Origin: a virus
Reading direction: 5' to 3' (one strand)
Virus record (IMG/VR): IMGVR_UViG_3300025778_000019
Location: 1 to 51,482 of that record
Length of the DNA stretch: 51,482 nucleotides
Positions 1 to 51,482 of this stretch are shown in pieces (positions within the stretch are counted from its first letter, which is position 1; each line of letters begins with the position of its first letter). Both the position numbers and the translations under genes were made by a program. The notes under the pieces were generated by a model. That model saw only the letters and a list, made by a program, of their open reading frames with translations, ran no database searches and was not told the DNA's origin.

Positions 1-648
1 AGCGGAAGGGTCTTGGAGTGCCGTGTCGGCTTTGGCACCCTGTGCTGCCGTGGCAAAGTCGCTTGCGGGATGAGTGCTGGCGGAACCGAGTCCCAGGGAG
101 GAAATTGCGTTGGAAATCGCGGTGCTGACCCATGACTGCGTGGCGTAGGTGGTGAGCGCGGACGCAATCTGCGAGGCCACCTGTGAGGCGGTCTGATAGA
201 CGGAGGAGAGGGCGGCGATGGCCGTATCCAGCGCGGAAGGGCTAACAGGGGCAAAACCAAGGGCGGAAGAGATGTTGGCGGATGTGACGGAGGCGTCGGA
301 ACCTTTAAGTGACGCAAGCCAGTCCTGGACGCTTCCGGTGAAACCATTCTGAACCGCAATCAGGTAAGCATTTTTCCCTCCCAGGGTATCCCGGTACTGC
401 GTTCCGTCCCATCGGTAGAAGATCCCCGAATCGGTAGCAAGATAGAGAACAACGATACTCCCGGCTGTCGGGAAGTCGGACAGGCTAGGATACTGAAGTG
501 TTACCGGGAAAAGGTAGCGCCGGATGAGATCTTCCGATTCGAGGATCAAATCGGAAGACTGTTGACCCAAGCGATCCGCTAGATCGGATGATTGAGACAC
601 CGACCTTAATCCAGATTGTGCAATCCTGTTGTCGGATACGGAATTCAT
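1..648 (-). CDS. Tail fibre / tail spike protein, N-terminal part (runs off window)
   Basis: The frame starts at ATG 648 behind a strong ribosome site (GGAGGAG, 4 bases before the ATG) and stays open to base 1, giving 216 residues. Residues around 105-118 read GFTGSVQDWLASLKG, a motif common in phage tail fibre proteins, and the segment ending in AQGAKADTALQ is another typical fibre sequence. The rest is Ala/Ser/Thr-rich, as expected of a fibre shaft. The likely role is host-receptor contact at the tail tip. The last late-gene junction, with the 18-bp palindrome at 703-720, lies just upstream. The C-terminus is missing; the minus-strand LamG-like fragment at 51217-51482 may belong to the same or a neighbouring gene, but the two frames do not join directly across the window ends. 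Confidence 0.7.
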   Translation of the reverse strand, partial: MNSVSDNRIAQSGLRSVSQSSDLADRLGQQSSDLILESEDLIRRYLFPVTLQYPSLSDFPTAGSIVVLYLATDSGIFYRWDGTQYRDTLGGKNAYLIAVQNGFTGSVQDWLASLKGSDASVTSANISSALGFAPVSPSALDTAIAALSSVYQTASQVASQIASALTTYATQSWVSTAISNAISSLGLGSASTHPASDFATAAQGAKADTALQDPSA

Positions 649-702
649 TGCTCCTCCTTCGTCGGGATTGTGGGCATCATTGGGTAAAAAGGACAGCAAA
701 AA

Positions 703-720
703 GCAGCGAATCGCTGTCAA
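703..720 (-). promoter_or_regulatory. 18-bp palindromic element, copy 1 (promoter/operator candidate)
   Basis: On the minus strand this reads TTGACAGCGATTCGCTGC. The core CAGCGA-T-TCGCTG is a perfect palindrome and the 5' end is a consensus -35 hexamer. The TGA stop of the upstream gene lies inside TTGACA. The tail fibre start is 55 bases further on. A T-run follows the palindrome. No good -10 hexamer is seen at 17 bases here, so the promoter reading is weaker than at other copies. Confidence 0.6.
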
Positions 721-1604
721 TAACCCCAAGGGGTTCCGATGGATGCCCCCGTGACCGCCATATCTTGGGGAAGTTTCTTGATCCGGTTGGCGATGATGTT
801 CTGGCAATTCTGCCGGACATCCACCTTGCTCTTGGGATCTTTCCAGAGCGGGGAATAGGTCAAGGCCTCTTCGCACAAGGGGATCAGCAGAGGGGCCCAA
901 GCATCGGCGACTGGAAGGGATGCCCCCGAGATGAGATCGCTTGCCGAAATAGACGCGGCGGAAATTTCAGCCTCAAACCGGACAATCGTATCAATAATGG
1001 GGGCCGGGTGGATGCGTAACAGAGCTACGGTGTTCCCTCCCGCGATGATGGCGGTGGGCTCGATGCGGTAGAATTCTCCGTCATCCCTGGGCTGGATCCA
1101 TGGACCCCATAGCCTCCTCCAGGGAAGCATGGACGTATGGCGCTTCAACACTCTCCCATTCGGGTAAGCATTGGAGTAGGCCCGCACGTCGCTGGTCAGC
1201 CTCTCAATGGTTACGGGAAGGGGCTGGGAATCGAAAAGCACCTGGGCGGTTCCGGTGAGGGTGGGGGAAATCCATTGATCCAACAGGGAGGAAACCCCAA
1301 CAATCTCGTTAGTGCTGGGCATTCCCTGGATATTGACGCCGCAACCATACCAGGAAGCATCAAACGGGGTTCCTACCAGGTCGGTCGAGTATTGCGACGT
1401 TGCCTGTAGTCCGAGCGTCACCGGCGCGCGAAATGTTGCCGAAAAGGTCGTTCTTTTCAGGTGAGCCGGCGCCTCTGTGAAGAAAAGGTGCAGCCCGCTA
1501 TTGATGGCATTGAGGACATCAAAGAGAGCGTCTGATTCCAGATTGCTTGAATCCGGAACGTCTAGGTGACGCGCTATGGATCGGGAAAGTTGTGTTGTGT
1601 TCAT
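717..1604 (-). CDS. Putative virion structural protein (head-tail or tail)
   Basis: This is a 295-residue protein that I do not recognise by family. It starts at ATG 1604, overlapping the stop of the adaptor gene by ATGA (translational coupling), and its TGA lies inside the 18-bp palindrome. It has no signal peptide or membrane segment. Its place between the adaptor and the tail fibre suggests a neck or tail-tube component, because podophages usually encode such parts here. Residues around 155-165 (SMLPWRRLWGPW) are rich in aromatic and basic residues. The function is inferred from position only. Confidence 0.6.
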   Translation of the reverse strand: MNTTQLSRSIARHLDVPDSSNLESDALFDVLNAINSGLHLFFTEAPAHLKRTTFSATFRAPVTLGLQATSQYSTDLVGTPFDASWYGCGVNIQGMPSTNEIVGVSSLLDQWISPTLTGTAQVLFDSQPLPVTIERLTSDVRAYSNAYPNGRVLKRHTSMLPWRRLWGPWIQPRDDGEFYRIEPTAIIAGGNTVALLRIHPAPIIDTIVRFEAEISAASISASDLISGASLPVADAWAPLLIPLCEEALTYSPLWKDPKSKVDVRQNCQNIIANRIKKLPQDMAVTGASIGTPWGY

Positions 1605-2341
1605 TGCTGCTGTTGGCGAGGTTGGGCTTCAGCCTTGAGTTCCGCATTCACTTTGTAAGCTCCTCCCGGGCGGGGGTCGGCCAATCCAAGAAGCGTCAGC
1701 GCTTTTAGGTAATCGCGCTCGATCATGTGGTATCCCTCCTGCTTCCTGGCGTAGAGGTCGCAAGAAGTGACATTCATCCGAACAAGCGGTCGCAGGACCG
1801 TTTCATGGTATTTGTGAGGGACTGGCGGAACGGGGGATGTTCCGGTGAGATCTGAAGCAGAATAAGCCGGCGGATCATTGATCACGTTCAGGGTTAGGGT
1901 GTCCGCGGAAGCCGGAGCTGGGACGACGTAGAAATTGATTTCTGTCGCATCGGGGCCCGCGTCGTTCCGGAGCGTTTCCACAAAGTAGGCAATCGGCGAA
2001 GCGTTCGGGATTGATCCCGAGATTCCGAGGAATGTTTGCCCGAACTTGTCGTAGTCGGTCCGGCTCTTGAGCGCAAACAGAGTCGTCCCGTCAGAGCGCC
2101 TCACCGGCTCCAGGATTTGTTGCACCGGCTCCGGCAGGGAATAGGAGGCAACGCCCGCGGACAGCGAAAGAGAGAGTGGCTCGCGGGCATAGAAATCCTC
2201 CCCTGCAAGCTGCATGAGCTGGAGGGCCTGGTTAATGTCGGAAAGGACGTGATCCCGCACCTCTTGGGGGACCACGGAGGCATTGTACACGCCAAGAAGC
2301 GCCATGCCGTCATTGTAAAGGTCTAGGATGGTGAGGCTCAT
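1601..2341 (-). CDS. Putative head-tail adaptor / tail accessory protein
   Basis: The protein has 246 residues. The opening (MSLTILDLYNDGMALLGV) and the following helical stretch DHVLSDINQALQLMQLAG resemble phage adaptor proteins that dock below the portal (P22 gp4-like or tail-tubular-A-like): short helices at the N-terminus, a beta-rich middle (residues 55-170), then helices around RPLVRMNVTSCDLYA. It is coupled by ATGA overlaps to the genes on both sides, so it is part of one structural operon. The C-terminus ends in a Gln run (RQQQQ). The assignment rests on remembered family features and gene order, and a different neck protein is possible. Confidence 0.5.
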   Translation of the reverse strand: MSLTILDLYNDGMALLGVYNASVVPQEVRDHVLSDINQALQLMQLAGEDFYAREPLSLSLSAGVASYSLPEPVQQILEPVRRSDGTTLFALKSRTDYDKFGQTFLGISGSIPNASPIAYFVETLRNDAGPDATEINFYVVPAPASADTLTLNVINDPPAYSASDLTGTSPVPPVPHKYHETVLRPLVRMNVTSCDLYARKQEGYHMIERDYLKALTLLGLADPRPGGAYKVNAELKAEAQPRQQQQ

Positions 2342-2709
2342 GTGGATGAAGTTGTGGGGACCGTCTGGATGATCGGGACGCTGAATTGGATATTTCCGCC
2401 GGCATCTTCTATGACAACAGAGGATCCCGAGTGGGTGTTGGATCTCGTGGAGCTTGAATTGCCTGTTTCCTGGCGATTCTCTGCTCCGGATGAATTGCGC
2501 GTGTTGGAACTGGTCTCCGTCCCCGACCTGGTTTCCGTCCCGGATGAATTGCGACTGGAATTTGAATTCCTATTTTCGTTCCGGTTCTCGTTAGAACTGG
2601 AGTTCCTGTTGGAATTCTCGTTCCTGTTTTCGTTCCTGTTCTCGCTGGAGTTGGAATTGGTGCTGCTGTTTTCAGAGCCTCCGGTTTGATACCATGTATA
2701 GCGATTCAT
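2338..2709 (-). CDS. Low-complexity Asn/Arg/Glu/Ser-repeat protein
   Basis: The protein has 123 residues. After MNRYTWYQTGG, residues 12-88 are almost entirely N, S, R, E, G and T in short repeats (NENRNEN, SSGTETRSG). The last 30 residues (VVIEDAGGNIQFSVPII) look folded and beta-like. The DNA has matching short degenerate repeats around GAATTC and TTCGTTCC on the plus strand. The next gene upstream is also low-complexity but Ser/Gly-rich. The position between capsid and adaptor suggests a head-surface fibre, linker or decoration, but no family is recognised. The frame is believable because it is ATGA-coupled to the adaptor gene and ordered within the operon. Confidence 0.6.
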   Translation of the reverse strand: MNRYTWYQTGGSENSSTNSNSSENRNENRNENSNRNSSSNENRNENRNSNSSRNSSGTETRSGTETSSNTRNSSGAENRQETGNSSSTRSNTHSGSSVVIEDAGGNIQFSVPIIQTVPTTSST

Positions 2710-2713
2710 GCGA

Positions 2714-3181
2714 TCAAGTGTTGGAGGTTAGCTGCGTGTAATTGATGGTCCTTCCGCCGACATTACTTCCGGTGGAGGTTGAGGAAGAGCTTGAGGTACT
2801 CGTCCCTGATGAAGACCCCGATTCTGAAGAGGATGAGGAGCCCGTTGACGAGCTGCTGCCCGATTCTGATCCGGATTCGGACGAAGTATTGCTCCCCGAG
2901 CTGGTATTAGATCCCGAGCTTGATCCTGATTCCGAGTTGGTGCTGGATCCCGAGCTGGAGCTGGAATTTGAGGATGATTCCGTACCACTATCTGTCTCCG
3001 AGGTCGTGGTGGTCTGGATCATCGTCTCCCCGTCAATAATGCTCGTGTATTGGAAATCGACCTGTTTGGGCATCTGAAGGATCACGCCCGCCTCCAGGGC
3101 AGCCAAGAGGCCTGCATTCACGTTGGCGATTTCCGCCGCGATGAATGCAGGAACTTGCGAGGATTTAAGGCGCGTGGGCAT
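2714..3181 (-). CDS. Low-complexity Ser/Gly-rich virion protein with folded N-terminus
   Basis: The protein has 155 residues. Residues 1-58 look like an ordinary fold (MPTRLKSSQVPAFIAAEIAN, then QVDFQYTSIIDGETMIQ). Residues 60-140 are a Ser/Gly/Thr/Glu tract (SSGSSTNSESGSSSG and similar), and the end is GGRTINYTQLTSNT. It starts one base after the TGA of the AT-hook gene (TGAAATG). An anchored base with a long flexible acidic-serine arm suits a decoration or fibre protein; this is inference. The repeat-rich DNA could change length by slippage. Confidence 0.6.
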   Translation of the reverse strand: MPTRLKSSQVPAFIAAEIANVNAGLLAALEAGVILQMPKQVDFQYTSIIDGETMIQTTTTSETDSGTESSSNSSSSSGSSTNSESGSSSGSNTSSGSNTSSESGSESGSSSSTGSSSSSESGSSSGTSTSSSSSTSTGSNVGGRTINYTQLTSNT

Positions 3182-3182
3182 T

Positions 3183-3572
3183 TCAGATTGTGGTCAGGAG
3201 GGTTTTGGGCGGCCTGCCTCGCGGCCGTTTGACTTCAGCCTCCGCAGCGGCCACGGGGATTTCCTCTGATTGCTGGACTTCCTCCTGCGGGAGATCTGCG
3301 CTTTCGGCTTCAGTTTCCGAGGGGGAGGCGGGCTCCTCTGCGGGATCAGGGATCTCGACCTGGACAACACGGATGCGGCCACCGATGCCGTAGAGCATCA
3401 TTTGATCCAGGGCTTGTAGGGCCTCGTTGACGCTGCGGCCGAGTTCTTCGGCGTCGGTGATGATGCGGCCCTTCCAGACAAGGTACTGATGTTCCTGGTT
3501 GTAGAGAAATTCCCCCACCTTCGGGAGGGAGAACCTGGTCTTGTAGTTAAGGCAGACGAGATTTGCTTTCAT
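3183..3572 (-). CDS. Small protein with C-terminal AT-hook motif
   Basis: The protein has 129 residues. Residues 1-70 form a compact domain (MKANLVCLNYKTRFSLPKVGEFLYN, with VWKGRIITDAEELGRSVNEAL). Residues 75-112 are acidic (EEPASPSETEAES). The end, KRPRGRPPKTLL, is a classical AT-hook (core RGRP) that binds the minor groove of AT-rich DNA. It is the first gene after capsid in a structural operon, so it may touch packaged DNA or the inner head. The leader has no Shine-Dalgarno sequence; the ATG follows a run of T and C. No family name is assigned. Confidence 0.6.
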   Translation of the reverse strand: MKANLVCLNYKTRFSLPKVGEFLYNQEHQYLVWKGRIITDAEELGRSVNEALQALDQMMLYGIGGRIRVVQVEIPDPAEEPASPSETEAESADLPQEEVQQSEEIPVAAAEAEVKRPRGRPPKTLLTTI

Positions 3573-3632
3573 TGGGAAAAAAGGGGCTAGGGGATCGGGA
3601 AATAGGGAATCTTGATTCTTGGGGAGAGAACA

Positions 3633-3662
3633 CCGGTTGCCCCACCGAAGCAGGGCAACCGG
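3633..3662 (-). other. Strong RNA hairpin after the capsid gene
   Basis: The arms CCGGTTGCCC (3633-3642) and GGGCAACCGG (3653-3662) pair perfectly over 10 bp with a 10-base loop. It lies 21 bases past the capsid stop codon and before the AT-hook gene. There is no U-run after it on the minus strand, so it is not a standard intrinsic terminator. It may protect or process the capsid message, or act as an attenuator. Confidence 0.6.
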
Positions 3663-3683
3663 GTCTTTCTCGTCCCCTAGAAA

Positions 3684-5180
3684 TCAGACGATGGTCGGGA
3701 GCGGGATCCCGGCGTACTGGATGGCATGACGCAGGCGCATCACGGCGGGAACGCGGCCGAGGCGATCCTTGCGGAGGGCCTGACCGAACACGCTCATGAT
3801 GTAGCGCTGCATGATGAACCCACCTTCGAGGTCCTGCTGGGCGCGCTGGTTGCGGTACTTGCCGTAACCGCGATACGCGGCGCGCTTGCCGAGCATCAGG
3901 GTGTCACCGAACACCTGCCCATTGGCGTTGCAAGGGAAGATGAGGGCGCCGACCGGATGGGTCTGCGTGGTGATGTTGGTCCACACGCCCTGGCCCCAGG
4001 TGACATTACCGATGGTCGTCTTGGCGATACCGCTGGCGGTCGGGGCAAGCTGCCCTGTGACCGTGATGGTATTGCCGTTGTTGCCCGTGGTGTAGCTGTA
4101 GATGCCGATCTTGTTAGGATCGGTCGGAGCGTTGGGCGGGTTGACGATCAGGAAGTAATGGGTGTCGCTGTCCTGGGTGAGGTTGGTGGTTCCGCCGGCC
4201 GTGGGGTCGGTGTTGCCGATGAAGGAGTAGGCGAAATTCGGGAAGTACTTGAAGTACAGGATCGTCGAATCCGCTGCGGCCGCGGCATTGCCTCCACCAT
4301 AGACAGCGAAGGGCGCGGTCTGCGGGGTGATGGCGACACCGAGGGTGGCCTTCGGGTTGAGGGGGCTGCCGATTGCACCCTGTCCATCGTGGTCGATGGG
4401 GGTGTATTCGGTGATGATGTGACCCTTGGGAGCTGCATAGCCGCCCTCGAAGAGGAGCTTTGCATACTTCTCGGCCTTGGTCTGGGCGAGGAGGCTCTTG
4501 TAGTTCGGGTCCATATCCAGGGAGTAGAGGGCATCGGAAGTACCGACGACCACGTTGCGGAACACGGGGGTTCCGTTCTCCATGGCTCCGACCTGTGCCG
4601 GGAGGCCGCCCTTGGACTTCATCTGCGTTCCCATGGTGATGATCTCATCCCAGGAGAGGCTGTCGGCGGACTTGAGGGTGTCCAGCGTCTTGCCGTTGGC
4701 GTAGATGACGTTCTCGGAGGGAAGCTGCTCGCGGAACATCATGAAGAGCTGCTCGCTCTTGAGGCGTCCGGCCCATGCTCCCTGCTGGGTATTGAAGCCG
4801 GAGATGATCTCTCCGCGCATACCCATGAGTTCCTCCAGGCGCTCGTCGAACGAAACGCCGTGGCGGACCCAATCCACGAAGAGTTCGTGGGATCCGATAC
4901 GGAATTGCTCGAAGTCGGTCTGGTTCTCGAAAACCTGATCGCCGATATGGGGCTCCTTGTAGAAGCCGCTGCCGACGGTGAAGGTGATCTTCTGTCCCTT
5001 TCCTTTGGAGAGATCGGTCTTCTCCCAGATTACGGAGTCAGGGCCTCCTTCCATCTCCGAGAAGAAGTCATTGGTCTGCTCGAAGGTGTCGATTCCCTGC
5101 TGCCACAGATGACGGACCGAATTGGCGTCCATCGACGCCAGGCTGGTTCCGCCCATTGCGGGTGCGATGTCATAGCTCAT
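3684..5180 (-). CDS. Major capsid protein (N4 gp56-like family)
   Basis: The protein has 498 residues. The N-terminal third, with IDTFEQTNDFFSEMEG, the Lys/Gly-rich SKGKGQKITFTV and then HELFVDWVRHGVSFDERLEELMG, and the WAGRLKSEQLFMMFREQL segment match my memory of the N4 gp56-type major capsid family used by podovirus-like phages. It should form the icosahedral head shell. It follows a scaffold-like gene and is flanked by RNA hairpins on both sides. It has a recognisable ribosome site (AAGGA, 9 bases before ATG), stronger than most genes here, as expected for the most abundant protein. The family call is from motifs and position, not a search. Confidence 0.8.
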   Translation of the reverse strand: MSYDIAPAMGGTSLASMDANSVRHLWQQGIDTFEQTNDFFSEMEGGPDSVIWEKTDLSKGKGQKITFTVGSGFYKEPHIGDQVFENQTDFEQFRIGSHELFVDWVRHGVSFDERLEELMGMRGEIISGFNTQQGAWAGRLKSEQLFMMFREQLPSENVIYANGKTLDTLKSADSLSWDEIITMGTQMKSKGGLPAQVGAMENGTPVFRNVVVGTSDALYSLDMDPNYKSLLAQTKAEKYAKLLFEGGYAAPKGHIITEYTPIDHDGQGAIGSPLNPKATLGVAITPQTAPFAVYGGGNAAAAADSTILYFKYFPNFAYSFIGNTDPTAGGTTNLTQDSDTHYFLIVNPPNAPTDPNKIGIYSYTTGNNGNTITVTGQLAPTASGIAKTTIGNVTWGQGVWTNITTQTHPVGALIFPCNANGQVFGDTLMLGKRAAYRGYGKYRNQRAQQDLEGGFIMQRYIMSVFGQALRKDRLGRVPAVMRLRHAIQYAGIPLPTIV

Positions 5181-5229
5181 AGTGTTGGTTCCTTGCTTGA
5201 TTTCGGAACCGACACGTCCTCACCCCTGC

Positions 5230-5247
5230 CGGCCGCGTTTGCGGCCG
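5230..5247 (-). other. Hairpin in the capsid 5' leader
   Basis: CGGCCGC and GCGGCCG form a perfect 7-bp GC stem with a 4-base loop, in the 78-base gap between the scaffold-like gene and the capsid start, 50 bases before the ATG. It has no T-run. It could be an RNase processing site or 5' stabiliser that separates capsid expression from scaffold expression. Confidence 0.55.
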
Positions 5248-5258
5248 AGACAATGCCT

Positions 5259-6395
5259 CTACACGTTAGCGCCTAGTGATCTGGCGATTTTCGCGTAGTC
5301 GTAAGCATTGCGGATTTTCCCAAGGCTGATTTGCGCCGGTCCCTGTTGGGTTGTGCGATCCCCTGCCGAAGCAACGGGGGCCGCTGGGTGGGAACGACGC
5401 ACCGCCGACTGCTGGACTGCCTGCGGCCTTGGGGTGCCTTGCGTGGATGATTTGAGAGAAGATTTGCCCTTCGCCTGGGAAAGGGGTGCGATGCCTAGCT
5501 CGTTGGCTGCCATCTGGTACACCTTGAAGGGGGCGTCGGCGTCATGGATGAGGGGATTGTTGGTCCCCTGCATGGCCGTCCAGATTTCGGTCGCCTTCTG
5601 GTGGATCGCGTGATCCTTGTCAGTGGCTACCGGGTAAATATCCATTGCCCGCTGGCGGGATGCCTCGACGCCGCGGTTGAACTGGGCCTCTTCGCGGGAA
5701 ATCCTGGCCGTGGCCTCCTGGTCCAACCTGGCTTTTTCCTCGCGGAGATTGAACGCGTCCCGCTGAAGCCGTAGGGCCGTCTTCACGTCCAGGTCTTCCG
5801 CGGCCTTTTCGGCTTCCGCCTCCTTGGCTGCGATCTCTGCGTCGATCTGCTCGACGGTCCTGGTGGGTGCTTCCGGCTCCTGCCTCGACGACTGCGATTC
5901 GCTGCCAACCTCGACGCCATACTTGGCGTTGATTCGGCGCTCTGCCTCTGCAAGGGAGATTTCCTTGCCCTGGTCTTTCAGCTCCTTCACCAGGAGGATT
6001 GCCTCCTGCTGTCGGGTGTCCAGGCTGGAGAGGCGCGGGCGGAATTCCTTGCGCGTCTGCTGGGGCTCGTCCTGGGGCTCCTGTTCGGTGGCCTCGGGCT
6101 GCTCGGTATCCTGGGTGGGCTCCGGCTCCGTTGTCGGCTCCTCCGAGGGCGGGTTTTCCCCTGCCTCTACGGGCGTCGGCTCGGGTGCGGGCTTCAAGGC
6201 TTCCGCGAGCATCTTCTCATAATCAGCCACGCTAGACACCCCGCGGCTGCTGGTGGGCAGCGGTTCGGAGATGGTCGTCGTGTTTGCTGTTTCGGAAGCC
6301 GGAGCCTCCGGCGCTACCTGGGGGGTAACATCGGGGGTCGCTTCCGCCGTCGGGGTGTTCTGGCTTTCGGCTTGCGCCTGATTGTCAGCGGTCAT
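5259..6395 (-). CDS. Scaffold-like head assembly protein
   Basis: The protein has 378 residues when started at ATG 6395. Residues 1-125 are Pro/Glu/Thr-rich and disordered. The middle (about 130-255) is a long charged coiled coil (KELKDQGKEISLAEAERRIN; EIAAKEAEAEKAAEDL). The rest contains GTNNPLIHDADAPFKVYQMAANELG and ends KIRNAYDYAKIARSLGANV. Acidic disorder plus coiled coil directly upstream of the capsid gene is the usual picture of a podovirus scaffold. A TTG start at 6431 would extend the frame, but it lies inside the 18-bp palindrome and is rejected. If the element is a promoter, transcription would begin almost at this ATG. Confidence 0.65.
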   Translation of the reverse strand: MTADNQAQAESQNTPTAEATPDVTPQVAPEAPASETANTTTISEPLPTSSRGVSSVADYEKMLAEALKPAPEPTPVEAGENPPSEEPTTEPEPTQDTEQPEATEQEPQDEPQQTRKEFRPRLSSLDTRQQEAILLVKELKDQGKEISLAEAERRINAKYGVEVGSESQSSRQEPEAPTRTVEQIDAEIAAKEAEAEKAAEDLDVKTALRLQRDAFNLREEKARLDQEATARISREEAQFNRGVEASRQRAMDIYPVATDKDHAIHQKATEIWTAMQGTNNPLIHDADAPFKVYQMAANELGIAPLSQAKGKSSLKSSTQGTPRPQAVQQSAVRRSHPAAPVASAGDRTTQQGPAQISLGKIRNAYDYAKIARSLGANV

Positions 6396-6413
6396 GGCGT
6401 AGCCATTAGGGCG

Positions 6414-6431
6414 GCAGCGATTCGCTGTCAA
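6414..6431 (-). promoter_or_regulatory. 18-bp palindromic element, copy 2
   Basis: On the minus strand this reads TTGACAGCGAATCGCTGC; 17 bases after TTGACA comes TAATGG, an acceptable -10. The expected transcription start falls at about 6395, the ATG of the scaffold-like gene, so its message could be leaderless. A second TTGACA on the plus strand (6439-6444) lies 8 bases away and faces the plus-strand cassette. Confidence 0.7.
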
Positions 6432-6438
6432 GTCTGAA

Positions 6439-6467
6439 TTGACAAAAAAGGATCGGGGTGGTCTTTT
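6439..6467 (+). promoter_or_regulatory. Possible promoter of the plus-strand cassette
   Basis: A consensus -35 hexamer TTGACA (6439-6444) lies 29 bases before the GTG start of the first plus-strand gene, back to back with copy 2 of the 18-bp element. At 17 bases the -10 position reads TCTTTT, which is weak. This is a suggestion only. Confidence 0.3.
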
Positions 6468-6473
6468 TGCCTG

Positions 6474-7100
6474 GTGGACAACACCGAGGTAAATCTACTG
6501 CGAACACGCGTTGAGCAACTAGAGCGGATGCTGTCCGGCCTCAATGAGGTTCAGGTCGTGGATTGGTTTGGGAATAGCTTCAACGTGCTTGGAAAGCAAA
6601 TGGGCGGACCGGCCTACACGGGACCAGGAAATGTTCCGTTCCAGGTCTATACCCAGGCCATGGGAAGCGGGAACACGACGGATCCTGCGACGATTCAATA
6701 CGGAGTTCCCTATAACAGCCAACTCCAGCGAAGCCTCACTCCCAATAGCACCGTCACCATTGAGGGACTGCTTACCGAGGAAAACCCAGACAGCGCTGAT
6801 GCTGGTTGGTTTAGCATGAATTCCGATGGGAATATCTGGCTGGAAATCAATTTTGATGGGGGAGCGGTTACGACGGCGAGCATCGAGCATGGAACGGATT
6901 TTAATTTGACCCTCCCGGCCTGGAGAAATGGCGCCTACGTTGAAAACGACGGAGCAACGAACCCGACGCAAACGCTGGCCCGCCTCCTGATCGCAACCGT
7001 TGAAAGCGGGAACCTGACGCAGGTTGCCTCCCCCGGGAACTATGTCATGCGGAATATCTGTATCAACGGGCAGGCTGCGCTTTATCCCCTTCACGCATGA
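6474..7100 (+). CDS. Hypothetical protein, first gene of plus-strand cassette
   Basis: The protein has 208 residues and starts at GTG 6474. A short N-terminal heptad stretch (VNLLRTRVEQLERMLSGLN) looks like an oligomerising coiled coil. The rest is beta-rich with many Gly, Asn and Thr (TVTIEGLLTEENPDSADAGW; GNIWLEINFDGG), like virion surface proteins. It overlaps the following gene by ATGA. The pair runs against the late genes and is AT-richer than its neighbours. The coiled-coil base with a beta body suggests a trimeric surface or fibre-associated protein; no family is recognised. The start is uncertain because no clear ribosome site is present. Confidence 0.6.
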   Translation: MDNTEVNLLRTRVEQLERMLSGLNEVQVVDWFGNSFNVLGKQMGGPAYTGPGNVPFQVYTQAMGSGNTTDPATIQYGVPYNSQLQRSLTPNSTVTIEGLLTEENPDSADAGWFSMNSDGNIWLEINFDGGAVTTASIEHGTDFNLTLPAWRNGAYVENDGATNPTQTLARLLIATVESGNLTQVASPGNYVMRNICINGQAALYPLHA

Positions 7101-8275
7101 GCGACCTCCTCTACACCGACGGGCTTCTCCCATTCTGCATCAGGGAGAAGAATGAGCTTGGGGAGCCATTTCAGCAATGGGATGGAGTAACTCTTTGTGC
7201 CGGAACATGGCCTCTATTTGATCAGGAGACAGTTCAATCCGGAAGTTCCTCGCAATACGTTACCGTCTATGGGCCAAGATCAAGGTACTGCGTGAAGCTT
7301 AATAGATTTCAATTAATGGATCTATACTGGAATTGGAAGGCATTTACTACCACCCTCGGATGCACTCCTTCTGACATCTCGATAAGCATAAACACCTCCG
7401 GATCAGAACAGATATACTGGGCTGACTCTATGGAATATGTTGAAGGCACGGGGCCGTATATTGACTCCATTCAGTCAACGGGAAGCCAGGGGCAAATCCA
7501 ACTGGGCATTTATGATTTCAGACCGCAGACCGCAGACGACTTTGATTTCACGAGAAATCAGCAATCTACCATCTGCAATTCGGAATCTTTTTCGAAAAGC
7601 TACGTTTGGTGGGGAATGAATTATCATGAAGAATCTCAAACGACAGACTTTTTAACGGGAGATATTACTTCATCTTCAAGAGACTATAACGATGGGCTAT
7701 ACGGTTCTAACGGAAATAGCGGATTCAGTTTAGACTTTATGGGGGTGGGAGGATTTTACATCTCCCCCCACGACTCCGCTTTTGGGGACTTTATCAAAAT
7801 TTCTGAGGATGAGTATTGGATGTCCCCCAAAATCCCTTATTCTTTGCAGTTCGCGGAAAACTACGGTCCTGGCCTAAATTATATTAGAGGCGGAGCAAGT
7901 TTTAATTGCCTCTTTTCCACTGACGACTGGATAAGAAACCTTCAGGCCGATGGAACCAATGGCAATCACTGGGAATCATTCCCTGTTTCCTTTAAGTTTT
8001 CGGATGGGAGCATTGCGTCAGGAGAGAAACTCATGATCGTGAATGTCGCTAAAAACTATTACAGGTATCTTGTCGGTCCAGATTCAGGAAGCAATGGGCA
8101 GCAGGCTACAATCTATGAGGGGTTATCGGATCATTACTCTCATTCGATTACTGAAAATGTTCACTATCTAGACGGGATTACATGGGTTGATAGCACAGCG
8201 ACATTTGGCTGCGATGTTACCTTCAGCTCTCTTCCGTATTTGAAAATAGAAGTTTCCGACACTTTCTATTACTAA
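7097..8275 (+). CDS. Hypothetical beta-rich protein, second gene of plus-strand cassette
   Basis: The protein has 392 residues and is ATGA-coupled to the previous gene. It is rich in Tyr, Ser, Asn, Gly and Asp with few Lys or Arg, and has no signal peptide or membrane helix. Tyr/Trp-rich blocks (LMDLYWNWKAF; YVWWGMNYHEES; EDEYWMSPKIPYSL) suggest a beta-sandwich or receptor/carbohydrate-binding protein. Codon use and base composition are visibly more AT-rich than the flanking portal and capsid genes, a sign of separate acquisition. It converges on the small minus-strand gene at 8286 with only 10 bases between stops. I do not recognise a family. Confidence 0.65.
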   Translation: MSDLLYTDGLLPFCIREKNELGEPFQQWDGVTLCAGTWPLFDQETVQSGSSSQYVTVYGPRSRYCVKLNRFQLMDLYWNWKAFTTTLGCTPSDISISINTSGSEQIYWADSMEYVEGTGPYIDSIQSTGSQGQIQLGIYDFRPQTADDFDFTRNQQSTICNSESFSKSYVWWGMNYHEESQTTDFLTGDITSSSRDYNDGLYGSNGNSGFSLDFMGVGGFYISPHDSAFGDFIKISEDEYWMSPKIPYSLQFAENYGPGLNYIRGGASFNCLFSTDDWIRNLQADGTNGNHWESFPVSFKFSDGSIASGEKLMIVNVAKNYYRYLVGPDSGSNGQQATIYEGLSDHYSHSITENVHYLDGITWVDSTATFGCDVTFSSLPYLKIEVSDTFYY

Positions 8276-8285
8276 ACTAAAACCT

Positions 8286-8597
8286 TTAGACCTCTTCCTG
8301 CAAATTCAGGATGCTTTTACAGCCGGCAGCATCTTCTTCTGTCATCCTGGCAATAGACTTCAAGGTTGCCAGGATGGCGCGCTCTTTCCCGATGTCGGAT
8401 TCAGGCGTACGCTCATCGAGGATCTTCTCCTCCTGCGCCCGGATCTTCTCCTTTAGCCGGCGAAGGAAGTAGTGCTGGAAAGGGCGTGAGGCGCGGAGGG
8501 CGAGAATAGCCTCCATGTCTTCAAACGCGCGCGATTTGCTCTCACTGGTCGATGCATCATCCGCCTCGTCCTTCTGGTGGTAGTTTTCCTCACTCAT
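8286..8597 (-). CDS. Small portal-linked hypothetical protein
   Basis: The protein has 103 residues, is acidic at the N-terminus, then helical: ILALRASRPFQHYFLRRLKEKI followed by LDERTPESDIGKERAIL and TLKSIARMTEEDAAG. It overlaps the portal stop by ATGA, so the two are co-translated. Short helical proteins of this kind often sit beside podophage portal genes; the role is not known to me. It is coupled downstream of portal and ends at the border of the plus-strand cassette. Confidence 0.6.
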   Translation of the reverse strand: MSEENYHQKDEADDASTSESKSRAFEDMEAILALRASRPFQHYFLRRLKEKIRAQEEKILDERTPESDIGKERAILATLKSIARMTEEDAAGCKSILNLQEEV

Positions 8598-10795
8598 GAT
8601 TGCGGCTGCCCCTGTGGCTGTGGCTGCCCCGGCGCTCCTTGTGGGGGCTGTTGCGGTTGCATAGCGGCAGGATCCAGGGGCTCGATGATCGTATCAGGCT
8701 GGGCTACCCGGAGGGCCTTCAATCGTTGCTGGGCGTAAGCCTTGGTCCGCTCCTGCAAGGGGAGGGGACGGTTATAGTAACTGTCAATCACGCTGTCGGC
8801 GGTATTGCCGGCCTCAAGAATCTGGCGGTCCCTCTGCTGGGTAATGGAAAGCTGGACGTGCAAGGCGAGATCCCTGACTTCATCGGGATCCAGGGTGAGG
8901 ATGTCTTGGGCATCGCCGTTGAAGTAGGTGAAAATCTGCTGGGTATCCAGGTTGGAGAAAATGCTATCGACGACGGCCCGAAGGGCTGCCTGGACTCCCG
9001 GGTAAAGGCGAAGCAGGAACATCGTGAAGAGTTCCTGTCCGCTCGTTGCCACCTCGTTAATGCCGGTAGCCGTGTTGGCAGCGGGCAGGCCGCTAATCTG
9101 CTGATCAGCGCCATTTACGACTCCGCTTTTCACCTGCATGAGCTGCATGAAGAGTTCGATCAGGTCCTTCAGTTCTTCACTATTTTCCGGCAACTGGACA
9201 TACGAGAGGGCATCGGTCGCCTTGTAGCCTTCTCTCAAAGTGTAGGTGGTCCCTTGATTGAGCTTCAGGGCCGGATCGCGGGCGCCCTCCATCGTCGCCC
9301 ATGGGGACCAGAACGTGACGCGCCCGCTGGCTCCATCGCGGAAGTTCCGGCGGTTGATCTGAAGGTCGATGAATTCCTGTTCCGGCTCGAAATATTCCAT
9401 CGCGCCCATGCCATACCAGCGGCCATCAACTCCGATCGGGCGGATGACTTCGAAGGGCCGGAGGCCGCGGAGCGTGACGTTGGCCGTGTACTCGTAGAAA
9501 ATCGGGGTGCGGGTGCGACGATCCACGATCAGCATGATCTCTTCCTGCTGGCCGTCTCCATCGGCATCGTAGGTGAGCCAGCATTCCGCGATCTGGCTTT
9601 TCGGGTTATTGGGGCTCCCTTGTGTGGTCTGCTCGTAGAAATCGACCCTGGGCTGCCCCTCGGCGCTCTTTGCCTCGGCGCTGTCTGCCAGCATATTCCG
9701 CAGGATTTCAACGGCATTGTTGTAGTCGGCGACGCCGGCATCCCCTTCTTCAAACTGGTCGCTGAACATCTGCGCGACTTCCATCGCGCTCTTGTCGTAA
9801 AGGTGTGCGATCAGGTCGGCCTCTCCAGGCTGGATCCCGGGAGCGTCGATCGGCGCCAGGAAATCCTTGTAGTAGCAGATGCGGGAATCAGGCCCCCTCC
9901 AGGTCACGAGGCGCCGGGTAATAACATCTGTTTTCCAGATAGGATTTTCGGGGAGAGGGGTTACGCCGTCCCTTTTCAGAACCATGACGCCGGTGGGCAT
10001 GAGCTGGGGTTCCTGCTCTTGTTCCTGGGTTTGAGGAGTCTCCCCCTGTTCTTCTTGGGGCGGCTGGATTAGCTGCCCCATCTGCGGCACGAAAAGATCG
10101 GTTTGCAGAATATAATCGCCGTGGGCGTCCAGGACGGGGTTGCCGGCATCATCCACAAGGAACGTCGCCGTCCTCTTGTAAATCTGGAATTTCTCCGAGT
10201 GAACGGTCTTCACAACGGATTCCCCGCGGACCCACGCATATTCGACGCCCTGGGCATGGCGCTGTTTAACGTGGCATTGGGAGGCCACATACCGCGCGTA
10301 CTTTTTGACTTTATCGGCCAACTCGTCATCCTCGACTCCAACCGGTTCCGCGGTGAACCATTCCTGGTCGTCTGGCTGCCCGTAGAAGAATGAATTGCTC
10401 TTGGCGATCATTTGGGCGGTGATCCTCTGAGAAAGAGACGCCGTAAGGTTGGAGTGTTCGTAAATCGTGTTTTTTTCGACACGATCGGAAACATGGTTGT
10501 AATACCTGGCCGTGTATTTCTCCCGCTTCCCAAAGAAGCTGTAGGGATCGCTGGTAAGGATGAAATCCTTGCTGCCGGAGGCCCTGGGAGACTGCGTGGG
10601 CTGCCGCTTCCCGAGCTGCTGTTCAATCTGTTCGACCCGGAGAAGGGCGTGTTCCACAAGGGAATCCTCTTGGTCTCGCGTCAGCTTGTAGGAGGTCTTG
10701 AACGGCATCCTGGGGCCGTCCGGAGTGGGGGTCGCTGTAGGCAGCTTGCTGGAAAGCTGCTCCACCTGGGATGTAAAGTTTGAGGAGCTAATCAT
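8594..10795 (-). CDS. Portal protein (head-tail connector)
   Basis: The protein has 733 residues, a length usual for podophage portals. The N-terminal part has a helical region ending in FFGKREKYTARYYNHVSDRVEKNTI; the middle contains WRGPDSRICYYKDFLAP; a later segment (EFIDLQINRRNFRDGASGRV) precedes a helical crown region and a Gln/Pro-rich tail. It should form the dodecameric ring through which DNA enters and leaves the head. It lies directly after the giant polyvalent gene, with copy 3 of the palindromic element 26 bases before the ATG. A weak ribosome site (AAGGCGG) is present. The call rests on size, context and motifs as remembered. Confidence 0.8.
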   Translation of the reverse strand: MISSSNFTSQVEQLSSKLPTATPTPDGPRMPFKTSYKLTRDQEDSLVEHALLRVEQIEQQLGKRQPTQSPRASGSKDFILTSDPYSFFGKREKYTARYYNHVSDRVEKNTIYEHSNLTASLSQRITAQMIAKSNSFFYGQPDDQEWFTAEPVGVEDDELADKVKKYARYVASQCHVKQRHAQGVEYAWVRGESVVKTVHSEKFQIYKRTATFLVDDAGNPVLDAHGDYILQTDLFVPQMGQLIQPPQEEQGETPQTQEQEQEPQLMPTGVMVLKRDGVTPLPENPIWKTDVITRRLVTWRGPDSRICYYKDFLAPIDAPGIQPGEADLIAHLYDKSAMEVAQMFSDQFEEGDAGVADYNNAVEILRNMLADSAEAKSAEGQPRVDFYEQTTQGSPNNPKSQIAECWLTYDADGDGQQEEIMLIVDRRTRTPIFYEYTANVTLRGLRPFEVIRPIGVDGRWYGMGAMEYFEPEQEFIDLQINRRNFRDGASGRVTFWSPWATMEGARDPALKLNQGTTYTLREGYKATDALSYVQLPENSEELKDLIELFMQLMQVKSGVVNGADQQISGLPAANTATGINEVATSGQELFTMFLLRLYPGVQAALRAVVDSIFSNLDTQQIFTYFNGDAQDILTLDPDEVRDLALHVQLSITQQRDRQILEAGNTADSVIDSYYNRPLPLQERTKAYAQQRLKALRVAQPDTIIEPLDPAAMQPQQPPQGAPGQPQPQGQPQS

Positions 10796-10821
10796 GGTGG
10801 AGGTCCGCCTTGCGTATCATG

Positions 10822-10839
10822 GCAGCGAATCGCTGTCAA
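10822..10839 (-). promoter_or_regulatory. 18-bp palindromic element, copy 3
   Basis: On the minus strand this reads TTGACAGCGATTCGCTGC; 17 bases after TTGACA is TACGCA. The TGA stop of the giant polyvalent gene (10838-10836) lies inside TTGACA, exactly as at copy 1. The portal ATG is 26 bases beyond the element. Confidence 0.7.
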
Positions 10840-13800
10840 TCCGAAGCCGGTTTTCTTCTGGCGATATAGGCTGGGGTGAAGATGCGCTGCTTGGCTTCGT
10901 GGCCGGCCTCTTCGAAGGCTTTTTTGACGGCCAGGAAGTCGTCGCGGCGCGGGTGATCGGCGTTTCGTGAGTTCACGATGCCCGCGAGCTTGGATTTTAC
11001 GAGCTGGCCGGCGGCCTTGCGGAATTTCGTGGTTTCCTCCGCGGTCATGGCCTGCTCTTTCCCGTCGGCTCCTTTGAAAACCGCCTTTGGAGCCTGGGGG
11101 GCCCATGCCTCCGAGGGGTTTTCCCTATTCCAGTTCATCAGAAGCTTGTCGCTCTGCTTAAGTTCGGGGGGTGTCGCCAGCGCGGTAAGGAAGAACATCC
11201 GGCTGATCGGATTGCCTGATTTCTTAACCTCCTCTCCGTAAGCGTCCAGCTTGGGCTGCGCGAGGTTGGCGGTAGGAAGCGACGTGTAGAGCGTTGGGGC
11301 GGTCTTTCCTTCCCTGACGGTATCATCGGTGCTGCGAAGCGGGTCCCGGATGATGTTTGGCACGAACGCCTGGAGAAGCGTCTTTTTAATCGCGGAAATG
11401 GGGGTTGCCTCACGGGAAGCGTCCGCAAGTTCCATGATGGTATTCATGCCTTGGAGGAAGCTCTTGGCGCGCACCTGTTCGGTCAGGTAGGACCAGACGT
11501 GATGGAGCTGCTCGTCTGACGGGGAGTTGCTCTTGAGCGCGTGGACGGTATCCACAACGCTACCCAAGACAGTTCCAAGGGGCTCCAGTCGCCCGAACGG
11601 GATCTTGACTCCATCCCTTCCGCCTACCCTGATGACATAGCTGCCTCCGTAAGCGCGGTCCTCCAGGTCGCGGAATCCTTTCCCGTCTTCCCTGGATTTC
11701 GGCGCGGCGCTTCCGGTGATGAGGAGTTTCTTTGAGTCGTCGTCCTTGTCGCCCGCAATGGCTCCCCACAAAAGAGCCCCAAGCCCGAGGGTGAGGACCT
11801 GTTCTGCGTAATCGCGCACCGCCGTTTCGTGGCCGGCCAGGTATCCCTCGCCTTTTGCCATGGATCGGATTCCCTTGGTGGCCCTGTAAGCCAGGGCCGG
11901 CGCTCCGAACGCGCGGCGCACCCCGATCCTCATGATGTTGTAGGGGGTTTTCACGAACGGGAAGATCAGGTTGAGGAGAGGGGCCTCTTGCCTCATGTCC
12001 TGAATCTTGGCTGCCAGATGCTCGAATGTATTGCCCCCCTCGGACTTGGTTTTAAGTTCCTGCTTGAAGCCGATTTCGTTGGCGCTATCGACGGCCTGGC
12101 GCCAAGCGTCATCCTTCCATCCGTCTTTTTTGGCGGCATCGTAGGCGATTTGCTCTCTCGCCATGGACCAGGCATCGCTTCCTTTGTCGGCAACGAGGTC
12201 GTCGGGGTTGATGGTCTCGTCACGCGCGGCAATGCGGTTGGCAAAGTGCTTCACCATCTCATCGGTGGGTGTGACCTTGCTCATGTATTCTGAAACAACC
12301 TGGCCGCGTGTTTTGACGAGTTGTTCCACCCGTTCCGAGAGAGCTTTCCCCGAAAGCCCTTCTGCCCTGGCAATCCGGTACGCATGAGTTCCTGCCTCCA
12401 TCTGTGCAACGGCATTACGGATGAGCGCATCGGCAAAAAGGACTGCCCTTCCGGGAATTCGGATTCTGCTGCCGCTGACCAAGGGGAGGGTAAAGTTCCC
12501 GATTTTGATCTTTTCGGGGATTTTCCCCATCGGTGCATCCATGACTCCGCGGCGCACCTGCTCAAGTTCCAGGGGTGTGCCCAGGACGCTATTCTCAAAG
12601 AAATCGTGTTCAGCCCCCCAGGACCGCATGGCCTCTTGATAGCCTTTGGCAATTCCCGGGAAGAGCCCCTTGGCTAGGTATTTGAATTCCCCGAATCGCG
12701 CTGCTTTCTGATCACGGGCGGCCAGGTTGACCAGGGCTTCCATCCCCCGCTGTGCCGTGAGGCTCCAGACAGCATTCCCCGCATGGCCGAGGAAGTTGTA
12801 GATATGAGTATGAGGGCCGGAAAGCAGCCCCATTTTCCATGCTTCCAGAGCCATGTCCAATTTATCGGCCTCTCCTCGGGCTTCCTGGATTGCCCTGGTC
12901 ATGCGAACAATGTGGGCTGGGTCCTCGATGTTGAATTTGGGCTTCCCTTGTTCGGCATCAGGAACGACCCCGAGGCGGCGCATCCACTTCTGGAATTCGG
13001 CTTCCGCCTGTTCTTTGGATACCTTGTTCCCTGTAATTAGGGTTGCCTGATCGGCCTTTGCTCCTGCTTCAAATTTTGCAAAGTGATCGGCGCGCATTTT
13101 GGCGACAAACTGATCCTTGATCCCCTGGATCTCATCCGGCTTGAGGCCAGTCATCTTGGAAATATGATCCAGAGACTTGTTTGCCAGGATCATGTCGAAC
13201 GCCGCCTTCTTGGCGTCGGATCCCGATGGCCTGGAAAGCATGGAACGGAATTCATTGAGGATCTTTTTCTCCGCCAGTCGAAGAGTCACCCTGTCATTAA
13301 GGATGTCCTCTGGGGTGATGCCGGCGGCCGCAAGTTTATCCAGGAGGCGCTTGGTCTCCGCGTCGATCATCGCGGCTTTCTTCTCCGGGTCTTTTTCGGC
13401 GTCAATAGCCTTCATGTCCTTGCTGCCAGGCTTGGTCATGAGATCCACTAGGAAGTTGCGGTAGCGCTGTGCCGGCGTCATGTAGGGGTCAACGCGCGAG
13501 GCCATGGCGCGCCCCGCGGCGGTTCCGGTCATCCGGTAGCTATTCCAGAAGCGATAGAAGGCCGCTTTGTTCTCGTCGCTGGGATCAGCTACCATTTTCC
13601 TGCGAAGACGATCCGCCAGGATGCCCGCGGCAATGGTTTCCTCCGGGGTGAGCGTCTCGCCGTTGAGCGCCTTTGACTGGATCCGGTTAATCGTCCTCTT
13701 GGCTTCTCCCTTTACGAGATCCTGCGCCGCGGCTTCCCATTGGTCACGGGTTTCGGGCGTGGCTTTTTCATCGTAGTATTCATCGACGGCCCTGTGTTCC

Positions 13801-16800
13801 GGCGAAGCGGCTCCATAGGCGCGGTCGGGGCTGCCGATCTTTTTCTCCTTGCCGCTGTTTTCTTCCGCCTTGGCTTTCTCTACCAGGCCGTCCAGGTGAT
13901 CCATGAAATCGTCGATTCCCTGTTCCCCGGCATCAGCCGACCGAGAAAGGATTTCGTCGGTATTGGTGATGCCTTTTTCGGCGAACCTTTTCTTCAGGCG
14001 CTCGTACGCGGCTTTCTGGAGGTTATTGACCGCCTGCCGGGAAATCCCCATTTCTTTTGCAATCTCCTCTCCGTTTTTCCCTTCCAGCGCACCATTGACG
14101 GCGGCTTGCATCCGCTCGGGAAGGGTGGATAGCCCCTCATCCAGGAGCGCCCTAGCTTCATTGCGCTGGGTGTCTTTTTCGGGGTTAGGGGAGGTGAGAT
14201 CAGCGGTGTGGTCTTGCTGCGACTCCTCATAATCCGCCCCGGCTGGGTTGTTGAGCGTGGGCTGGTATCTGTCCGCGTGGGTTTTTTCCTGATTATAGAG
14301 ATCGCGCAATGTATTTCTGACGGCCTGTCTGGCATACGCCTGGAAGGGGACGCCTCTTTCCGGATCGTAGGATTTGGCGGCTTTGGCTACAGCGATCCGA
14401 GCTACCTGGCGGGCTTCATCACGATCATACCCGGGAGTATTAGAGAAAAGCGCCGACTGCTGATTGATGAGGGGTTCCGATTCCCTCAACCTCTCCGCAG
14501 GAGTTTTTTGCCCATCTTCCGCTGCCTTGTCGAAGTCCAGCTCAAGCTGGTTTTCGTCATTAGCTCCGCGGGAAAATAAAGCATCGGAGGTGGTTGCGTT
14601 TGAGAATCTTACATCAAACGGAATCATGTCGCGATCAGGAGGTTTGATGAAATTACTCCTGGTGACATCGTGCATCCGAATCTTTGAATCGCTATGCTCC
14701 CAGTATTGACCATCAGGGCCATACCGAAGCTCCCATCCCTGACTATGAAGGTAGGGAAGAATCTCCTCTAATTCGGGATGTCTGCCCTCGATGAAAGGTT
14801 GCCTTACCCAGATTTCAGGGGTTCCGTCTGGACGAATGGAGACCCCCAAGAAATCAATCCTTGCAGATGGCACGATGGCGTTAAATTCAGCCTGTCGTTT
14901 GAGATATGAAAACGGATCTGCGTCTTTGTTGAAAAATTCCTTAATGACGAATGATTCGCCCTGTTCATTTCTAGGGGTGAAATAGACCTGATGTTCCGTC
15001 CCTCCGTAAATACCTCTCGCCCTAGTAAAGCCCTCAATGGCTTCAGGGGAAATAATCCTGTTATTATCCCGTGCCCATTCAATCAGGGCCGTTTGATTTC
15101 TAGCTCTATCCGAGTCCGACGGGGCTACCGTGTGATCCTTGGCCCCTCTGGCCGGGTCAATTTGCTCAAGGACGCGTTCCGGTTGAATTGCTGCTCGGCC
15201 TCCTCCGGAGATAAGGTCGTGTGCCTCAATTCCCCTGGGAAGAGGGCCGGAATTTTCTCCTTGGCGCTCTCCTTCTGGGGATTCGGATTTGTCTTCATGG
15301 GTAGTTGAGTCTTCATCATTCCAGTTGAGTTTTCCATTGTTTTCTTCACGTTCGCCATTAACACCCCTGGAGTACAACGCGGTTCCCCTGTCGGTCTCCC
15401 TGGTATCCATGGCTTCAAAAAGACCATCGAAAGCCTGGCGGATCCCGTTTTTCATCTCCTCCGGCGTCGGGTAGACTTTGGACCCTTTTTCAATGTTGGC
15501 GAGGTAGTCGTTGGAGATTCCCTTTTCAGCCAATCGGTCTTTGGCGTACTGCTCAAAAGCACGAGCGGCTTTTTCAATCGTCGTGTTCCAATAGGGCTTG
15601 CTGCGAGTTTCGTCCTCTTGTTTGGAGCGTTCGGTGAATCCTTTTTCCTTCAGGGCATCTTTCAGTGCGTTAAAGGCCTGCCACACTTCGGGACGCACGT
15701 TCTTTAGGAGCTGCTGCTGATCGCTGGCGTATCCAGGGGAAGCATTTTGCCAATCAGTCTTCCCGGTGATATTCAGGCGCGCGAAATAGTTATCGAGGGC
15801 ATGGAACCACTCATGGGCAAGCGTTCCCGGCCCTCCGCCCTTGGTGAGATTGATGACTACTTGGCTGGGCTCGTAGTGGGCCAAAGCGGCATTTTTACCA
15901 CCCTTGCCCCTTGCTCCGAAGGCAAGCCCAAGTTGTCCGTCAAGGGAGAGAGCCCTAGGGGGAATACCAAGCGCGGATGCCAAGTCCATCAGCGCGTCGA
16001 AAGAATGGTTGAGGTCAGTCTGACGACGGGTGTTTTCGACATAGTTTCCAAACTGGACGCCACGGAATCCAAACGCCTCATTGAAAGCCTCCGGGGAGAC
16101 ATCCCCGGGGCGCTGCAGCTTGCCTTCCCTGGGGGCATTGGTTTCATTGCGGCCCGTGGTCTGGGTTTTCATCCCCTCCCAAATCTTTGCCAGTTCATCG
16201 TAGCTGTTTGCTAGGTAGTCCCTGGCATCTTTCAGATTACTGAATCCAGCCTTGATTCGCAGGACGCTTGTTAGTCCCTTCTTGCCGATAAAGAGTTCTC
16301 CGCTTTGCCTGTCGCGGTAAATATTGAACGGGATCTTCTTCTGCTTTGTGGGCTCATCTCCGGCCGTAAGGGAATCACGCTCGATCCTGGCCTTGATTTG
16401 TGCGGCGATCTCCTTGAACGCGGCCAAACGATCAGGATTGGTCGTTCGCATTTCCGTCGTGCGTCCGTCATGTTCGGCCATGGTGAGCCATTGATCTGGG
16501 GTAACGATTTTATTGCCATTGCGGTCCCACATGGTGACCCCGCGGCTCTGGTCGATGCTCCAGTCTTTGGCTTGAAGGAAAGAGGGGTATCCCAGCTCTT
16601 TATAGAGAAGCACTTTGCTGAAAATCTTACTGCCGGCCTTTTCGGCGGCCTTCATCATGAATTCAAACGAGACATTGGAATCCGGAGAGGCAAAAGACCT
16701 CATGGCCTCATGGACGGCCCTCACCACCTCTCCCCATCGGGCTAGTTTATAGGGACTGCTTGGCTTTCTGGGGATCATGTCCCGAAGGGCCTTCATGGCT

Positions 16801-19800
16801 GCCAGGCGATTGGGATCAAACCCGGAAGCGATCAGCTTTTCGTAATCCGGCTCTGGGAAGTTTTTGGAAAGCGTGATGTCGGAGTTTTTCTCCGGCAAAT
16901 CCTGGGAAATAGCGTCCGAAAACACCTTCCAGGAATCTTTTCTTGCACCCTCGATCTTCTCGCCAAAATCCTTGATCTCGGATGGGGTAGATTGCCCCCC
17001 AAAAAGGTCCGATCCTGGTTTTGCTTCAGCGGCGGGAGCCTTGATCGAGTCAAGCGCCTTGGAGAGCGTTGAGGGATCGCTATTGGCTAAGAGGCTTTCC
17101 TTGGTGGCGGTGAGGGGACGTTGACCGGCTTCGATGGCAAGCTGGGCCACGGCTGATTCAGGAATGGCCTCCAAGCGTTGGCGGTTTGAATCCTCAAGAT
17201 TGTTTTCTTGGCTGTGCGGCTGCGATTGTTCGGGAGCGGGGGCTTCTTCTCCGTCCGGCTTGATAAAGGAAAATAGATCCATCGCCTCGTTGGCCGGGAT
17301 GTCGAGATCACGCATGGCAGCCTCGGCTTTCGTTTCTGGATCCGTGATCCCTTCCTTCTCTAGCGCGTTGTTGTAGGCTTCGATTTCTTGTTTATGGGAC
17401 GCAAACAGGTCTGGCGTGTATCCATGTTCAAAAAGGTCTCCCTGGGAATCTTCTGAATTAGCCCTGCGGGAGAAGAGCGCCTGCCCCTCCTGGACCGAAT
17501 TTCTCATTTCTGGAGTGATGTCGATTTTCCAGATTGGGCGCGCTCCTATGGCTACTCCTGTTTTCTCGTCGTCATTTGCCATTCCTCGCGTCGCCGGGTT
17601 TTTCGGGTCGAGATAGAATTGCTCAACTCTACCTCCCCATTGTTTGACGTATTTCCCGACTTCCTTGGGAAGGATCTGATCGTAAAAACCTTTCATGCCC
17701 TCGCCGCCTACCTTAAGGTCTAGGCCTCGCAGTATTGTAGCTCCGGAAAATGAATCTTTTTCGCCCTCTCCATTGGCAATTTTCTCTGCAATTTCTTTTC
17801 CTACGTTATCGGAGAGTTCCGCTTCTTTGAGGTCGTTACCCAAAGAGGACCATTCTCCATTCCTGCCTTTGGGAATAAATTGAACCTTATAGGTTCCATC
17901 ATCTCGTTTGACGTATTTGAGTGCATCAACCTGTTTGCTCAAGTCATAGCGTTCGGCCTGGGTGTCTCCGCTCGTCCAGCCGATCCATTCCTTGCCGCTT
18001 GCGATAGCATCACGCAAAGCGCGTTTGAACATCTGGACTGACCAATCTTTGCGGAAGGGGGCGTCGGGGATGCCTGCTTCAGGAATTAACTTTCTAGCTG
18101 CCGCAATAGATTCCTCTGGGGTGTCTTTGTATGTGCCGCTGACATACTCCCCTGCATTGTTCCACACACCATAAGAAGGCCCGTCGCGTCGCACCTCATA
18201 TCCTTCAGGGAGTCCTTTTTCTGGAATGCTTTTTTGATACCCTTTTTCTCGTCCCTTCTGATGCCTGTCAGACTGAATCTCTTCGATGAAAAGACCAGGT
18301 CTCCCGTCAGCATCTTTGCGCTCATCTAGCCTCATGTGGGCTACATAGTTTGGGATGCTGGGGAAATGGGAGGAGCGATAGGTTTCCTGATTTGGTTTTG
18401 CCAGCATCTCATCCTGAGATGCCTTCCCGAGAAGTTCATTTTTAGTTGCCGATCCCTCACGATAAACCCAACCGTCTTTGTCCCAGATGTTCCATGTGCC
18501 ATCCTCCATCTGGCGAGCCTCCATCCCGGCTTTAAGATTAAGGGCATCTGATCCTGGCATTGACAGGACAACCTCCCTGTAATTCTCGCCTCCTGGGATG
18601 GAATATCTCTTATACTTTGGCTCAGATTTTTGACGATCTAGCTTGTTGGTGTTTTCTACCAACTCTGTTTGCATCTCACTCGGGAGGTCTTGGAAATCGA
18701 GATCCTCACCTTCTCCGGAAGTAAAGGTGTATTCCTCGGAATGGGGATCATATTCCGCCGTAAATCCGTATTTTTGAGCGATCTGCTGGGCGTCGCGTTC
18801 GGCCTGTTGTGCGGCCGGTTCTCCTAGCGTTGTTTCTTGGAATTGAACGCGCCCCTCATCTCGGAGCCACTGCATCAAGGTATCCTTGGGAACTTTGCCT
18901 CCGTTTTGCTCGGCAAGCTCGTCAATCTTTGGAAGAATTCCGGTCCATTTCACCTCATCGGGCTTGATTCCAGAATCCGGTTTTGTGATGAGGGCCTTGA
19001 TTTGATCGGCCGTTCCGGCTTTCCCTTGGATTTTTGCTTCCAGGGTTTTACCCATCTTGGAATAAAAGCCGTACTCATCGGTGTCGGCGCTGCGCGCAAG
19101 AAGGCTTGAGAGTTTTTCTCCAGCAACGACGCTCTCGCTATCGTCGCTTCTTCTGGAAAGGAGGGCAAGCTGGTCTGCCGGAGACGTGGGGGCAACCGGC
19201 CTGGATCCCTCTTCGCTTTCCAGAGAAAATGCTGGCTTGGTTTCGTCAAAGAAGCCCATGAATTCCTGCCCCTGTTTTTTCTCCAGGCTGACAAGCTCCT
19301 GCTGCTCGAACTGATTGAGCCCTTCTTCGGATCGCTTCCGAAGGAGTTGGCGCATCCTTTTAAGGGGGTCTTGCGCCCTCCTTGATGAAAGTTCCCCGGC
19401 GGTCTCTGATTTTTCGACCTTGGCTTCATGGGCCGCGATCGCGCGCTGGATTGTGCTTTCTGCCGTTTCTGTATTTCCCAGGAGATCGGGGGCATTCTCT
19501 CCTCCCTCATTACTGAATCGCTCGACGGCTGAACCGATGTCCCTCATCAGTTCCTTGAATCCCTCGATGGTAGATTCGCTATCCACCGGCTTGATTCCCT
19601 TCTTGTTAGGCTGGAAATACTCGACCTTCTTTTCAAGCGCCCTGGCGATCATGTTCATGATCGGGCCGCTCTTCCCCATTTCCATCTGATCGGCCGCATA
19701 GCGAATGGCCGTCCCGATTTTCTCTCCGCGCTTGGAGTAGTCTGCAATGTTCTCCAGGGCTCGGCCCAAGGCATCCGCGATGTCGCCGCGGCCGGCCTCA

Positions 19801-22800
19801 CGGAGGCGCAAGGCGGTCTCTGAAGAGGCTTCCAGGAGGCCGACCATCGTGGCGTGGCCGTTCTGTAGCCTTTCCGAGGTAAAAAATTCAGAGAGGGGCT
19901 TGCTATGGAATGCGGCCGCCATGACAAGGCGCTGCATATAGAACTGGGCCTGGGTCGGATTCTTGACCAGGCCGGCCATTAGGTTCCGGTCCAACCCTAG
20001 CTTCTCGCTATCCTTGATAAGGCCAATCAGGGCGGTGCGGGCCTGCTCGGGACTCATCGTCACGGGAAGGTTCACCAACCGCTCCGCCGGGATCTTCAGC
20101 GCCGCGTCGATGTCTGCGCGTGAGGCGGTATCCTGGACGACGCCCTGCGAAGGATTCAGCTTATCGACAAGCTGTTGATACTTCTTGGCCTGCTCGGGGT
20201 CCCGTAAATCATAGACACCAAGGAATCTCCCGCCCATCCATCCTTCAGGCATCCCCTGTAGCCCGAAATTCGATTCTTTGGATTTCCAAAGATCGGAAAG
20301 GCGCTCCTGATCTTCGGCCGGGGCCAACTTGATCCCCATAAGGCGGCCGTTTCCTCCCGCCGCTTGGAGCTTCACCTGGGGATTGCCGTCCTTGTCGTTG
20401 AAAATAGTCAAGGCGTACTGCGGGGGTCCGTCCGCGGCGCTCTTAACGTCGCTCACGATGGAATCCTCATCCAGGGCTCCCGGGAGTGCTATCTGGCGGA
20501 CCTTGTTCTGCTCCGTCTCGTCGGAGTGATAGGGGCGGGTGTTCTCCCCTCCGTAATTCGGGTTAATCTGGAAATCTTCCCCGACATGAGAGGCCTCGAC
20601 CCGATCCAGCGGCGCGGCAAAGTAGGCGGCCGGAATCTTTTCGCGGTTTGCTCCCAGGACATAGGTTGCTTCTCCCATGTGCATCTGGGATAGAATCTGC
20701 TCCGCCTGGGGGCGAACATCAGCAGGGACGCTTTCGGCGATCTTCTCCGTGTCGGCGGTTTTTTCCGCCAGGATTTCAGCCGCCCTATTCTTTCTCTCCT
20801 CGGCGCGAGCCTTTTCGGCCTCGCGTTCAGCCTTTTCAGCTTCTAGCTGGGAAACTCTCTCTCGGAGCGATTCGGCTTCTCCTCCTCCACTAGGTCCTCC
20901 AGACACTCCTCCAAGTGTTCCTCCCAGTCCTTCACGGTTGGTGGCTGCCTTCTCATTTCTTGAAGGTTCCTCGCCCTGTTTCGCCACTCCTCCGCTGTTT
21001 GTATCCTGGGATCTGCTGATCTGGTCATATTTCTCCCGATACTGATCCAGGAGCTTTGCGTCAACCTGGGAACGCAGCGATTTAATGGCCTCTCGGAGGT
21101 TCCCTCGCACTTCTTCTACCGATGCAATGGTTTTTTCCGATGCCCCGGATGCACGGAGGTTATCGGCCAGTTTGGAAAGATAGGAGAAGAGCGAAGCCAG
21201 GTGATTCTTGATCTGGGCAACGATCTTGGCGGGGAGGCTCTGCTCGGTAACGAGCGCGCTGCCGTCGTGGACGTTTCCGTTTTTATCTACGGCCAGGTCA
21301 TGCTGGGCCAGCATCCGGAGGAATTCATGGCCGAGCTGATAGGGAGCGTGTTGTCCTGGTTTTTCGCTGTAGATTCCCTCGACGTGGCTCTGGAGGTCTT
21401 TGGGCAGTGAGTTGAAGAGATCGGCCGCTTCCGCGTCGGCGTAGTCGGCGGCCGTGGGCGTTTCCTCGACTTTTTTGGCGCGCACCTTGTCCAGGCTCTT
21501 AATGATGGATTCCCTGGATCGTCCCGCCTTGATCGCCTGATCAGCGAGCATCTTGTATCCCAGGGCGTGGATGGCCTCCTCACTGACAAGCAGGCTGGCG
21601 CGAGACGGGTGTTCAAGGATCGTCTTGACGTTTTCGCTTCCATCCATCAGGTCGCCAAGGCTGATTTCGAGATTCTTGGAGTTGCGAAGCAGTACCCCTC
21701 CAGAACTCAACTTCTTGCCGGAGAAAACCACCTTTGAGAACGCATCATTCCATTTGGCGATTTCCGGCTGCAGTTTCGTGAGGACCTGGGCAATAGCCTT
21801 GAGGTGATTAACGGTGATTGGCTTCCCGTTCACCTTGACTCCCGAATTCTGAATCTGATCCAGGAGTGATTTCACCTGATCCTGATTTACCTTTTCCTGG
21901 GCCTCGGTGAGGTCCGGAGACGCGTCGGCCTTTTCGGTGGAATCTTCCTCGGGACGGAGATCCAGGAGTTTCCTGTTGGTTTCCTCTGCCTGACGGCGTT
22001 TCCCTTGATTGCTGGCAATGGCGTCGTTCGCCATTTGCTGATGTTTTTCAGGCGCCTCTCCGGGATAGCTGGCTTTCCAGTATTCGGGATCCTCGTTGTA
22101 TTCCTGGAGATGCTTTGGAAACACGCCTCCATCACTCTCGAAGTCGGCCATGACTCGCTGGCGCAACTCTTCATTGGTGATGTCTTCGGGGTAAGAAGCC
22201 TCACGGAGGCCCGCATAGTGATCTGCTACTTCTTTTTCGACTCCCTGGGATTGGAGAATTTTTGAAAGCATCGTCCCCCGTTTTGTTTGCGGGGACAGAG
22301 GGCCTTGCTGCTCTTTGTTGTCCTGGGTTTCTTTTCCGAGGATCCGCGGAGCGGGCGGATCCTGATTTTCCTCACCGGCTTTTTCTTCCGGGCTACCAAC
22401 GCGGACCATATCGCTTCCAAAAAGGAGAGCATTGTCTTTGGTAAGGGCATCTTCATTTGCGTCGAGGTTGAATGTTTCGATGTGATCTCCGTTCGGGGAT
22501 TTGACGGATGCGATTCGGTTGCCTTCTTTGTCGGAATCAATCGTGATGACGTAATTGTTGCCAAACGGATCTGGGGAATGGAAAACGTCGCCAGGATTGG
22601 CATTCTTCCACATTGTGGCCGCGCGCTCTTTCCTGTCTGAAAGGGGGGCCGTCTCATCAAGGGGATCGGGATCCGATGACGCTAGCTTTTCGGACTCCCC
22701 AGATTGAGTTTCAGTCTCTTGGCGATTCTCGCCACCTGGAGTCTGGTTTTCCCCTGCTTGATCTGCCGTAGCCCCAGGTTGTTGTGATGGCGCCTTGTTT

Positions 22801-25800
22801 TCATCGGATGAAGTCGTGCTGTTGATTGCGCTGATCGCGTCCTTGGCTGCCTGACCTGTGGCTCCAAGCATTTCCGCGGCGTGGGGAGCCATTCCGGAAA
22901 GCCATGCCTTGGCAGTATCCGTGATGACGGTTTTCCCCTCGTGATCTTCGATAAAGGGAACGCCGGCGCTGGTTTTGGCTTTCCCAACGGCCGCACGTTC
23001 GGTCTCGGTGAGGTTCTGGAATTCAACGCCCTGGGAGATTTTCAGCAGGGCGGACGCAAGGTCGGTCCTGTTTTCTTGGGCAACATTGACCGGCTCGGTC
23101 CTGATTTGCTGATTGAGTGCTGCAATCTGGGGGCCAATCTTTTCAGCCTGACTGGGATCCGCGGTGATTTTCTGGAAAAGCTCGTTGCGCTGCTTGACTA
23201 GATCCTTGGTAGCCGGGGAGGTGTTGAGCGCGTCAATTTGCTGATCCGCGGCCATGAGAAGCTCCGGCTTCCCATTCCAGTTTTCAGGCAGATTGTATTT
23301 TTGCTTCAGGGCATTGATTTGAGACGCCCCCTTATATTCTCCGTATCCATGGAAAAGGCCCCAGAGGGCATCTTGGATGGTTGATTCTGTGGAAGGCTTC
23401 CAATCTTCGCCTTGGATCGCCCTGGAAGCGGAGCCAATAGCCATGTTGCTGGCGGTGGCCCCGGCTGTTCCAACCACCCCCTTTACCAGAGGAGACGCGT
23501 CCTTGAACAAAGATGCGACTCCCGCGGAAGTAAGTTTTCCGCCAACCATGTAGGCCGCTAAAGCAGGGAAGCTTTTTGCCGCCGCAAGGGATCCCGCTTC
23601 TTGTGCTTTATCCTCGATTTCCTTTTCGTCTTTTACCCCGGACTGCTGAAGTTGGGATTTGGTCGCATCATACCCCTCGCTGTAGGCTTGCGATGCTCCC
23701 TGGAGAGTAAAGCCGACAATTCCGGCCGGCCCGCTAAAAGCCATGGCGGGCAATGTGCCGACAAATCCGCCCGCCCCTTTACCGATTTGTGCGGAAAGCG
23801 ATTTGTCGGTCGGGTCAACACCGTAGGCCGCCTGGTATTCCCGGTTAAGCTGGGATAAATAATCAGCTCCAGATTTTGCCGCATCCGCTAGACCCTGGAG
23901 GGGCTTATGGTTATCCGGGTTGGCCTCGCGTAGGTTTTGGGCGCGCTTTTTGGACCAATCAAGATCGCTCTCCATTCTGGCGATCTTGTCCGGGTCTGCG
24001 CCCGCGGCCTTTTCAGCATCAATGGCTTTTTGCTGCTCAGAAACCTGATCCTCGGCAACGTCGGCAAGACTCTTGTTTTGGGAGGCGAAGCGAAGGATAC
24101 CTCCGACTGTCGAGGGAATGATTCCTGCCAGGGATGCTCCGAAATTATTGACGGCGTTGACAAACGGGTTCCCGCTTTCGTTTCCCGATTTGATCGGTTC
24201 TTGCGCCGTTGCCTGGAGGCGCTGCCTTTCGCCCTGAATCCATTGATCCTTTGCTCTTTTTAAGATATCGACCTGGACCGCTTGCTTTTTTTGCTGGTTG
24301 TCAGCATCAAGCATTTCTTTTGCCGCATCCTGAATGGATGGATCCATCCCCTGAATGAGCGCTGATCGCTGTTTGTAGTCTTGATCGAGTTGGTCTAGCT
24401 GACCCGCGGCCGGTGCCGTAATTGGGTCCAGCTTCATTTGGTCCCGAGCTGCCTGCTGCTCTTTCTGGCGCGCCTGATTGTAGGCATCCTGCCCGGCCTG
24501 GAGCTGCTGAACTTGCTCGTTCCTGCCGGCAATCTTTTGCTGGTAGGCCTGCTGGTCCGCCTGAATCGAGGCTCCTTCCTTGTCTAGCTCTGCAATCTGC
24601 TGGGCTGTTCCCCCCTGCTGTCGTTTTGCCTGGAAATCAGCAATCCGCTTTTTCAGCGACTCTCCTTCTTGGGAGAGTTGCGCGTCGGTATCGGAAAGAT
24701 TTTTCTGGGTTTCCGCTAGCGTTGCGGTGGCGTCCTCGGGCGCCATGGCGCCGATTTGCCCGGGAAAGCTACCGGCGGCCGTTCGCCTGGCCTCCTGAAG
24801 GTATCCCGCCGGCCCCATTTCCTTGAGCTGTTGCTGGCGGTTGGCAGCCTCTTGGAGCTGCTGCCTGGTTTGCTTGATCTTGGAATCGGTGTCGAGCTGC
24901 TGCGTGACAGCGTTGAGGGAAGACTGGCGCTCATCCTCGGCCTTTTGCCAGTCTGCCATGGCTTGAGCCGTGGCCTCCTTGTTTTCACCAAACCAGGAAG
25001 TAACCGGCTTGGGTTTTTCCGCGGGAGCCGAAAGAGCTTCTTTTTGGGCAAGGAGGTTTTTCTTGGCTTTTTCCGAAAGCCCCGAAGACCCCATGATCGC
25101 TTGGGTAGGGGTTGCTGGACCGGCCTCATCACCGGCATCTTCTGGGGTCTCGGGCTGCCCGGACGCGGTGCGTAAGTTTTGAATCTGAAGGCGAAGCCCG
25201 GAAATCTTATTAGCGGTATCCTTTAATTCCTTGGCGTGGAGATGAATCGCGCTGGCAACCGCAACCTTATTGTCTTGGGACAGAACTCCCTGGTGAGGGT
25301 CAATCACCTCCCATGGCGAGTATTGATTCTGCCGATAGAGATTCTCGTCAGTCGGATCGTCGGGGTTTTTCCCGATCTTTGCATCGGCATCAGGATTCTC
25401 GATCACTTTCCCAGGCTTTCCTCCCGGATTGTAAGTAACCTGATAAGGCCGGCCCTGTTCGTCGTATTGAACGGGGTGCCGGCGCTCGACGACGGCCTGC
25501 TGACCGGTTGAAGGATCGACCCTGGGCCGAGCGATCCCGTTTTCGTCGTAATCGTACTGGCGGCCGGTGAGCTGGCTATCCTGGCGCGCCTGTGAGTTTG
25601 CCGCCTTTTTCTGCTGGCTGTAAGCTATCTGGGCCTGCTGCTTATCGTAAGAAGCCGCCTGTTTGTCGTAATCGTTGATTAGCTTGTAGTTGTAAGTGTC
25701 GTTCTCAAGGGTTCCCGCTGGCAAAAATGTAGGCTCAATCGGGGCCTGCAGCGTTTTGGGATTCTGGATGTCTGCGTTTCCGGCCGGCTCCGGGAGGGAC

Positions 25801-25931
25801 GCGAAGTCTCCCGCTTTTGACTCTGGAGCTGGTGATCCGCTTTCTTGTTGAGAGGAATCTTGCGCGGGAGCGTAATCCTCTGGGGTAGAGCCGGGAACCT
25901 GGCTCTCTTCTTCCTGGTCGTCGAGGGCCAT
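10836..25931 (-). CDS. Giant polyvalent virion protein (5,031 residues)
   Basis: One unbroken 15-kb frame, probably packaged and injected with the DNA. Domains I can place (rough residues): disordered N-terminus; coiled coils 240-560; hydrophobic stretches near 590-615, 715-745 and 780-808; a SEEAIH helix near 1447 like a degenerate metallopeptidase; a DdrB-like ParB-type domain 1755-2140 with the GNGR signature near 1860; a large domain 2285-2820 with IEEIQSDRHQ near 2544, common in such phage proteins; an LPD1-like zincin with HEWFHALD at 3373-3380; a polyvalent-type kinase-like domain 3600-3780; a sigma-70-like domain 3830-3985 with a region-2-like part and a region-4-like helix-turn-helix; and a C-terminal region (LSGPHTHIYN near 4367, FPFVKTPYN near 4664) typical of large phage virion proteins. 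Roles probably include host takeover and defence suppression. Domain names are from memory; borders are approximate. Confidence 0.85.
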   Translation of the reverse strand: MALDDQEEESQVPGSTPEDYAPAQDSSQQESGSPAPESKAGDFASLPEPAGNADIQNPKTLQAPIEPTFLPAGTLENDTYNYKLINDYDKQAASYDKQQAQIAYSQQKKAANSQARQDSQLTGRQYDYDENGIARPRVDPSTGQQAVVERRHPVQYDEQGRPYQVTYNPGGKPGKVIENPDADAKIGKNPDDPTDENLYRQNQYSPWEVIDPHQGVLSQDNKVAVASAIHLHAKELKDTANKISGLRLQIQNLRTASGQPETPEDAGDEAGPATPTQAIMGSSGLSEKAKKNLLAQKEALSAPAEKPKPVTSWFGENKEATAQAMADWQKAEDERQSSLNAVTQQLDTDSKIKQTRQQLQEAANRQQQLKEMGPAGYLQEARRTAAGSFPGQIGAMAPEDATATLAETQKNLSDTDAQLSQEGESLKKRIADFQAKRQQGGTAQQIAELDKEGASIQADQQAYQQKIAGRNEQVQQLQAGQDAYNQARQKEQQAARDQMKLDPITAPAAGQLDQLDQDYKQRSALIQGMDPSIQDAAKEMLDADNQQKKQAVQVDILKRAKDQWIQGERQRLQATAQEPIKSGNESGNPFVNAVNNFGASLAGIIPSTVGGILRFASQNKSLADVAEDQVSEQQKAIDAEKAAGADPDKIARMESDLDWSKKRAQNLREANPDNHKPLQGLADAAKSGADYLSQLNREYQAAYGVDPTDKSLSAQIGKGAGGFVGTLPAMAFSGPAGIVGFTLQGASQAYSEGYDATKSQLQQSGVKDEKEIEDKAQEAGSLAAAKSFPALAAYMVGGKLTSAGVASLFKDASPLVKGVVGTAGATASNMAIGSASRAIQGEDWKPSTESTIQDALWGLFHGYGEYKGASQINALKQKYNLPENWNGKPELLMAADQQIDALNTSPATKDLVKQRNELFQKITADPSQAEKIGPQIAALNQQIRTEPVNVAQENRTDLASALLKISQGVEFQNLTETERAAVGKAKTSAGVPFIEDHEGKTVITDTAKAWLSGMAPHAAEMLGATGQAAKDAISAINSTTSSDENKAPSQQPGATADQAGENQTPGGENRQETETQSGESEKLASSDPDPLDETAPLSDRKERAATMWKNANPGDVFHSPDPFGNNYVITIDSDKEGNRIASVKSPNGDHIETFNLDANEDALTKDNALLFGSDMVRVGSPEEKAGEENQDPPAPRILGKETQDNKEQQGPLSPQTKRGTMLSKILQSQGVEKEVADHYAGLREASYPEDITNEELRQRVMADFESDGGVFPKHLQEYNEDPEYWKASYPGEAPEKHQQMANDAIASNQGKRRQAEETNRKLLDLRPEEDSTEKADASPDLTEAQEKVNQDQVKSLLDQIQNSGVKVNGKPITVNHLKAIAQVLTKLQPEIAKWNDAFSKVVFSGKKLSSGGVLLRNSKNLEISLGDLMDGSENVKTILEHPSRASLLVSEEAIHALGYKMLADQAIKAGRSRESIIKSLDKVRAKKVEETPTAADYADAEAADLFNSLPKDLQSHVEGIYSEKPGQHAPYQLGHEFLRMLAQHDLAVDKNGNVHDGSALVTEQSLPAKIVAQIKNHLASLFSYLSKLADNLRASGASEKTIASVEEVRGNLREAIKSLRSQVDAKLLDQYREKYDQISRSQDTNSGGVAKQGEEPSRNEKAATNREGLGGTLGGVSGGPSGGGEAESLRERVSQLEAEKAEREAEKARAEERKNRAAEILAEKTADTEKIAESVPADVRPQAEQILSQMHMGEATYVLGANREKIPAAYFAAPLDRVEASHVGEDFQINPNYGGENTRPYHSDETEQNKVRQIALPGALDEDSIVSDVKSAADGPPQYALTIFNDKDGNPQVKLQAAGGNGRLMGIKLAPAEDQERLSDLWKSKESNFGLQGMPEGWMGGRFLGVYDLRDPEQAKKYQQLVDKLNPSQGVVQDTASRADIDAALKIPAERLVNLPVTMSPEQARTALIGLIKDSEKLGLDRNLMAGLVKNPTQAQFYMQRLVMAAAFHSKPLSEFFTSERLQNGHATMVGLLEASSETALRLREAGRGDIADALGRALENIADYSKRGEKIGTAIRYAADQMEMGKSGPIMNMIARALEKKVEYFQPNKKGIKPVDSESTIEGFKELMRDIGSAVERFSNEGGENAPDLLGNTETAESTIQRAIAAHEAKVEKSETAGELSSRRAQDPLKRMRQLLRKRSEEGLNQFEQQELVSLEKKQGQEFMGFFDETKPAFSLESEEGSRPVAPTSPADQLALLSRRSDDSESVVAGEKLSSLLARSADTDEYGFYSKMGKTLEAKIQGKAGTADQIKALITKPDSGIKPDEVKWTGILPKIDELAEQNGGKVPKDTLMQWLRDEGRVQFQETTLGEPAAQQAERDAQQIAQKYGFTAEYDPHSEEYTFTSGEGEDLDFQDLPSEMQTELVENTNKLDRQKSEPKYKRYSIPGGENYREVVLSMPGSDALNLKAGMEARQMEDGTWNIWDKDGWVYREGSATKNELLGKASQDEMLAKPNQETYRSSHFPSIPNYVAHMRLDERKDADGRPGLFIEEIQSDRHQKGREKGYQKSIPEKGLPEGYEVRRDGPSYGVWNNAGEYVSGTYKDTPEESIAAARKLIPEAGIPDAPFRKDWSVQMFKRALRDAIASGKEWIGWTSGDTQAERYDLSKQVDALKYVKRDDGTYKVQFIPKGRNGEWSSLGNDLKEAELSDNVGKEIAEKIANGEGEKDSFSGATILRGLDLKVGGEGMKGFYDQILPKEVGKYVKQWGGRVEQFYLDPKNPATRGMANDDEKTGVAIGARPIWKIDITPEMRNSVQEGQALFSRRANSEDSQGDLFEHGYTPDLFASHKQEIEAYNNALEKEGITDPETKAEAAMRDLDIPANEAMDLFSFIKPDGEEAPAPEQSQPHSQENNLEDSNRQRLEAIPESAVAQLAIEAGQRPLTATKESLLANSDPSTLSKALDSIKAPAAEAKPGSDLFGGQSTPSEIKDFGEKIEGARKDSWKVFSDAISQDLPEKNSDITLSKNFPEPDYEKLIASGFDPNRLAAMKALRDMIPRKPSSPYKLARWGEVVRAVHEAMRSFASPDSNVSFEFMMKAAEKAGSKIFSKVLLYKELGYPSFLQAKDWSIDQSRGVTMWDRNGNKIVTPDQWLTMAEHDGRTTEMRTTNPDRLAAFKEIAAQIKARIERDSLTAGDEPTKQKKIPFNIYRDRQSGELFIGKKGLTSVLRIKAGFSNLKDARDYLANSYDELAKIWEGMKTQTTGRNETNAPREGKLQRPGDVSPEAFNEAFGFRGVQFGNYVENTRRQTDLNHSFDALMDLASALGIPPRALSLDGQLGLAFGARGKGGKNAALAHYEPSQVVINLTKGGGPGTLAHEWFHALDNYFARLNITGKTDWQNASPGYASDQQQLLKNVRPEVWQAFNALKDALKEKGFTERSKQEDETRSKPYWNTTIEKAARAFEQYAKDRLAEKGISNDYLANIEKGSKVYPTPEEMKNGIRQAFDGLFEAMDTRETDRGTALYSRGVNGEREENNGKLNWNDEDSTTHEDKSESPEGERQGENSGPLPRGIEAHDLISGGGRAAIQPERVLEQIDPARGAKDHTVAPSDSDRARNQTALIEWARDNNRIISPEAIEGFTRARGIYGGTEHQVYFTPRNEQGESFVIKEFFNKDADPFSYLKRQAEFNAIVPSARIDFLGVSIRPDGTPEIWVRQPFIEGRHPELEEILPYLHSQGWELRYGPDGQYWEHSDSKIRMHDVTRSNFIKPPDRDMIPFDVRFSNATTSDALFSRGANDENQLELDFDKAAEDGQKTPAERLRESEPLINQQSALFSNTPGYDRDEARQVARIAVAKAAKSYDPERGVPFQAYARQAVRNTLRDLYNQEKTHADRYQPTLNNPAGADYEESQQDHTADLTSPNPEKDTQRNEARALLDEGLSTLPERMQAAVNGALEGKNGEEIAKEMGISRQAVNNLQKAAYERLKKRFAEKGITNTDEILSRSADAGEQGIDDFMDHLDGLVEKAKAEENSGKEKKIGSPDRAYGAASPEHRAVDEYYDEKATPETRDQWEAAAQDLVKGEAKRTINRIQSKALNGETLTPEETIAAGILADRLRRKMVADPSDENKAAFYRFWNSYRMTGTAAGRAMASRVDPYMTPAQRYRNFLVDLMTKPGSKDMKAIDAEKDPEKKAAMIDAETKRLLDKLAAAGITPEDILNDRVTLRLAEKKILNEFRSMLSRPSGSDAKKAAFDMILANKSLDHISKMTGLKPDEIQGIKDQFVAKMRADHFAKFEAGAKADQATLITGNKVSKEQAEAEFQKWMRRLGVVPDAEQGKPKFNIEDPAHIVRMTRAIQEARGEADKLDMALEAWKMGLLSGPHTHIYNFLGHAGNAVWSLTAQRGMEALVNLAARDQKAARFGEFKYLAKGLFPGIAKGYQEAMRSWGAEHDFFENSVLGTPLELEQVRRGVMDAPMGKIPEKIKIGNFTLPLVSGSRIRIPGRAVLFADALIRNAVAQMEAGTHAYRIARAEGLSGKALSERVEQLVKTRGQVVSEYMSKVTPTDEMVKHFANRIAARDETINPDDLVADKGSDAWSMAREQIAYDAAKKDGWKDDAWRQAVDSANEIGFKQELKTKSEGGNTFEHLAAKIQDMRQEAPLLNLIFPFVKTPYNIMRIGVRRAFGAPALAYRATKGIRSMAKGEGYLAGHETAVRDYAEQVLTLGLGALLWGAIAGDKDDDSKKLLITGSAAPKSREDGKGFRDLEDRAYGGSYVIRVGGRDGVKIPFGRLEPLGTVLGSVVDTVHALKSNSPSDEQLHHVWSYLTEQVRAKSFLQGMNTIMELADASREATPISAIKKTLLQAFVPNIIRDPLRSTDDTVREGKTAPTLYTSLPTANLAQPKLDAYGEEVKKSGNPISRMFFLTALATPPELKQSDKLLMNWNRENPSEAWAPQAPKAVFKGADGKEQAMTAEETTKFRKAAGQLVKSKLAGIVNSRNADHPRRDDFLAVKKAFEEAGHEAKQRIFTPAYIARRKPASD

Positions 25932-25934
25932 GGA

Positions 25935-26807
25935 TTAGGAGTTTTTTGAAGGATTGTTTTTCTCCTCGTCCTCTTCTTCTGGCTTTGCTGAAGCGGATCC
26001 GGTGAGGGGATTTGCAGGGGGGGTGTAGGCCGCCTGTTGAGTTTGCCGAGGGGAGGGGGTCGGGTTGACGGCGGCTAGCGCTTGGGGGGATGCATCCTGC
26101 ACGGCTTCAGCAATCCTTGTGTCGCGGGCTTGCTTCTGCGGGTTGTTTGGATCCCATGAATTCTGACTGTTGTACCCGTAGGTAGAAGCTCCAGGCTCCC
26201 AGCTATGAGGCCCTTGCCATTTCGGCCCTATTGCCGCGACAGGGGAATCCGGACCGCTTGACGATCCTCCTCCGGATCCCTCTGGGGTCATCGAACTAGC
26301 CCCGCCGGCCACCGGCTGCGGCGGGGTAGGTGAAGAACCCGCGCCCGGCGTGGAATTGCCCGTCGCGGGACTAACACCTTGGGAAGCTACGTTGAAACTG
26401 GGGGAAATACCGGCTCCGGGGAGAGGGCCTTCCTTGGCCTTATCGGCGGCGGATCGGTTGTCACCCCATGTGGTTCCCGGGGTGCGTCCGGCCTGAATAT
26501 CGGCGACATCGGCGGCCAGCTTTTCCCTGCCGGCGCTGGTCTCGTAGTACCCAGGCCAAGGCGCCGCTTTCTGGGAAGCTTCCATCGCGTTCGCAACAGT
26601 CCCGACCTTGAAATTCTGCGCCCTTGCCAGGTTTTCCTGTGCGCTGGCATTGCGAGCCGTTTCCATGGCCTGGGCTTCAGCGTCCGACCTGGCCTTGATA
26701 TTCCGAAGCGATGCCCTTGCCGCATCGTTGGTCTGCCCAATGCTCGGGCGGGGTTTTACCGACCAAAGGCCGGCGGAGGGTTTTTGCGGGGTTGTCTGCG
26801 GAGGCAT
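25935..26807 (-). CDS. Pro/Ser/Gly-rich virion-associated hypothetical protein
   Basis: The protein has 290 residues. Residues 28-75 are helical and Ala-rich (ARASLRNIKARSDAEAQAMET); from about 110 on it is low-complexity (GGGSSSGPDSP, PTPPQPVAGGASS) and ends in an acidic-lysine tail EEEDEEKNNPSKNS. It lies three bases before the giant polyvalent gene, so the two are probably made together, and it may be a small internal or ejection protein. No ribosome site is visible. An extended frame upstream reads into the palindromic element and is rejected. Confidence 0.6.
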   Translation of the reverse strand: MPPQTTPQKPSAGLWSVKPRPSIGQTNDAARASLRNIKARSDAEAQAMETARNASAQENLARAQNFKVGTVANAMEASQKAAPWPGYYETSAGREKLAADVADIQAGRTPGTTWGDNRSAADKAKEGPLPGAGISPSFNVASQGVSPATGNSTPGAGSSPTPPQPVAGGASSMTPEGSGGGSSSGPDSPVAAIGPKWQGPHSWEPGASTYGYNSQNSWDPNNPQKQARDTRIAEAVQDASPQALAAVNPTPSPRQTQQAAYTPPANPLTGSASAKPEEEDEEKNNPSKNS

Positions 26808-26844
26808 CGTGCGGCGCGGTTGACGTTGCTCTGCAATAGCCGCG

Positions 26845-26862
26845 GCAGCGATTCGCTGTCAA
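26845..26862 (-). promoter_or_regulatory. 18-bp palindromic element, copy 4
   Basis: On the minus strand this reads TTGACAGCGAATCGCTGC; TATTGC follows at 18 bases. The terminase stop (26870) is 7 bases upstream and the next ATG (26807) is 37 bases downstream. This unit would drive the 290-residue protein and the giant polyvalent protein. Confidence 0.7.
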
Positions 26863-26869
26863 GTCTGAT

Positions 26870-28750
26870 TCACCAATTCATTGCAAGATTCTTCTGCCTG
26901 CCGGCATCTTCGCTGGAAAGTAGGATCTGAACATCCGGGGGAACAAAGCGGTCCCTCACCGGAAGGGCGTAGGTCGTGGCGCTGCCGATGTTGTAAACGC
27001 CGATGCACCCGCTCATCACGTCGTCGTCATGACCGCTCCCGGCTTCCATCCTTCCCTTCTTGTCCACAAAGCTCGCTAGCTCGCTATGGTAGTGGTGGCA
27101 ATGGATGACCACGCGCTTGTTTCGGATCATCTCGTGGAAGTGCCAGATAATTGTCGATCTCACCCCTCCGTACTCCGCGCGGTCCGTTGTCCGCCATCCA
27201 TCCCAGGATCGTTCCGCCCCGCTGTGGGGATCCCTCTCTTTCCGCTGCCAGATAGGCGGGCAAGGCTTGTCGGTCATCGCCCGAAGTGCCGTGATGAACG
27301 CCATGCCGCTGTTATTCATTTCGGGGATGATCATGCAATTCCCGTAGTAGGCTGACAGCGCCCTAGCCAGTCGCGCGAACGGGATCATCGGCATCCGATT
27401 CGGCGGCCTGATCCTCGACACAAGCCGAATTGGAAGAAGCACTCCTCTTTCGTCCAGGTATTCATCCCTCCAGACTAGGCAGCTATGCGCGTCGGGATCG
27501 TCCCCCTTGGTCTGATCCTCGCCTTCCGCCAAATCCACGCTCATGAGGTAGCGGCATCCCAATTTAGGCGCCTCCCATCTCCAGACTGTCGCTCCATCGG
27601 CCCCCGTAGGCTGCCAGATTGCCCGCTCCTTGGAATCATCCACGTTCCCCCAGTCGGGAGTGGTCCGGCACAAAAGCTGGATGTGGGTCAGCGCGTCCTC
27701 ATCGAACACCCTCCGGCCGCTCGATGTGAAGCAACTATGGGGATCCGCGGGATGCTCTTCCTCGAAAATGCGAGTGCTGGCCCGGCATTTCGTCTTAATC
27801 GTAAGCCGGCGCCAGGCAAGTTGCTCCCAGACATCGCAATCGGTCACTTCCTTCCCAAGGCGTGGACCCGCCGGACCGTCGTTCAAGTAGAGGTCCAGGA
27901 GGCGCTTCTCGCCGGCATACCAACTCTCCGCGTCGAGCGTCCGCTTGATTTCCTCCTTCTGCTCCGGGGTCAGCTTCACGCGCGAATCCTCGAATTCATA
28001 CCAAGCAGCAAAGATCCTCACGAAGTAATCCCCTGAAAGGCCGCTGGCATCATGGGGTTGGTCCGGGCAAAGCGCTTCCCATTGTTTCCAATAAAGCTCT
28101 CCGTCCGGACATTCGCCGGCGCTCGGCCACCTCCCGCCCTGCCATGTGTTGTAAAAAGGCCCTTCCGTTCCAAACGGCGTCGATTCCAGCAAAACGACGT
28201 TGAAGCCTGAATCAGGAATGGCATTAAGCGCTGCATCCATCGTGTCCTCGGGATTCTCCCAATGCGCCGCCTCCGTTCCATGGATGAACTGGGGAGTCAA
28301 TCCGCGGACCGTGGCCTTTCCTCTTGCCGTCGCCTGGGTCAAGAGACTCCCATGCTCGAAGGTCATCTTCTCCGTCGTCGAGGTCACGGGGCTTCCCCAC
28401 TTTCCCCTGAAGCCGTCCGTCTCGGCGTAGTTCTGCATCATGCGGAACACGATGTCGCTCGTATCCAGCTTGTCCCCGATGATGACCCCCTCATGCCGGA
28501 AATTCATGAGCTGGTGATAGTGAGCTGCCCCAACAATCGTAGAGGCCCCGCGCTTACGGGGCTTCACCAGGATTCCACGCAAGGGCTTCCCCGCCAGGAA
28601 ACGGGAAATATAGAGCGCATTAAATCGGCGCTGGAGAACATTTAGCCGGGGCTTGATATTGCGCCCCTTCACGTCGCGGATGCGACCGAAGCTCTCCAGC
28701 CAGATTCCAGGGTTAACCCGGATCAGCTCTTCAATACCGATGCTAGGCAT
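26870..28750 (-). CDS. terL: Terminase large subunit (packaging ATPase-nuclease)
   Basis: The protein has 626 residues. KPRKRGAST (63-71) is the variant Walker A of large terminases; FIHGTEAAHWEN (155-166) fits the Walker B region with its acidic residue; LLESTPFG (187-194) is the coupling motif; the nuclease half begins with SVDLAEGEDQ near 400 and has further Asp/His residues (GDDPDAHSCLVW). It cuts and pumps DNA into the head through the portal. The gene start overlaps the end of the preceding small gene by 28 bases, so it is translated by coupling and no ribosome site is needed. The small subunit is not certain; the protein at 31466-32032 is one candidate. Confidence 0.85.
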   Translation of the reverse strand: MPSIGIEELIRVNPGIWLESFGRIRDVKGRNIKPRLNVLQRRFNALYISRFLAGKPLRGILVKPRKRGASTIVGAAHYHQLMNFRHEGVIIGDKLDTSDIVFRMMQNYAETDGFRGKWGSPVTSTTEKMTFEHGSLLTQATARGKATVRGLTPQFIHGTEAAHWENPEDTMDAALNAIPDSGFNVVLLESTPFGTEGPFYNTWQGGRWPSAGECPDGELYWKQWEALCPDQPHDASGLSGDYFVRIFAAWYEFEDSRVKLTPEQKEEIKRTLDAESWYAGEKRLLDLYLNDGPAGPRLGKEVTDCDVWEQLAWRRLTIKTKCRASTRIFEEEHPADPHSCFTSSGRRVFDEDALTHIQLLCRTTPDWGNVDDSKERAIWQPTGADGATVWRWEAPKLGCRYLMSVDLAEGEDQTKGDDPDAHSCLVWRDEYLDERGVLLPIRLVSRIRPPNRMPMIPFARLARALSAYYGNCMIIPEMNNSGMAFITALRAMTDKPCPPIWQRKERDPHSGAERSWDGWRTTDRAEYGGVRSTIIWHFHEMIRNKRVVIHCHHYHSELASFVDKKGRMEAGSGHDDDVMSGCIGVYNIGSATTYALPVRDRFVPPDVQILLSSEDAGRQKNLAMNW

Positions 28751-29064
28751 TTGAGGGTGATCTCCTTGAGGTCCGCCATGTGGGCATCCTTGGCTTTCTC
28801 CACGGCCGTCGTCATCACAACTTCCGTCTCATGCCCCTGCGGCCGAAACCCTGCTTTCCATAGCTCATCAAAAAGCACCTGGGCATCCGCGTTGGCAATG
28901 TGCGCCGCCATGTCGAGAACCGTCCCTACCGGCAACGGCTTCTTGCAAAACTCAATCTTCTTCGCCGGCCGAAGCTGCTCTCCCTTCCCTGGCTGATCGT
29001 AGATGAAGACGGCTACGCCACCCTCCGGTGACTGGTTGGCTTGAATGTGGATTCGGGTACTCAT
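28723..29064 (-). CDS. Hypothetical protein upstream of terminase
   Basis: The protein has 113 residues when started at ATG 29064, which overlaps the previous TGA (ATGA). A beta-like N-terminus (TRIHIQANQ; GGVAVFIYDQPG) is followed by helices (VGTVLDMAAHIANADAQVLFDELW) and a final helix MADLKEITLKCLASVLKS. Its end overlaps terL by 28 bases. It is too unlike known small terminases for me to call it one, although its place would suit that role. An 18-base longer frame with an upstream start ignores the coupling signal. Confidence 0.6.
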   Translation of the reverse strand: MSTRIHIQANQSPEGGVAVFIYDQPGKGEQLRPAKKIEFCKKPLPVGTVLDMAAHIANADAQVLFDELWKAGFRPQGHETEVVMTTAVEKAKDAHMADLKEITLKCLASVLKS

Positions 29065-29663
29065 TTGAAAAAGGATTGCCACTCAAACGCACACCCCCAA
29101 TTCGCCTCCATCATGTGCGCGAATCCTGGCTGGGTGTCCTCCTCCGCGGTGGCTTCAAGAAGGCGCTGGTAAAACTCTTGCGGGAGTGCGTGGACTACCT
29201 CACGCCGTACATAGAACTGCGCCCCGACGCTGAACGGGATCGCCGCGCCGGTATCCCCTTCACGCCCGATAGCGCCGTAGGCTTTTCGGAGGATCGCCTT
29301 GGCTTGGTCAAAGTGAGGTTTGTGCGCCGTCGCCTTATTGGGAGCATGGGCCCCCAGGTAGCAAATGGGGTGGGGGAGAGATTCGTTCAGGATCGTATCC
29401 ACCAAAACGGAGGCCCCGTGATGCCAAGGCCCTCCCTGGAGGAACAGCGTCACGTCGGCCAGGTCATCATACCAAGTTGCCAGATGGTAAAGGTATTGCC
29501 CGGCCTCCCTCGCCGTATTCGGCAAGAGTGTCGTCCCGTCCGGGAGGTCTCTCCTTTCCTCGTCGGTGCAATAGACCACGGGACGCCAGGAAGAGGGAAG
29601 CCACTTGAGCCAGCGAAGATCCTCCCGGTAGGAAGCGATTACGACATCAGTAGTAGGGGACAT
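29061..29663 (-). CDS. DUF3431-like glycosyltransferase-type protein
   Basis: The protein has 200 residues. The opening TDVVIASYREDLRWLKWLP, the PNTAREAGQYLYHLATWYDDLADVTLFLQG block (positions about 48-77), GPWHHG and the closing EANWGCAFEW match the DUF3431 pattern as I remember it (asn-x-gly/ala-arg-glu, then a phe-leu-gln-gly element). The family is thought to resemble glycosyltransferases; activity is unproven. It is the first gene after the sigma-like gene and copy 5 of the palindromic element, so it heads the late operon. It may modify virion or host surface sugars. Predicted transcription start and ATG coincide, so the message may be leaderless. Confidence 0.7.
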   Translation of the reverse strand: MSPTTDVVIASYREDLRWLKWLPSSWRPVVYCTDEERRDLPDGTTLLPNTAREAGQYLYHLATWYDDLADVTLFLQGGPWHHGASVLVDTILNESLPHPICYLGAHAPNKATAHKPHFDQAKAILRKAYGAIGREGDTGAAIPFSVGAQFYVRREVVHALPQEFYQRLLEATAEEDTQPGFAHMMEANWGCAFEWQSFFK

Positions 29664-29681
29664 GGCCGAAGGCCTACCCCG

Positions 29682-29699
29682 TCAGCGAATCGCTGTCAA
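29682..29699 (-). promoter_or_regulatory. 18-bp palindromic element, copy 5 (head of late operon)
   Basis: On the minus strand this reads TTGACAGCGATTCGCTGA (last base differs from the C of the other copies); 17 bases after TTGACA is TAGGCC. It lies 4 bases past the stop of the sigma-like gene. A start site 36 bases from the -35 falls on the DUF3431 gene ATG at 29663. This is the first copy in the late direction. Confidence 0.7.
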
Positions 29700-29703
29700 G
29701 GCA

Positions 29704-30393
29704 TCAATCAGAATGCCTGATCGAACATTGCTCCCGGGCTATCCACTCCGAGGCGGCATACACGCTAGGGTTGCTCTCATCCACCTTGCAATTTGATGTG
29801 CATTGCATCGTGAACCTGAAGAATGTCAGAAACTCGAACATATAGACCCTCCCGCAATGATCACACTTGGCGATATACTTGGGAACTGCGTAGGGAATCC
29901 CGCACCGGAATCCAAGACCATTGCGCTTCAGGCTGCTGATACCCCAGTCGGAAAGACAAAACTCCTTGGGCTTCCTTTCGGGGATTGCCTGGGCCCGCTT
30001 CTTTCTCTTGGGTGGGGATTGCCCCCATTCGGCCTTGAACCCTGGAGGGGATACCGATTCCAGCGAGACCACCGCCTCCGGCTCCTGGACTTCCACCAGT
30101 TCCGGCGATGGCATACTAGCCTTAAGGATGGCGTCGGCCTCCTCCGTAAACCCTGCCGACTTCAACGCGCTAGGATGCCTCATCAGCCGATGAGCCTTGC
30201 CGATAATCTGCCTCACCCGCTCGGTGCTGTATACCCTCCCCGGGCATATCACCCTCCCGATCGAGGTCAATGTCATCTCCTCGAAGTACCTCATCCGGAT
30301 GACGGCCTTCAGGCGCGCGGTGGGGAGCGAGTCAACCAGGTGATCCAGCGCCTCCCGGAGGATGCGATCAGGAAGGTGCTCAGATTCGTTCAC
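29704..30393 (-). CDS. Sigma-70 region-4-like transcription factor with zinc ribbon
   Basis: The protein has 229 residues, started at GTG 30393, which overlaps the recombinase stop (GTGA). Residues 16-74 match sigma-70 region 4: LVDSLPTARLKAVIRMRY, then TLTSIG and STERVRQIIGKAHRLMRHPS, close to the C-terminal end of RpoD, which contacts the -35 element. Residues 95-150 are a Pro/Glu linker then a basic patch (PPKRKKRAQ). Near 177-205, CDHC and a later CTSNC suggest a zinc ribbon. It lies at the border between early and late genes, followed at once by copy 5 of the TTGACA palindrome. It may direct host RNA polymerase to late promoters. No region 2 is seen, so it may act as an accessory factor, not a full sigma. 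Confidence 0.7.
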   Translation of the reverse strand: MNESEHLPDRILREALDHLVDSLPTARLKAVIRMRYFEEMTLTSIGRVICPGRVYSTERVRQIIGKAHRLMRHPSALKSAGFTEEADAILKASMPSPELVEVQEPEAVVSLESVSPPGFKAEWGQSPPKRKKRAQAIPERKPKEFCLSDWGISSLKRNGLGFRCGIPYAVPKYIAKCDHCGRVYMFEFLTFFRFTMQCTSNCKVDESNPSVYAASEWIAREQCSIRHSD

Positions 30394-31001
30394 AACACCC
30401 TCCCTCCGCAGCGCTCCATGTCGCTCATCGCGCTGGCCCCGCTCGCCTGGATGTAATGCTCCGCGGTCTTGAGGCTGCTCCACCCGAAGTGTGCCTGTAG
30501 CCCCGTGATCGAGTAGCCGGCCGCGGCCATGAGTGTTGCCCCTGTAGCCCGGAGCCCATGCGGTGTCACCGGATGGGTGATCCCTGCCCTGGTTGCCATG
30601 GCTTTCACCCTGTTCCATACCTGGACGCGGGAAAGGTCCACCCCCTCATTGCTGAGACAGAAGAAGGCCCGCAGCACGTCCGCCACCAGGGGAATCGCTC
30701 CGAAGGGGACCACTCGGGTCTTGTCCCGCTTGGCTACCTTCGCCGGTATCCGGATCGTCCTGGTCGAGAGGTCCACCCAGTCAGGGTGACAGGCTCCGAT
30801 CTCCCCGGCTCGAAGGCCGATGATTCCCAGGCAGAGGATCGCCTTATCCTTGGCATCCTTGCCGGCCTTCAGCATCGCCGCGATCTCGTCACGGGTCAGT
30901 AGCGCCTCCAAGGCTTTCGTCTTGCTGGTCGGACCCTTCACCTTGAAGGGGATGATTTCCGGGGGATTACTCTGATGGAGGATTGATCTTAAAGTGTTCA
31001 T
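30390..31001 (-). CDS. Minimal tyrosine recombinase (catalytic domain only)
   Basis: The protein has 203 residues. The catalytic set is visible: R64 (GLRAGE), a lysine at 88-91, H148 and R151 (HGLRATG), H171 (HFGWSS) and Y183 (EHYIQ). It lacks the N-terminal core-binding domain found in the full-length integrase at 40120. A short head (SILHQSNPPEIIPFKVKG) leads straight into the catalytic fold. It may be a resolvase-like helper for genome dimers, an excision partner, or a relic. It is coupled to the sigma-like gene. A 23-base perfect hairpin lies 37 bases upstream and could be regulatory or its target. Confidence 0.75.
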   Translation of the reverse strand: MNTLRSILHQSNPPEIIPFKVKGPTSKTKALEALLTRDEIAAMLKAGKDAKDKAILCLGIIGLRAGEIGACHPDWVDLSTRTIRIPAKVAKRDKTRVVPFGAIPLVADVLRAFFCLSNEGVDLSRVQVWNRVKAMATRAGITHPVTPHGLRATGATLMAAAGYSITGLQAHFGWSSLKTAEHYIQASGASAMSDMERCGGRVL

Positions 31002-31037
31002 GTTGGATTTTCTCGCTTATTGCCCCGCTATCGCGTC

Positions 31038-31060
31038 GGCGACAGCCTTTCGCTGTCGCC
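31038..31060. repeat. Perfect hairpin upstream of the minimal recombinase
   Basis: GGCGACAGC and GCTGTCGCC form a 9-bp stem around a 5-base loop. The inner part resembles half of the recurrent element (GACAGCGA). There is no T-run, so it is unlikely to be an intrinsic terminator. It could be an operator, a recombination site or an RNA structure. Confidence 0.55.
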
Positions 31061-31131
31061 ACCTTGCCGGCGGTGGTCGGCGCTGCTGGCGGGGCTCTTG
31101 GGTGGCTTCTTGGGGTGTTCTAGTTTTGGGG

Positions 31132-31383
31132 TTAGGCGACGAGTGCGGCCAGGCTGCCGGCCGTGCTTTGCGGATCCAGGATCACCTCGAAGGTAAATCC
31201 CAGGGCCTTGAGGGCCTTGATGTCGCCATGGGTGAGGGTCTTCCGGACAGTGAGTCTCCGGATGGATTCGGCGTGTTCCCCGGTCGCATAGATCGCCGGG
31301 GCTCCGTAGTTCTGCCGCTCGTAGATGTGGATGATGCCTAGTGCGGTGGGGATCGCTCCCTCGATTTCGTTTGGTGTCTTCAC
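31132..31383 (-). CDS. Small hypothetical protein
   Basis: The protein has 83 residues and starts at GTG 31383 with a G-rich stretch just ahead (TAGGGGCTAG). The pattern is beta-rich then helical (GIIHIYERQNYGAPAIYATG; HGDIKALKALGFTFEVI), with a C-terminal Ala-rich end. No family is recognised. It lies between the putative initiator or terminase-small-type gene and the recombinase. The coding sense is supported by even codon use and the tight arrangement; the start is not certain. Confidence 0.5.
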   Translation of the reverse strand: MKTPNEIEGAIPTALGIIHIYERQNYGAPAIYATGEHAESIRRLTVRKTLTHGDIKALKALGFTFEVILDPQSTAGSLAALVA

Positions 31384-31424
31384 ACTAGCCCCTACGGATC
31401 GACCGAAGGAACCGTCAATGAGTT

Positions 31425-31455
31425 TTCTTAACTTTTTTTATTCAGCGGTTAAGAA
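31425..31455. repeat. Inverted repeat between 31383 gene and 31466 gene
   Basis: TTCTTAAC (31425-31432) and GTTAAGAA (31448-31455) are an 8-bp perfect inverted repeat with a 15-base spacer that contains a run of seven T on the plus strand. It sits just after the stop of the 188-residue gene and may act as a weak terminator or operator. Confidence 0.4.
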
Positions 31456-31465
31456 TGTTGCTCGG

Positions 31466-32032
31466 TCAAGATTCCGGCTCCTCTGTTCCATTCTGACCAG
31501 TTTTAACATTTTCCGGTATTATGTTAATGATCTCCCCCTCTGCCTCCAGGCGAATACCCAGTCCGGAAAGCGCTGCCAGGGCCCGGGACGCCTCCGGTGA
31601 TGCCTGGATCGCTTTCACGATCTCATCAGCGGAACGGAAGTCGGCGCTGATCGAGACGGAGCGCTTCACCGGCGTTCCCTCGTCGTAGGCGAGTTGCAGG
31701 GTGGCTGCCGCTAATCGGGTCTTGTGGTCCGGCTGGATGTCGAGAGCCTTGGCTTTACCGTCGTAGATCCTGGTGGTTGCCTCCATCGCGTCTCGGATAA
31801 CTTCCTTGGCTCTCACCCTGTCGTCGTCGGTGATGAGGTCTGCCAGCCTTGCGGACCGCCGGACGACCTTCCTTACCGCGGGCTCGTCCTTGATCGCCTG
31901 GGACAGCTTTGCCTCGGAGGCGGAGAAATCGGGGGCGGATTCCGGGGGGCACGTTGCGCGCGCGAAGCCCATCTGGTCCGTTAATTGTTCCCCCTCACTT
32001 ACGTTATTTAGTGATGATCGCAGGTTGTCCAT
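31466..32032 (-). CDS. Hypothetical DNA-binding candidate (possible TerS or initiator)
   Basis: The protein has 188 residues. The middle (residues 45-125) is helical and basic: AVRKVVRRSARLADLITDDD, VIRDAMEATTRIYDG, then DHKTRLAAATLQLAYDEG and KRSVSISADFRSADEI. The phrase KTRLAAATLQLA followed by a short strand and an acidic tail is reminiscent of phage small terminase subunits, but I would not bet on it. It is the first gene downstream of the iteron array at 32074-32219 and could bind it, as an initiator, a partition protein or TerS at a pac site. It has no ribosome site. Confidence 0.55.
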   Translation of the reverse strand: MDNLRSSLNNVSEGEQLTDQMGFARATCPPESAPDFSASEAKLSQAIKDEPAVRKVVRRSARLADLITDDDRVRAKEVIRDAMEATTRIYDGKAKALDIQPDHKTRLAAATLQLAYDEGTPVKRSVSISADFRSADEIVKAIQASPEASRALAALSGLGIRLEAEGEIINIIPENVKTGQNGTEEPES

Positions 32033-32073
32033 ATTAAGTAGCTTGGTGATTTGTTTGCTCTCACTCTCAAGCG

Positions 32074-32219
32074 CTGTGATAGTGACTAGTACTCCTTACG
32101 GACGGAATCCCATTCACTATCACGGGGGGTAGTATACGTAGTATACCCCCGTGATAGTGAGTCCGTGAGAGTACTATCACGGCCCATGATAGTAAAACCG
32201 TGATAGTTCCGTGATAGTG
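32074..32219. repeat. Iteron array: seven copies of CCGTGATAGTG
   Basis: Copies (both orientations): 32074-32084, 32115-32125 (inverted), 32149-32159, 32173-32182 (inverted), 32184-32194, 32198-32208 and 32209-32219; the last two abut as 11-bp tandem repeats. Two copies bound a palindrome (arms 32115-32128 and 32147-32159) with a tandem GTAGTATAC in the middle. This is typical of an origin of replication, an autoregulated operator or a packaging site. Confidence 0.75.
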
Positions 32220-32275
32220 AATTGGTCTGATTCATATTAAGTTAATTATTTTTAATTTTTATTTTAATCAATTTT
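32220..32275. other. AT-rich tract next to the iterons (possible unwinding element)
   Basis: About 55 bases made largely of A and T (TTAATTATTTTTAATTTTT and similar), unlike the GC-rich surroundings, adjoin the last iteron. Together with the iterons it looks like a replication origin. The 3' end of the gene at 32264 reaches into it. Confidence 0.55.
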
Positions 32276-32494
32276 CTCACTCTTGATTTTTATCTTCGCG
32301 TCATCATTGGATGCCCCTGCAAGCTGATTGAAGATTGATTCCATCCAGTCGTTGAGGATGACGGAAGAGTCGCCGGTTGGGAGGTCCTGGGAAGGCAGGA
32401 AAATCGTCACGTCCCAGGTCTCGCTATTCTTGACTGCCCGGATCATGAAATTCCCATGGGGAGGCATTTCCAGGATGTGGAACTGCTTGCTCAT
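32264..32494 (-). CDS. Small hypothetical protein
   Basis: The protein has 76 residues and is started at ATG 32494, which overlaps the stop of the 57-residue gene (ATGA). It reads as a compact beta/alpha fold (MSKQFHILEMPPHGNFMIRAV; NSETWDVTIFLPSQ) and ends KIKIKSEKID. It has no recognisable family. Its C-terminal codons are AT-rich where the origin-like tract begins. A four-residue longer start exists but ignores the coupling signal. Confidence 0.55.
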   Translation of the reverse strand: MSKQFHILEMPPHGNFMIRAVKNSETWDVTIFLPSQDLPTGDSSVILNDWMESIFNQLAGASNDDAKIKIKSEKID

Positions 32495-32664
32495 AGGTTT
32501 CTCCACTCGTTCTTCTTGAGGGGTGTGCCGGCCGGGAGGAGGCGGAAGGAATGGAAACCGGCCTTCATGGCGCGCTTGATGGTCCAGTTGGCCGGGATCT
32601 GCATGATGCGGCCGTCCCGATCAATGAAGGGGATGGTCTTGGGTTTTATTGGGGTAGGGCGCAT
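32491..32664 (-). CDS. Small basic hypothetical protein (57 residues)
   Basis: This is a small gene, MRPTPIKPKTIPFIDRDGR then NWTIKRAMKAGFHSFRLLPAG, ending WRNL. It has a coupled stop/start (ATGA) with the next gene. Its ATG is 25 bases after copy 6 of the palindromic element, so it may head this small unit. It is basic, which suggests nucleic-acid contact. Function unknown. Confidence 0.5.
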   Translation of the reverse strand: MRPTPIKPKTIPFIDRDGRIMQIPANWTIKRAMKAGFHSFRLLPAGTPLKKNEWRNL

Positions 32665-33119
32665 GGAGGCTCTGCCTGGGGGTAGATGGGCAGCGAATCG
32701 CTGTCAGATTGTGCAGCCTGATCATAGGCGGCGAAAGCATCCATCCAGAGGGATAAGGCTACTTTTGGGACGCCTGGGTGGTTCTGGGCCTTTCCGATGA
32801 TGGCGGTACCGGTCTCTGCAAGATCCTTGGCGATTGCTCGCCAGGTATCGCGCTCCTTCATGACTTCGAGGAGGGTATCCAGGCATTTATCTACGTCGTT
32901 ACTCATGATGGGTGGTTGGTTGGTGGTGTCTCCCTTGGGAACAAAGCTGAAGGTTTTTCCGTCGGGATTGGGTTGTTTTTTGGCTATGTGGCGATTGCAA
33001 GCTGGGCAGATACCTTTCTGGTATTTGCGATGAAGGGATTCATCCATCTCCAATTGATAGCCGCAGCTAGTGGAGATGTTTCCGCTCAAGAGGATTTGAT
33101 TCCAGACGAAGAGCCTCAT
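32646..33119 (-). CDS. Hypothetical protein with Cys motif; 3' end overlaps the palindromic element
   Basis: The protein has 157 residues. The N-terminal third holds cysteines (SCGYQ near 19 and CPACNRH near 38-44), which look like a zinc ribbon. The second half is helical (CLDTLLEVMKERDTWRAIAKDL). The C-terminus SDSDSLPIYPQ is encoded by copy 6 of the element, and the end overlaps the start of the 57-residue gene. An internal ATG at about 32905 (MSNDVDKCL) follows an A/C-rich leader and may be a second start. It is coupled to the gene at 33116. Confidence 0.5.
   Translation of the reverse strand: MRLFVWNQILLSGNISTSCGYQLEMDESLHRKYQKGICPACNRHIAKKQPNPDGKTFSFVPKGDTTNQPPIMSNDVDKCLDTLLEVMKERDTWRAIAKDLAETGTAIIGKAQNHPGVPKVALSLWMDAFAAYDQAAQSDSDSLPIYPQAEPPCALPQ
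32690..32707 (-). promoter_or_regulatory. 18-bp palindromic element, copy 6 (inside a gene end)
   Basis: On the minus strand this reads CTGACAGCGATTCGCTGC; TACCCC follows at 17 bases. It is the only intact copy inside a coding frame; the protein there reads SDSDSLPIYPQ. The next small gene starts 25 bases downstream. It is one of two copies outside the late block, both with CTGACA in place of TTGACA. Confidence 0.65.
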
Positions 33120-33331
33120 AATTCAGGGTTTTGGCTGATTAGGAATTGGTCGATCTTCTTCCACCTCTTTGCTTCGACGGCATTGGCGGCCTTTTGGAGG
33201 CAGACGCCTAGACCATCTCCGCGGCGGTGGGTGAAGGTGGCAATGACTTCGCGGTTGATCCGGACCTCGTAGATTCGTTCTCCCAGGATGTCGTTGGGGT
33301 CTCCCCCTCCGATGTTGACGATGGCGATCAT
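33116..33331 (-). CDS. Small hypothetical protein
   Basis: The protein has 71 residues (MIAIVNIGGGDPNDILGERIYEV, RINREVIATFTHRRGDGLG, then a helix VCLQKAANAVEAKRWKKID). It is ATGA-coupled at both ends. A small mixed alpha/beta fold; no family recognised. It belongs to the chain of tiny early genes between 32.3 and 36.2 kb. Confidence 0.55.
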   Translation of the reverse strand: MIAIVNIGGGDPNDILGERIYEVRINREVIATFTHRRGDGLGVCLQKAANAVEAKRWKKIDQFLISQNPEL

Positions 33332-34287
33332 CGAACACCCCCCACCCTTCGATTGAGGATTTCAATTTGGTCGCGGAGGTAGCGGAGACAGTTGGCGATC
33401 TCTGGGCCTGCTGGAACCATGCTTGTGATTAGTCCTCCGTCGTGGTGTATTTTGCTTTCTAGGAAAGCCAGCTCTCTTTCCAGCGGCATCTCATCCGATG
33501 GTTCAGGGAATCCTCTGTATATTTTCACGCAGTCCGGACAAGTCGCGTCATCAGACCGCATTTCCGGAGGATTAGTTGATAGGTATGAAGACCCGCTGTC
33601 TTTCCCGCATATTTTGCATGGGACGCTTATCATCATTGGCAACGGGCGGCGGGTGCGGAAGCGGCGGTTAAATATGTTTGCTGGCTTGCCTTGCCAATAC
33701 CCAGATACATCTTCCCACCGTTCGATTTCAAAAGTGGATGATTCGTCCCCCCGCTGGACAAGCTCTTTTGTGTGGGTGAACTCTCGCCATTCGGGTTTAA
33801 CTTCGCTCTGAACTGCTTCTCCACACGCCTTGCAATAGGTTCCATTTCCTATTTGCTCGCAGTGCTTATGCTCGCACCCTTTCCGCGCTGGACACTCCTT
33901 ATTCCCTTCGTGGATGAAACCGCCAGCGTCCCCGAGTCGCGGCACGTTATGAAAGACGCGCTCGCCGCAATAGGAGCATGTTGGATAGCTCACGGATTCC
34001 TCTGGCGCGGGTACGAGTGCGGCTTCGGCTTTCACGGCAAGGTCATGCCAATAGTCTGAGTTCTTGCAGCGTAAGGCTTCGGCCTCCCAATGATTTGCAG
34101 ATTGTTCTACCTTGTTCAGAAGCTCCCTGAGCCTTGCGACCTCGTTCTCTGCTTCTCGCTTCTGGAACATCTGGTCGTCGGCAGACTTGTTGGCGATTTC
34201 AAGAGCGTCGTGAAGTCTGTTTATCGTGAAGTCTGCGAGAGAATGCTTTCCCTCTCCAGTTTCGGAGTGTGTGGTTTCGGTGTTCAT
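33328..34287 (-). CDS. Coiled-coil protein with zinc-binding cysteine clusters
   Basis: The protein has 319 residues. Residues 20-95 are a coiled coil (EAENEVARLRELLNKVEQSANHW), then several Cys pairs: CSYCGER near 103, CPARKGCEHKHCEQI and CKACGEA near 130-158, CKICGKD near 223 and CPDC near 247, typical of structural zinc sites. The C-terminus is helical. Two neighbours (34284 and 34748) share the EVARLRELL-type coil, so the three may be related. Coupled by ATGA. Function unknown; nucleic-acid or protein binding is plausible. Confidence 0.6.
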   Translation of the reverse strand: MNTETTHSETGEGKHSLADFTINRLHDALEIANKSADDQMFQKREAENEVARLRELLNKVEQSANHWEAEALRCKNSDYWHDLAVKAEAALVPAPEESVSYPTCSYCGERVFHNVPRLGDAGGFIHEGNKECPARKGCEHKHCEQIGNGTYCKACGEAVQSEVKPEWREFTHTKELVQRGDESSTFEIERWEDVSGYWQGKPANIFNRRFRTRRPLPMMISVPCKICGKDSGSSYLSTNPPEMRSDDATCPDCVKIYRGFPEPSDEMPLERELAFLESKIHHDGGLITSMVPAGPEIANCLRYLRDQIEILNRRVGGVR

Positions 34288-34302
34288 TTGGTTAGTTGGT
34301 TG
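34284..34302. repeat. 19-bp gene-junction repeat, copy A
   Basis: TCATTTGGTTAGTTGGTTG on the plus strand spans the stop/start overlap of two genes and is identical to 34748-34766. It encodes the NQLTK ending on the minus strand and supplies the A/C-rich leader before the next ATG. Confidence 0.7.
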
Positions 34303-34751
34303 AGTTGTTCATATTCTGCGTGAAGTTTTCTCCAGTCTTCTATTTTCATACGCCCTACTCCTGCCGAAAACAGCCTCTCCAGCAGCTCGCGGAGCTTCTG
34401 GTTCTCCTCTTTAAGATTCCCATAAAGATCCTCCAGTTTAGACCTTTCTTCCTTATACTTAGTGTACCACTCGTTTTGAGCGGCCCACTTTGCTTGATCA
34501 AAGCCAGCCTGAAAACTTGGAGTGTGATAAAATCCAGCTTCGATAAAATCACCTCCCAAGATAATATCCTTGAGCCTTTTAACTTCAGCCTCCGCCTTCT
34601 GCCTCGCCTCGCGCTCGCGGCAGAGGTCGGTTCTGGCAATCGCATGGCCGTCAAAGGCAAGTGCTAGACCGCAAGACATTACGCGGCCTGCAAAATGCTT
34701 CATTTCAATTTGTTCACTCCCGCAGTGAGGGCAGTTTTCGGGGGCGGTCAT
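34284..34751 (-). CDS. Zinc-finger plus coiled-coil protein
   Basis: The protein has 155 residues. It starts APENCPHCGSEQIE (one CxxC) with a further Cys near residue 27, then a long helical coil (REREARQKAEAEVKRLKD, KEENQKLRELLERLF) and ends in NQLTK. The same NQLTK ending and the same 19-base junction occur at the end of the next gene upstream (34748), evidence for duplication or cassette exchange. ATGA-coupled both ways. Confidence 0.55.
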   Translation of the reverse strand: MTAPENCPHCGSEQIEMKHFAGRVMSCGLALAFDGHAIARTDLCREREARQKAEAEVKRLKDIILGGDFIEAGFYHTPSFQAGFDQAKWAAQNEWYTKYKEERSKLEDLYGNLKEENQKLRELLERLFSAGVGRMKIEDWRKLHAEYEQLNQLTK

Positions 34752-34766
34752 TTGGTTAGTTGGTTG
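34748..34766. repeat. 19-bp gene-junction repeat, copy B
   Basis: Identical to 34284-34302, again at a stop/start overlap (ATGA) of neighbouring coiled-coil genes. Confidence 0.7.
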
Positions 34767-35131
34767 GGTTCCTCTGGCGCGGGGGTGAGTTGGGCTTCTA
34801 GTGCCAACGCTTCAGCCATGTTGTATTCTCTTAACAATAGAATCGCTCGGTTCAGAAGCTCACGGAGCCTTGCAACCTCGGCTTCTAGTTTGAGATTCAT
34901 TTCTCCGACTGGTTCACAAGCGTAGCAGGAGCCTTGGCATCCTCGTTTAAAGCGATCAAGTTCCTCACGAAGCCTTGCGACCTCGTTGGTTTTGTCTTCG
35001 TATTCGTTGAGGATACGGCAAAGCGATCCCAAATCGTAGTTGTCGTACTTGCGGTCATCCCAAAGGTAGTGATGCCCATCTTCAGACATTTTAATTTCCC
35101 AGCGTGGCGTTGGTGTGGTGTCGGGGTTCAT
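34748..35131 (-). CDS. Coiled-coil hypothetical protein
   Basis: The protein has 127 residues. It has a small N-terminal region (PRWEIKMSEDGHHYLWDDRKYDNYDLGS), then heptad coils (TNEVARLREELDRFK, LEAEVARLRELLNRAI), a Cys pair (CQGSCYACE) and the shared NQLTK end. The coil resembles the one at 33328. The start is at ATG 35131; no ribosome site is seen. Likely an oligomer or adaptor; function unknown. Confidence 0.55.
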   Translation of the reverse strand: MNPDTTPTPRWEIKMSEDGHHYLWDDRKYDNYDLGSLCRILNEYEDKTNEVARLREELDRFKRGCQGSCYACEPVGEMNLKLEAEVARLRELLNRAILLLREYNMAEALALEAQLTPAPEEPNQLTK

Positions 35132-35135
35132 TTTA

Positions 35136-35414
35136 CTATTGTAGTTTCAAGAATTGTTTTGTTGTTATGACTTTGGGGTGAATAGGCTTTAATCGGAACG
35201 GGAAACCGCCCTCGTAGCCAAGCCACGACAAACACCAGTTGCGGAATTGCTGGACTTCAAGGGCTAGATCAAAAAGCCACCAAGGAACATTTCGTACGAC
35301 CGCGCAGTTTTCTTGTTCGCTCCAGTAAATAGGGCAAAACAAAAACCATCCAGAATGGGATACTAGGTAGCTTTCTACCTCGTTGTTAGTATCGGGGTTC
35401 ATATCAGTATTCAT
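35136..35414 (-). CDS. Small aromatic-rich hypothetical protein
   Basis: The protein has 92 residues from ATG 35414 (the ATGA overlap with the 47-residue gene sets this start). It is rich in Trp and Phe (SHSGWFLFCPIYWSEQEN, NWCLSWLGYEGGFPFRLKP). No hydrophobic stretch is long enough for a clear membrane helix. No family recognised. Confidence 0.5.
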   Translation of the reverse strand: MNTDMNPDTNNEVESYLVSHSGWFLFCPIYWSEQENCAVVRNVPWWLFDLALEVQQFRNWCLSWLGYEGGFPFRLKPIHPKVITTKQFLKLQ

Positions 35415-35554
35415 TTCCACCAAGCCCCCCATTCGTATTGTTTAGGGCTGACCCACATTTCCCTTCCTTTCAAGTAGCCCCAGAAGCGCTTTGTTTTATC
35501 CTGGTTCCAATCGCCCCTACAGAGGGGGCCGTATTTAGACTGAGCCTTTTTCAT
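35411..35554 (-). CDS. Very small basic protein (47 residues)
   Basis: MKKAQSKYGPLCRGDWNQD, then KTKRFWGYLKGREMWVSPKQ, ending GAWWK. The ATG at 35554 overlaps the stop of the upstream gene (ATGA), which fixes the start; a longer frame upstream is rejected for that reason. Basic and Trp-rich; function unknown. Confidence 0.45.
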   Translation of the reverse strand: MKKAQSKYGPLCRGDWNQDKTKRFWGYLKGREMWVSPKQYEWGAWWK

Positions 35555-35796
35555 CTCAATGCGGAGGCATGGCATCCGGCAATATGGATGACCAGGTACA
35601 GGGAAGCCCACGGTGCGGCGATGATGAGAAGGGTGGCCCAGATTGGAAACTTCTTGGTATTTCCCGTGGCAACACTACAGCCCTCCTCGAACCCCCTGGC
35701 AAAAGCGCCTTTGACGCGTTGTTCCGTATCGGGAATTGTCCCGTCGGGATTCAAAAAACGGATCCCCTCGCTAGACCAATATTCTTGAGGTGTCAT
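35551..35796 (-). CDS. Small single-pass membrane protein
   Basis: The protein has 81 residues from ATG 35796 (MTPQEYWSSEG), with an AGAGG-like ribosome site 7 bases ahead. An earlier ATG at 35826 is also possible and would overlap the previous gene by 17 bases. A hydrophobic helix near the C-terminus (FPIWATLLIIAAPWASLYLVI) is a likely membrane span, with a cytoplasmic head of about 45 residues. Possibly a superinfection-exclusion or host-interaction protein, but nothing specific is seen. Confidence 0.5.
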   Translation of the reverse strand: MTPQEYWSSEGIRFLNPDGTIPDTEQRVKGAFARGFEEGCSVATGNTKKFPIWATLLIIAAPWASLYLVIHIAGCHASALR

Positions 35797-35809
35797 GGCA
35801 ATGCCTCTT

Positions 35810-36094
35810 TTAGAAAGGGATTCCATCGCCTTCGCCGTGATGGCGCTGGGGCTCATTGCGGTCCGGCTGGTCGCGCTGGACCACTTCGCGCCAATTCCCG
35901 ACGATTGGGGATTGAACCTTGGCTGCCCGCTCCTCCTTGGTGAGGGATTGCTTGATATACCCGTCCCACTCTTCGGTTTTGGAATCGAAGAGGACGAGAT
36001 CGCAGAAAATGGCTTTATTGCCGGTCTTCTTACGGATTACTGATTTGAACTTGGATTTATCCAAGAGGGTCACGTCGATATTAACTATTTTCAT
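35810..36094 (-). CDS. Conserved-looking small protein
   Basis: The protein has 94 residues from ATG 36094 (MKIVNIDVTLLDKSKFKSV). Pattern: strand, helix, KKTGNKAIFCDLVLFDSK, EWDGYIKQSLTKEERA, SPIVGNWREV. I recall similar short proteins in other phages, usually annotated only as hypothetical. It follows an A/C-rich leader (CCAACCAACATC) without a ribosome site. A 12-residue longer frame is rejected. Confidence 0.55.
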   Translation of the reverse strand: MKIVNIDVTLLDKSKFKSVIRKKTGNKAIFCDLVLFDSKTEEWDGYIKQSLTKEERAAKVQSPIVGNWREVVQRDQPDRNEPQRHHGEGDGIPF

Positions 36095-36114
36095 GATGTT
36101 GGTTGGGTTTGTTG

Positions 36115-36240
36115 TTACGGGTGATTGCATTTGGGGCAGCTACGGATATTCAGGAAGTTCTTCTCAAGAACGCTGTAGCAGGAGGGGCATAGGCCTACGG
36201 CCTTGACGTAGGCGCTCCAGATTCGGCGGAGTAGTTTCAT
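36115..36240 (-). CDS. Tiny zinc-ribbon protein (41 residues)
   Basis: MKLLRRIWSAYVKAVGL, then CPSC and CPKC spaced 18 residues apart (CPSCYSVLEKNFLNIR, then SCPKC), a full four-cysteine zinc ribbon. The ATG overlaps the stop of the helicase gene (CAATGA), so it is translationally coupled to it. Likely binds nucleic acid or a partner protein. Confidence 0.6.
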   Translation of the reverse strand: MKLLRRIWSAYVKAVGLCPSCYSVLEKNFLNIRSCPKCNHP

Positions 36241-37871
36241 TGTTGGGTGGGTGGATAAGTTTCGATGTGGCTGTAGCGCCCGGTGTTATTGTCAACCTGG
36301 ACAAACGGGGATTTCTTGACCTCCCCCCAAAGGCGCCAGAACGTGGGATTGCTCATTCCTGTCTGCTCCTTCATGTAGCGGAGAAGCTCACTGGGCTTAC
36401 GGCCGCCGACTGTTGCTTTCAGGGCCTCGATGATGTCATCGGGCTTATACTTGTCGGGGAACTGGCCGCTGTTGGCGCCCTTCCCGGCTGCCGTCTTCGG
36501 CTGCTTGAGATCGGTTGGATCAACGGCCTCTTCGCGGTGGAAGAGGGGCCAATTCCAGCGGACAACAAACGGATCCTGGGGGGCGAAGTTGCGGAGCGTG
36601 GCGTCGATCGTGAAATGCTCCTCCAGGGTGTGAGGGGTCATTGTCAGAATCGCGTCGGGATCTCGGGCAAAGACTCCGGATCCTCCGATTCGGTCCATGC
36701 TGTCCTTTGCTGCCTGGTTCCCCTTGGAGTAGTGGGCTCCGAAAGCGATGGCAGCGCCGGTCTTGACCGCGATGGCTTCCAGCTCATTGAGCATGGAGGC
36801 AACGTCGCCGGCCTTGTTCTCGTCTCGATCTCCCAGGGCCTTGTAAATGGGATCGAAGATGATGAGATAGTAATCCTCTTCCAGGAGGCGCTTGATAATG
36901 TCCTCCGACATTTTTTCGATGCCGTCCACCAGGCCGCGGAGCGTCCAGCATTGGAACATCCCGCGCTCCGGGGTGACCCCCTTGGCAGTGCAAATATCCC
37001 CGAAACGCTTGGCAAAGAAGGCGCGCTGAATCTCGAAGTTGATATAGCAAACCTTCCCCTTGGCTGTTGGGTTTCCCCACCAGGGAGTGCCGGTTGCCAC
37101 GCTGATCCCCAAGTCCATTAGGGAGAATGTCTTTCTCCCCTTGGATGTGCCTCCGATGATGAGCTTGGATCCGCGGTGCAGGAATCCCTGGACGAGTTCC
37201 GGCGGCGGGCTTGGGAGATTTTCACCGATGAGCTGGCTCATGTCATCGAGGGCCGGAAGCCTCCCGGCTTTTCCCTTTCCTATCGCCTTGAGCTTGGTCT
37301 GGGCGCAGTCGAGGAGCGATGGGAGGTCTGCCTTTGGGGCCTTGGCCTCCCTGGCAATCTCCTGGGTGAGTTCGAGGAGCTGCCTCGCCGTCTGCTTTTC
37401 ACGGATCGTCGAAATGTACTGCTCGATGTTGGTAGCTGTCGGGACAAAGAACTGAAGGTCTGCAATGGCTCCAGGGCCTCCGACGCTTTCGAGCCTCCCA
37501 GCGTCGAGGAGTTCCTGGGTTACTGTGACGAGATCAACGGCCTTTCCCTGGTTCCATAGGTTGAAGATCGTTGAGAAAACGGTCTTGTGAGCCGGGATGT
37601 GGAAATCGCGTTCGTCAATCTGCTCGGCAGCAACGGCCATGGATGGCCGCGGCGCCTGAAGGATGGACGAGAGGACGGCCTTTTCAGCGTCAGGGCTAGC
37701 GGGGAGGGCATCCTCCTGTGGTTCTGCCTTCCGCTGCCTGGCTGGGGCCAGCCGCGGGGCCGGTTCGCTTGGTGTGCGCTGTAATGGCGCGGGCTCTTGG
37801 CGTTGTTCCGGAGGAATGTCGTCCGAGTCTGTAGACGCGCCTGCCTTGAGTGCAAAACGAAGCCCGTTCAT
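36237..37871 (-). CDS. DnaB-type replicative helicase fusion (DnaB N-domain + RecA-like ATPase)
   Basis: The protein has 544 residues. Residues 55-160 match the DnaB N-terminal domain (PDAEKAVLSSILQ, IPAHKTVFSTIFNLWNQGKAVDLVTV). The RecA-like ATPase has Walker A GGTSKGRKTF near 240, a Walker B-like LIIFDPIYKALGD and HYSKGNQ, then a winged region at the C-terminus with Gly/Lys-rich PFVQVDNNTGRY. Unlike DnaB, the ATPase resembles the AAA_25/RepA type. Start ATG overlaps the upstream gene by ATGA. No DNA polymerase or primase gene is visible, so host polymerase is probably used. Confidence 0.75.
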   Translation of the reverse strand: MNGLRFALKAGASTDSDDIPPEQRQEPAPLQRTPSEPAPRLAPARQRKAEPQEDALPASPDAEKAVLSSILQAPRPSMAVAAEQIDERDFHIPAHKTVFSTIFNLWNQGKAVDLVTVTQELLDAGRLESVGGPGAIADLQFFVPTATNIEQYISTIREKQTARQLLELTQEIAREAKAPKADLPSLLDCAQTKLKAIGKGKAGRLPALDDMSQLIGENLPSPPPELVQGFLHRGSKLIIGGTSKGRKTFSLMDLGISVATGTPWWGNPTAKGKVCYINFEIQRAFFAKRFGDICTAKGVTPERGMFQCWTLRGLVDGIEKMSEDIIKRLLEEDYYLIIFDPIYKALGDRDENKAGDVASMLNELEAIAVKTGAAIAFGAHYSKGNQAAKDSMDRIGGSGVFARDPDAILTMTPHTLEEHFTIDATLRNFAPQDPFVVRWNWPLFHREEAVDPTDLKQPKTAAGKGANSGQFPDKYKPDDIIEALKATVGGRKPSELLRYMKEQTGMSNPTFWRLWGEVKKSPFVQVDNNTGRYSHIETYPPTQQ

Positions 37872-38062
37872 TTTGCCTTCGGGACGATGTGCTTATTGAC
37901 ATAGGACTGGAGAAGGTCGCGCGCGCGCTCGGCGTCAACGCGTCCCTCCGGCGTATCCGGGAAGCTGAATTGCTTGATAGGTAGCGGGACGGAGCGCTCT
38001 AGCCTTGTTCCTGCCGGCCCCGTGGGGGTGCAGAGGGTCAGTTCGATGTGGATGGGAATCAT
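37868..38062 (-). CDS. Small hypothetical protein
   Basis: The protein has 64 residues (MIPIHIELTLCTPTGPAGT, RLERSVPLPIKQFSFPDTPEG, then a C-terminal helix AERARDLLQSYVNKHI). Coupled by ATGA on both sides, between the SF2 helicase and the DnaB-like helicase. No family recognised. Confidence 0.5.
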   Translation of the reverse strand: MIPIHIELTLCTPTGPAGTRLERSVPLPIKQFSFPDTPEGRVDAERARDLLQSYVNKHIVPKAK

Positions 38063-39204
38063 AGAATGGTGACGTTGTAACCTAGACGGCGATAGACGGC
38101 GATTCGCTGCCGCGATTGTGCCGCAAGAAAGTAGTGATGGACATCGGAAAAGTCATGGATTGTTCCATGGGATTTTGAAGATCCCGTGTGGGCGTCGTGG
38201 AAAGCTCGGAGAACGCGGCCTGTGCGCTGTTCTGCCTTGGCGGCGCTGCGGCCGGCCGATACCTGGATCAAGACATTCGCCCTGGGAACGTCAAGGCCCT
38301 CGTCTGCCAGGGACGTTGCAATCATGCAACGGAGATCCCCGGAGGCGAATCGGGCAATGGCATCCCGGCGCTTCTTGGCTCCCATTTTGGAAAAAACCAT
38401 TTCGGCTCCCGGGATGAGGGCGGCTAGGGCCTGGCCGTGGTCGATCTTGCCGACCAGGATGAGAACGGAATCGCCCGCGGTGGTGTGCTTGGTGGCTAGA
38501 TCAACGACGAACGTGTTCTTCTTCTGGTTCTTTTCAACTCCCAGGTCCAGGGCGGCCTGCCAGATTGCGCGGCTTTTCTGCTCATCCGCTCCGCTCTTGG
38601 TGCGGAAAAGGAACGGCCACTTCTTTTTTCTCTCCTCAATGACAGGGTAGGCTGCGTCATAGATAGCCTTCTCCATCTCGCTCTTGAAATTGGGGGAGTG
38701 AATGAGGACGCGGGCCTCGGTGATCTGTCCGGCTTCTACCAAGGGAGCCCTTTCAACCTCATGGACGATCGGGCCGATGAGCCTGTAAACGTCATCTCTC
38801 AAGGCGTCGGCGCGGTCTGGTGTGGCGGAAAGACCCCATCGGGCTCCCTGGTGATGGGTAAGGATCTTTCGATGTTCCGGGGCTGCAATGTGGTGGCATT
38901 CATCCAGGATGACCAGGGCGTACCCTTCTAGGGAGGGGCACCCTGCGTAGCAGAAGAAATCCAAGTTGCGCGCGCCCCACCATGGGAATAGGTCAACGGC
39001 TCTGCGGCCCTGTTCAACCTGCTCGGTGGTGTTGGCTACCCAGGCGAATCGTGCCAAGCCTATCGGGCCGGTGATGAATCCCGCCTTTTGCAGGGCGGCG
39101 GCTCCGATGATGGTCTTCCCGCTGCCGGCTGGGGATTTTACAATCCCGCGGTGAGTTCTCACCAGGGCTTCGACGGCTGGAATTTGGTAGTCTCGTAGGT
39201 TCAT
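38059..39204 (-). CDS. SF2 DEAD/DEAH-type helicase
   Basis: The protein has 381 residues from ATG 39204 (MNLRDYQIPAVEALVRTHRG). Motif I is SPAGSGKT (24-31), motif II VILDECHH, motif III-like LSATPDRADAL, motif VI QRTGRVLRAFHD; the order suits a UvsW/RAD25-like DNA helicase. An upstream start (10 residues longer) is less likely. Probable role: replication, fork processing or recombination. Its 3' end contains a degenerate, plus-strand-oriented copy of the palindromic element (38093-38111). Confidence 0.75.
   Translation of the reverse strand: MNLRDYQIPAVEALVRTHRGIVKSPAGSGKTIIGAAALQKAGFITGPIGLARFAWVANTTEQVEQGRRAVDLFPWWGARNLDFFCYAGCPSLEGYALVILDECHHIAAPEHRKILTHHQGARWGLSATPDRADALRDDVYRLIGPIVHEVERAPLVEAGQITEARVLIHSPNFKSEMEKAIYDAAYPVIEERKKKWPFLFRTKSGADEQKSRAIWQAALDLGVEKNQKKNTFVVDLATKHTTAGDSVLILVGKIDHGQALAALIPGAEMVFSKMGAKKRRDAIARFASGDLRCMIATSLADEGLDVPRANVLIQVSAGRSAAKAEQRTGRVLRAFHDAHTGSSKSHGTIHDFSDVHHYFLAAQSRQRIAVYRRLGYNVTIL
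38093..38111 (+). repeat. Degenerate palindromic element (plus orientation) inside helicase gene
   Basis: TAGACGGCGATTCGCTGCC differs at two positions from the consensus and runs in the plus direction. It lies in the helicase coding sequence (RQRIAVYRR), so it may be chance or a relic. Confidence 0.35.
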
Positions 39205-39247
39205 AAATTGGTGCCGGTCTTTCCCGGCTGTCACCTAGTGATGAGCG

Positions 39248-39352
39248 CTATAGCGGCTGGTTCCGCGCAGTTACGAAAACGCTCTTTCGGGCCGTGCCTT
39301 CCTGCACAGTTGCGGCCATCCCTTCTATTTCGGTGCAGCGGGAGAAGTTCAT
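39248..39352 (-). CDS. Possible tiny protein (34 residues)
   Basis: MNFSRCTEIEGMAATVQEG, then TARKSVFVTARNQPL. Its ATG overlaps the TGA of the Acb2-like gene (TGATG), and it ends in the gap before the helicase. Frame and coupling suggest a real gene, but it is very short and has no recognisable motif. Confidence 0.3.
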   Translation of the reverse strand: MNFSRCTEIEGMAATVQEGTARKSVFVTARNQPL

Positions 39353-39603
39353 CAGAGCTTTAAACCATCGGCGCAGGGCTCGACGATCGTGTTGCTGGGG
39401 TTGTAGCTCTCGGGGTAGCAGGTGCGGCCGTCGTTGAGACGCTTTAGGTCCATGCCGAACCACATAACTGCCTCCTGGAGCTTGGTAATTCCCAGGCTGC
39501 GCTCCCTGCTGGCAGGGAGTTCCTTTGCCTTCTGAAGCAGGGCGTCGATTCCGACGCGAAGCTCTTTGTTGGCAACGATTCCAGCCTCAATATCTTCTTC
39601 CAT
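39352..39603 (-). CDS. Acb2/Tad1-like anti-defence protein (candidate)
   Basis: The protein has 83 residues. After a helix (IVANKELRVGIDALLQKAKEL) comes SRERSLGITKLQEAVMWFGMDLKRL (about positions 30-54), then a tail YPESYNPSNTIVEP and ADGLKL. The R-E-x-S-L-x-x-T-K-L-x-E-A-x-M-W pattern is, as I remember it, the signature of the Acb2/Tad1 hairpin domain used by phages to sequester cyclic nucleotides of CBASS or related molecules of Thoeris. It sits near integrase and early genes, a usual place for such factors. Function here is inferred from the motif alone. Confidence 0.6.
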   Translation of the reverse strand: MEEDIEAGIVANKELRVGIDALLQKAKELPASRERSLGITKLQEAVMWFGMDLKRLNDGRTCYPESYNPSNTIVEPCADGLKL

Positions 39604-39608
39604 GGTCG

Positions 39609-39884
39609 TTACAGCTTGATATGGGTCACGAGGGCCCGGATGTGATCGGCGGCTTCCTTCAGCTCGAAGCTGGCGAAGTGCCCGACCTTTGCCAGGAATT
39701 CCTCGGCCTTGGCGATGAGGTCTTCCTTTGCGGGGGCCGGGGTTGCCTGTGCCTCCTGGGGAGCCGGAGCTGGATCCACGGGAGTCGGGTTGGGTGTCTC
39801 GGGGGCTGCCTCCTGGGGGGCGGCGTCGAGGGTTTCGGGAGCGGCCTGCTCGGCCGGCGTTTCTACGTTGGTGTCTTCACTCAT
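39609..39884 (-). CDS. Small Pro/Ala/Glu-rich protein with C-terminal helix pair
   Basis: The protein has 91 residues. Residues 1-52 are low-complexity (ETPAEQAAPETLDAAPQEA); the end (EDLIAKAEEFLAKVGHFASFE, then LKEAADHIRALVTHIKL) forms an amphipathic helical pair, perhaps a dimerising domain. It lies five bases before the Acb2-like gene, so they are probably made together. The leader (CACACCATAATTAT) has no ribosome site. Function unknown. Confidence 0.55.
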   Translation of the reverse strand: MSEDTNVETPAEQAAPETLDAAPQEAAPETPNPTPVDPAPAPQEAQATPAPAKEDLIAKAEEFLAKVGHFASFELKEAADHIRALVTHIKL

Positions 39885-39995
39885 ATAATTATGGTGTGTT
39901 GATTGGCCCTTGGTTGGTTACGGGCAGATGGGCCAGGTCAGGCCCGTAAAAGGATAAATTACCAACCAGAATTACCAACCTACAGAGGCGGGCAG

Positions 39996-40045
39996 AAACC
40001 TTGCCAAGGTTGATGTCGAGGGTTCGAATCCCTTCGCCCGCTCCA
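39996..40045 (+). tRNA. tRNA-Gly (GCC), 3' half only
   Basis: Anticodon arm with TTGCCAA loop (anticodon GCC), T arm with TTCGAAT loop and acceptor 3' strand CGCCCGC followed by TCCA can be read. The D arm and acceptor 5' strand are missing, so this is not a functional tRNA but the identity block that restores the host gene on integration. Confidence 0.85.
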
Positions 40046-40064
40046 CTCCCTACTCTGTAGGGAG
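40046..40064 (+). terminator. Hairpin after the tRNA end
   Basis: CTCCCTAC and GTAGGGAG pair perfectly (8 bp) around TCT directly after the tRNA CCA. There is no long T-run. Probably part of the host tRNA transcript end or an integrase-site structure. Confidence 0.5.
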
Positions 40065-40119
40065 CCATGCAAGTCCATACGGATTTGACAAATTGCCAAC
40101 CGGATTGCCAACTTGATTC

Positions 40120-41307
40120 ATGGCACGACTGGTACGCGGACTCTGGAGACACAAGAACGGCTTCTGGTATTTTTCCCGAATGAGGGACGGGGTTCGCAAG
40201 ACCGTAGCCCTGGAAACCAAGGATGAAAACGAGGCGATTGTGAAAGCCTTGGAGGTTGTCGATGCTCCCGAGTTGGCAATTTCTGGAACCTGGTTGGCAG
40301 AAATCGAGGCCTTTATCGCCTTCAAGCTGAACCGGAACGAGTTCTCCCGCTTCTCCGCTGAAAACAAAAAACTGACCCTGAAGCGCTTCGCAAAGTGGAT
40401 CGGGGAAAATTCCTCCATCTCCAAGGTTGGCAAAAAAGACATCCAGAAATTCTACGATGAGGAGCGCAAGCGCGTTACCCGATCCGGCGAACAAGTAAAG
40501 GAATCCACCGTCCAGGGCTACATGATGTGCCTCCGGAGCTTCTTCTCCTGGCTGCACAAAGAGCGCAAGGCCATTGCGGCCAATCCCGTCGAGGGCATCA
40601 GCATGGCGCGATGGGATTACGGTACCAAGGAAGACTACTGCAAGCCGGAGCTGCGGGATGCGCTGCTCTGCGCTTGGAAGAAGATCCCCGCGGAAGTGAT
40701 GAAGCGAGACCAGGCACGAGAGATAGCTTTTGTTCTCCATTGCGGATTTGAGGCGGGGCTCCGGAGAAACGAGATTATTGAGGCGCGGCCGGCGTGGTTC
40801 AATGCGTCTTCCCGCTCCCTTCGCGTGAGTGCCACAGAAACCTTCAGGCCTAAAGACAGGGAGGCCCGATCCATCCCCCTCACGGATGTCTTCCTTTCCT
40901 TCCTGAAGAAGTACTCCATGGAAGGGGATTTCTGCATTGCTCCCAAGAAGACCCGCGGAAAGTCGCGCTACAGGTACGATTTCATTGTTCCCTTCCGGCG
41001 CTATGTCGATCACGTCGGGTCGGAAATTGGCGAGAGTCTTGACTGGTTGACCCCCCATATCATGCGCCATACCTTCGGCTCCCTTCTCGCTATTGCCGGG
41101 GAGAGCCTGGCAAAGATCAGCGAGTGGATGGGAGACGATCCGCGGGTCACGGAACGGCATTACCTCCATTTCAAGGAAGGGGATGAGGCTATCAACGCTC
41201 TTCATTCTTTTTCCTCGCCTCGAAAGCCGCAGTCTTCAAAGCGTCAAAGCCCTCTAGGCAAATCCGCTTCCAGCAAGCCAGCGCCTCGTCGTAATCGAAA
41301 AGGGTAA
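40120..41307 (+). CDS. int: Tyrosine integrase, full length
   Basis: The protein has 395 residues. The N-terminal region (LVRGLWRHKNGFWYFSRM) looks like an AP2-like arm-binding domain, residues 60-160 are a SAM-like core-binding domain (ENKKLTLKRFAKWIGE; YMMCLRSFFSWLHKE), and the catalytic domain has R near 214 (GLRRNEI), HIMRHTFG near 312 and Y near 348 (ERHYLHF). It catalyses insertion into the host tRNA-Gly. It lies right of attP and is the only plus-strand gene of this region. The C-terminal tail is basic (RKPQSSKRQSPLGKSAS) and its 3' 116 bases overlap an oppositely coded gene. Confidence 0.9.
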   Translation: MARLVRGLWRHKNGFWYFSRMRDGVRKTVALETKDENEAIVKALEVVDAPELAISGTWLAEIEAFIAFKLNRNEFSRFSAENKKLTLKRFAKWIGENSSISKVGKKDIQKFYDEERKRVTRSGEQVKESTVQGYMMCLRSFFSWLHKERKAIAANPVEGISMARWDYGTKEDYCKPELRDALLCAWKKIPAEVMKRDQAREIAFVLHCGFEAGLRRNEIIEARPAWFNASSRSLRVSATETFRPKDREARSIPLTDVFLSFLKKYSMEGDFCIAPKKTRGKSRYRYDFIVPFRRYVDHVGSEIGESLDWLTPHIMRHTFGSLLAIAGESLAKISEWMGDDPRVTERHYLHFKEGDEAINALHSFSSPRKPQSSKRQSPLGKSASSKPAPRRNRKG

Positions 41308-41446
41308 GGCGGTTTCCCTGGATCTTGGGGCAAAGCCAACCGGCTTTCCTGGAGTAGTCGAGCATCTGGGGGCCTCCCAGGATGGCTTCGGCTTCCTCGA
41401 TCCCGATGGCTCCGCGCCTTTCGCGCATGATGACGGAGTGCTTCAT
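41192..41446 (-). CDS. Small winged-helix-like protein (possible excisionase)
   Basis: The protein has 84 residues. IGIEEAEAILGGPQMLDYSRKAGWLCPKIQGNRLTLFDY resembles the MerR/AlpA-type winged helix of excisionases: helix-turn-helix, Gly-Trp-Leu and a wing. The end overlaps the integrase gene tail by 116 bases in opposite direction. Such a protein beside integrase often directs excision. The start overlaps the stop of nothing upstream except the RuvC-like gene (ATGA at 41443-41446). Assignment from pattern only. Confidence 0.5.
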   Translation of the reverse strand: MKHSVIMRERRGAIGIEEAEAILGGPQMLDYSRKAGWLCPKIQGNRLTLFDYDEALACWKRICLEGFDALKTAAFEARKKNEER

Positions 41447-41931
41447 AGAAGGTGCAGGCGGGTAAATTCAGCGATGAGCGCGGCGTCGATCAGTCCATCG
41501 TGGGGTTTCGTGCAGCGGGGGGACGCCAGGAAGGATTCCTGGGGCCAAAGCTCGCGCGCCTTGGTGAGGGCGAGGGCCTTGGTGTCGCCGGCCTTGCCTG
41601 GGATCATCTTCTTCTGCCAGGAAACCGGCGTAATCCGATGGATCGGCAGCCCCTTGACCTGGCAAAGGGCTCGAAGGGCGTGGAATGATCCGGACATGGA
41701 TGCCGCGGCGCTTGCGCTCTTGGATCCGCCTGGCTCCTCGATGGTGACGACAAGCTCCTCCGGGTCGATATATTCCCAGGTCGTCCGGATGAATTCCCAG
41801 ATTGCAAAGACATTCAGCTCGTTCCCTTTTCGGGACTTCTGAATGGGCATGACGCTCATGGGTCCGAGTTGTCCGTCGTCGGTCATGAAGACCAGGGCGC
41901 CGGAGATGCCGTTGTCGATTCCCAGGATCAT
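41443..41931 (-). CDS. RuvC-like Holliday junction resolvase
   Basis: The protein has 162 residues. The RNase H-like fold is indicated by MILGIDNGISGALVF with D6, then VVTIEEP with its Glu near 63, and the C-terminal DGLIDAALIAEF with two acidic residues. Length fits phage RuvC-type enzymes. It resolves branched DNA before packaging. Coupled by ATGA to its neighbours, in the recombination module with RecT and the nuclease. Confidence 0.75.
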   Translation of the reverse strand: MILGIDNGISGALVFMTDDGQLGPMSVMPIQKSRKGNELNVFAIWEFIRTTWEYIDPEELVVTIEEPGGSKSASAAASMSGSFHALRALCQVKGLPIHRITPVSWQKKMIPGKAGDTKALALTKARELWPQESFLASPRCTKPHDGLIDAALIAEFTRLHLL

Positions 41932-43082
41932 TGCAGGGAGAGGGGAGCTGATTTCCTGGATAGGGAGGGGGCCTTGGGCTTCACGACGCTGACCGGCTCC
42001 AGGGCCGATTTCAGAAGCGCCTTGGCTTCCTTCTCGGTGATGTCCTTGGTCGTCCGGATGACCTTCGTGAGGTCTTCATTGGTGAGCGGCCGGCGGATCT
42101 TGTGAGGAGGAAGCCCCATGTCTTCCAGGATCAGGAGGGCGCGCTCGTTGTCGGTGATGGTTGTCGTCGATCCGGCATTTCCTCTGACGTAGTTGGTCAT
42201 GCCTCCGGCCTCCATGCGCTTCAGGATCTCTTCTTTGGCTGTATCCTCGATCATCCCGGCAAACTTGATTGCCACGAAAACCTGATCGAGTTGTTCATCG
42301 GTCAGCGCCGACAGCTTCTCCACGAAAAGCTCCTTGGGATCCTTGGAAAATTCCTCCAGGACTGCGTACTTGGCGCGGTAGGCATCGCATTGGAGTTTGG
42401 CCTTACACCACTTGCATTGCTCCTCTCCGGCGATCCTGGGAGCATCCTTCCGCGGGGATCCGTCCTCATTGTGGGCTCCGTCGTAGATCCGGATGATCAG
42501 CTCCTTTGCGGCCTTGATAGAAGCGCGATCGTAGCGGGCAATCGAAACGCGCTGCTCCTTGGAGAGCCTGGGCTGGTTCACCGCAACAAACAGTTGGTCC
42601 ACGTCCCAGATTTCACCGAGCATGACGGCGTAGCTCATGAGCTGCCTGTTCTCTTGTGCATTGTTGACCGGAGAGCGCCCGAATTTCTTGTCGATGATGA
42701 CGATGGCACCCTGGTTGTAATAATGACGCTGAAGGTCATAGTGGCCGACAAACAGGGTTTTGAATCCTCTCCTGAACCAGCGCTCGATTTCGCGCTCTTC
42801 ATTGTAAGGCTCATCGGCCGGAAGCTGTAATTCCTGGAGGACCGTATCAAAGATTTCCTGGTCTAGGCGTTCGGCCAGCTCCAGGGTCTCGCGCTGCTCC
42901 TCGGTGAGGGCGGAGCGGTCGAGGGACTTATCCCCGTCCATCTCGTGAAGCATGGTTCCCTCTTCGCTGAAAGGATTGGGGGTATCTGGGATTCCCTCCT
43001 CGGCGGCCGCCGATCCAGGGCAAAGCTCCCGTTGGCGAAGGTTGGAGGAGCTGGTTAGGGTTCGGATGATGGTCTCGCTCAT
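41928..43082 (-). CDS. PD-(D/E)XK nuclease (DUF2800-like, RecE/Cas4-type partner of RecT)
   Basis: The protein has 384 residues from ATG 43082 (MSETIIRTLTSSSNLRQRELCPGS). It has SSSNLRQRELCPG near the start, EGTMLHE (acidic/His), then IVIIDKKFG with D-x-K in the nuclease core, QENRQLMSYAVML (Q..Y motif) and CKWCKAKLQC (iron-sulphur-type Cys). This pattern suits the Cas4-like nucleases often paired with RecT. The C-terminal 80 residues are an extension. A longer frame starting at 43337 lacks homology and is rejected. Confidence 0.7.
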   Translation of the reverse strand: MSETIIRTLTSSSNLRQRELCPGSAAAEEGIPDTPNPFSEEGTMLHEMDGDKSLDRSALTEEQRETLELAERLDQEIFDTVLQELQLPADEPYNEEREIERWFRRGFKTLFVGHYDLQRHYYNQGAIVIIDKKFGRSPVNNAQENRQLMSYAVMLGEIWDVDQLFVAVNQPRLSKEQRVSIARYDRASIKAAKELIIRIYDGAHNEDGSPRKDAPRIAGEEQCKWCKAKLQCDAYRAKYAVLEEFSKDPKELFVEKLSALTDEQLDQVFVAIKFAGMIEDTAKEEILKRMEAGGMTNYVRGNAGSTTTITDNERALLILEDMGLPPHKIRRPLTNEDLTKVIRTTKDITEKEAKALLKSALEPVSVVKPKAPSLSRKSAPLSLQ

Positions 43083-43276
43083 TGTGTGGGTTGTTTGGAT
43101 TTCTTGAATTTGAGGTAGGATTCCTCGGCCTGTTTCACGTCTTCCTGGAAGGCCTCGACTACCAGGCTCCGGATTTCCTCTCGGGACATGACGTTTGGCT
43201 TTCCGTAAAGGAAGGAGAGGGCCTTGATCTGGCGTTTGGTTAGGTGGATTTCCACCTTGATCGTCTCGGCGTTCAT
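43079..43276 (-). CDS. Small hypothetical protein
   Basis: The protein has 65 residues (MNAETIKVEIHLTKRQIKALSF, then SREEIRSLVVEAFQEDVKQAEE and KFKKSKQPTQ). The pattern of a short strand then two helices resembles ribbon-helix-helix or similar DNA-binding folds, but this is weak. ATGA-coupled at both ends. Confidence 0.5.
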   Translation of the reverse strand: MNAETIKVEIHLTKRQIKALSFLYGKPNVMSREEIRSLVVEAFQEDVKQAEESYLKFKKSKQPTQ

Positions 43277-43605
43277 ACCGTGACCCCCAGTTCCATCGCG
43301 CAAAGGAGGCGGAACCGGCGCTTCTCCTCTCCGACAAGATCCTCTCCTTCGGCCGCGCGCGCGGCGATTTGTTGCTCTGTCCAGGTGTAGCGCTGCCAAT
43401 GCCGCTGAATGCTTTCCCAGAGTTGCTTCGCCAGGGAATCGCGCTCTTGGTTTAGGCCCTTCTCAAAGGCCTCGATTTCCCTCTGTGTGCGCTCTTCTTC
43501 ACGTTCGAGGTCTGCGATCTCATCCCGGAGGTCTTCAATATCGAATCCGATTTCCTCGATCCTCTTTTTTGCTTCGTTGAGTTCTGCGATTGTACTGATT
43601 TTCAT
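43273..43605 (-). CDS. Coiled-coil hypothetical protein
   Basis: The protein has 110 residues. Residues 5-65 form a continuous heptad coil (ELNEAKKRIEEIGFDIEDLRD, EREEERTQREIEAFEKGL), then a Trp-rich segment (LWESIQRHWQRYTW) and a short basic end. The leader TCACCAGTCT has no ribosome site. Position within the recombination module suggests an accessory role; nothing specific. Confidence 0.55.
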   Translation of the reverse strand: MKISTIAELNEAKKRIEEIGFDIEDLRDEIADLEREEERTQREIEAFEKGLNQERDSLAKQLWESIQRHWQRYTWTEQQIAARAAEGEDLVGEEKRRFRLLCAMELGVTV

Positions 43606-43623
43606 AGACTGGTGATTTGACGG

Positions 43624-43806
43624 TTACTTGATTGATTTCCTCCCATCGGCGACTGCCGCGGGCGCTGATTGGATGATGAAGTTCCGGAGCTTCCCCTCGA
43701 TGTTTCGGAGGTAGCTCTTCCTGACAAAGGTGGCCGGGATCCCGTATTCCTTGCAGGATTCCAGGGCCAACTTCCTGGCGGCCTTGTAATTCAAGAGGCG
43801 GTTCAT
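43624..43806 (-). CDS. Small basic hypothetical protein
   Basis: The protein has 60 residues (MNRLLNYKAARKLALESCKEY, GIPATFVRKSYLRNIEGKLRNF). Helical and basic, so nucleic-acid binding is plausible. ATGA-coupled to the metallopeptidase-like gene. Confidence 0.45.
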   Translation of the reverse strand: MNRLLNYKAARKLALESCKEYGIPATFVRKSYLRNIEGKLRNFIIQSAPAAVADGRKSIK

Positions 43807-44297
43807 TCTGTTTGGCCCCCGCTCATGGCGAGGCGTAGCTGGCGCATTTCCAGGGAGGTTTCCCTGTGACGGGCGATGATCGAGTCGTACATCCGGATCA
43901 CGCGGTCATGGGGGCGCATCTTCAGGACCGGACGGTTCAGGTCGTCGAAGATGAAGGATCCATCCTTGTCTCGCTTTACCTCGAAGTGTTCGAGCTGATG
44001 GTCGATCAGGGCCTCCTTGTGAGCGTCCGTCATGGCTGACCACTCATCGCCGTCCAGGACGATTTCGCAGTCTCCCATACCCTTCACTCGGTCCTTGAGT
44101 GAAAGGATCTTGGATGTTCCCAGGATGCGGTGCCCCTCTTTGGAGAGGGCCGGCGCTTCCTTTTCTGGGTCACGGAATGCCAGGAGGATGTCCACCTTGG
44201 CGTCGGCGCTATCCAGGTCGGGATGCCAGCGCTGGATGATCTCCCTACATAGTTCGACTAATGGCTCCGGGGCCATGCTGTAGGTAGTTCCGCTCAT
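43803..44297 (-). CDS. Phage metallopeptidase-like protein with altered HExxH
   Basis: The protein has 164 residues. The layout matches phage metallopeptidase family proteins as I remember them: EPLVELCREIIQRWHPDLDSA, then ILGTSKILSLKDRV, EIVLDGDEWSAMTDAHKEALIDH and the closing RPHDRVIRMYDSII. The zinc motif would be HQLEH (near residue 108), with Gln in place of the catalytic Glu, so catalysis may be lost or altered. Coupled by ATGA to a 56-residue gene and to the following gene. Confidence 0.55.
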   Translation of the reverse strand: MSGTTYSMAPEPLVELCREIIQRWHPDLDSADAKVDILLAFRDPEKEAPALSKEGHRILGTSKILSLKDRVKGMGDCEIVLDGDEWSAMTDAHKEALIDHQLEHFEVKRDKDGSFIFDDLNRPVLKMRPHDRVIRMYDSIIARHRETSLEMRQLRLAMSGGQTE

Positions 44298-44464
44298 TGT
44301 TCTGAAATCGGCTCCCGGTTGGACTCCTCCTCGATGTCTCCAAAGACACCTTCAACATCGAGGGCGATTGCCGGCGTGTTGGAGTCGTCGAAACGGCGCA
44401 AGTAAATCGGCTCGTCGGCTTGCCCCCCTTGGGGGTGGCGCGTGATGGCGATTGTGTATTCCAT
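44294..44464 (-). CDS. Small hypothetical protein (56 residues)
   Basis: MEYTIAITRHPQGGQADEP, IYLRRFDDSNTPAIALDVEG, then an acidic end. The ATG lies one base after copy 7 of the palindromic element, and the TGA overlaps the metallopeptidase-like start (ATGA). If the element is a promoter, transcription would begin inside this gene, so either this frame is read from an upstream promoter or the element acts as an operator. Confidence 0.45.
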   Translation of the reverse strand: MEYTIAITRHPQGGQADEPIYLRRFDDSNTPAIALDVEGVFGDIEEESNREPISEQ

Positions 44465-44465
44465 G

Positions 44466-44483
44466 GCAGCGATTCGCTGTCAG
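44466..44483 (-). promoter_or_regulatory. 18-bp palindromic element, copy 7
   Basis: On the minus strand this reads CTGACAGCGAATCGCTGC, one base after the RecT stop (44485) and one base before the ATG at 44464. No usual -10 to start spacing is possible for that ATG. It favours an operator role at this copy. Confidence 0.65.
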
Positions 44484-44484
44484 A

Positions 44485-45543
44485 TTAGGCAAGCGCCTTC
44501 TCGATTTCCCCCCAGTATTCCAGGATGGATTTCTTGGCCTGCTCGGTGAGACTGTCGAGCCCCTGGCCCTGCTTGATCCATTTTTCGGCGACACAGAGGG
44601 CAACCAGGTCTTTCTCCTCGCGGTTAATCTCGGCCAGCTTTGCCATGATGATTTCGAGGTCGCTATTCCGCGGGGCCTCGGCCTGCTCCTCCTGGACAAA
44701 CTCCACGTCAACGGCGGGGGCTTCTTCCTGGGGCTCTTCCTTTGCGGCCTTCTTGCGCTCCTTCTTGGGTGCGGTGGGTTTCTCCTCTTCAGCGGGAGCG
44801 GCCAGGGCGGGAAGGGGTTCCTCATGTTTGGTGGCCGGCGCTGCGCTAGAGATGGTAATGGATTGAAGTTCCGGATCATGGGAGATGCGGTCGTGGGTCT
44901 CCGGAGAAAGGTCCGCCAGTTTCAGGAGGCGCTTAATGACCGTCTTCTTCGCCATTTCCGAGTAATCGGTCTGCCATGGGCCGGCGTCCGGCGATTGGCT
45001 GCGTCGGCGGATGGCTTCAATCTCCTCCTTTGCCATGAAGTCAAAATCATTGTTGCCGTCCTTGTAGGCGATGACAGCGTAGACTCCGATGAATTCCCCG
45101 CGTGGGGCGCGGATGTTTACCTCATGGATGAGGTCGCGGTGGAGGCCCTTCTTGATCTCGAAGGTGTCGTTTTCGTGAACCGGCTCCGCGTAGATGCTGG
45201 AAACATTCTCGTTCTGGCGGACCAGGCGGACCAGGCCCTTGTAGTCGGGCTGGAACTGGGCCTCCATCTTGCCGGTGCGCTTATTCCAGCGGGGGATCAG
45301 GTGGCCGTTGCGGCCGTCCGGGGCGATTCCCATCTGGGCGGCGGTGAGCATGGCCGTCAAGAATGAGGCCTGATCGCATTCCATCAGCTTCGGGTTGCGA
45401 TTGAGGGCCGTTCTGACGATGACGGTGAACTGGTCGGGGGAGTAGGCCCTGGGGAGGGCGCTCACGAGTTGTTCGCGGATTTTGTCGCTCTGAATGATCA
45501 GGCGAAGGTCGGCGGATTCACGGGTTGCGAGTTGGGTGGACAT
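44485..45543 (-). CDS. recT: RecT-family single-strand annealing protein
   Basis: The protein has 352 residues. The RecT core occupies residues 30-235: SALPRAYSPDQFTVIVRTALNRNPKL, then SFLTAMLTAAQMGIAPDGRNGHLIPR, FQPDYKGLVRLVRQNEN and WQTDYSEMAKKTVIKRLLKL. The tail is Pro/Lys/Glu-rich and variable, as in many RecT proteins, with a C-terminal helix. It anneals complementary strands for recombination and replication restart, with the nuclease at 41928 as likely partner. The ATG at 45543 follows an A/C-rich leader with no ribosome site. Confidence 0.85.
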   Translation of the reverse strand: MSTQLATRESADLRLIIQSDKIREQLVSALPRAYSPDQFTVIVRTALNRNPKLMECDQASFLTAMLTAAQMGIAPDGRNGHLIPRWNKRTGKMEAQFQPDYKGLVRLVRQNENVSSIYAEPVHENDTFEIKKGLHRDLIHEVNIRAPRGEFIGVYAVIAYKDGNNDFDFMAKEEIEAIRRRSQSPDAGPWQTDYSEMAKKTVIKRLLKLADLSPETHDRISHDPELQSITISSAAPATKHEEPLPALAAPAEEEKPTAPKKERKKAAKEEPQEEAPAVDVEFVQEEQAEAPRNSDLEIIMAKLAEINREEKDLVALCVAEKWIKQGQGLDSLTEQAKKSILEYWGEIEKALA

Positions 45544-45566
45544 ATTGGGGACGAGTTTGGGTTGGT

Positions 45567-45797
45567 TTATACTGATACGGGGTAGTGAAGAGGGGTTAGG
45601 ATCCGGCCGTGTTCGGCGCGCTCCTGGCGGCGGCGGGCTGCCTGGGCATTGCCCTGGAGGGATCCCTTTTGCATGGCGGAGAGCTTGGCTGAGATACGCT
45701 TTTTGAGTTTGAGGCGTCGGAAAACGCGATCCATGCGTTCCTTTCGGGTGGAATAGACGCCGCGTTTGCGTGCGTTCAGGAATTCGTAGAGTTCCAT
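45567..45797 (-). CDS. Very basic small protein
   Basis: The protein has 76 residues from ATG 45797 (MELYEFLNARKRGVYS), which overlaps the TAA of the previous gene (TAATG). It is strongly basic (RRLKLKKRISAKLSAMQKG, NAQAARRRQER), like nucleic-acid-binding proteins. A longer upstream frame is rejected. Function unknown. Confidence 0.5.
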   Translation of the reverse strand: MELYEFLNARKRGVYSTRKERMDRVFRRLKLKKRISAKLSAMQKGSLQGNAQAARRRQERAEHGRILTPLHYPVSV

Positions 45798-45904
45798 TAT
45801 TCGTCGTCGTTTTCGGGCTTCGTGAATGCGACGGCCGAGAGCCGGCCGATTAGGAAGGCGCACAGGCAGGCGCCAAGGACGAGGATGAATTGGGATAGGT
45901 TCAT
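45797..45904 (-). CDS. Tiny membrane protein (35 residues)
   Basis: MNLSQFILVLGACLCAFLIG, then RLSAVAFTKPENDDE: one hydrophobic helix with an acidic cytoplasmic tail. The ATG overlaps the stop of the previous gene (CATGA). No known family; small phage membrane peptides often affect host growth or superinfection. Confidence 0.45.
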   Translation of the reverse strand: MNLSQFILVLGACLCAFLIGRLSAVAFTKPENDDE

Positions 45905-46116
45905 GCGTTTTCTTTGGTTAGGGGTGTTAACGAGGGTGATTGGGCGGCTGCGGCCGACTTCTTCATGTCGTGCGCGTTTTTGAGGGCGATGTAGCGAAGG
46001 CCGAGGGAGAAGACATCCTCTGTCGTGAGTCCGCATGATTCGCGTAGCTCCTGGAGGAGTTTGCGGGTTCCGCGGGGCGCGAGGATGGTGATGGAATCGA
46101 GTCCTGGGGTTTTCAT
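45901..46116 (-). CDS. Small helical protein
   Basis: The protein has 71 residues from ATG 46116 (MKTPGLDSITILAPRGTRKLLQEL, then RESCGLTTEDVFSLGLRYIALK). The fold resembles a ribbon-helix-helix or short helix-turn-helix protein; its place directly after the RHH repressor candidate supports a regulatory role. Coupled by ATGA to both sides. Confidence 0.5.
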   Translation of the reverse strand: MKTPGLDSITILAPRGTRKLLQELRESCGLTTEDVFSLGLRYIALKNAHDMKKSAAAAQSPSLTPLTKENA

Positions 46117-46286
46117 AGATCGGCGGCCTTTTTGGCGCGTTGGGAGGTGCGCTGTTGGGATTTGACCGCCTTCCTCATCAGGTCGCGCATGAACCGAGAG
46201 AACGAGACATCGTTTTTGAAGGCTATCTTCTGACATTCCTTGACCAGCTTTGGGTCGAGCGTGAGGGAGGTTTTGCAATAGGGCAT
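46113..46286 (-). CDS. Ribbon-helix-helix regulator (57 residues), leftward arm of switch
   Basis: MPYCKTSLTLDPKLVKECQK, then IAFKNDVSFSRFMRDLMRKAV is a CopG/Arc-type ribbon-helix-helix: a short strand (KTSLTL) and two helices with SFSRFMRDLM. The tail is basic. It is transcribed away from a second RHH gene, with shared operators between. Likely a DNA-binding repressor of the early or lysogeny control region. Coupled by ATGA to the next gene. Confidence 0.65.
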   Translation of the reverse strand: MPYCKTSLTLDPKLVKECQKIAFKNDVSFSRFMRDLMRKAVKSQQRTSQRAKKAADL

Positions 46287-46371
46287 TTGCGTATCTTTTC
46301 GTCGCTACCGAGTAAATACCGCAAATATACCGCAGACAAGAAGAAAAAAGCGGTTGCGTATCTTTGCGGTA
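46287..46371. promoter_or_regulatory. Divergent operator region between two RHH genes
   Basis: Direct repeats TTGCGTATCTTT at 46287-46298 and 46354-46365 flank half-sites TACCGCA at 46317-46323 and 46328-46334 (11 bp apart, one helical turn) and the inverted TGCGGTA at 46365-46371. A plus-strand -35 TTGCGT (46354) with TACTCT 17 bases on can serve the rightward gene. This is the expected layout of a switch bound by RHH dimers. Confidence 0.65.
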
Positions 46372-46388
46372 TGTTTTACTCTTTAACC

Positions 46389-46622
46389 ATGGCGACAAAG
46401 ACATCCATTCTTGTGGAAGATGATGTCTGGAAGGCGTTCCAAGCCTATGCCCGCAAGCAGGGGCGCAGCGCTTCGAAACAAATGGAATGGCTGATGCGGG
46501 AGGCGATTGCCTCCCAAGGGGTGAGCGAAAAAGTCGTCACCATCCTAGCGGACTCGAATGCCCCCGTTGTAATGCAATCAAACACGACCTCCAAAGCAAC
46601 CCGCAAAAGATCATCTGGCTAG
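46389..46622 (+). CDS. Ribbon-helix-helix regulator (77 residues), rightward arm of switch
   Basis: ATKTSILVEDDVWKAFQAY, then ARKQGRSASKQMEWLMREAIA is an RHH fold (strand TSILV, two helices with RSASKQMEWLM). The start chosen is ATG 46389; ATG 46371 would add six residues and reach into the operator. The C-terminus is a disordered Ser/Thr/Lys tail. With the leftward RHH gene it likely forms a bistable or feedback pair controlling lysogeny or early expression. Confidence 0.65.
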   Translation: MATKTSILVEDDVWKAFQAYARKQGRSASKQMEWLMREAIASQGVSEKVVTILADSNAPVVMQSNTTSKATRKRSSG

Positions 46623-46632
46623 GCGACTACCT

Positions 46633-46845
46633 ATGAAAAAAGCTTGCTTCATTCTCGGTTGGGCGTGGATCGGCCTGTTATCGTTTGTAGTGGTCTCCGG
46701 CCTGCTAGCGATTCTCTTCACCCAAGGGGTTAATTCTTTTTGGCGCATCGCCTCCCCGTGGAATCTCTGCCAATGGATCCTCACCGGGATCTTGGCTCTT
46801 CCTGGCGTCCTTCTTGTGATGTGGGGCAAGCCAAACCAACACTAG
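46633..46845 (+). CDS. Small two-pass membrane protein
   Basis: The protein has 70 residues. Two hydrophobic helices: ACFILGWAWIGLLSFVVVSGL near the start and WILTGILALPGVLLVMWG near the end, joined by a short loop with SFWRIASPWNLC. Just downstream of the RHH gene in the rightward unit, so possibly a superinfection-exclusion or lysogenic-conversion protein. No ribosome site is obvious. Confidence 0.55.
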   Translation: MKKACFILGWAWIGLLSFVVVSGLLAILFTQGVNSFWRIASPWNLCQWILTGILALPGVLLVMWGKPNQH

Positions 46846-46847
46846 CC

Positions 46848-47228
46848 ATGAAATACAAACCCGACCTGAATGAGCGCGTGACGATCCGGATCAGCCCGGC
46901 GCTACGAAGCGAGACCCTGAAGCTCTGCGAAAAAAACGATCTCGATGAAGCCTTGGTTGTTCGACTCGCGCTGGAGGCCGGACTGCAGATTGCCAAGGAG
47001 AAAGGCTTCGTCGCCATGATGGAGAAAAGAGACCAGGGGCTATCCGCGCGCTCTGTGGCAAAGACTCCCCCCAAAAAATCAGGCCCCGTGAAGCATATCA
47101 TCACACGAGGCGAGGGGGTAGGGTGGGTCCTTAAGACAGCCAAGGGCCGCGAGATTGCCAAGGGCCCCCTTTACTCCATGAAGGCAAAGGCCCGCAAACT
47201 CGGCGATTCGTTCCGGATCGAGGACTAA
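46848..47228 (+). CDS. RHH-like protein with C-terminal extension
   Basis: The protein has 126 residues from ATG 46848. NERVTIRISPALRSETLKLCEK, then DLDEALVVRLALEAGLQ has the strand-helix-helix pattern of RHH proteins. The C-terminal half is a basic domain (KTPPKKSGPVKHIITRGEGVGW, LKTAKGREIAKGPLYSMKAK). It starts two bases after the membrane gene stop, and converges with the leftward gene at 47225 with overlapping stops. The third RHH-like protein in 1.2 kb. Confidence 0.55.
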   Translation: MKYKPDLNERVTIRISPALRSETLKLCEKNDLDEALVVRLALEAGLQIAKEKGFVAMMEKRDQGLSARSVAKTPPKKSGPVKHIITRGEGVGWVLKTAKGREIAKGPLYSMKAKARKLGDSFRIED

Positions 47229-47674
47229 TCAACGATTGCCAATTCCCCGCGGCGGATTCCGCGAAGGGAATGGGATTTCTCGCCAGAGGGCCAGGCAATG
47301 AGCATGGAGTTGAGGGAAACCCTCTTGATCAGCCCGACTTCCTTGTTCTTGGAAAGGCGGCGCGTGATCTTCATTCCGGCCTTTGGCGCGGGTTTTGAGG
47401 CCCTTTTGGGGGCGGTTTTGACAAAATCTTGTCGATTCTCCGATCTATTGACGATTCGGAAGCCTGTTTTCTGAACCTTCCGTTCATTTTGAGGATCCCA
47501 GACCGTGAAGGTTTTGACTTCGATTTCACCGGCCCTGATGCCTGGGGCCAAGTGTTCCCTGACGCGCTCCGGAGAGCATTCCAGTTGGCTTGCAATGGTC
47601 TCCTGATCATCCCAGCCGGACGGCCAGGCATAGACCTTGGCGTTCATTTTTTGGACGTGTTTTTTCCATTTCAT
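47225..47674 (-). CDS. Winged-helix-like DNA-binding protein
   Basis: The protein has 149 residues. The first half (YAWPSGWDDQETIASQLECSP, then ERVREHLAPGIRAGEIEVKTF) is a winged helix-turn-helix pattern; the second half is basic with a small beta domain (KKNKEVGLIKRV-like). Coupled by ATGA to the phosphoesterase gene. Likely a partner or regulator of that enzyme. Confidence 0.55.
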   Translation of the reverse strand: MKWKKHVQKMNAKVYAWPSGWDDQETIASQLECSPERVREHLAPGIRAGEIEVKTFTVWDPQNERKVQKTGFRIVNRSENRQDFVKTAPKRASKPAPKAGMKITRRLSKNKEVGLIKRVSLNSMLIAWPSGEKSHSLRGIRRGELAIVD

Positions 47675-48684
47675 AAGATGATCGGTGCTGTAATGGTGCG
47701 GCCACGCTGCTTGTCAAAAAGGAAGAAGGTCTGCTGTGGGGGCTCATAGGCCGCCTTGATCGAAACGGCATAGGCGTTGTACCCGACCAGGCTCCCGTTG
47801 CTAACCCACTTGGGGTTTTGCTGTTGGGTGTGCCAGTGTCCAAATACGTCGAGGTCTGCCACTTTCGCTTTGTTCCATGAAGCGATTGCCTTTTCAGTGG
47901 GAATGGTGAGGCCGCCGATGCCGCCTTGATACTTCAGGCCGTCACCATGGTGGAACCGGATCGTCTTGCCATACACAGGGACGAAAGAGAGATAGCTGTC
48001 GGCCACTACCCATTCGAGGTCATCCCCTGCGAGCTGTGCGGAGAGAATGGAATACAGGAGCCATTCGTAGGAGTTCTTGTACCCCGTCATGTGGCGCGGC
48101 TTTTTTGTGGTCCGTCCATGATTGCCGTAGTTGCAGACCACCTTGATCCCGTCGAAGTGTTTTCGAAGGTAATTGATCCCCTCGGTGAGCTGATCGCGCA
48201 GCCATAGGATTGTCTCTGTCGGCGTCAGCTCATTGGTCTCTTGCAGCTCCTCATGGATGAAGCCACTCATCAAGTCACCCCCAAGCCATAGGAGCGCCTG
48301 GTCGATCTGGCACCCTGCGCGCTGGATCTCTACCAGGCGAACGGCCGACGTGAAGAATTTGCGGATCCGGTCCTCGGCGGTCTTGAGATTGAATTCGTTG
48401 AGGCCATTCGTTGAGGCCGCGGTGACGGTTTCCTCGACGTGCCAATCAGAAGCGCACAAGACCGCGATAGCCTCGCCAGAATCCAGGTTGACCGGCTTCA
48501 TGGTGCGGGTGCTGGCTTTCTTTGACTGAAGGGCGGAAACGACATCCAGTTGGCTTTCCAGCTCCGCGACAAGTTTCTGATAAGACTCGATCTGGCGCTT
48601 GTAATCCGAGACCTCGACGCTGAAAGCGCGCTCCCTGGCATCGCGGGCTACGGATCCCCAGTCGGTGGTGGTTTTTTTAGTCAT
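47671..48684 (-). CDS. Calcineurin-like metallophosphoesterase
   Basis: The protein has 337 residues. Metal-site motifs in order: CASDWH (DxH), LLWLGGDL (GGD), CNYGNHGR (GNH), TIRFHHGDG and VFGHWH (GHxH). The N-terminal 60 residues are a coiled coil. Such phage enzymes act on nucleic acids or cyclic nucleotides, so a role in nucleic-acid metabolism or counter-defence is possible. It lies downstream of a MazG-like candidate and upstream of the winged-helix gene. Confidence 0.75.
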   Translation of the reverse strand: MTKKTTTDWGSVARDARERAFSVEVSDYKRQIESYQKLVAELESQLDVVSALQSKKASTRTMKPVNLDSGEAIAVLCASDWHVEETVTAASTNGLNEFNLKTAEDRIRKFFTSAVRLVEIQRAGCQIDQALLWLGGDLMSGFIHEELQETNELTPTETILWLRDQLTEGINYLRKHFDGIKVVCNYGNHGRTTKKPRHMTGYKNSYEWLLYSILSAQLAGDDLEWVVADSYLSFVPVYGKTIRFHHGDGLKYQGGIGGLTIPTEKAIASWNKAKVADLDVFGHWHTQQQNPKWVSNGSLVGYNAYAVSIKAAYEPPQQTFFLFDKQRGRTITAPIIL

Positions 48685-49006
48685 GGTGCTTCGTGGTGAT
48701 GGGTTTCGGGGCGTGAGAACCGGCCAGGTGTTCCAGGATGGTTGCAGCCATTGGCAAGGTCATGGCGTCATCCTCCCTCATGAGCCTGGCAAGGGATCGA
48801 ATGGAAGCGAGGCGCCGGCGTAGGTGGTGGAGATAGGCCACGGAATCAAGCACCTCCTCGCGCAAGCTTTCGGCATACCAGGAAGCGCCGCCGGTCCAGA
48901 ATCCGCCGCCATGTTCTTCCTGGCCGATTTTGTATTTGGCTCGTCCAGAGAGATAGGCATCCCCCCAGATTTCTTCTGAATCTTCTTCTGGGGTGTAAGG
49001 GTTCAT
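48677..49006 (-). CDS. Small MazG-like or unknown protein
   Basis: The protein has 109 residues. SLREEVLDSVAYLHHLRRRLAS contains an EExxD motif as in MazG-type nucleotide pyrophosphohydrolases, and the N-terminus has YKIGQEEHGGGFWTGG. The rest is helical and the tail basic. Overlaps the phosphoesterase start by 8 bases. The MazG reading is tentative; a different helical protein is possible. Confidence 0.4.
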   Translation of the reverse strand: MNPYTPEEDSEEIWGDAYLSGRAKYKIGQEEHGGGFWTGGASWYAESLREEVLDSVAYLHHLRRRLASIRSLARLMREDDAMTLPMAATILEHLAGSHAPKPITTKHHD

Positions 49007-49013
49007 CGTAGAT

Positions 49014-49610
49014 TCACCCTAGAGGCTGCAATTTGAAACCGTGCGCTGGCCGGTTTGGGTAGAAGGTGTAGAAGAAGCGTTTCTCGCTGCATCCTCCGTT
49101 TTTGGCGTCGTGGTTGAGTCCCAGCGCCTTCGCGGCCGCGATGCTCATCTCTCCCAGGTGCGTCGCTGGCCCGATGTCTGCGACGACGGCCGCGATCGTG
49201 TTCCGCGTTTTGGAGTCAGTGATCGTGGCGTGGCATCCCAGGACGACTCCTTGGGCGGCACGAGCCAGGGGACCGGGGACGACGATGTAGGGGATCTCCT
49301 CCGAGTTGACCCAGTGCAGCGGGGAAGTCTTTGGTTTGAGTGGATTGGCTACCAGGCTCGTTGTGGAAACGTAGAAGCCAGGCGCCGGATCGCCCTCTCC
49401 CTGGATGACAGGGTTTCCGGAAAGGTCGGTGACAAGAGCCCACCAGTTCCCGAGGTGTCCGGCATTGGCTGTGTAGTCCAGGCCGGTGTCGTTGGGTCCG
49501 TAGGCTCGGGGGGAGCCATCGGCGTCGATGCAGGCCTCCCCTGAGAACGTCACGCCCCCATCGGTGGGGTCTTGGTAGATGTCGAGTCCTGAAATCGTGA
49601 GGAGTTTCAT
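49014..49610 (-). CDS. GH75-like lysin (endolysin candidate)
   Basis: The protein has 198 residues. DADGSPRAYGP with an Asp near residue 29, GLDYTANAG, GFYVSTTSL, EEIPYIVVPGPLA, VVADIGPATHLGEMSIAAA with a Glu near residue 155 and LGLNHDA form the pattern of family 75 chitosanase-like hydrolases as I remember them. A beta-barrel glycosidase next to holin- and spanin-like genes is probably the cell-wall-degrading enzyme. No signal peptide, so it would leave via a holin. Coupled by ATGA to the membrane gene. Confidence 0.6.
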   Translation of the reverse strand: MKLLTISGLDIYQDPTDGGVTFSGEACIDADGSPRAYGPNDTGLDYTANAGHLGNWWALVTDLSGNPVIQGEGDPAPGFYVSTTSLVANPLKPKTSPLHWVNSEEIPYIVVPGPLARAAQGVVLGCHATITDSKTRNTIAAVVADIGPATHLGEMSIAAAKALGLNHDAKNGGCSEKRFFYTFYPNRPAHGFKLQPLG

Positions 49611-49891
49611 TGCTGGGGAGGTTGTTGGAATTGAGGCGAAAGAGCGTCAGACTCTTGGGCTTTCTGCACCGCCTTGCTGGTGCGATTGGCCCCGAAAAAT
49701 GCCAGGATCCATGTCAACAGCCCCTTGGGGTCGAAAGCATTTGCCGGGTTATGAAAGTGCGACCAAATGGCGTAAACGACGGCCGCGACAAAACTCATGA
49801 CAAGAACCAATTCCCAAACCCAGAAGGGGACGCGTAGGGAAGAGGGGTTCCCGTTAGACTCGGAAAGCGCGCGTGAAATCCATTCAAACAT
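49607..49891 (-). CDS. Holin-like membrane protein
   Basis: The protein has 94 residues from ATG 49891 (MFEWISRALSESNGNPSS). A helix (VWELVLVMSFVAAVVYAIWS) and a second hydrophobic patch (GLLTWILAFFGANR) can span the membrane, and the end is Gln/Pro-rich. It lies between the spanin-like and lysin genes, the usual site for a holin. A longer upstream frame is rejected; the chosen ATG is one base after the spanin-like gene stop. Confidence 0.55.
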   Translation of the reverse strand: MFEWISRALSESNGNPSSLRVPFWVWELVLVMSFVAAVVYAIWSHFHNPANAFDPKGLLTWILAFFGANRTSKAVQKAQESDALSPQFQQPPQQ

Positions 49892-49892
49892 T

Positions 49893-50507
49893 TTAGAAGG
49901 GGAGGTGAGGGGTGAATTCCGCCAAAAAACGGAGAGCCCATCGCCCGATTGAAAACCCAAGGGCGAATCCCCCGATAAAAGCGGCCGCAATGAAGAGGAG
50001 CTGCTTGAGCCCCGTAATCGTCGAGAGAACCGGCCTAAAAGCAGCAACGGCTGTGACGCCGCATCCCATCGAGAAAATCCAAATGAGCGCATCGCGCTCC
50101 TTCTCGGTTTGCACCCTGGCCGCCTTGTCTTTGGTGTCTTCGTTTTGCCACCAATCGCGCTGCCCGATCACGAGGTCATATTGCGCTTCATACCAGGAGA
50201 TTTTCCCGGTGGCTGTTTCGAGTTTCAGCCCCAGGTCATTGATCGTTTTCTGAAGATCCTCCACGGACCGCCTAGTGGCTGGATCTGAAACGGATCGAAC
50301 GATATTGGAAACCTGGGCGGCGGCCTGCTGCTGCGTCTGCCTGGCGTCGGAAAGAGCGGCATCCACGGCGGCATGGGGGGATGTCGCGGAGGGGCTTACC
50401 GGGACGTGAGTGCATCCCGCAAATGAAAGAGTGATGAGCGCAGCTAAAAAAAACGCCGCGATCGTGAATACTCCCATGACAAGCTTTTCCCTGGTGTTTG
50501 GGCTCAT
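49893..50507 (-). CDS. Spanin-like lipoprotein with C-terminal membrane helices (u-spanin candidate)
   Basis: The protein has 204 residues from ATG 50507 (MSPNTREKLVMGVFTIAAFF). LITLSFAGC is a lipobox with Cys near residue 31, so the protein is likely an outer-membrane lipoprotein. The middle is helical (SDARQTQQQAAAQVSNIVRS, EDLQKTINDLGLKLETATG). Two hydrophobic helices follow near the end (IWIFSMGCGVTAVAAFRP; LLFIAAAFIGGFALGFSIG). This lipoprotein plus inner-membrane helix layout is that of a single-chain spanin, which fuses the membranes at lysis. If so, the host has an outer membrane. Confidence 0.6.
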   Translation of the reverse strand: MSPNTREKLVMGVFTIAAFFLAALITLSFAGCTHVPVSPSATSPHAAVDAALSDARQTQQQAAAQVSNIVRSVSDPATRRSVEDLQKTINDLGLKLETATGKISWYEAQYDLVIGQRDWWQNEDTKDKAARVQTEKERDALIWIFSMGCGVTAVAAFRPVLSTITGLKQLLFIAAAFIGGFALGFSIGRWALRFLAEFTPHLPF

Positions 50508-50511
50508 ATTT

Positions 50512-50787
50512 TTAGGGGGTGTGAATGTGTTCCAGGTCGCGGATCCGGCGCTCATGATCAGCGATAGCCACGTCTTGGCGGTCGTTGACTTTGTTGGCCT
50601 CGGCCATTTGGACCAAAACCTTCTCAACGCTCTCCATTCTTCCGCCGAATTTATCTGTTACCTCCGAGAACTCCTTCCTGGAAACAAATTGCGCCTGGAA
50701 CAAAACCAAGATCACCATCCCGAGAGGAGTAATGAATCCGCCCCATTTTGAAACGGAGTCCATGAAATTTCGGGAAGGCTCGGACAT
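50512..50787 (-). CDS. Small membrane-anchored coiled-coil protein
   Basis: The protein has 91 residues. Helix (WGGFITPLGMVILVLFQAQF) in the first third, then a coiled coil (RMESVEKVLVQMAEANKVND, IADHERRIRDLEHI). Such proteins resemble hemolysin-XhlA-type holin accessories. Part of the lysis cassette. Four bases before the spanin-like gene. Confidence 0.5.
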   Translation of the reverse strand: MSEPSRNFMDSVSKWGGFITPLGMVILVLFQAQFVSRKEFSEVTDKFGGRMESVEKVLVQMAEANKVNDRQDVAIADHERRIRDLEHIHTP

Positions 50788-50802
50788 GGCCCGTGGTGGT
50801 GG

Positions 50803-51114
50803 TTAGACCGTTCGTTGAAGGGTGGTATCCCCCCCTGAAACCGATGCTGCCACCTGGGCAACAATGGTTCCGGAAGCCCCTCCCATTTTCCATGTCCTGG
50901 TGCCTCCGACTACGAGGGCATTGGTTGGGGAATCAATGATCGTGTCGTGAGGGGGGATTGCGGCTCCTGGGATATTGGAGTCGGAAACCGGGATAAGGGA
51001 TTCCAGTCCAACAGCGACGGGGAGCCCGTCGGGGCCGATGATTGCTAGCACAACGGGATGTGGGATCTCGCTGCGACTGCCTAGTTTTACGCTTCCGGTG
51101 GGGTTTCCGCTCAT
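50803..51114 (-). CDS. Small virion-like hypothetical protein
   Basis: The protein has 103 residues from ATG 51114, with a ribosome site (AGGAGGA) 9 bases ahead, one of the clearest here. Beta-rich (GSVKLGSRSEIPHPVVLAIIG, then PDGLPVAVGLESLIP), it looks like a small tail-tip or decoration protein. Its leader shares the CGACGAAGGAGGA sequence with the tail fibre leader at 648, so the two genes may be controlled alike. A longer frame upstream is rejected. Confidence 0.55.
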   Translation of the reverse strand: MSGNPTGSVKLGSRSEIPHPVVLAIIGPDGLPVAVGLESLIPVSDSNIPGAAIPPHDTIIDSPTNALVVGGTRTWKMGGASGTIVAQVAASVSGGDTTLQRTV

Positions 51115-51171
51115 GGTGATTGTTCCTCCTTCGTCGGTTGTAATGCTGTTGGCGTTCTGTGTCAGTAAAAA

Positions 51172-51189
51172 AGTGCGATTCGCTGCCAC
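51172..51189 (-). promoter_or_regulatory. Degenerate palindromic element upstream of 51114 gene
   Basis: On the minus strand this reads GTGGCAGCGAATCGCACT, followed by a T-run as at copy 1. The core CAGCGAATCGC is kept but the right arm differs. It probably belongs to the same promoter/operator family in weaker form. Confidence 0.4.
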
Positions 51190-51216
51190 GATTCTTGCGG
51201 TTTATCAATGCGACAA

Positions 51217-51482
51217 TCAAAACAGAAAGATTGTCGCCGAATTACTGAGATCGAATCGCGGCGGGGAGATTGTTGGGGCGCTGAATGGGTACGCGTTGCC
51301 AGCGCCGCGGTAATAGAGGTTGTAAATCTCGTTTCCGGACAGGGCTCGATTCCACACGCAGGCATCCCCTACGGCGCCGGCAATGGAGCTTGCGCCTCCA
51401 CCCGGATTACTCGGGTCTGGAACAGTAAAAGAATCCCTGCCTATGTAAAATGCGCTACTTGCGGAGGGAACATCATAGCTTG
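51217..51482 (-). CDS. LamG/lectin-like tail protein, C-terminal fragment
   Basis: The frame is open from the window edge and ends at TGA 51219-51217. The readable part (87 residues) includes FYIGRDSFTVPDP, then GDACVWNRALSGNEIYNLYYRG, the end of a LamG-like concanavalin fold used for sugar binding in tail proteins. It may be the C-terminus of the tail fibre that starts at 648 if the genome is circular with a gap, but frames differ by two bases across the direct join. The real start is outside the window. Confidence 0.6.
   Translation of the reverse strand, partial: SYDVPSASSAFYIGRDSFTVPDPSNPGGGASSIAGAVGDACVWNRALSGNEIYNLYYRGAGNAYPFSAPTISPPRFDLSNSATIFLF

Follow-up and report, generated by a model that had tools for sequence, protein, structure and literature searches.

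A predicted two-domain sigma-70 module embedded in a giant polyvalent phage protein, and its possible delivery with the phage DNA

Phages that depend on the host RNA polymerase (RNAP) are generally thought to begin infection with promoters read by the host sigma factor, and the classical phage sigma factors have middle or late genes as their targets. T4 gp55, the SPO1 types and CDS0024 of Fusobacterium phage phiRTG5 are phage-encoded sigma factors for the host RNAP, provided by separate small genes that are expressed post-infection. Virion preparations of Staphylococcus phage fRuSau02 yielded a sigma factor that was judged not to be structural (PMC5618024). The virion RNAP of N4 (schitovirus) is a transcription component carried within a giant virion protein and injected for early transcription, and T4 Alt and similar proteins are injected with the DNA and retarget the host RNAP through ADP-ribosylation. 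Virion RNA polymerases are also the transcription starters treated in the main text of the 2017 survey of polyvalent proteins by Iyer et al. (PMC5512222), in which main text the word "sigma" has no occurrence. Among open-licence papers, taken by their main texts, we found no description of a virion-borne, ejected or injected sigma factor.

The window analysed here, the whole stretch of 51,482 nucleotides given as IMG/VR record IMGVR_UViG_3300025778_000019, comes from an uncultured bacterial virus and encodes a protein of 5,031 amino acids that resembles the polyvalent proteins of the survey (PMC5512222) in being multi-domain with LPD5, LPD1, a zincin motif and Kinase-PolyVal, and in having its gene within a phage structural block. 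The relevant features are as follows.

3684-5180: major head protein
8594..10795, minus strand: portal protein, SU10 type (PHROG 1216, E 6e-20; Pfam SU10_portal, E 1.4e-13)
10836..25931, minus strand: gene of the giant polyvalent protein, 5,031 aa, with LPD5, LPD1, Kinase-PolyVal and sigma domains
10839..13937, minus strand: C-terminal module after the sigma module, ~1,030 aa, internal-virion-protein-like (tblastn)
14646..15098, minus strand: Kinase-PolyVal, residues 3612-3762, immediately preceding the sigma module (Pfam, 34.1 bits, cut-off 27)
15399..15614, minus strand: LPD1 domain (Pfam, E 2.4e-17)
15801..15815, minus strand: HEWFH zincin-type metallopeptidase motif, residues 3373-3377, within a CLCA_X-like region
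16074..16499, minus strand: LPD5 domain (Pfam, E 6e-25)
26870..28750, minus strand: probable terminase (PHROG 24361 terminase, E 1e-10)

Disparate activities and LPDs are thus joined in one polypeptide (LPD5, LPD1, Kinase-PolyVal, HEWFH, sigma), which is one mark of a polyvalent protein; the second is the position of the gene in a phage late/structural neighbourhood, with the portal on one side and the terminase on the other. The C-terminal module shows a weak match to the internal virion protein of the Pelagibacter phages Gjalp and Eyrgjafa (tblastn, E 3e-6, 24% identity over 646 aa). The preliminary description had assigned the protein to the virion; gene locus and C-terminus fit a virion or ejection protein, so that "virion" stands as a prediction, and it is a reasonable inference that the giant protein is made late and packaged. 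Within the otherwise minus-strand structural block lies a plus-strand ORF of 392 aa (window 7097-8275) that is without Pfam or PHROG match.

An N4-type virion RNA polymerase was considered as the identity of the giant protein and rejected, since Pfam, PHROGs and NCBIfam reveal no T7-like single-subunit RNAP domain in it; nor did the same scans place any other RNA polymerase family in any part of the protein. The ORF list of the record, which is possibly incomplete, has no ORF of phage RNA polymerase size outside the giant gene. With an RNAP-sized ORF lacking elsewhere and an RNAP domain lacking in the giant, the host RNAP must serve. N4 brings a whole single-subunit RNAP into the cell, whereas the giant protein considered here has, by homology, a sigma factor for the RNAP of the host.

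The sigma-70 module comprises two domains on residues 3804-3998 of the giant protein (window 13938-14522, minus strand), and is composed and bounded as listed.

13938..14582, minus strand: sigma module including both bracketing motifs, residues 3784-3998; ~23 kDa between the motifs
13938..13952, minus strand: ILSRS motif after the module, residues 3994-3998, read from sequence
13977..14183, minus strand: sigma-4 domain, residues 3917-3985, with helix-turn-helix (HTH) GEEIAKEMGISRQAVNNLQK (Pfam Sigma70_r4, r4_2)
14184..14267, minus strand: flexible acidic linker, residues 3889-3916, with the sigma-3.2-like stretch TLNNPAGADYEES
14268..14501, minus strand: sigma-2 domain, residues 3811-3888, regions 2.1-2.4, with SNTPG and YDPERGVPFQAYARQAVRN (Pfam Sigma70_r2)
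14568..14582, minus strand: ALFSR motif before the module, residues 3784-3788

The preliminary description had proposed a sigma-70-like domain embedded in a polyvalent protein, and the profile searches on the segment bear this out. On residues 3800-4012, regions 2 and 4 both score above the curated Pfam cut-offs (Sigma70_r2, PF04542, 31.2 bits, cut-off 24; Sigma70_r4, PF04545, 27.5 bits, cut-off 24.1; Sigma70_r4_2, PF08281, 27.5 bits, cut-off 25.7), and the NCBIfam whole-factor profile TIGR02937 (sigma70-ECF), which spans residues 35-183 of the segment and finds the two regions in the right order with the spacing of a sigma factor, gives 73.4 bits (E 1.5e-20, cut-off 42.9), far beyond chance. 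The same residues are matched by PHROG 351 ("RNA polymerase sigma factor") at 3e-17 and, in a single-sequence search, by RpoS chains in the PDB at 1e-6; FliA is reached at 4e-10 with a two-sequence profile of the module. The acidic stretch of the linker lines up with the RpoS segment SVDTPLGGDSEK. The peptides quoted earlier as region-2-like and region-4-like lie inside the range then given, at residues 3847-3867, 3868-3882 and 3954-3973 (window 14331-14393, 14286-14330 and 14013-14072, respectively).

Structure prediction on the segment likewise gives confident sigma-2 and sigma-4 folds. In an AlphaFold2 model of the module built from eight sequences, the pLDDT exceeds 90 across most of both helical cores (model residues 12-88 and 118-186) and falls below 50 in the linker (model residues 89-117). 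The nearest structures in the PDB are sigma factors: the predicted sigma-2 domain, with helices at model residues 12-18, 20-31, 38-55 and 64-89, superimposes on 1sig with Z 11.6 and 1.3 A over 76 residues (Z 11.6-12.3 across sigma-2 structures), and sigma-4 on SigD4 with Z 10.2 over 70 residues, Fusobacterium sigma-H giving Z 10.2 likewise. The overall rmsd to full sigma chains is large because the linker is free. A sigma-3 domain is absent from the modelled module, which has ~28 disordered linker residues and no helical sigma-3 in its place. The arrangement of sigma-2 and sigma-4 without sigma-3 is that of the ECF (group 4) factors, though a placement there rather than in group 3 is tentative in view of the superfamily-level scope of TIGR02937, the best PDB matches to RpoS and FliA, and the retained sigma-3.2-like stretch. 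Taken together, profiles and model identify the segment as a minimal but complete sigma factor, consisting of sigma-2, acidic linker and sigma-4. With the small two-domain sigma-70 factors (ECF, groups 3 and 4; TIGR02937) it shares domains, linker, fold and profile, and it differs from them in being embedded in a 5,031-aa protein and in belonging to a subfamily with the signatures [FY]SN-IPG and GIS[KR]QA. The sigma segment and the giant gene as a whole have the same GC3 (0.62 each), and the segment is therefore not a recent foreign insert.

The module recurs in other giant proteins. A 6.3-kb contig from a bacterial bin (L004) carries an ORF of 1,954 aa in which LPD5, a zincin-like region, LPD1, LPD3, ART-PolyVal and sigma follow in this order, before a region resembling the next segment of the giant protein; the two sigma modules are 32% identical. 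The contig has LPD3 and ART where the giant protein has its kinase, so the cargo appears swapped around a constant core. Sigma itself is swappable cargo, for among ~160 loci with an LPD5-LPD1 region only L004 has it besides the giant protein. In a prophage ORF of 4,188 aa (G443), on a contig that also bears integrase, DnaB and DnaD-like genes, the sigma module is the sole detectable similarity to the giant protein (36% over 160 residues, E 5e-20), and no homology was detected between the C-terminal modules of the two proteins. A further copy lies in an 896-aa ORF that is a fragment at a contig edge (G339). By TIGR02937 alone (cut-off 42.9) all four embedded modules pass, the three additional ones at 88.5 (G443), 50.5 (L004) and 48.5 bits (G339). 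In L091 (IMGVR_UViG_3300008262_000045), a polyvalent ORF whose length is at least 7,215 aa carries RadC, LPD5, LPD1, ART-PolyVal, a C5 DNA methylase and DUF7178.

A subfamily profile search places members in at least 12 of 384 genomes of the bacterial class to which L004 belongs and in at least 2 of 388 sampled genomes of the wider phylum, where the subfamily is rare and both were already known; these counts are lower bounds, the best few candidates per genome having been scored. Apart from G443 and G339, most members in the genomes of the class are free-standing proteins of 203-262 residues. Embedded and free members share the two subfamily signatures, so the donor was a family of ordinary small sigma factors. 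In a tree, they form one group apart from other phage sigma factors (86/87); how the embedded copies branch within it does not separate one embedding event from several, and the unrelated backbone of G443 favours repeated embedding or module transfer between giant proteins. Free members include G220:C68 (L225), which adjoins a gene for an FHA-domain protein kinase, G001:C146 (L223), and G353:C3 (L254); the last has ALYAPR in its C-terminus, resembling the motif at the module end, and its neighbourhood includes a probable phage-type integrase as well as a C5 methylase/Vsr-like gene pair.

Viral contigs were scanned with the sigma segment, the alignments A1, A2 and A8, and the flanking LPD5-LPD1 and C-terminal regions as queries. 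The scans returned the window phage, its 21.7-kb re-assembly (100% identical) and sigma proteins that were not observed within giant ORFs; the lack of further embedded copies is weak evidence, given that these scans were seeded on short conserved peptides. The matches in phiRTG5 and in plasmids were not counted as embedded copies, being annotated as separate genes. MT835896.1 (L085), labelled "Bacteriophage sp.", was rejected as a phage relative; it has adjacent sporulation-type sigma genes and also encodes a SpoIIGA-like membrane protein, and looks like a mislabelled bacterial contig.

Short motifs delimit the module. Composition-preserving shuffles of the giant protein lead one to expect 0.03 occurrences of the pattern [AI]L[FYL]SR; the protein has four, at the ends of modules (residues 2256, 2818, 3518 and 3784), and the copies at 3518 and 3784 directly follow LPD1 and the kinase, respectively. 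In L004 the sigma module is bracketed by ILHSA (1045) and ALFSG (1262), the latter being the counterpart of ILSRS; in G443, LFSK (3059) immediately precedes it. When defined more loosely, the motif is found at the LPD1 end in 61 of 100 distinct relatives, as against 7% of control windows. These occurrences mark a conserved signal between modules. In the form AL[FY]S[RK], the motif recurs where cargo domains of polyvalent proteins end and is a possible processing signal. That the ALFSR-type motif is a cleavage site is a guess, made because the giant protein has a zincin-like peptidase region and because peptidase processing has been proposed: the survey envisages zincin-type peptidases processing polyvalent proteins (PMC5512222). 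Cutting at both motifs would yield a product of 208 residues, 23.2 kDa and pI 4.9 (computed), similar in size to the free-standing sigma factors. What the analysis establishes is that the segment has the homology and fold of a sigma factor, that modules of this kind are embedded in several giant proteins but missing from most relatives, and that motifs bracket them.

On balance, we lean towards the module being an exchangeable sigma cargo of the giant polyvalent protein that is delivered with the DNA and redirects the host RNAP. To proceed in this way, the giant protein would be synthesised late, alongside the virion proteins, packaged in the virion and then ejected into the host together with the DNA. 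As part of the intact protein, or after its zincin-like peptidase has excised it at the flanking [AI]L[FYL]S-type motifs, the sigma module would bind the host core RNAP and steer it to phage promoters ahead of any phage gene expression. Packaging, ejection, release, core binding and promoter choice are steps that we infer; packaging, cell entry and redirection of the host polymerase by the module are made likelier by the present analysis. Delivery with the DNA is the likeliest mechanism because the gene is flanked by those of portal and terminase and the C-terminus is internal-virion-protein-like, and delivered cargo is further favoured because the module recurs independently in other giant proteins and is modular within motif boundaries. 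Counted against delivery are the weakness of the C-terminal match to an internal virion protein and the recurrent promoter-like elements of the genome; these contain a canonical TTGACA box, and a large part of the genome could therefore be served by host sigma. More tentatively, phages of one bacterial class may possess a virion-delivered, proteolytically released sigma factor, packed as a cargo module of the ejected giant protein, as a sigma-only alternative to the N4 virion RNAP that would have arisen in at least two unrelated giant-protein backbones; we treat this broader reading as possible.

If true, an injected sigma factor would enable a phage to start from promoters that the host cannot read, with a bearing on the finding and silencing of early phage genes and on host shut-off. 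Where T4 Alt ADP-ribosylates the RNAP, the sigma module would itself supply the promoter choice, which is thereby added to the known cargoes of polyvalent proteins. The module is small (~23 kDa), motif-bounded and found in several proteins, and so should be expressible alone and testable in vitro.

What the module could do at the polymerase is suggested by conservation among 15 members of the subfamily. N-[IT]-P is conserved in the loop of regions 2.1-2.2, A..A[LV]..AA...DP..G..F...A....RN.L...Y in regions 2.2-2.4, and G.[SE]I....G[IV]S[KR]QA in region 4.2; several members retain a D..Q.A segment, the equivalent of DL.Q.G in FliA. Regions 2.2/2.3 are the core-binding and melting surfaces of known sigma factors, and their pattern is kept in the module. 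Core binding is plausible, given that the retained region 2.2 is the part that binds the beta-prime clamp in known sigma factors. The tryptophan pair, which comprises the melting residues of primary sigma factors, is absent from the subfamily, and the usual residues of -35 recognition are not conserved; promoter specificity is therefore not predictable. The better conservation of core-binding region 2.2 than of the DNA-contacting residues of region 4.2 might suit an injected module that occupies the host core RNAP without initiation and so shuts down host transcription, as might the host-modifying kind of the neighbouring cargo (the kinase; ART in L004). Such a decoy would, however, have no need of sigma-4, and the embedded copies keep not only both DNA-binding domains but also the F..[YF]A melting segment and a linker of sigma-3.2-like type, which leaves this best placed of the alternatives unlikely.

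Ranking next, and unlikely too, is a role in the producing cell, where the module within newly made giant protein would boost late transcription and its packaging would be incidental. The gene does sit in the structural block, and the classical phage sigma factors work on middle or late genes; yet the module would have to exist before acting on its own operon, and such a role would hardly call for a 550-kDa protein that also contains LPD, peptidase and kinase modules. According to the survey, polyvalent proteins frequently bear DNA-binding domains (PMC5512222), and the module could accordingly be a tether that anchors the ejected protein to the incoming DNA or the RNAP, for protection or genome pulling and with no promoter choice involved. 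We consider this improbable, for a bare HTH would suffice, whereas the sigma-2 core-binding signature is present in every embedded copy. That a captured sigma gene has since become inactive is very improbable: although the embedded copies are just 27-36% identical, the frame is intact, the fold confident and the signature residues conserved despite divergence, and these features, together with the unrelated backbones, point to selection.

The preliminary description had also paired the module with an "early-made" region-4 protein at 29704, for which we find no support, the gene in question being directly upstream of the packaging/structural block. This protein and a recurrent 17-bp element of the genome are located as follows.

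29704..30618, minus strand: 304-aa protein with a sigma region-4-like HTH
704-720, 6415-6431, 10823-10839, 26846-26862, 29683-29699, 32691-32707 and 44467-44483, minus strand: copies of the 17-bp element

The 304-aa protein scores 22.4 bits with Pfam region 4, just below the cut-off of 24.1, and matches region 4 of SigA at 1e-4; it is a candidate late regulator, with a TTGACA palindrome element just past its stop codon. A generic -35/-10 scan for host-type promoters at 28.7-48.6 kb was discarded, its 8 sites comparing with 8.1 expected. As a route to relatives, the 17-bp element led to 36 stretches, which elsewhere hold single copies. The element, YTGACAGCGAWTCGCTG, combines a -35-like TTGACA with a palindrome of 13 bp to which it is fused, and is present seven times (five exact, two with CTGACA), giving it the look of a phage-specific promoter or operator. 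All copies are on the transcribed strand, most of them within ~50 bp upstream of a start codon, for example that of the portal gene and that of the gene preceding the giant, and in five of the seven a TA follows 17-18 bases after TTGACA.
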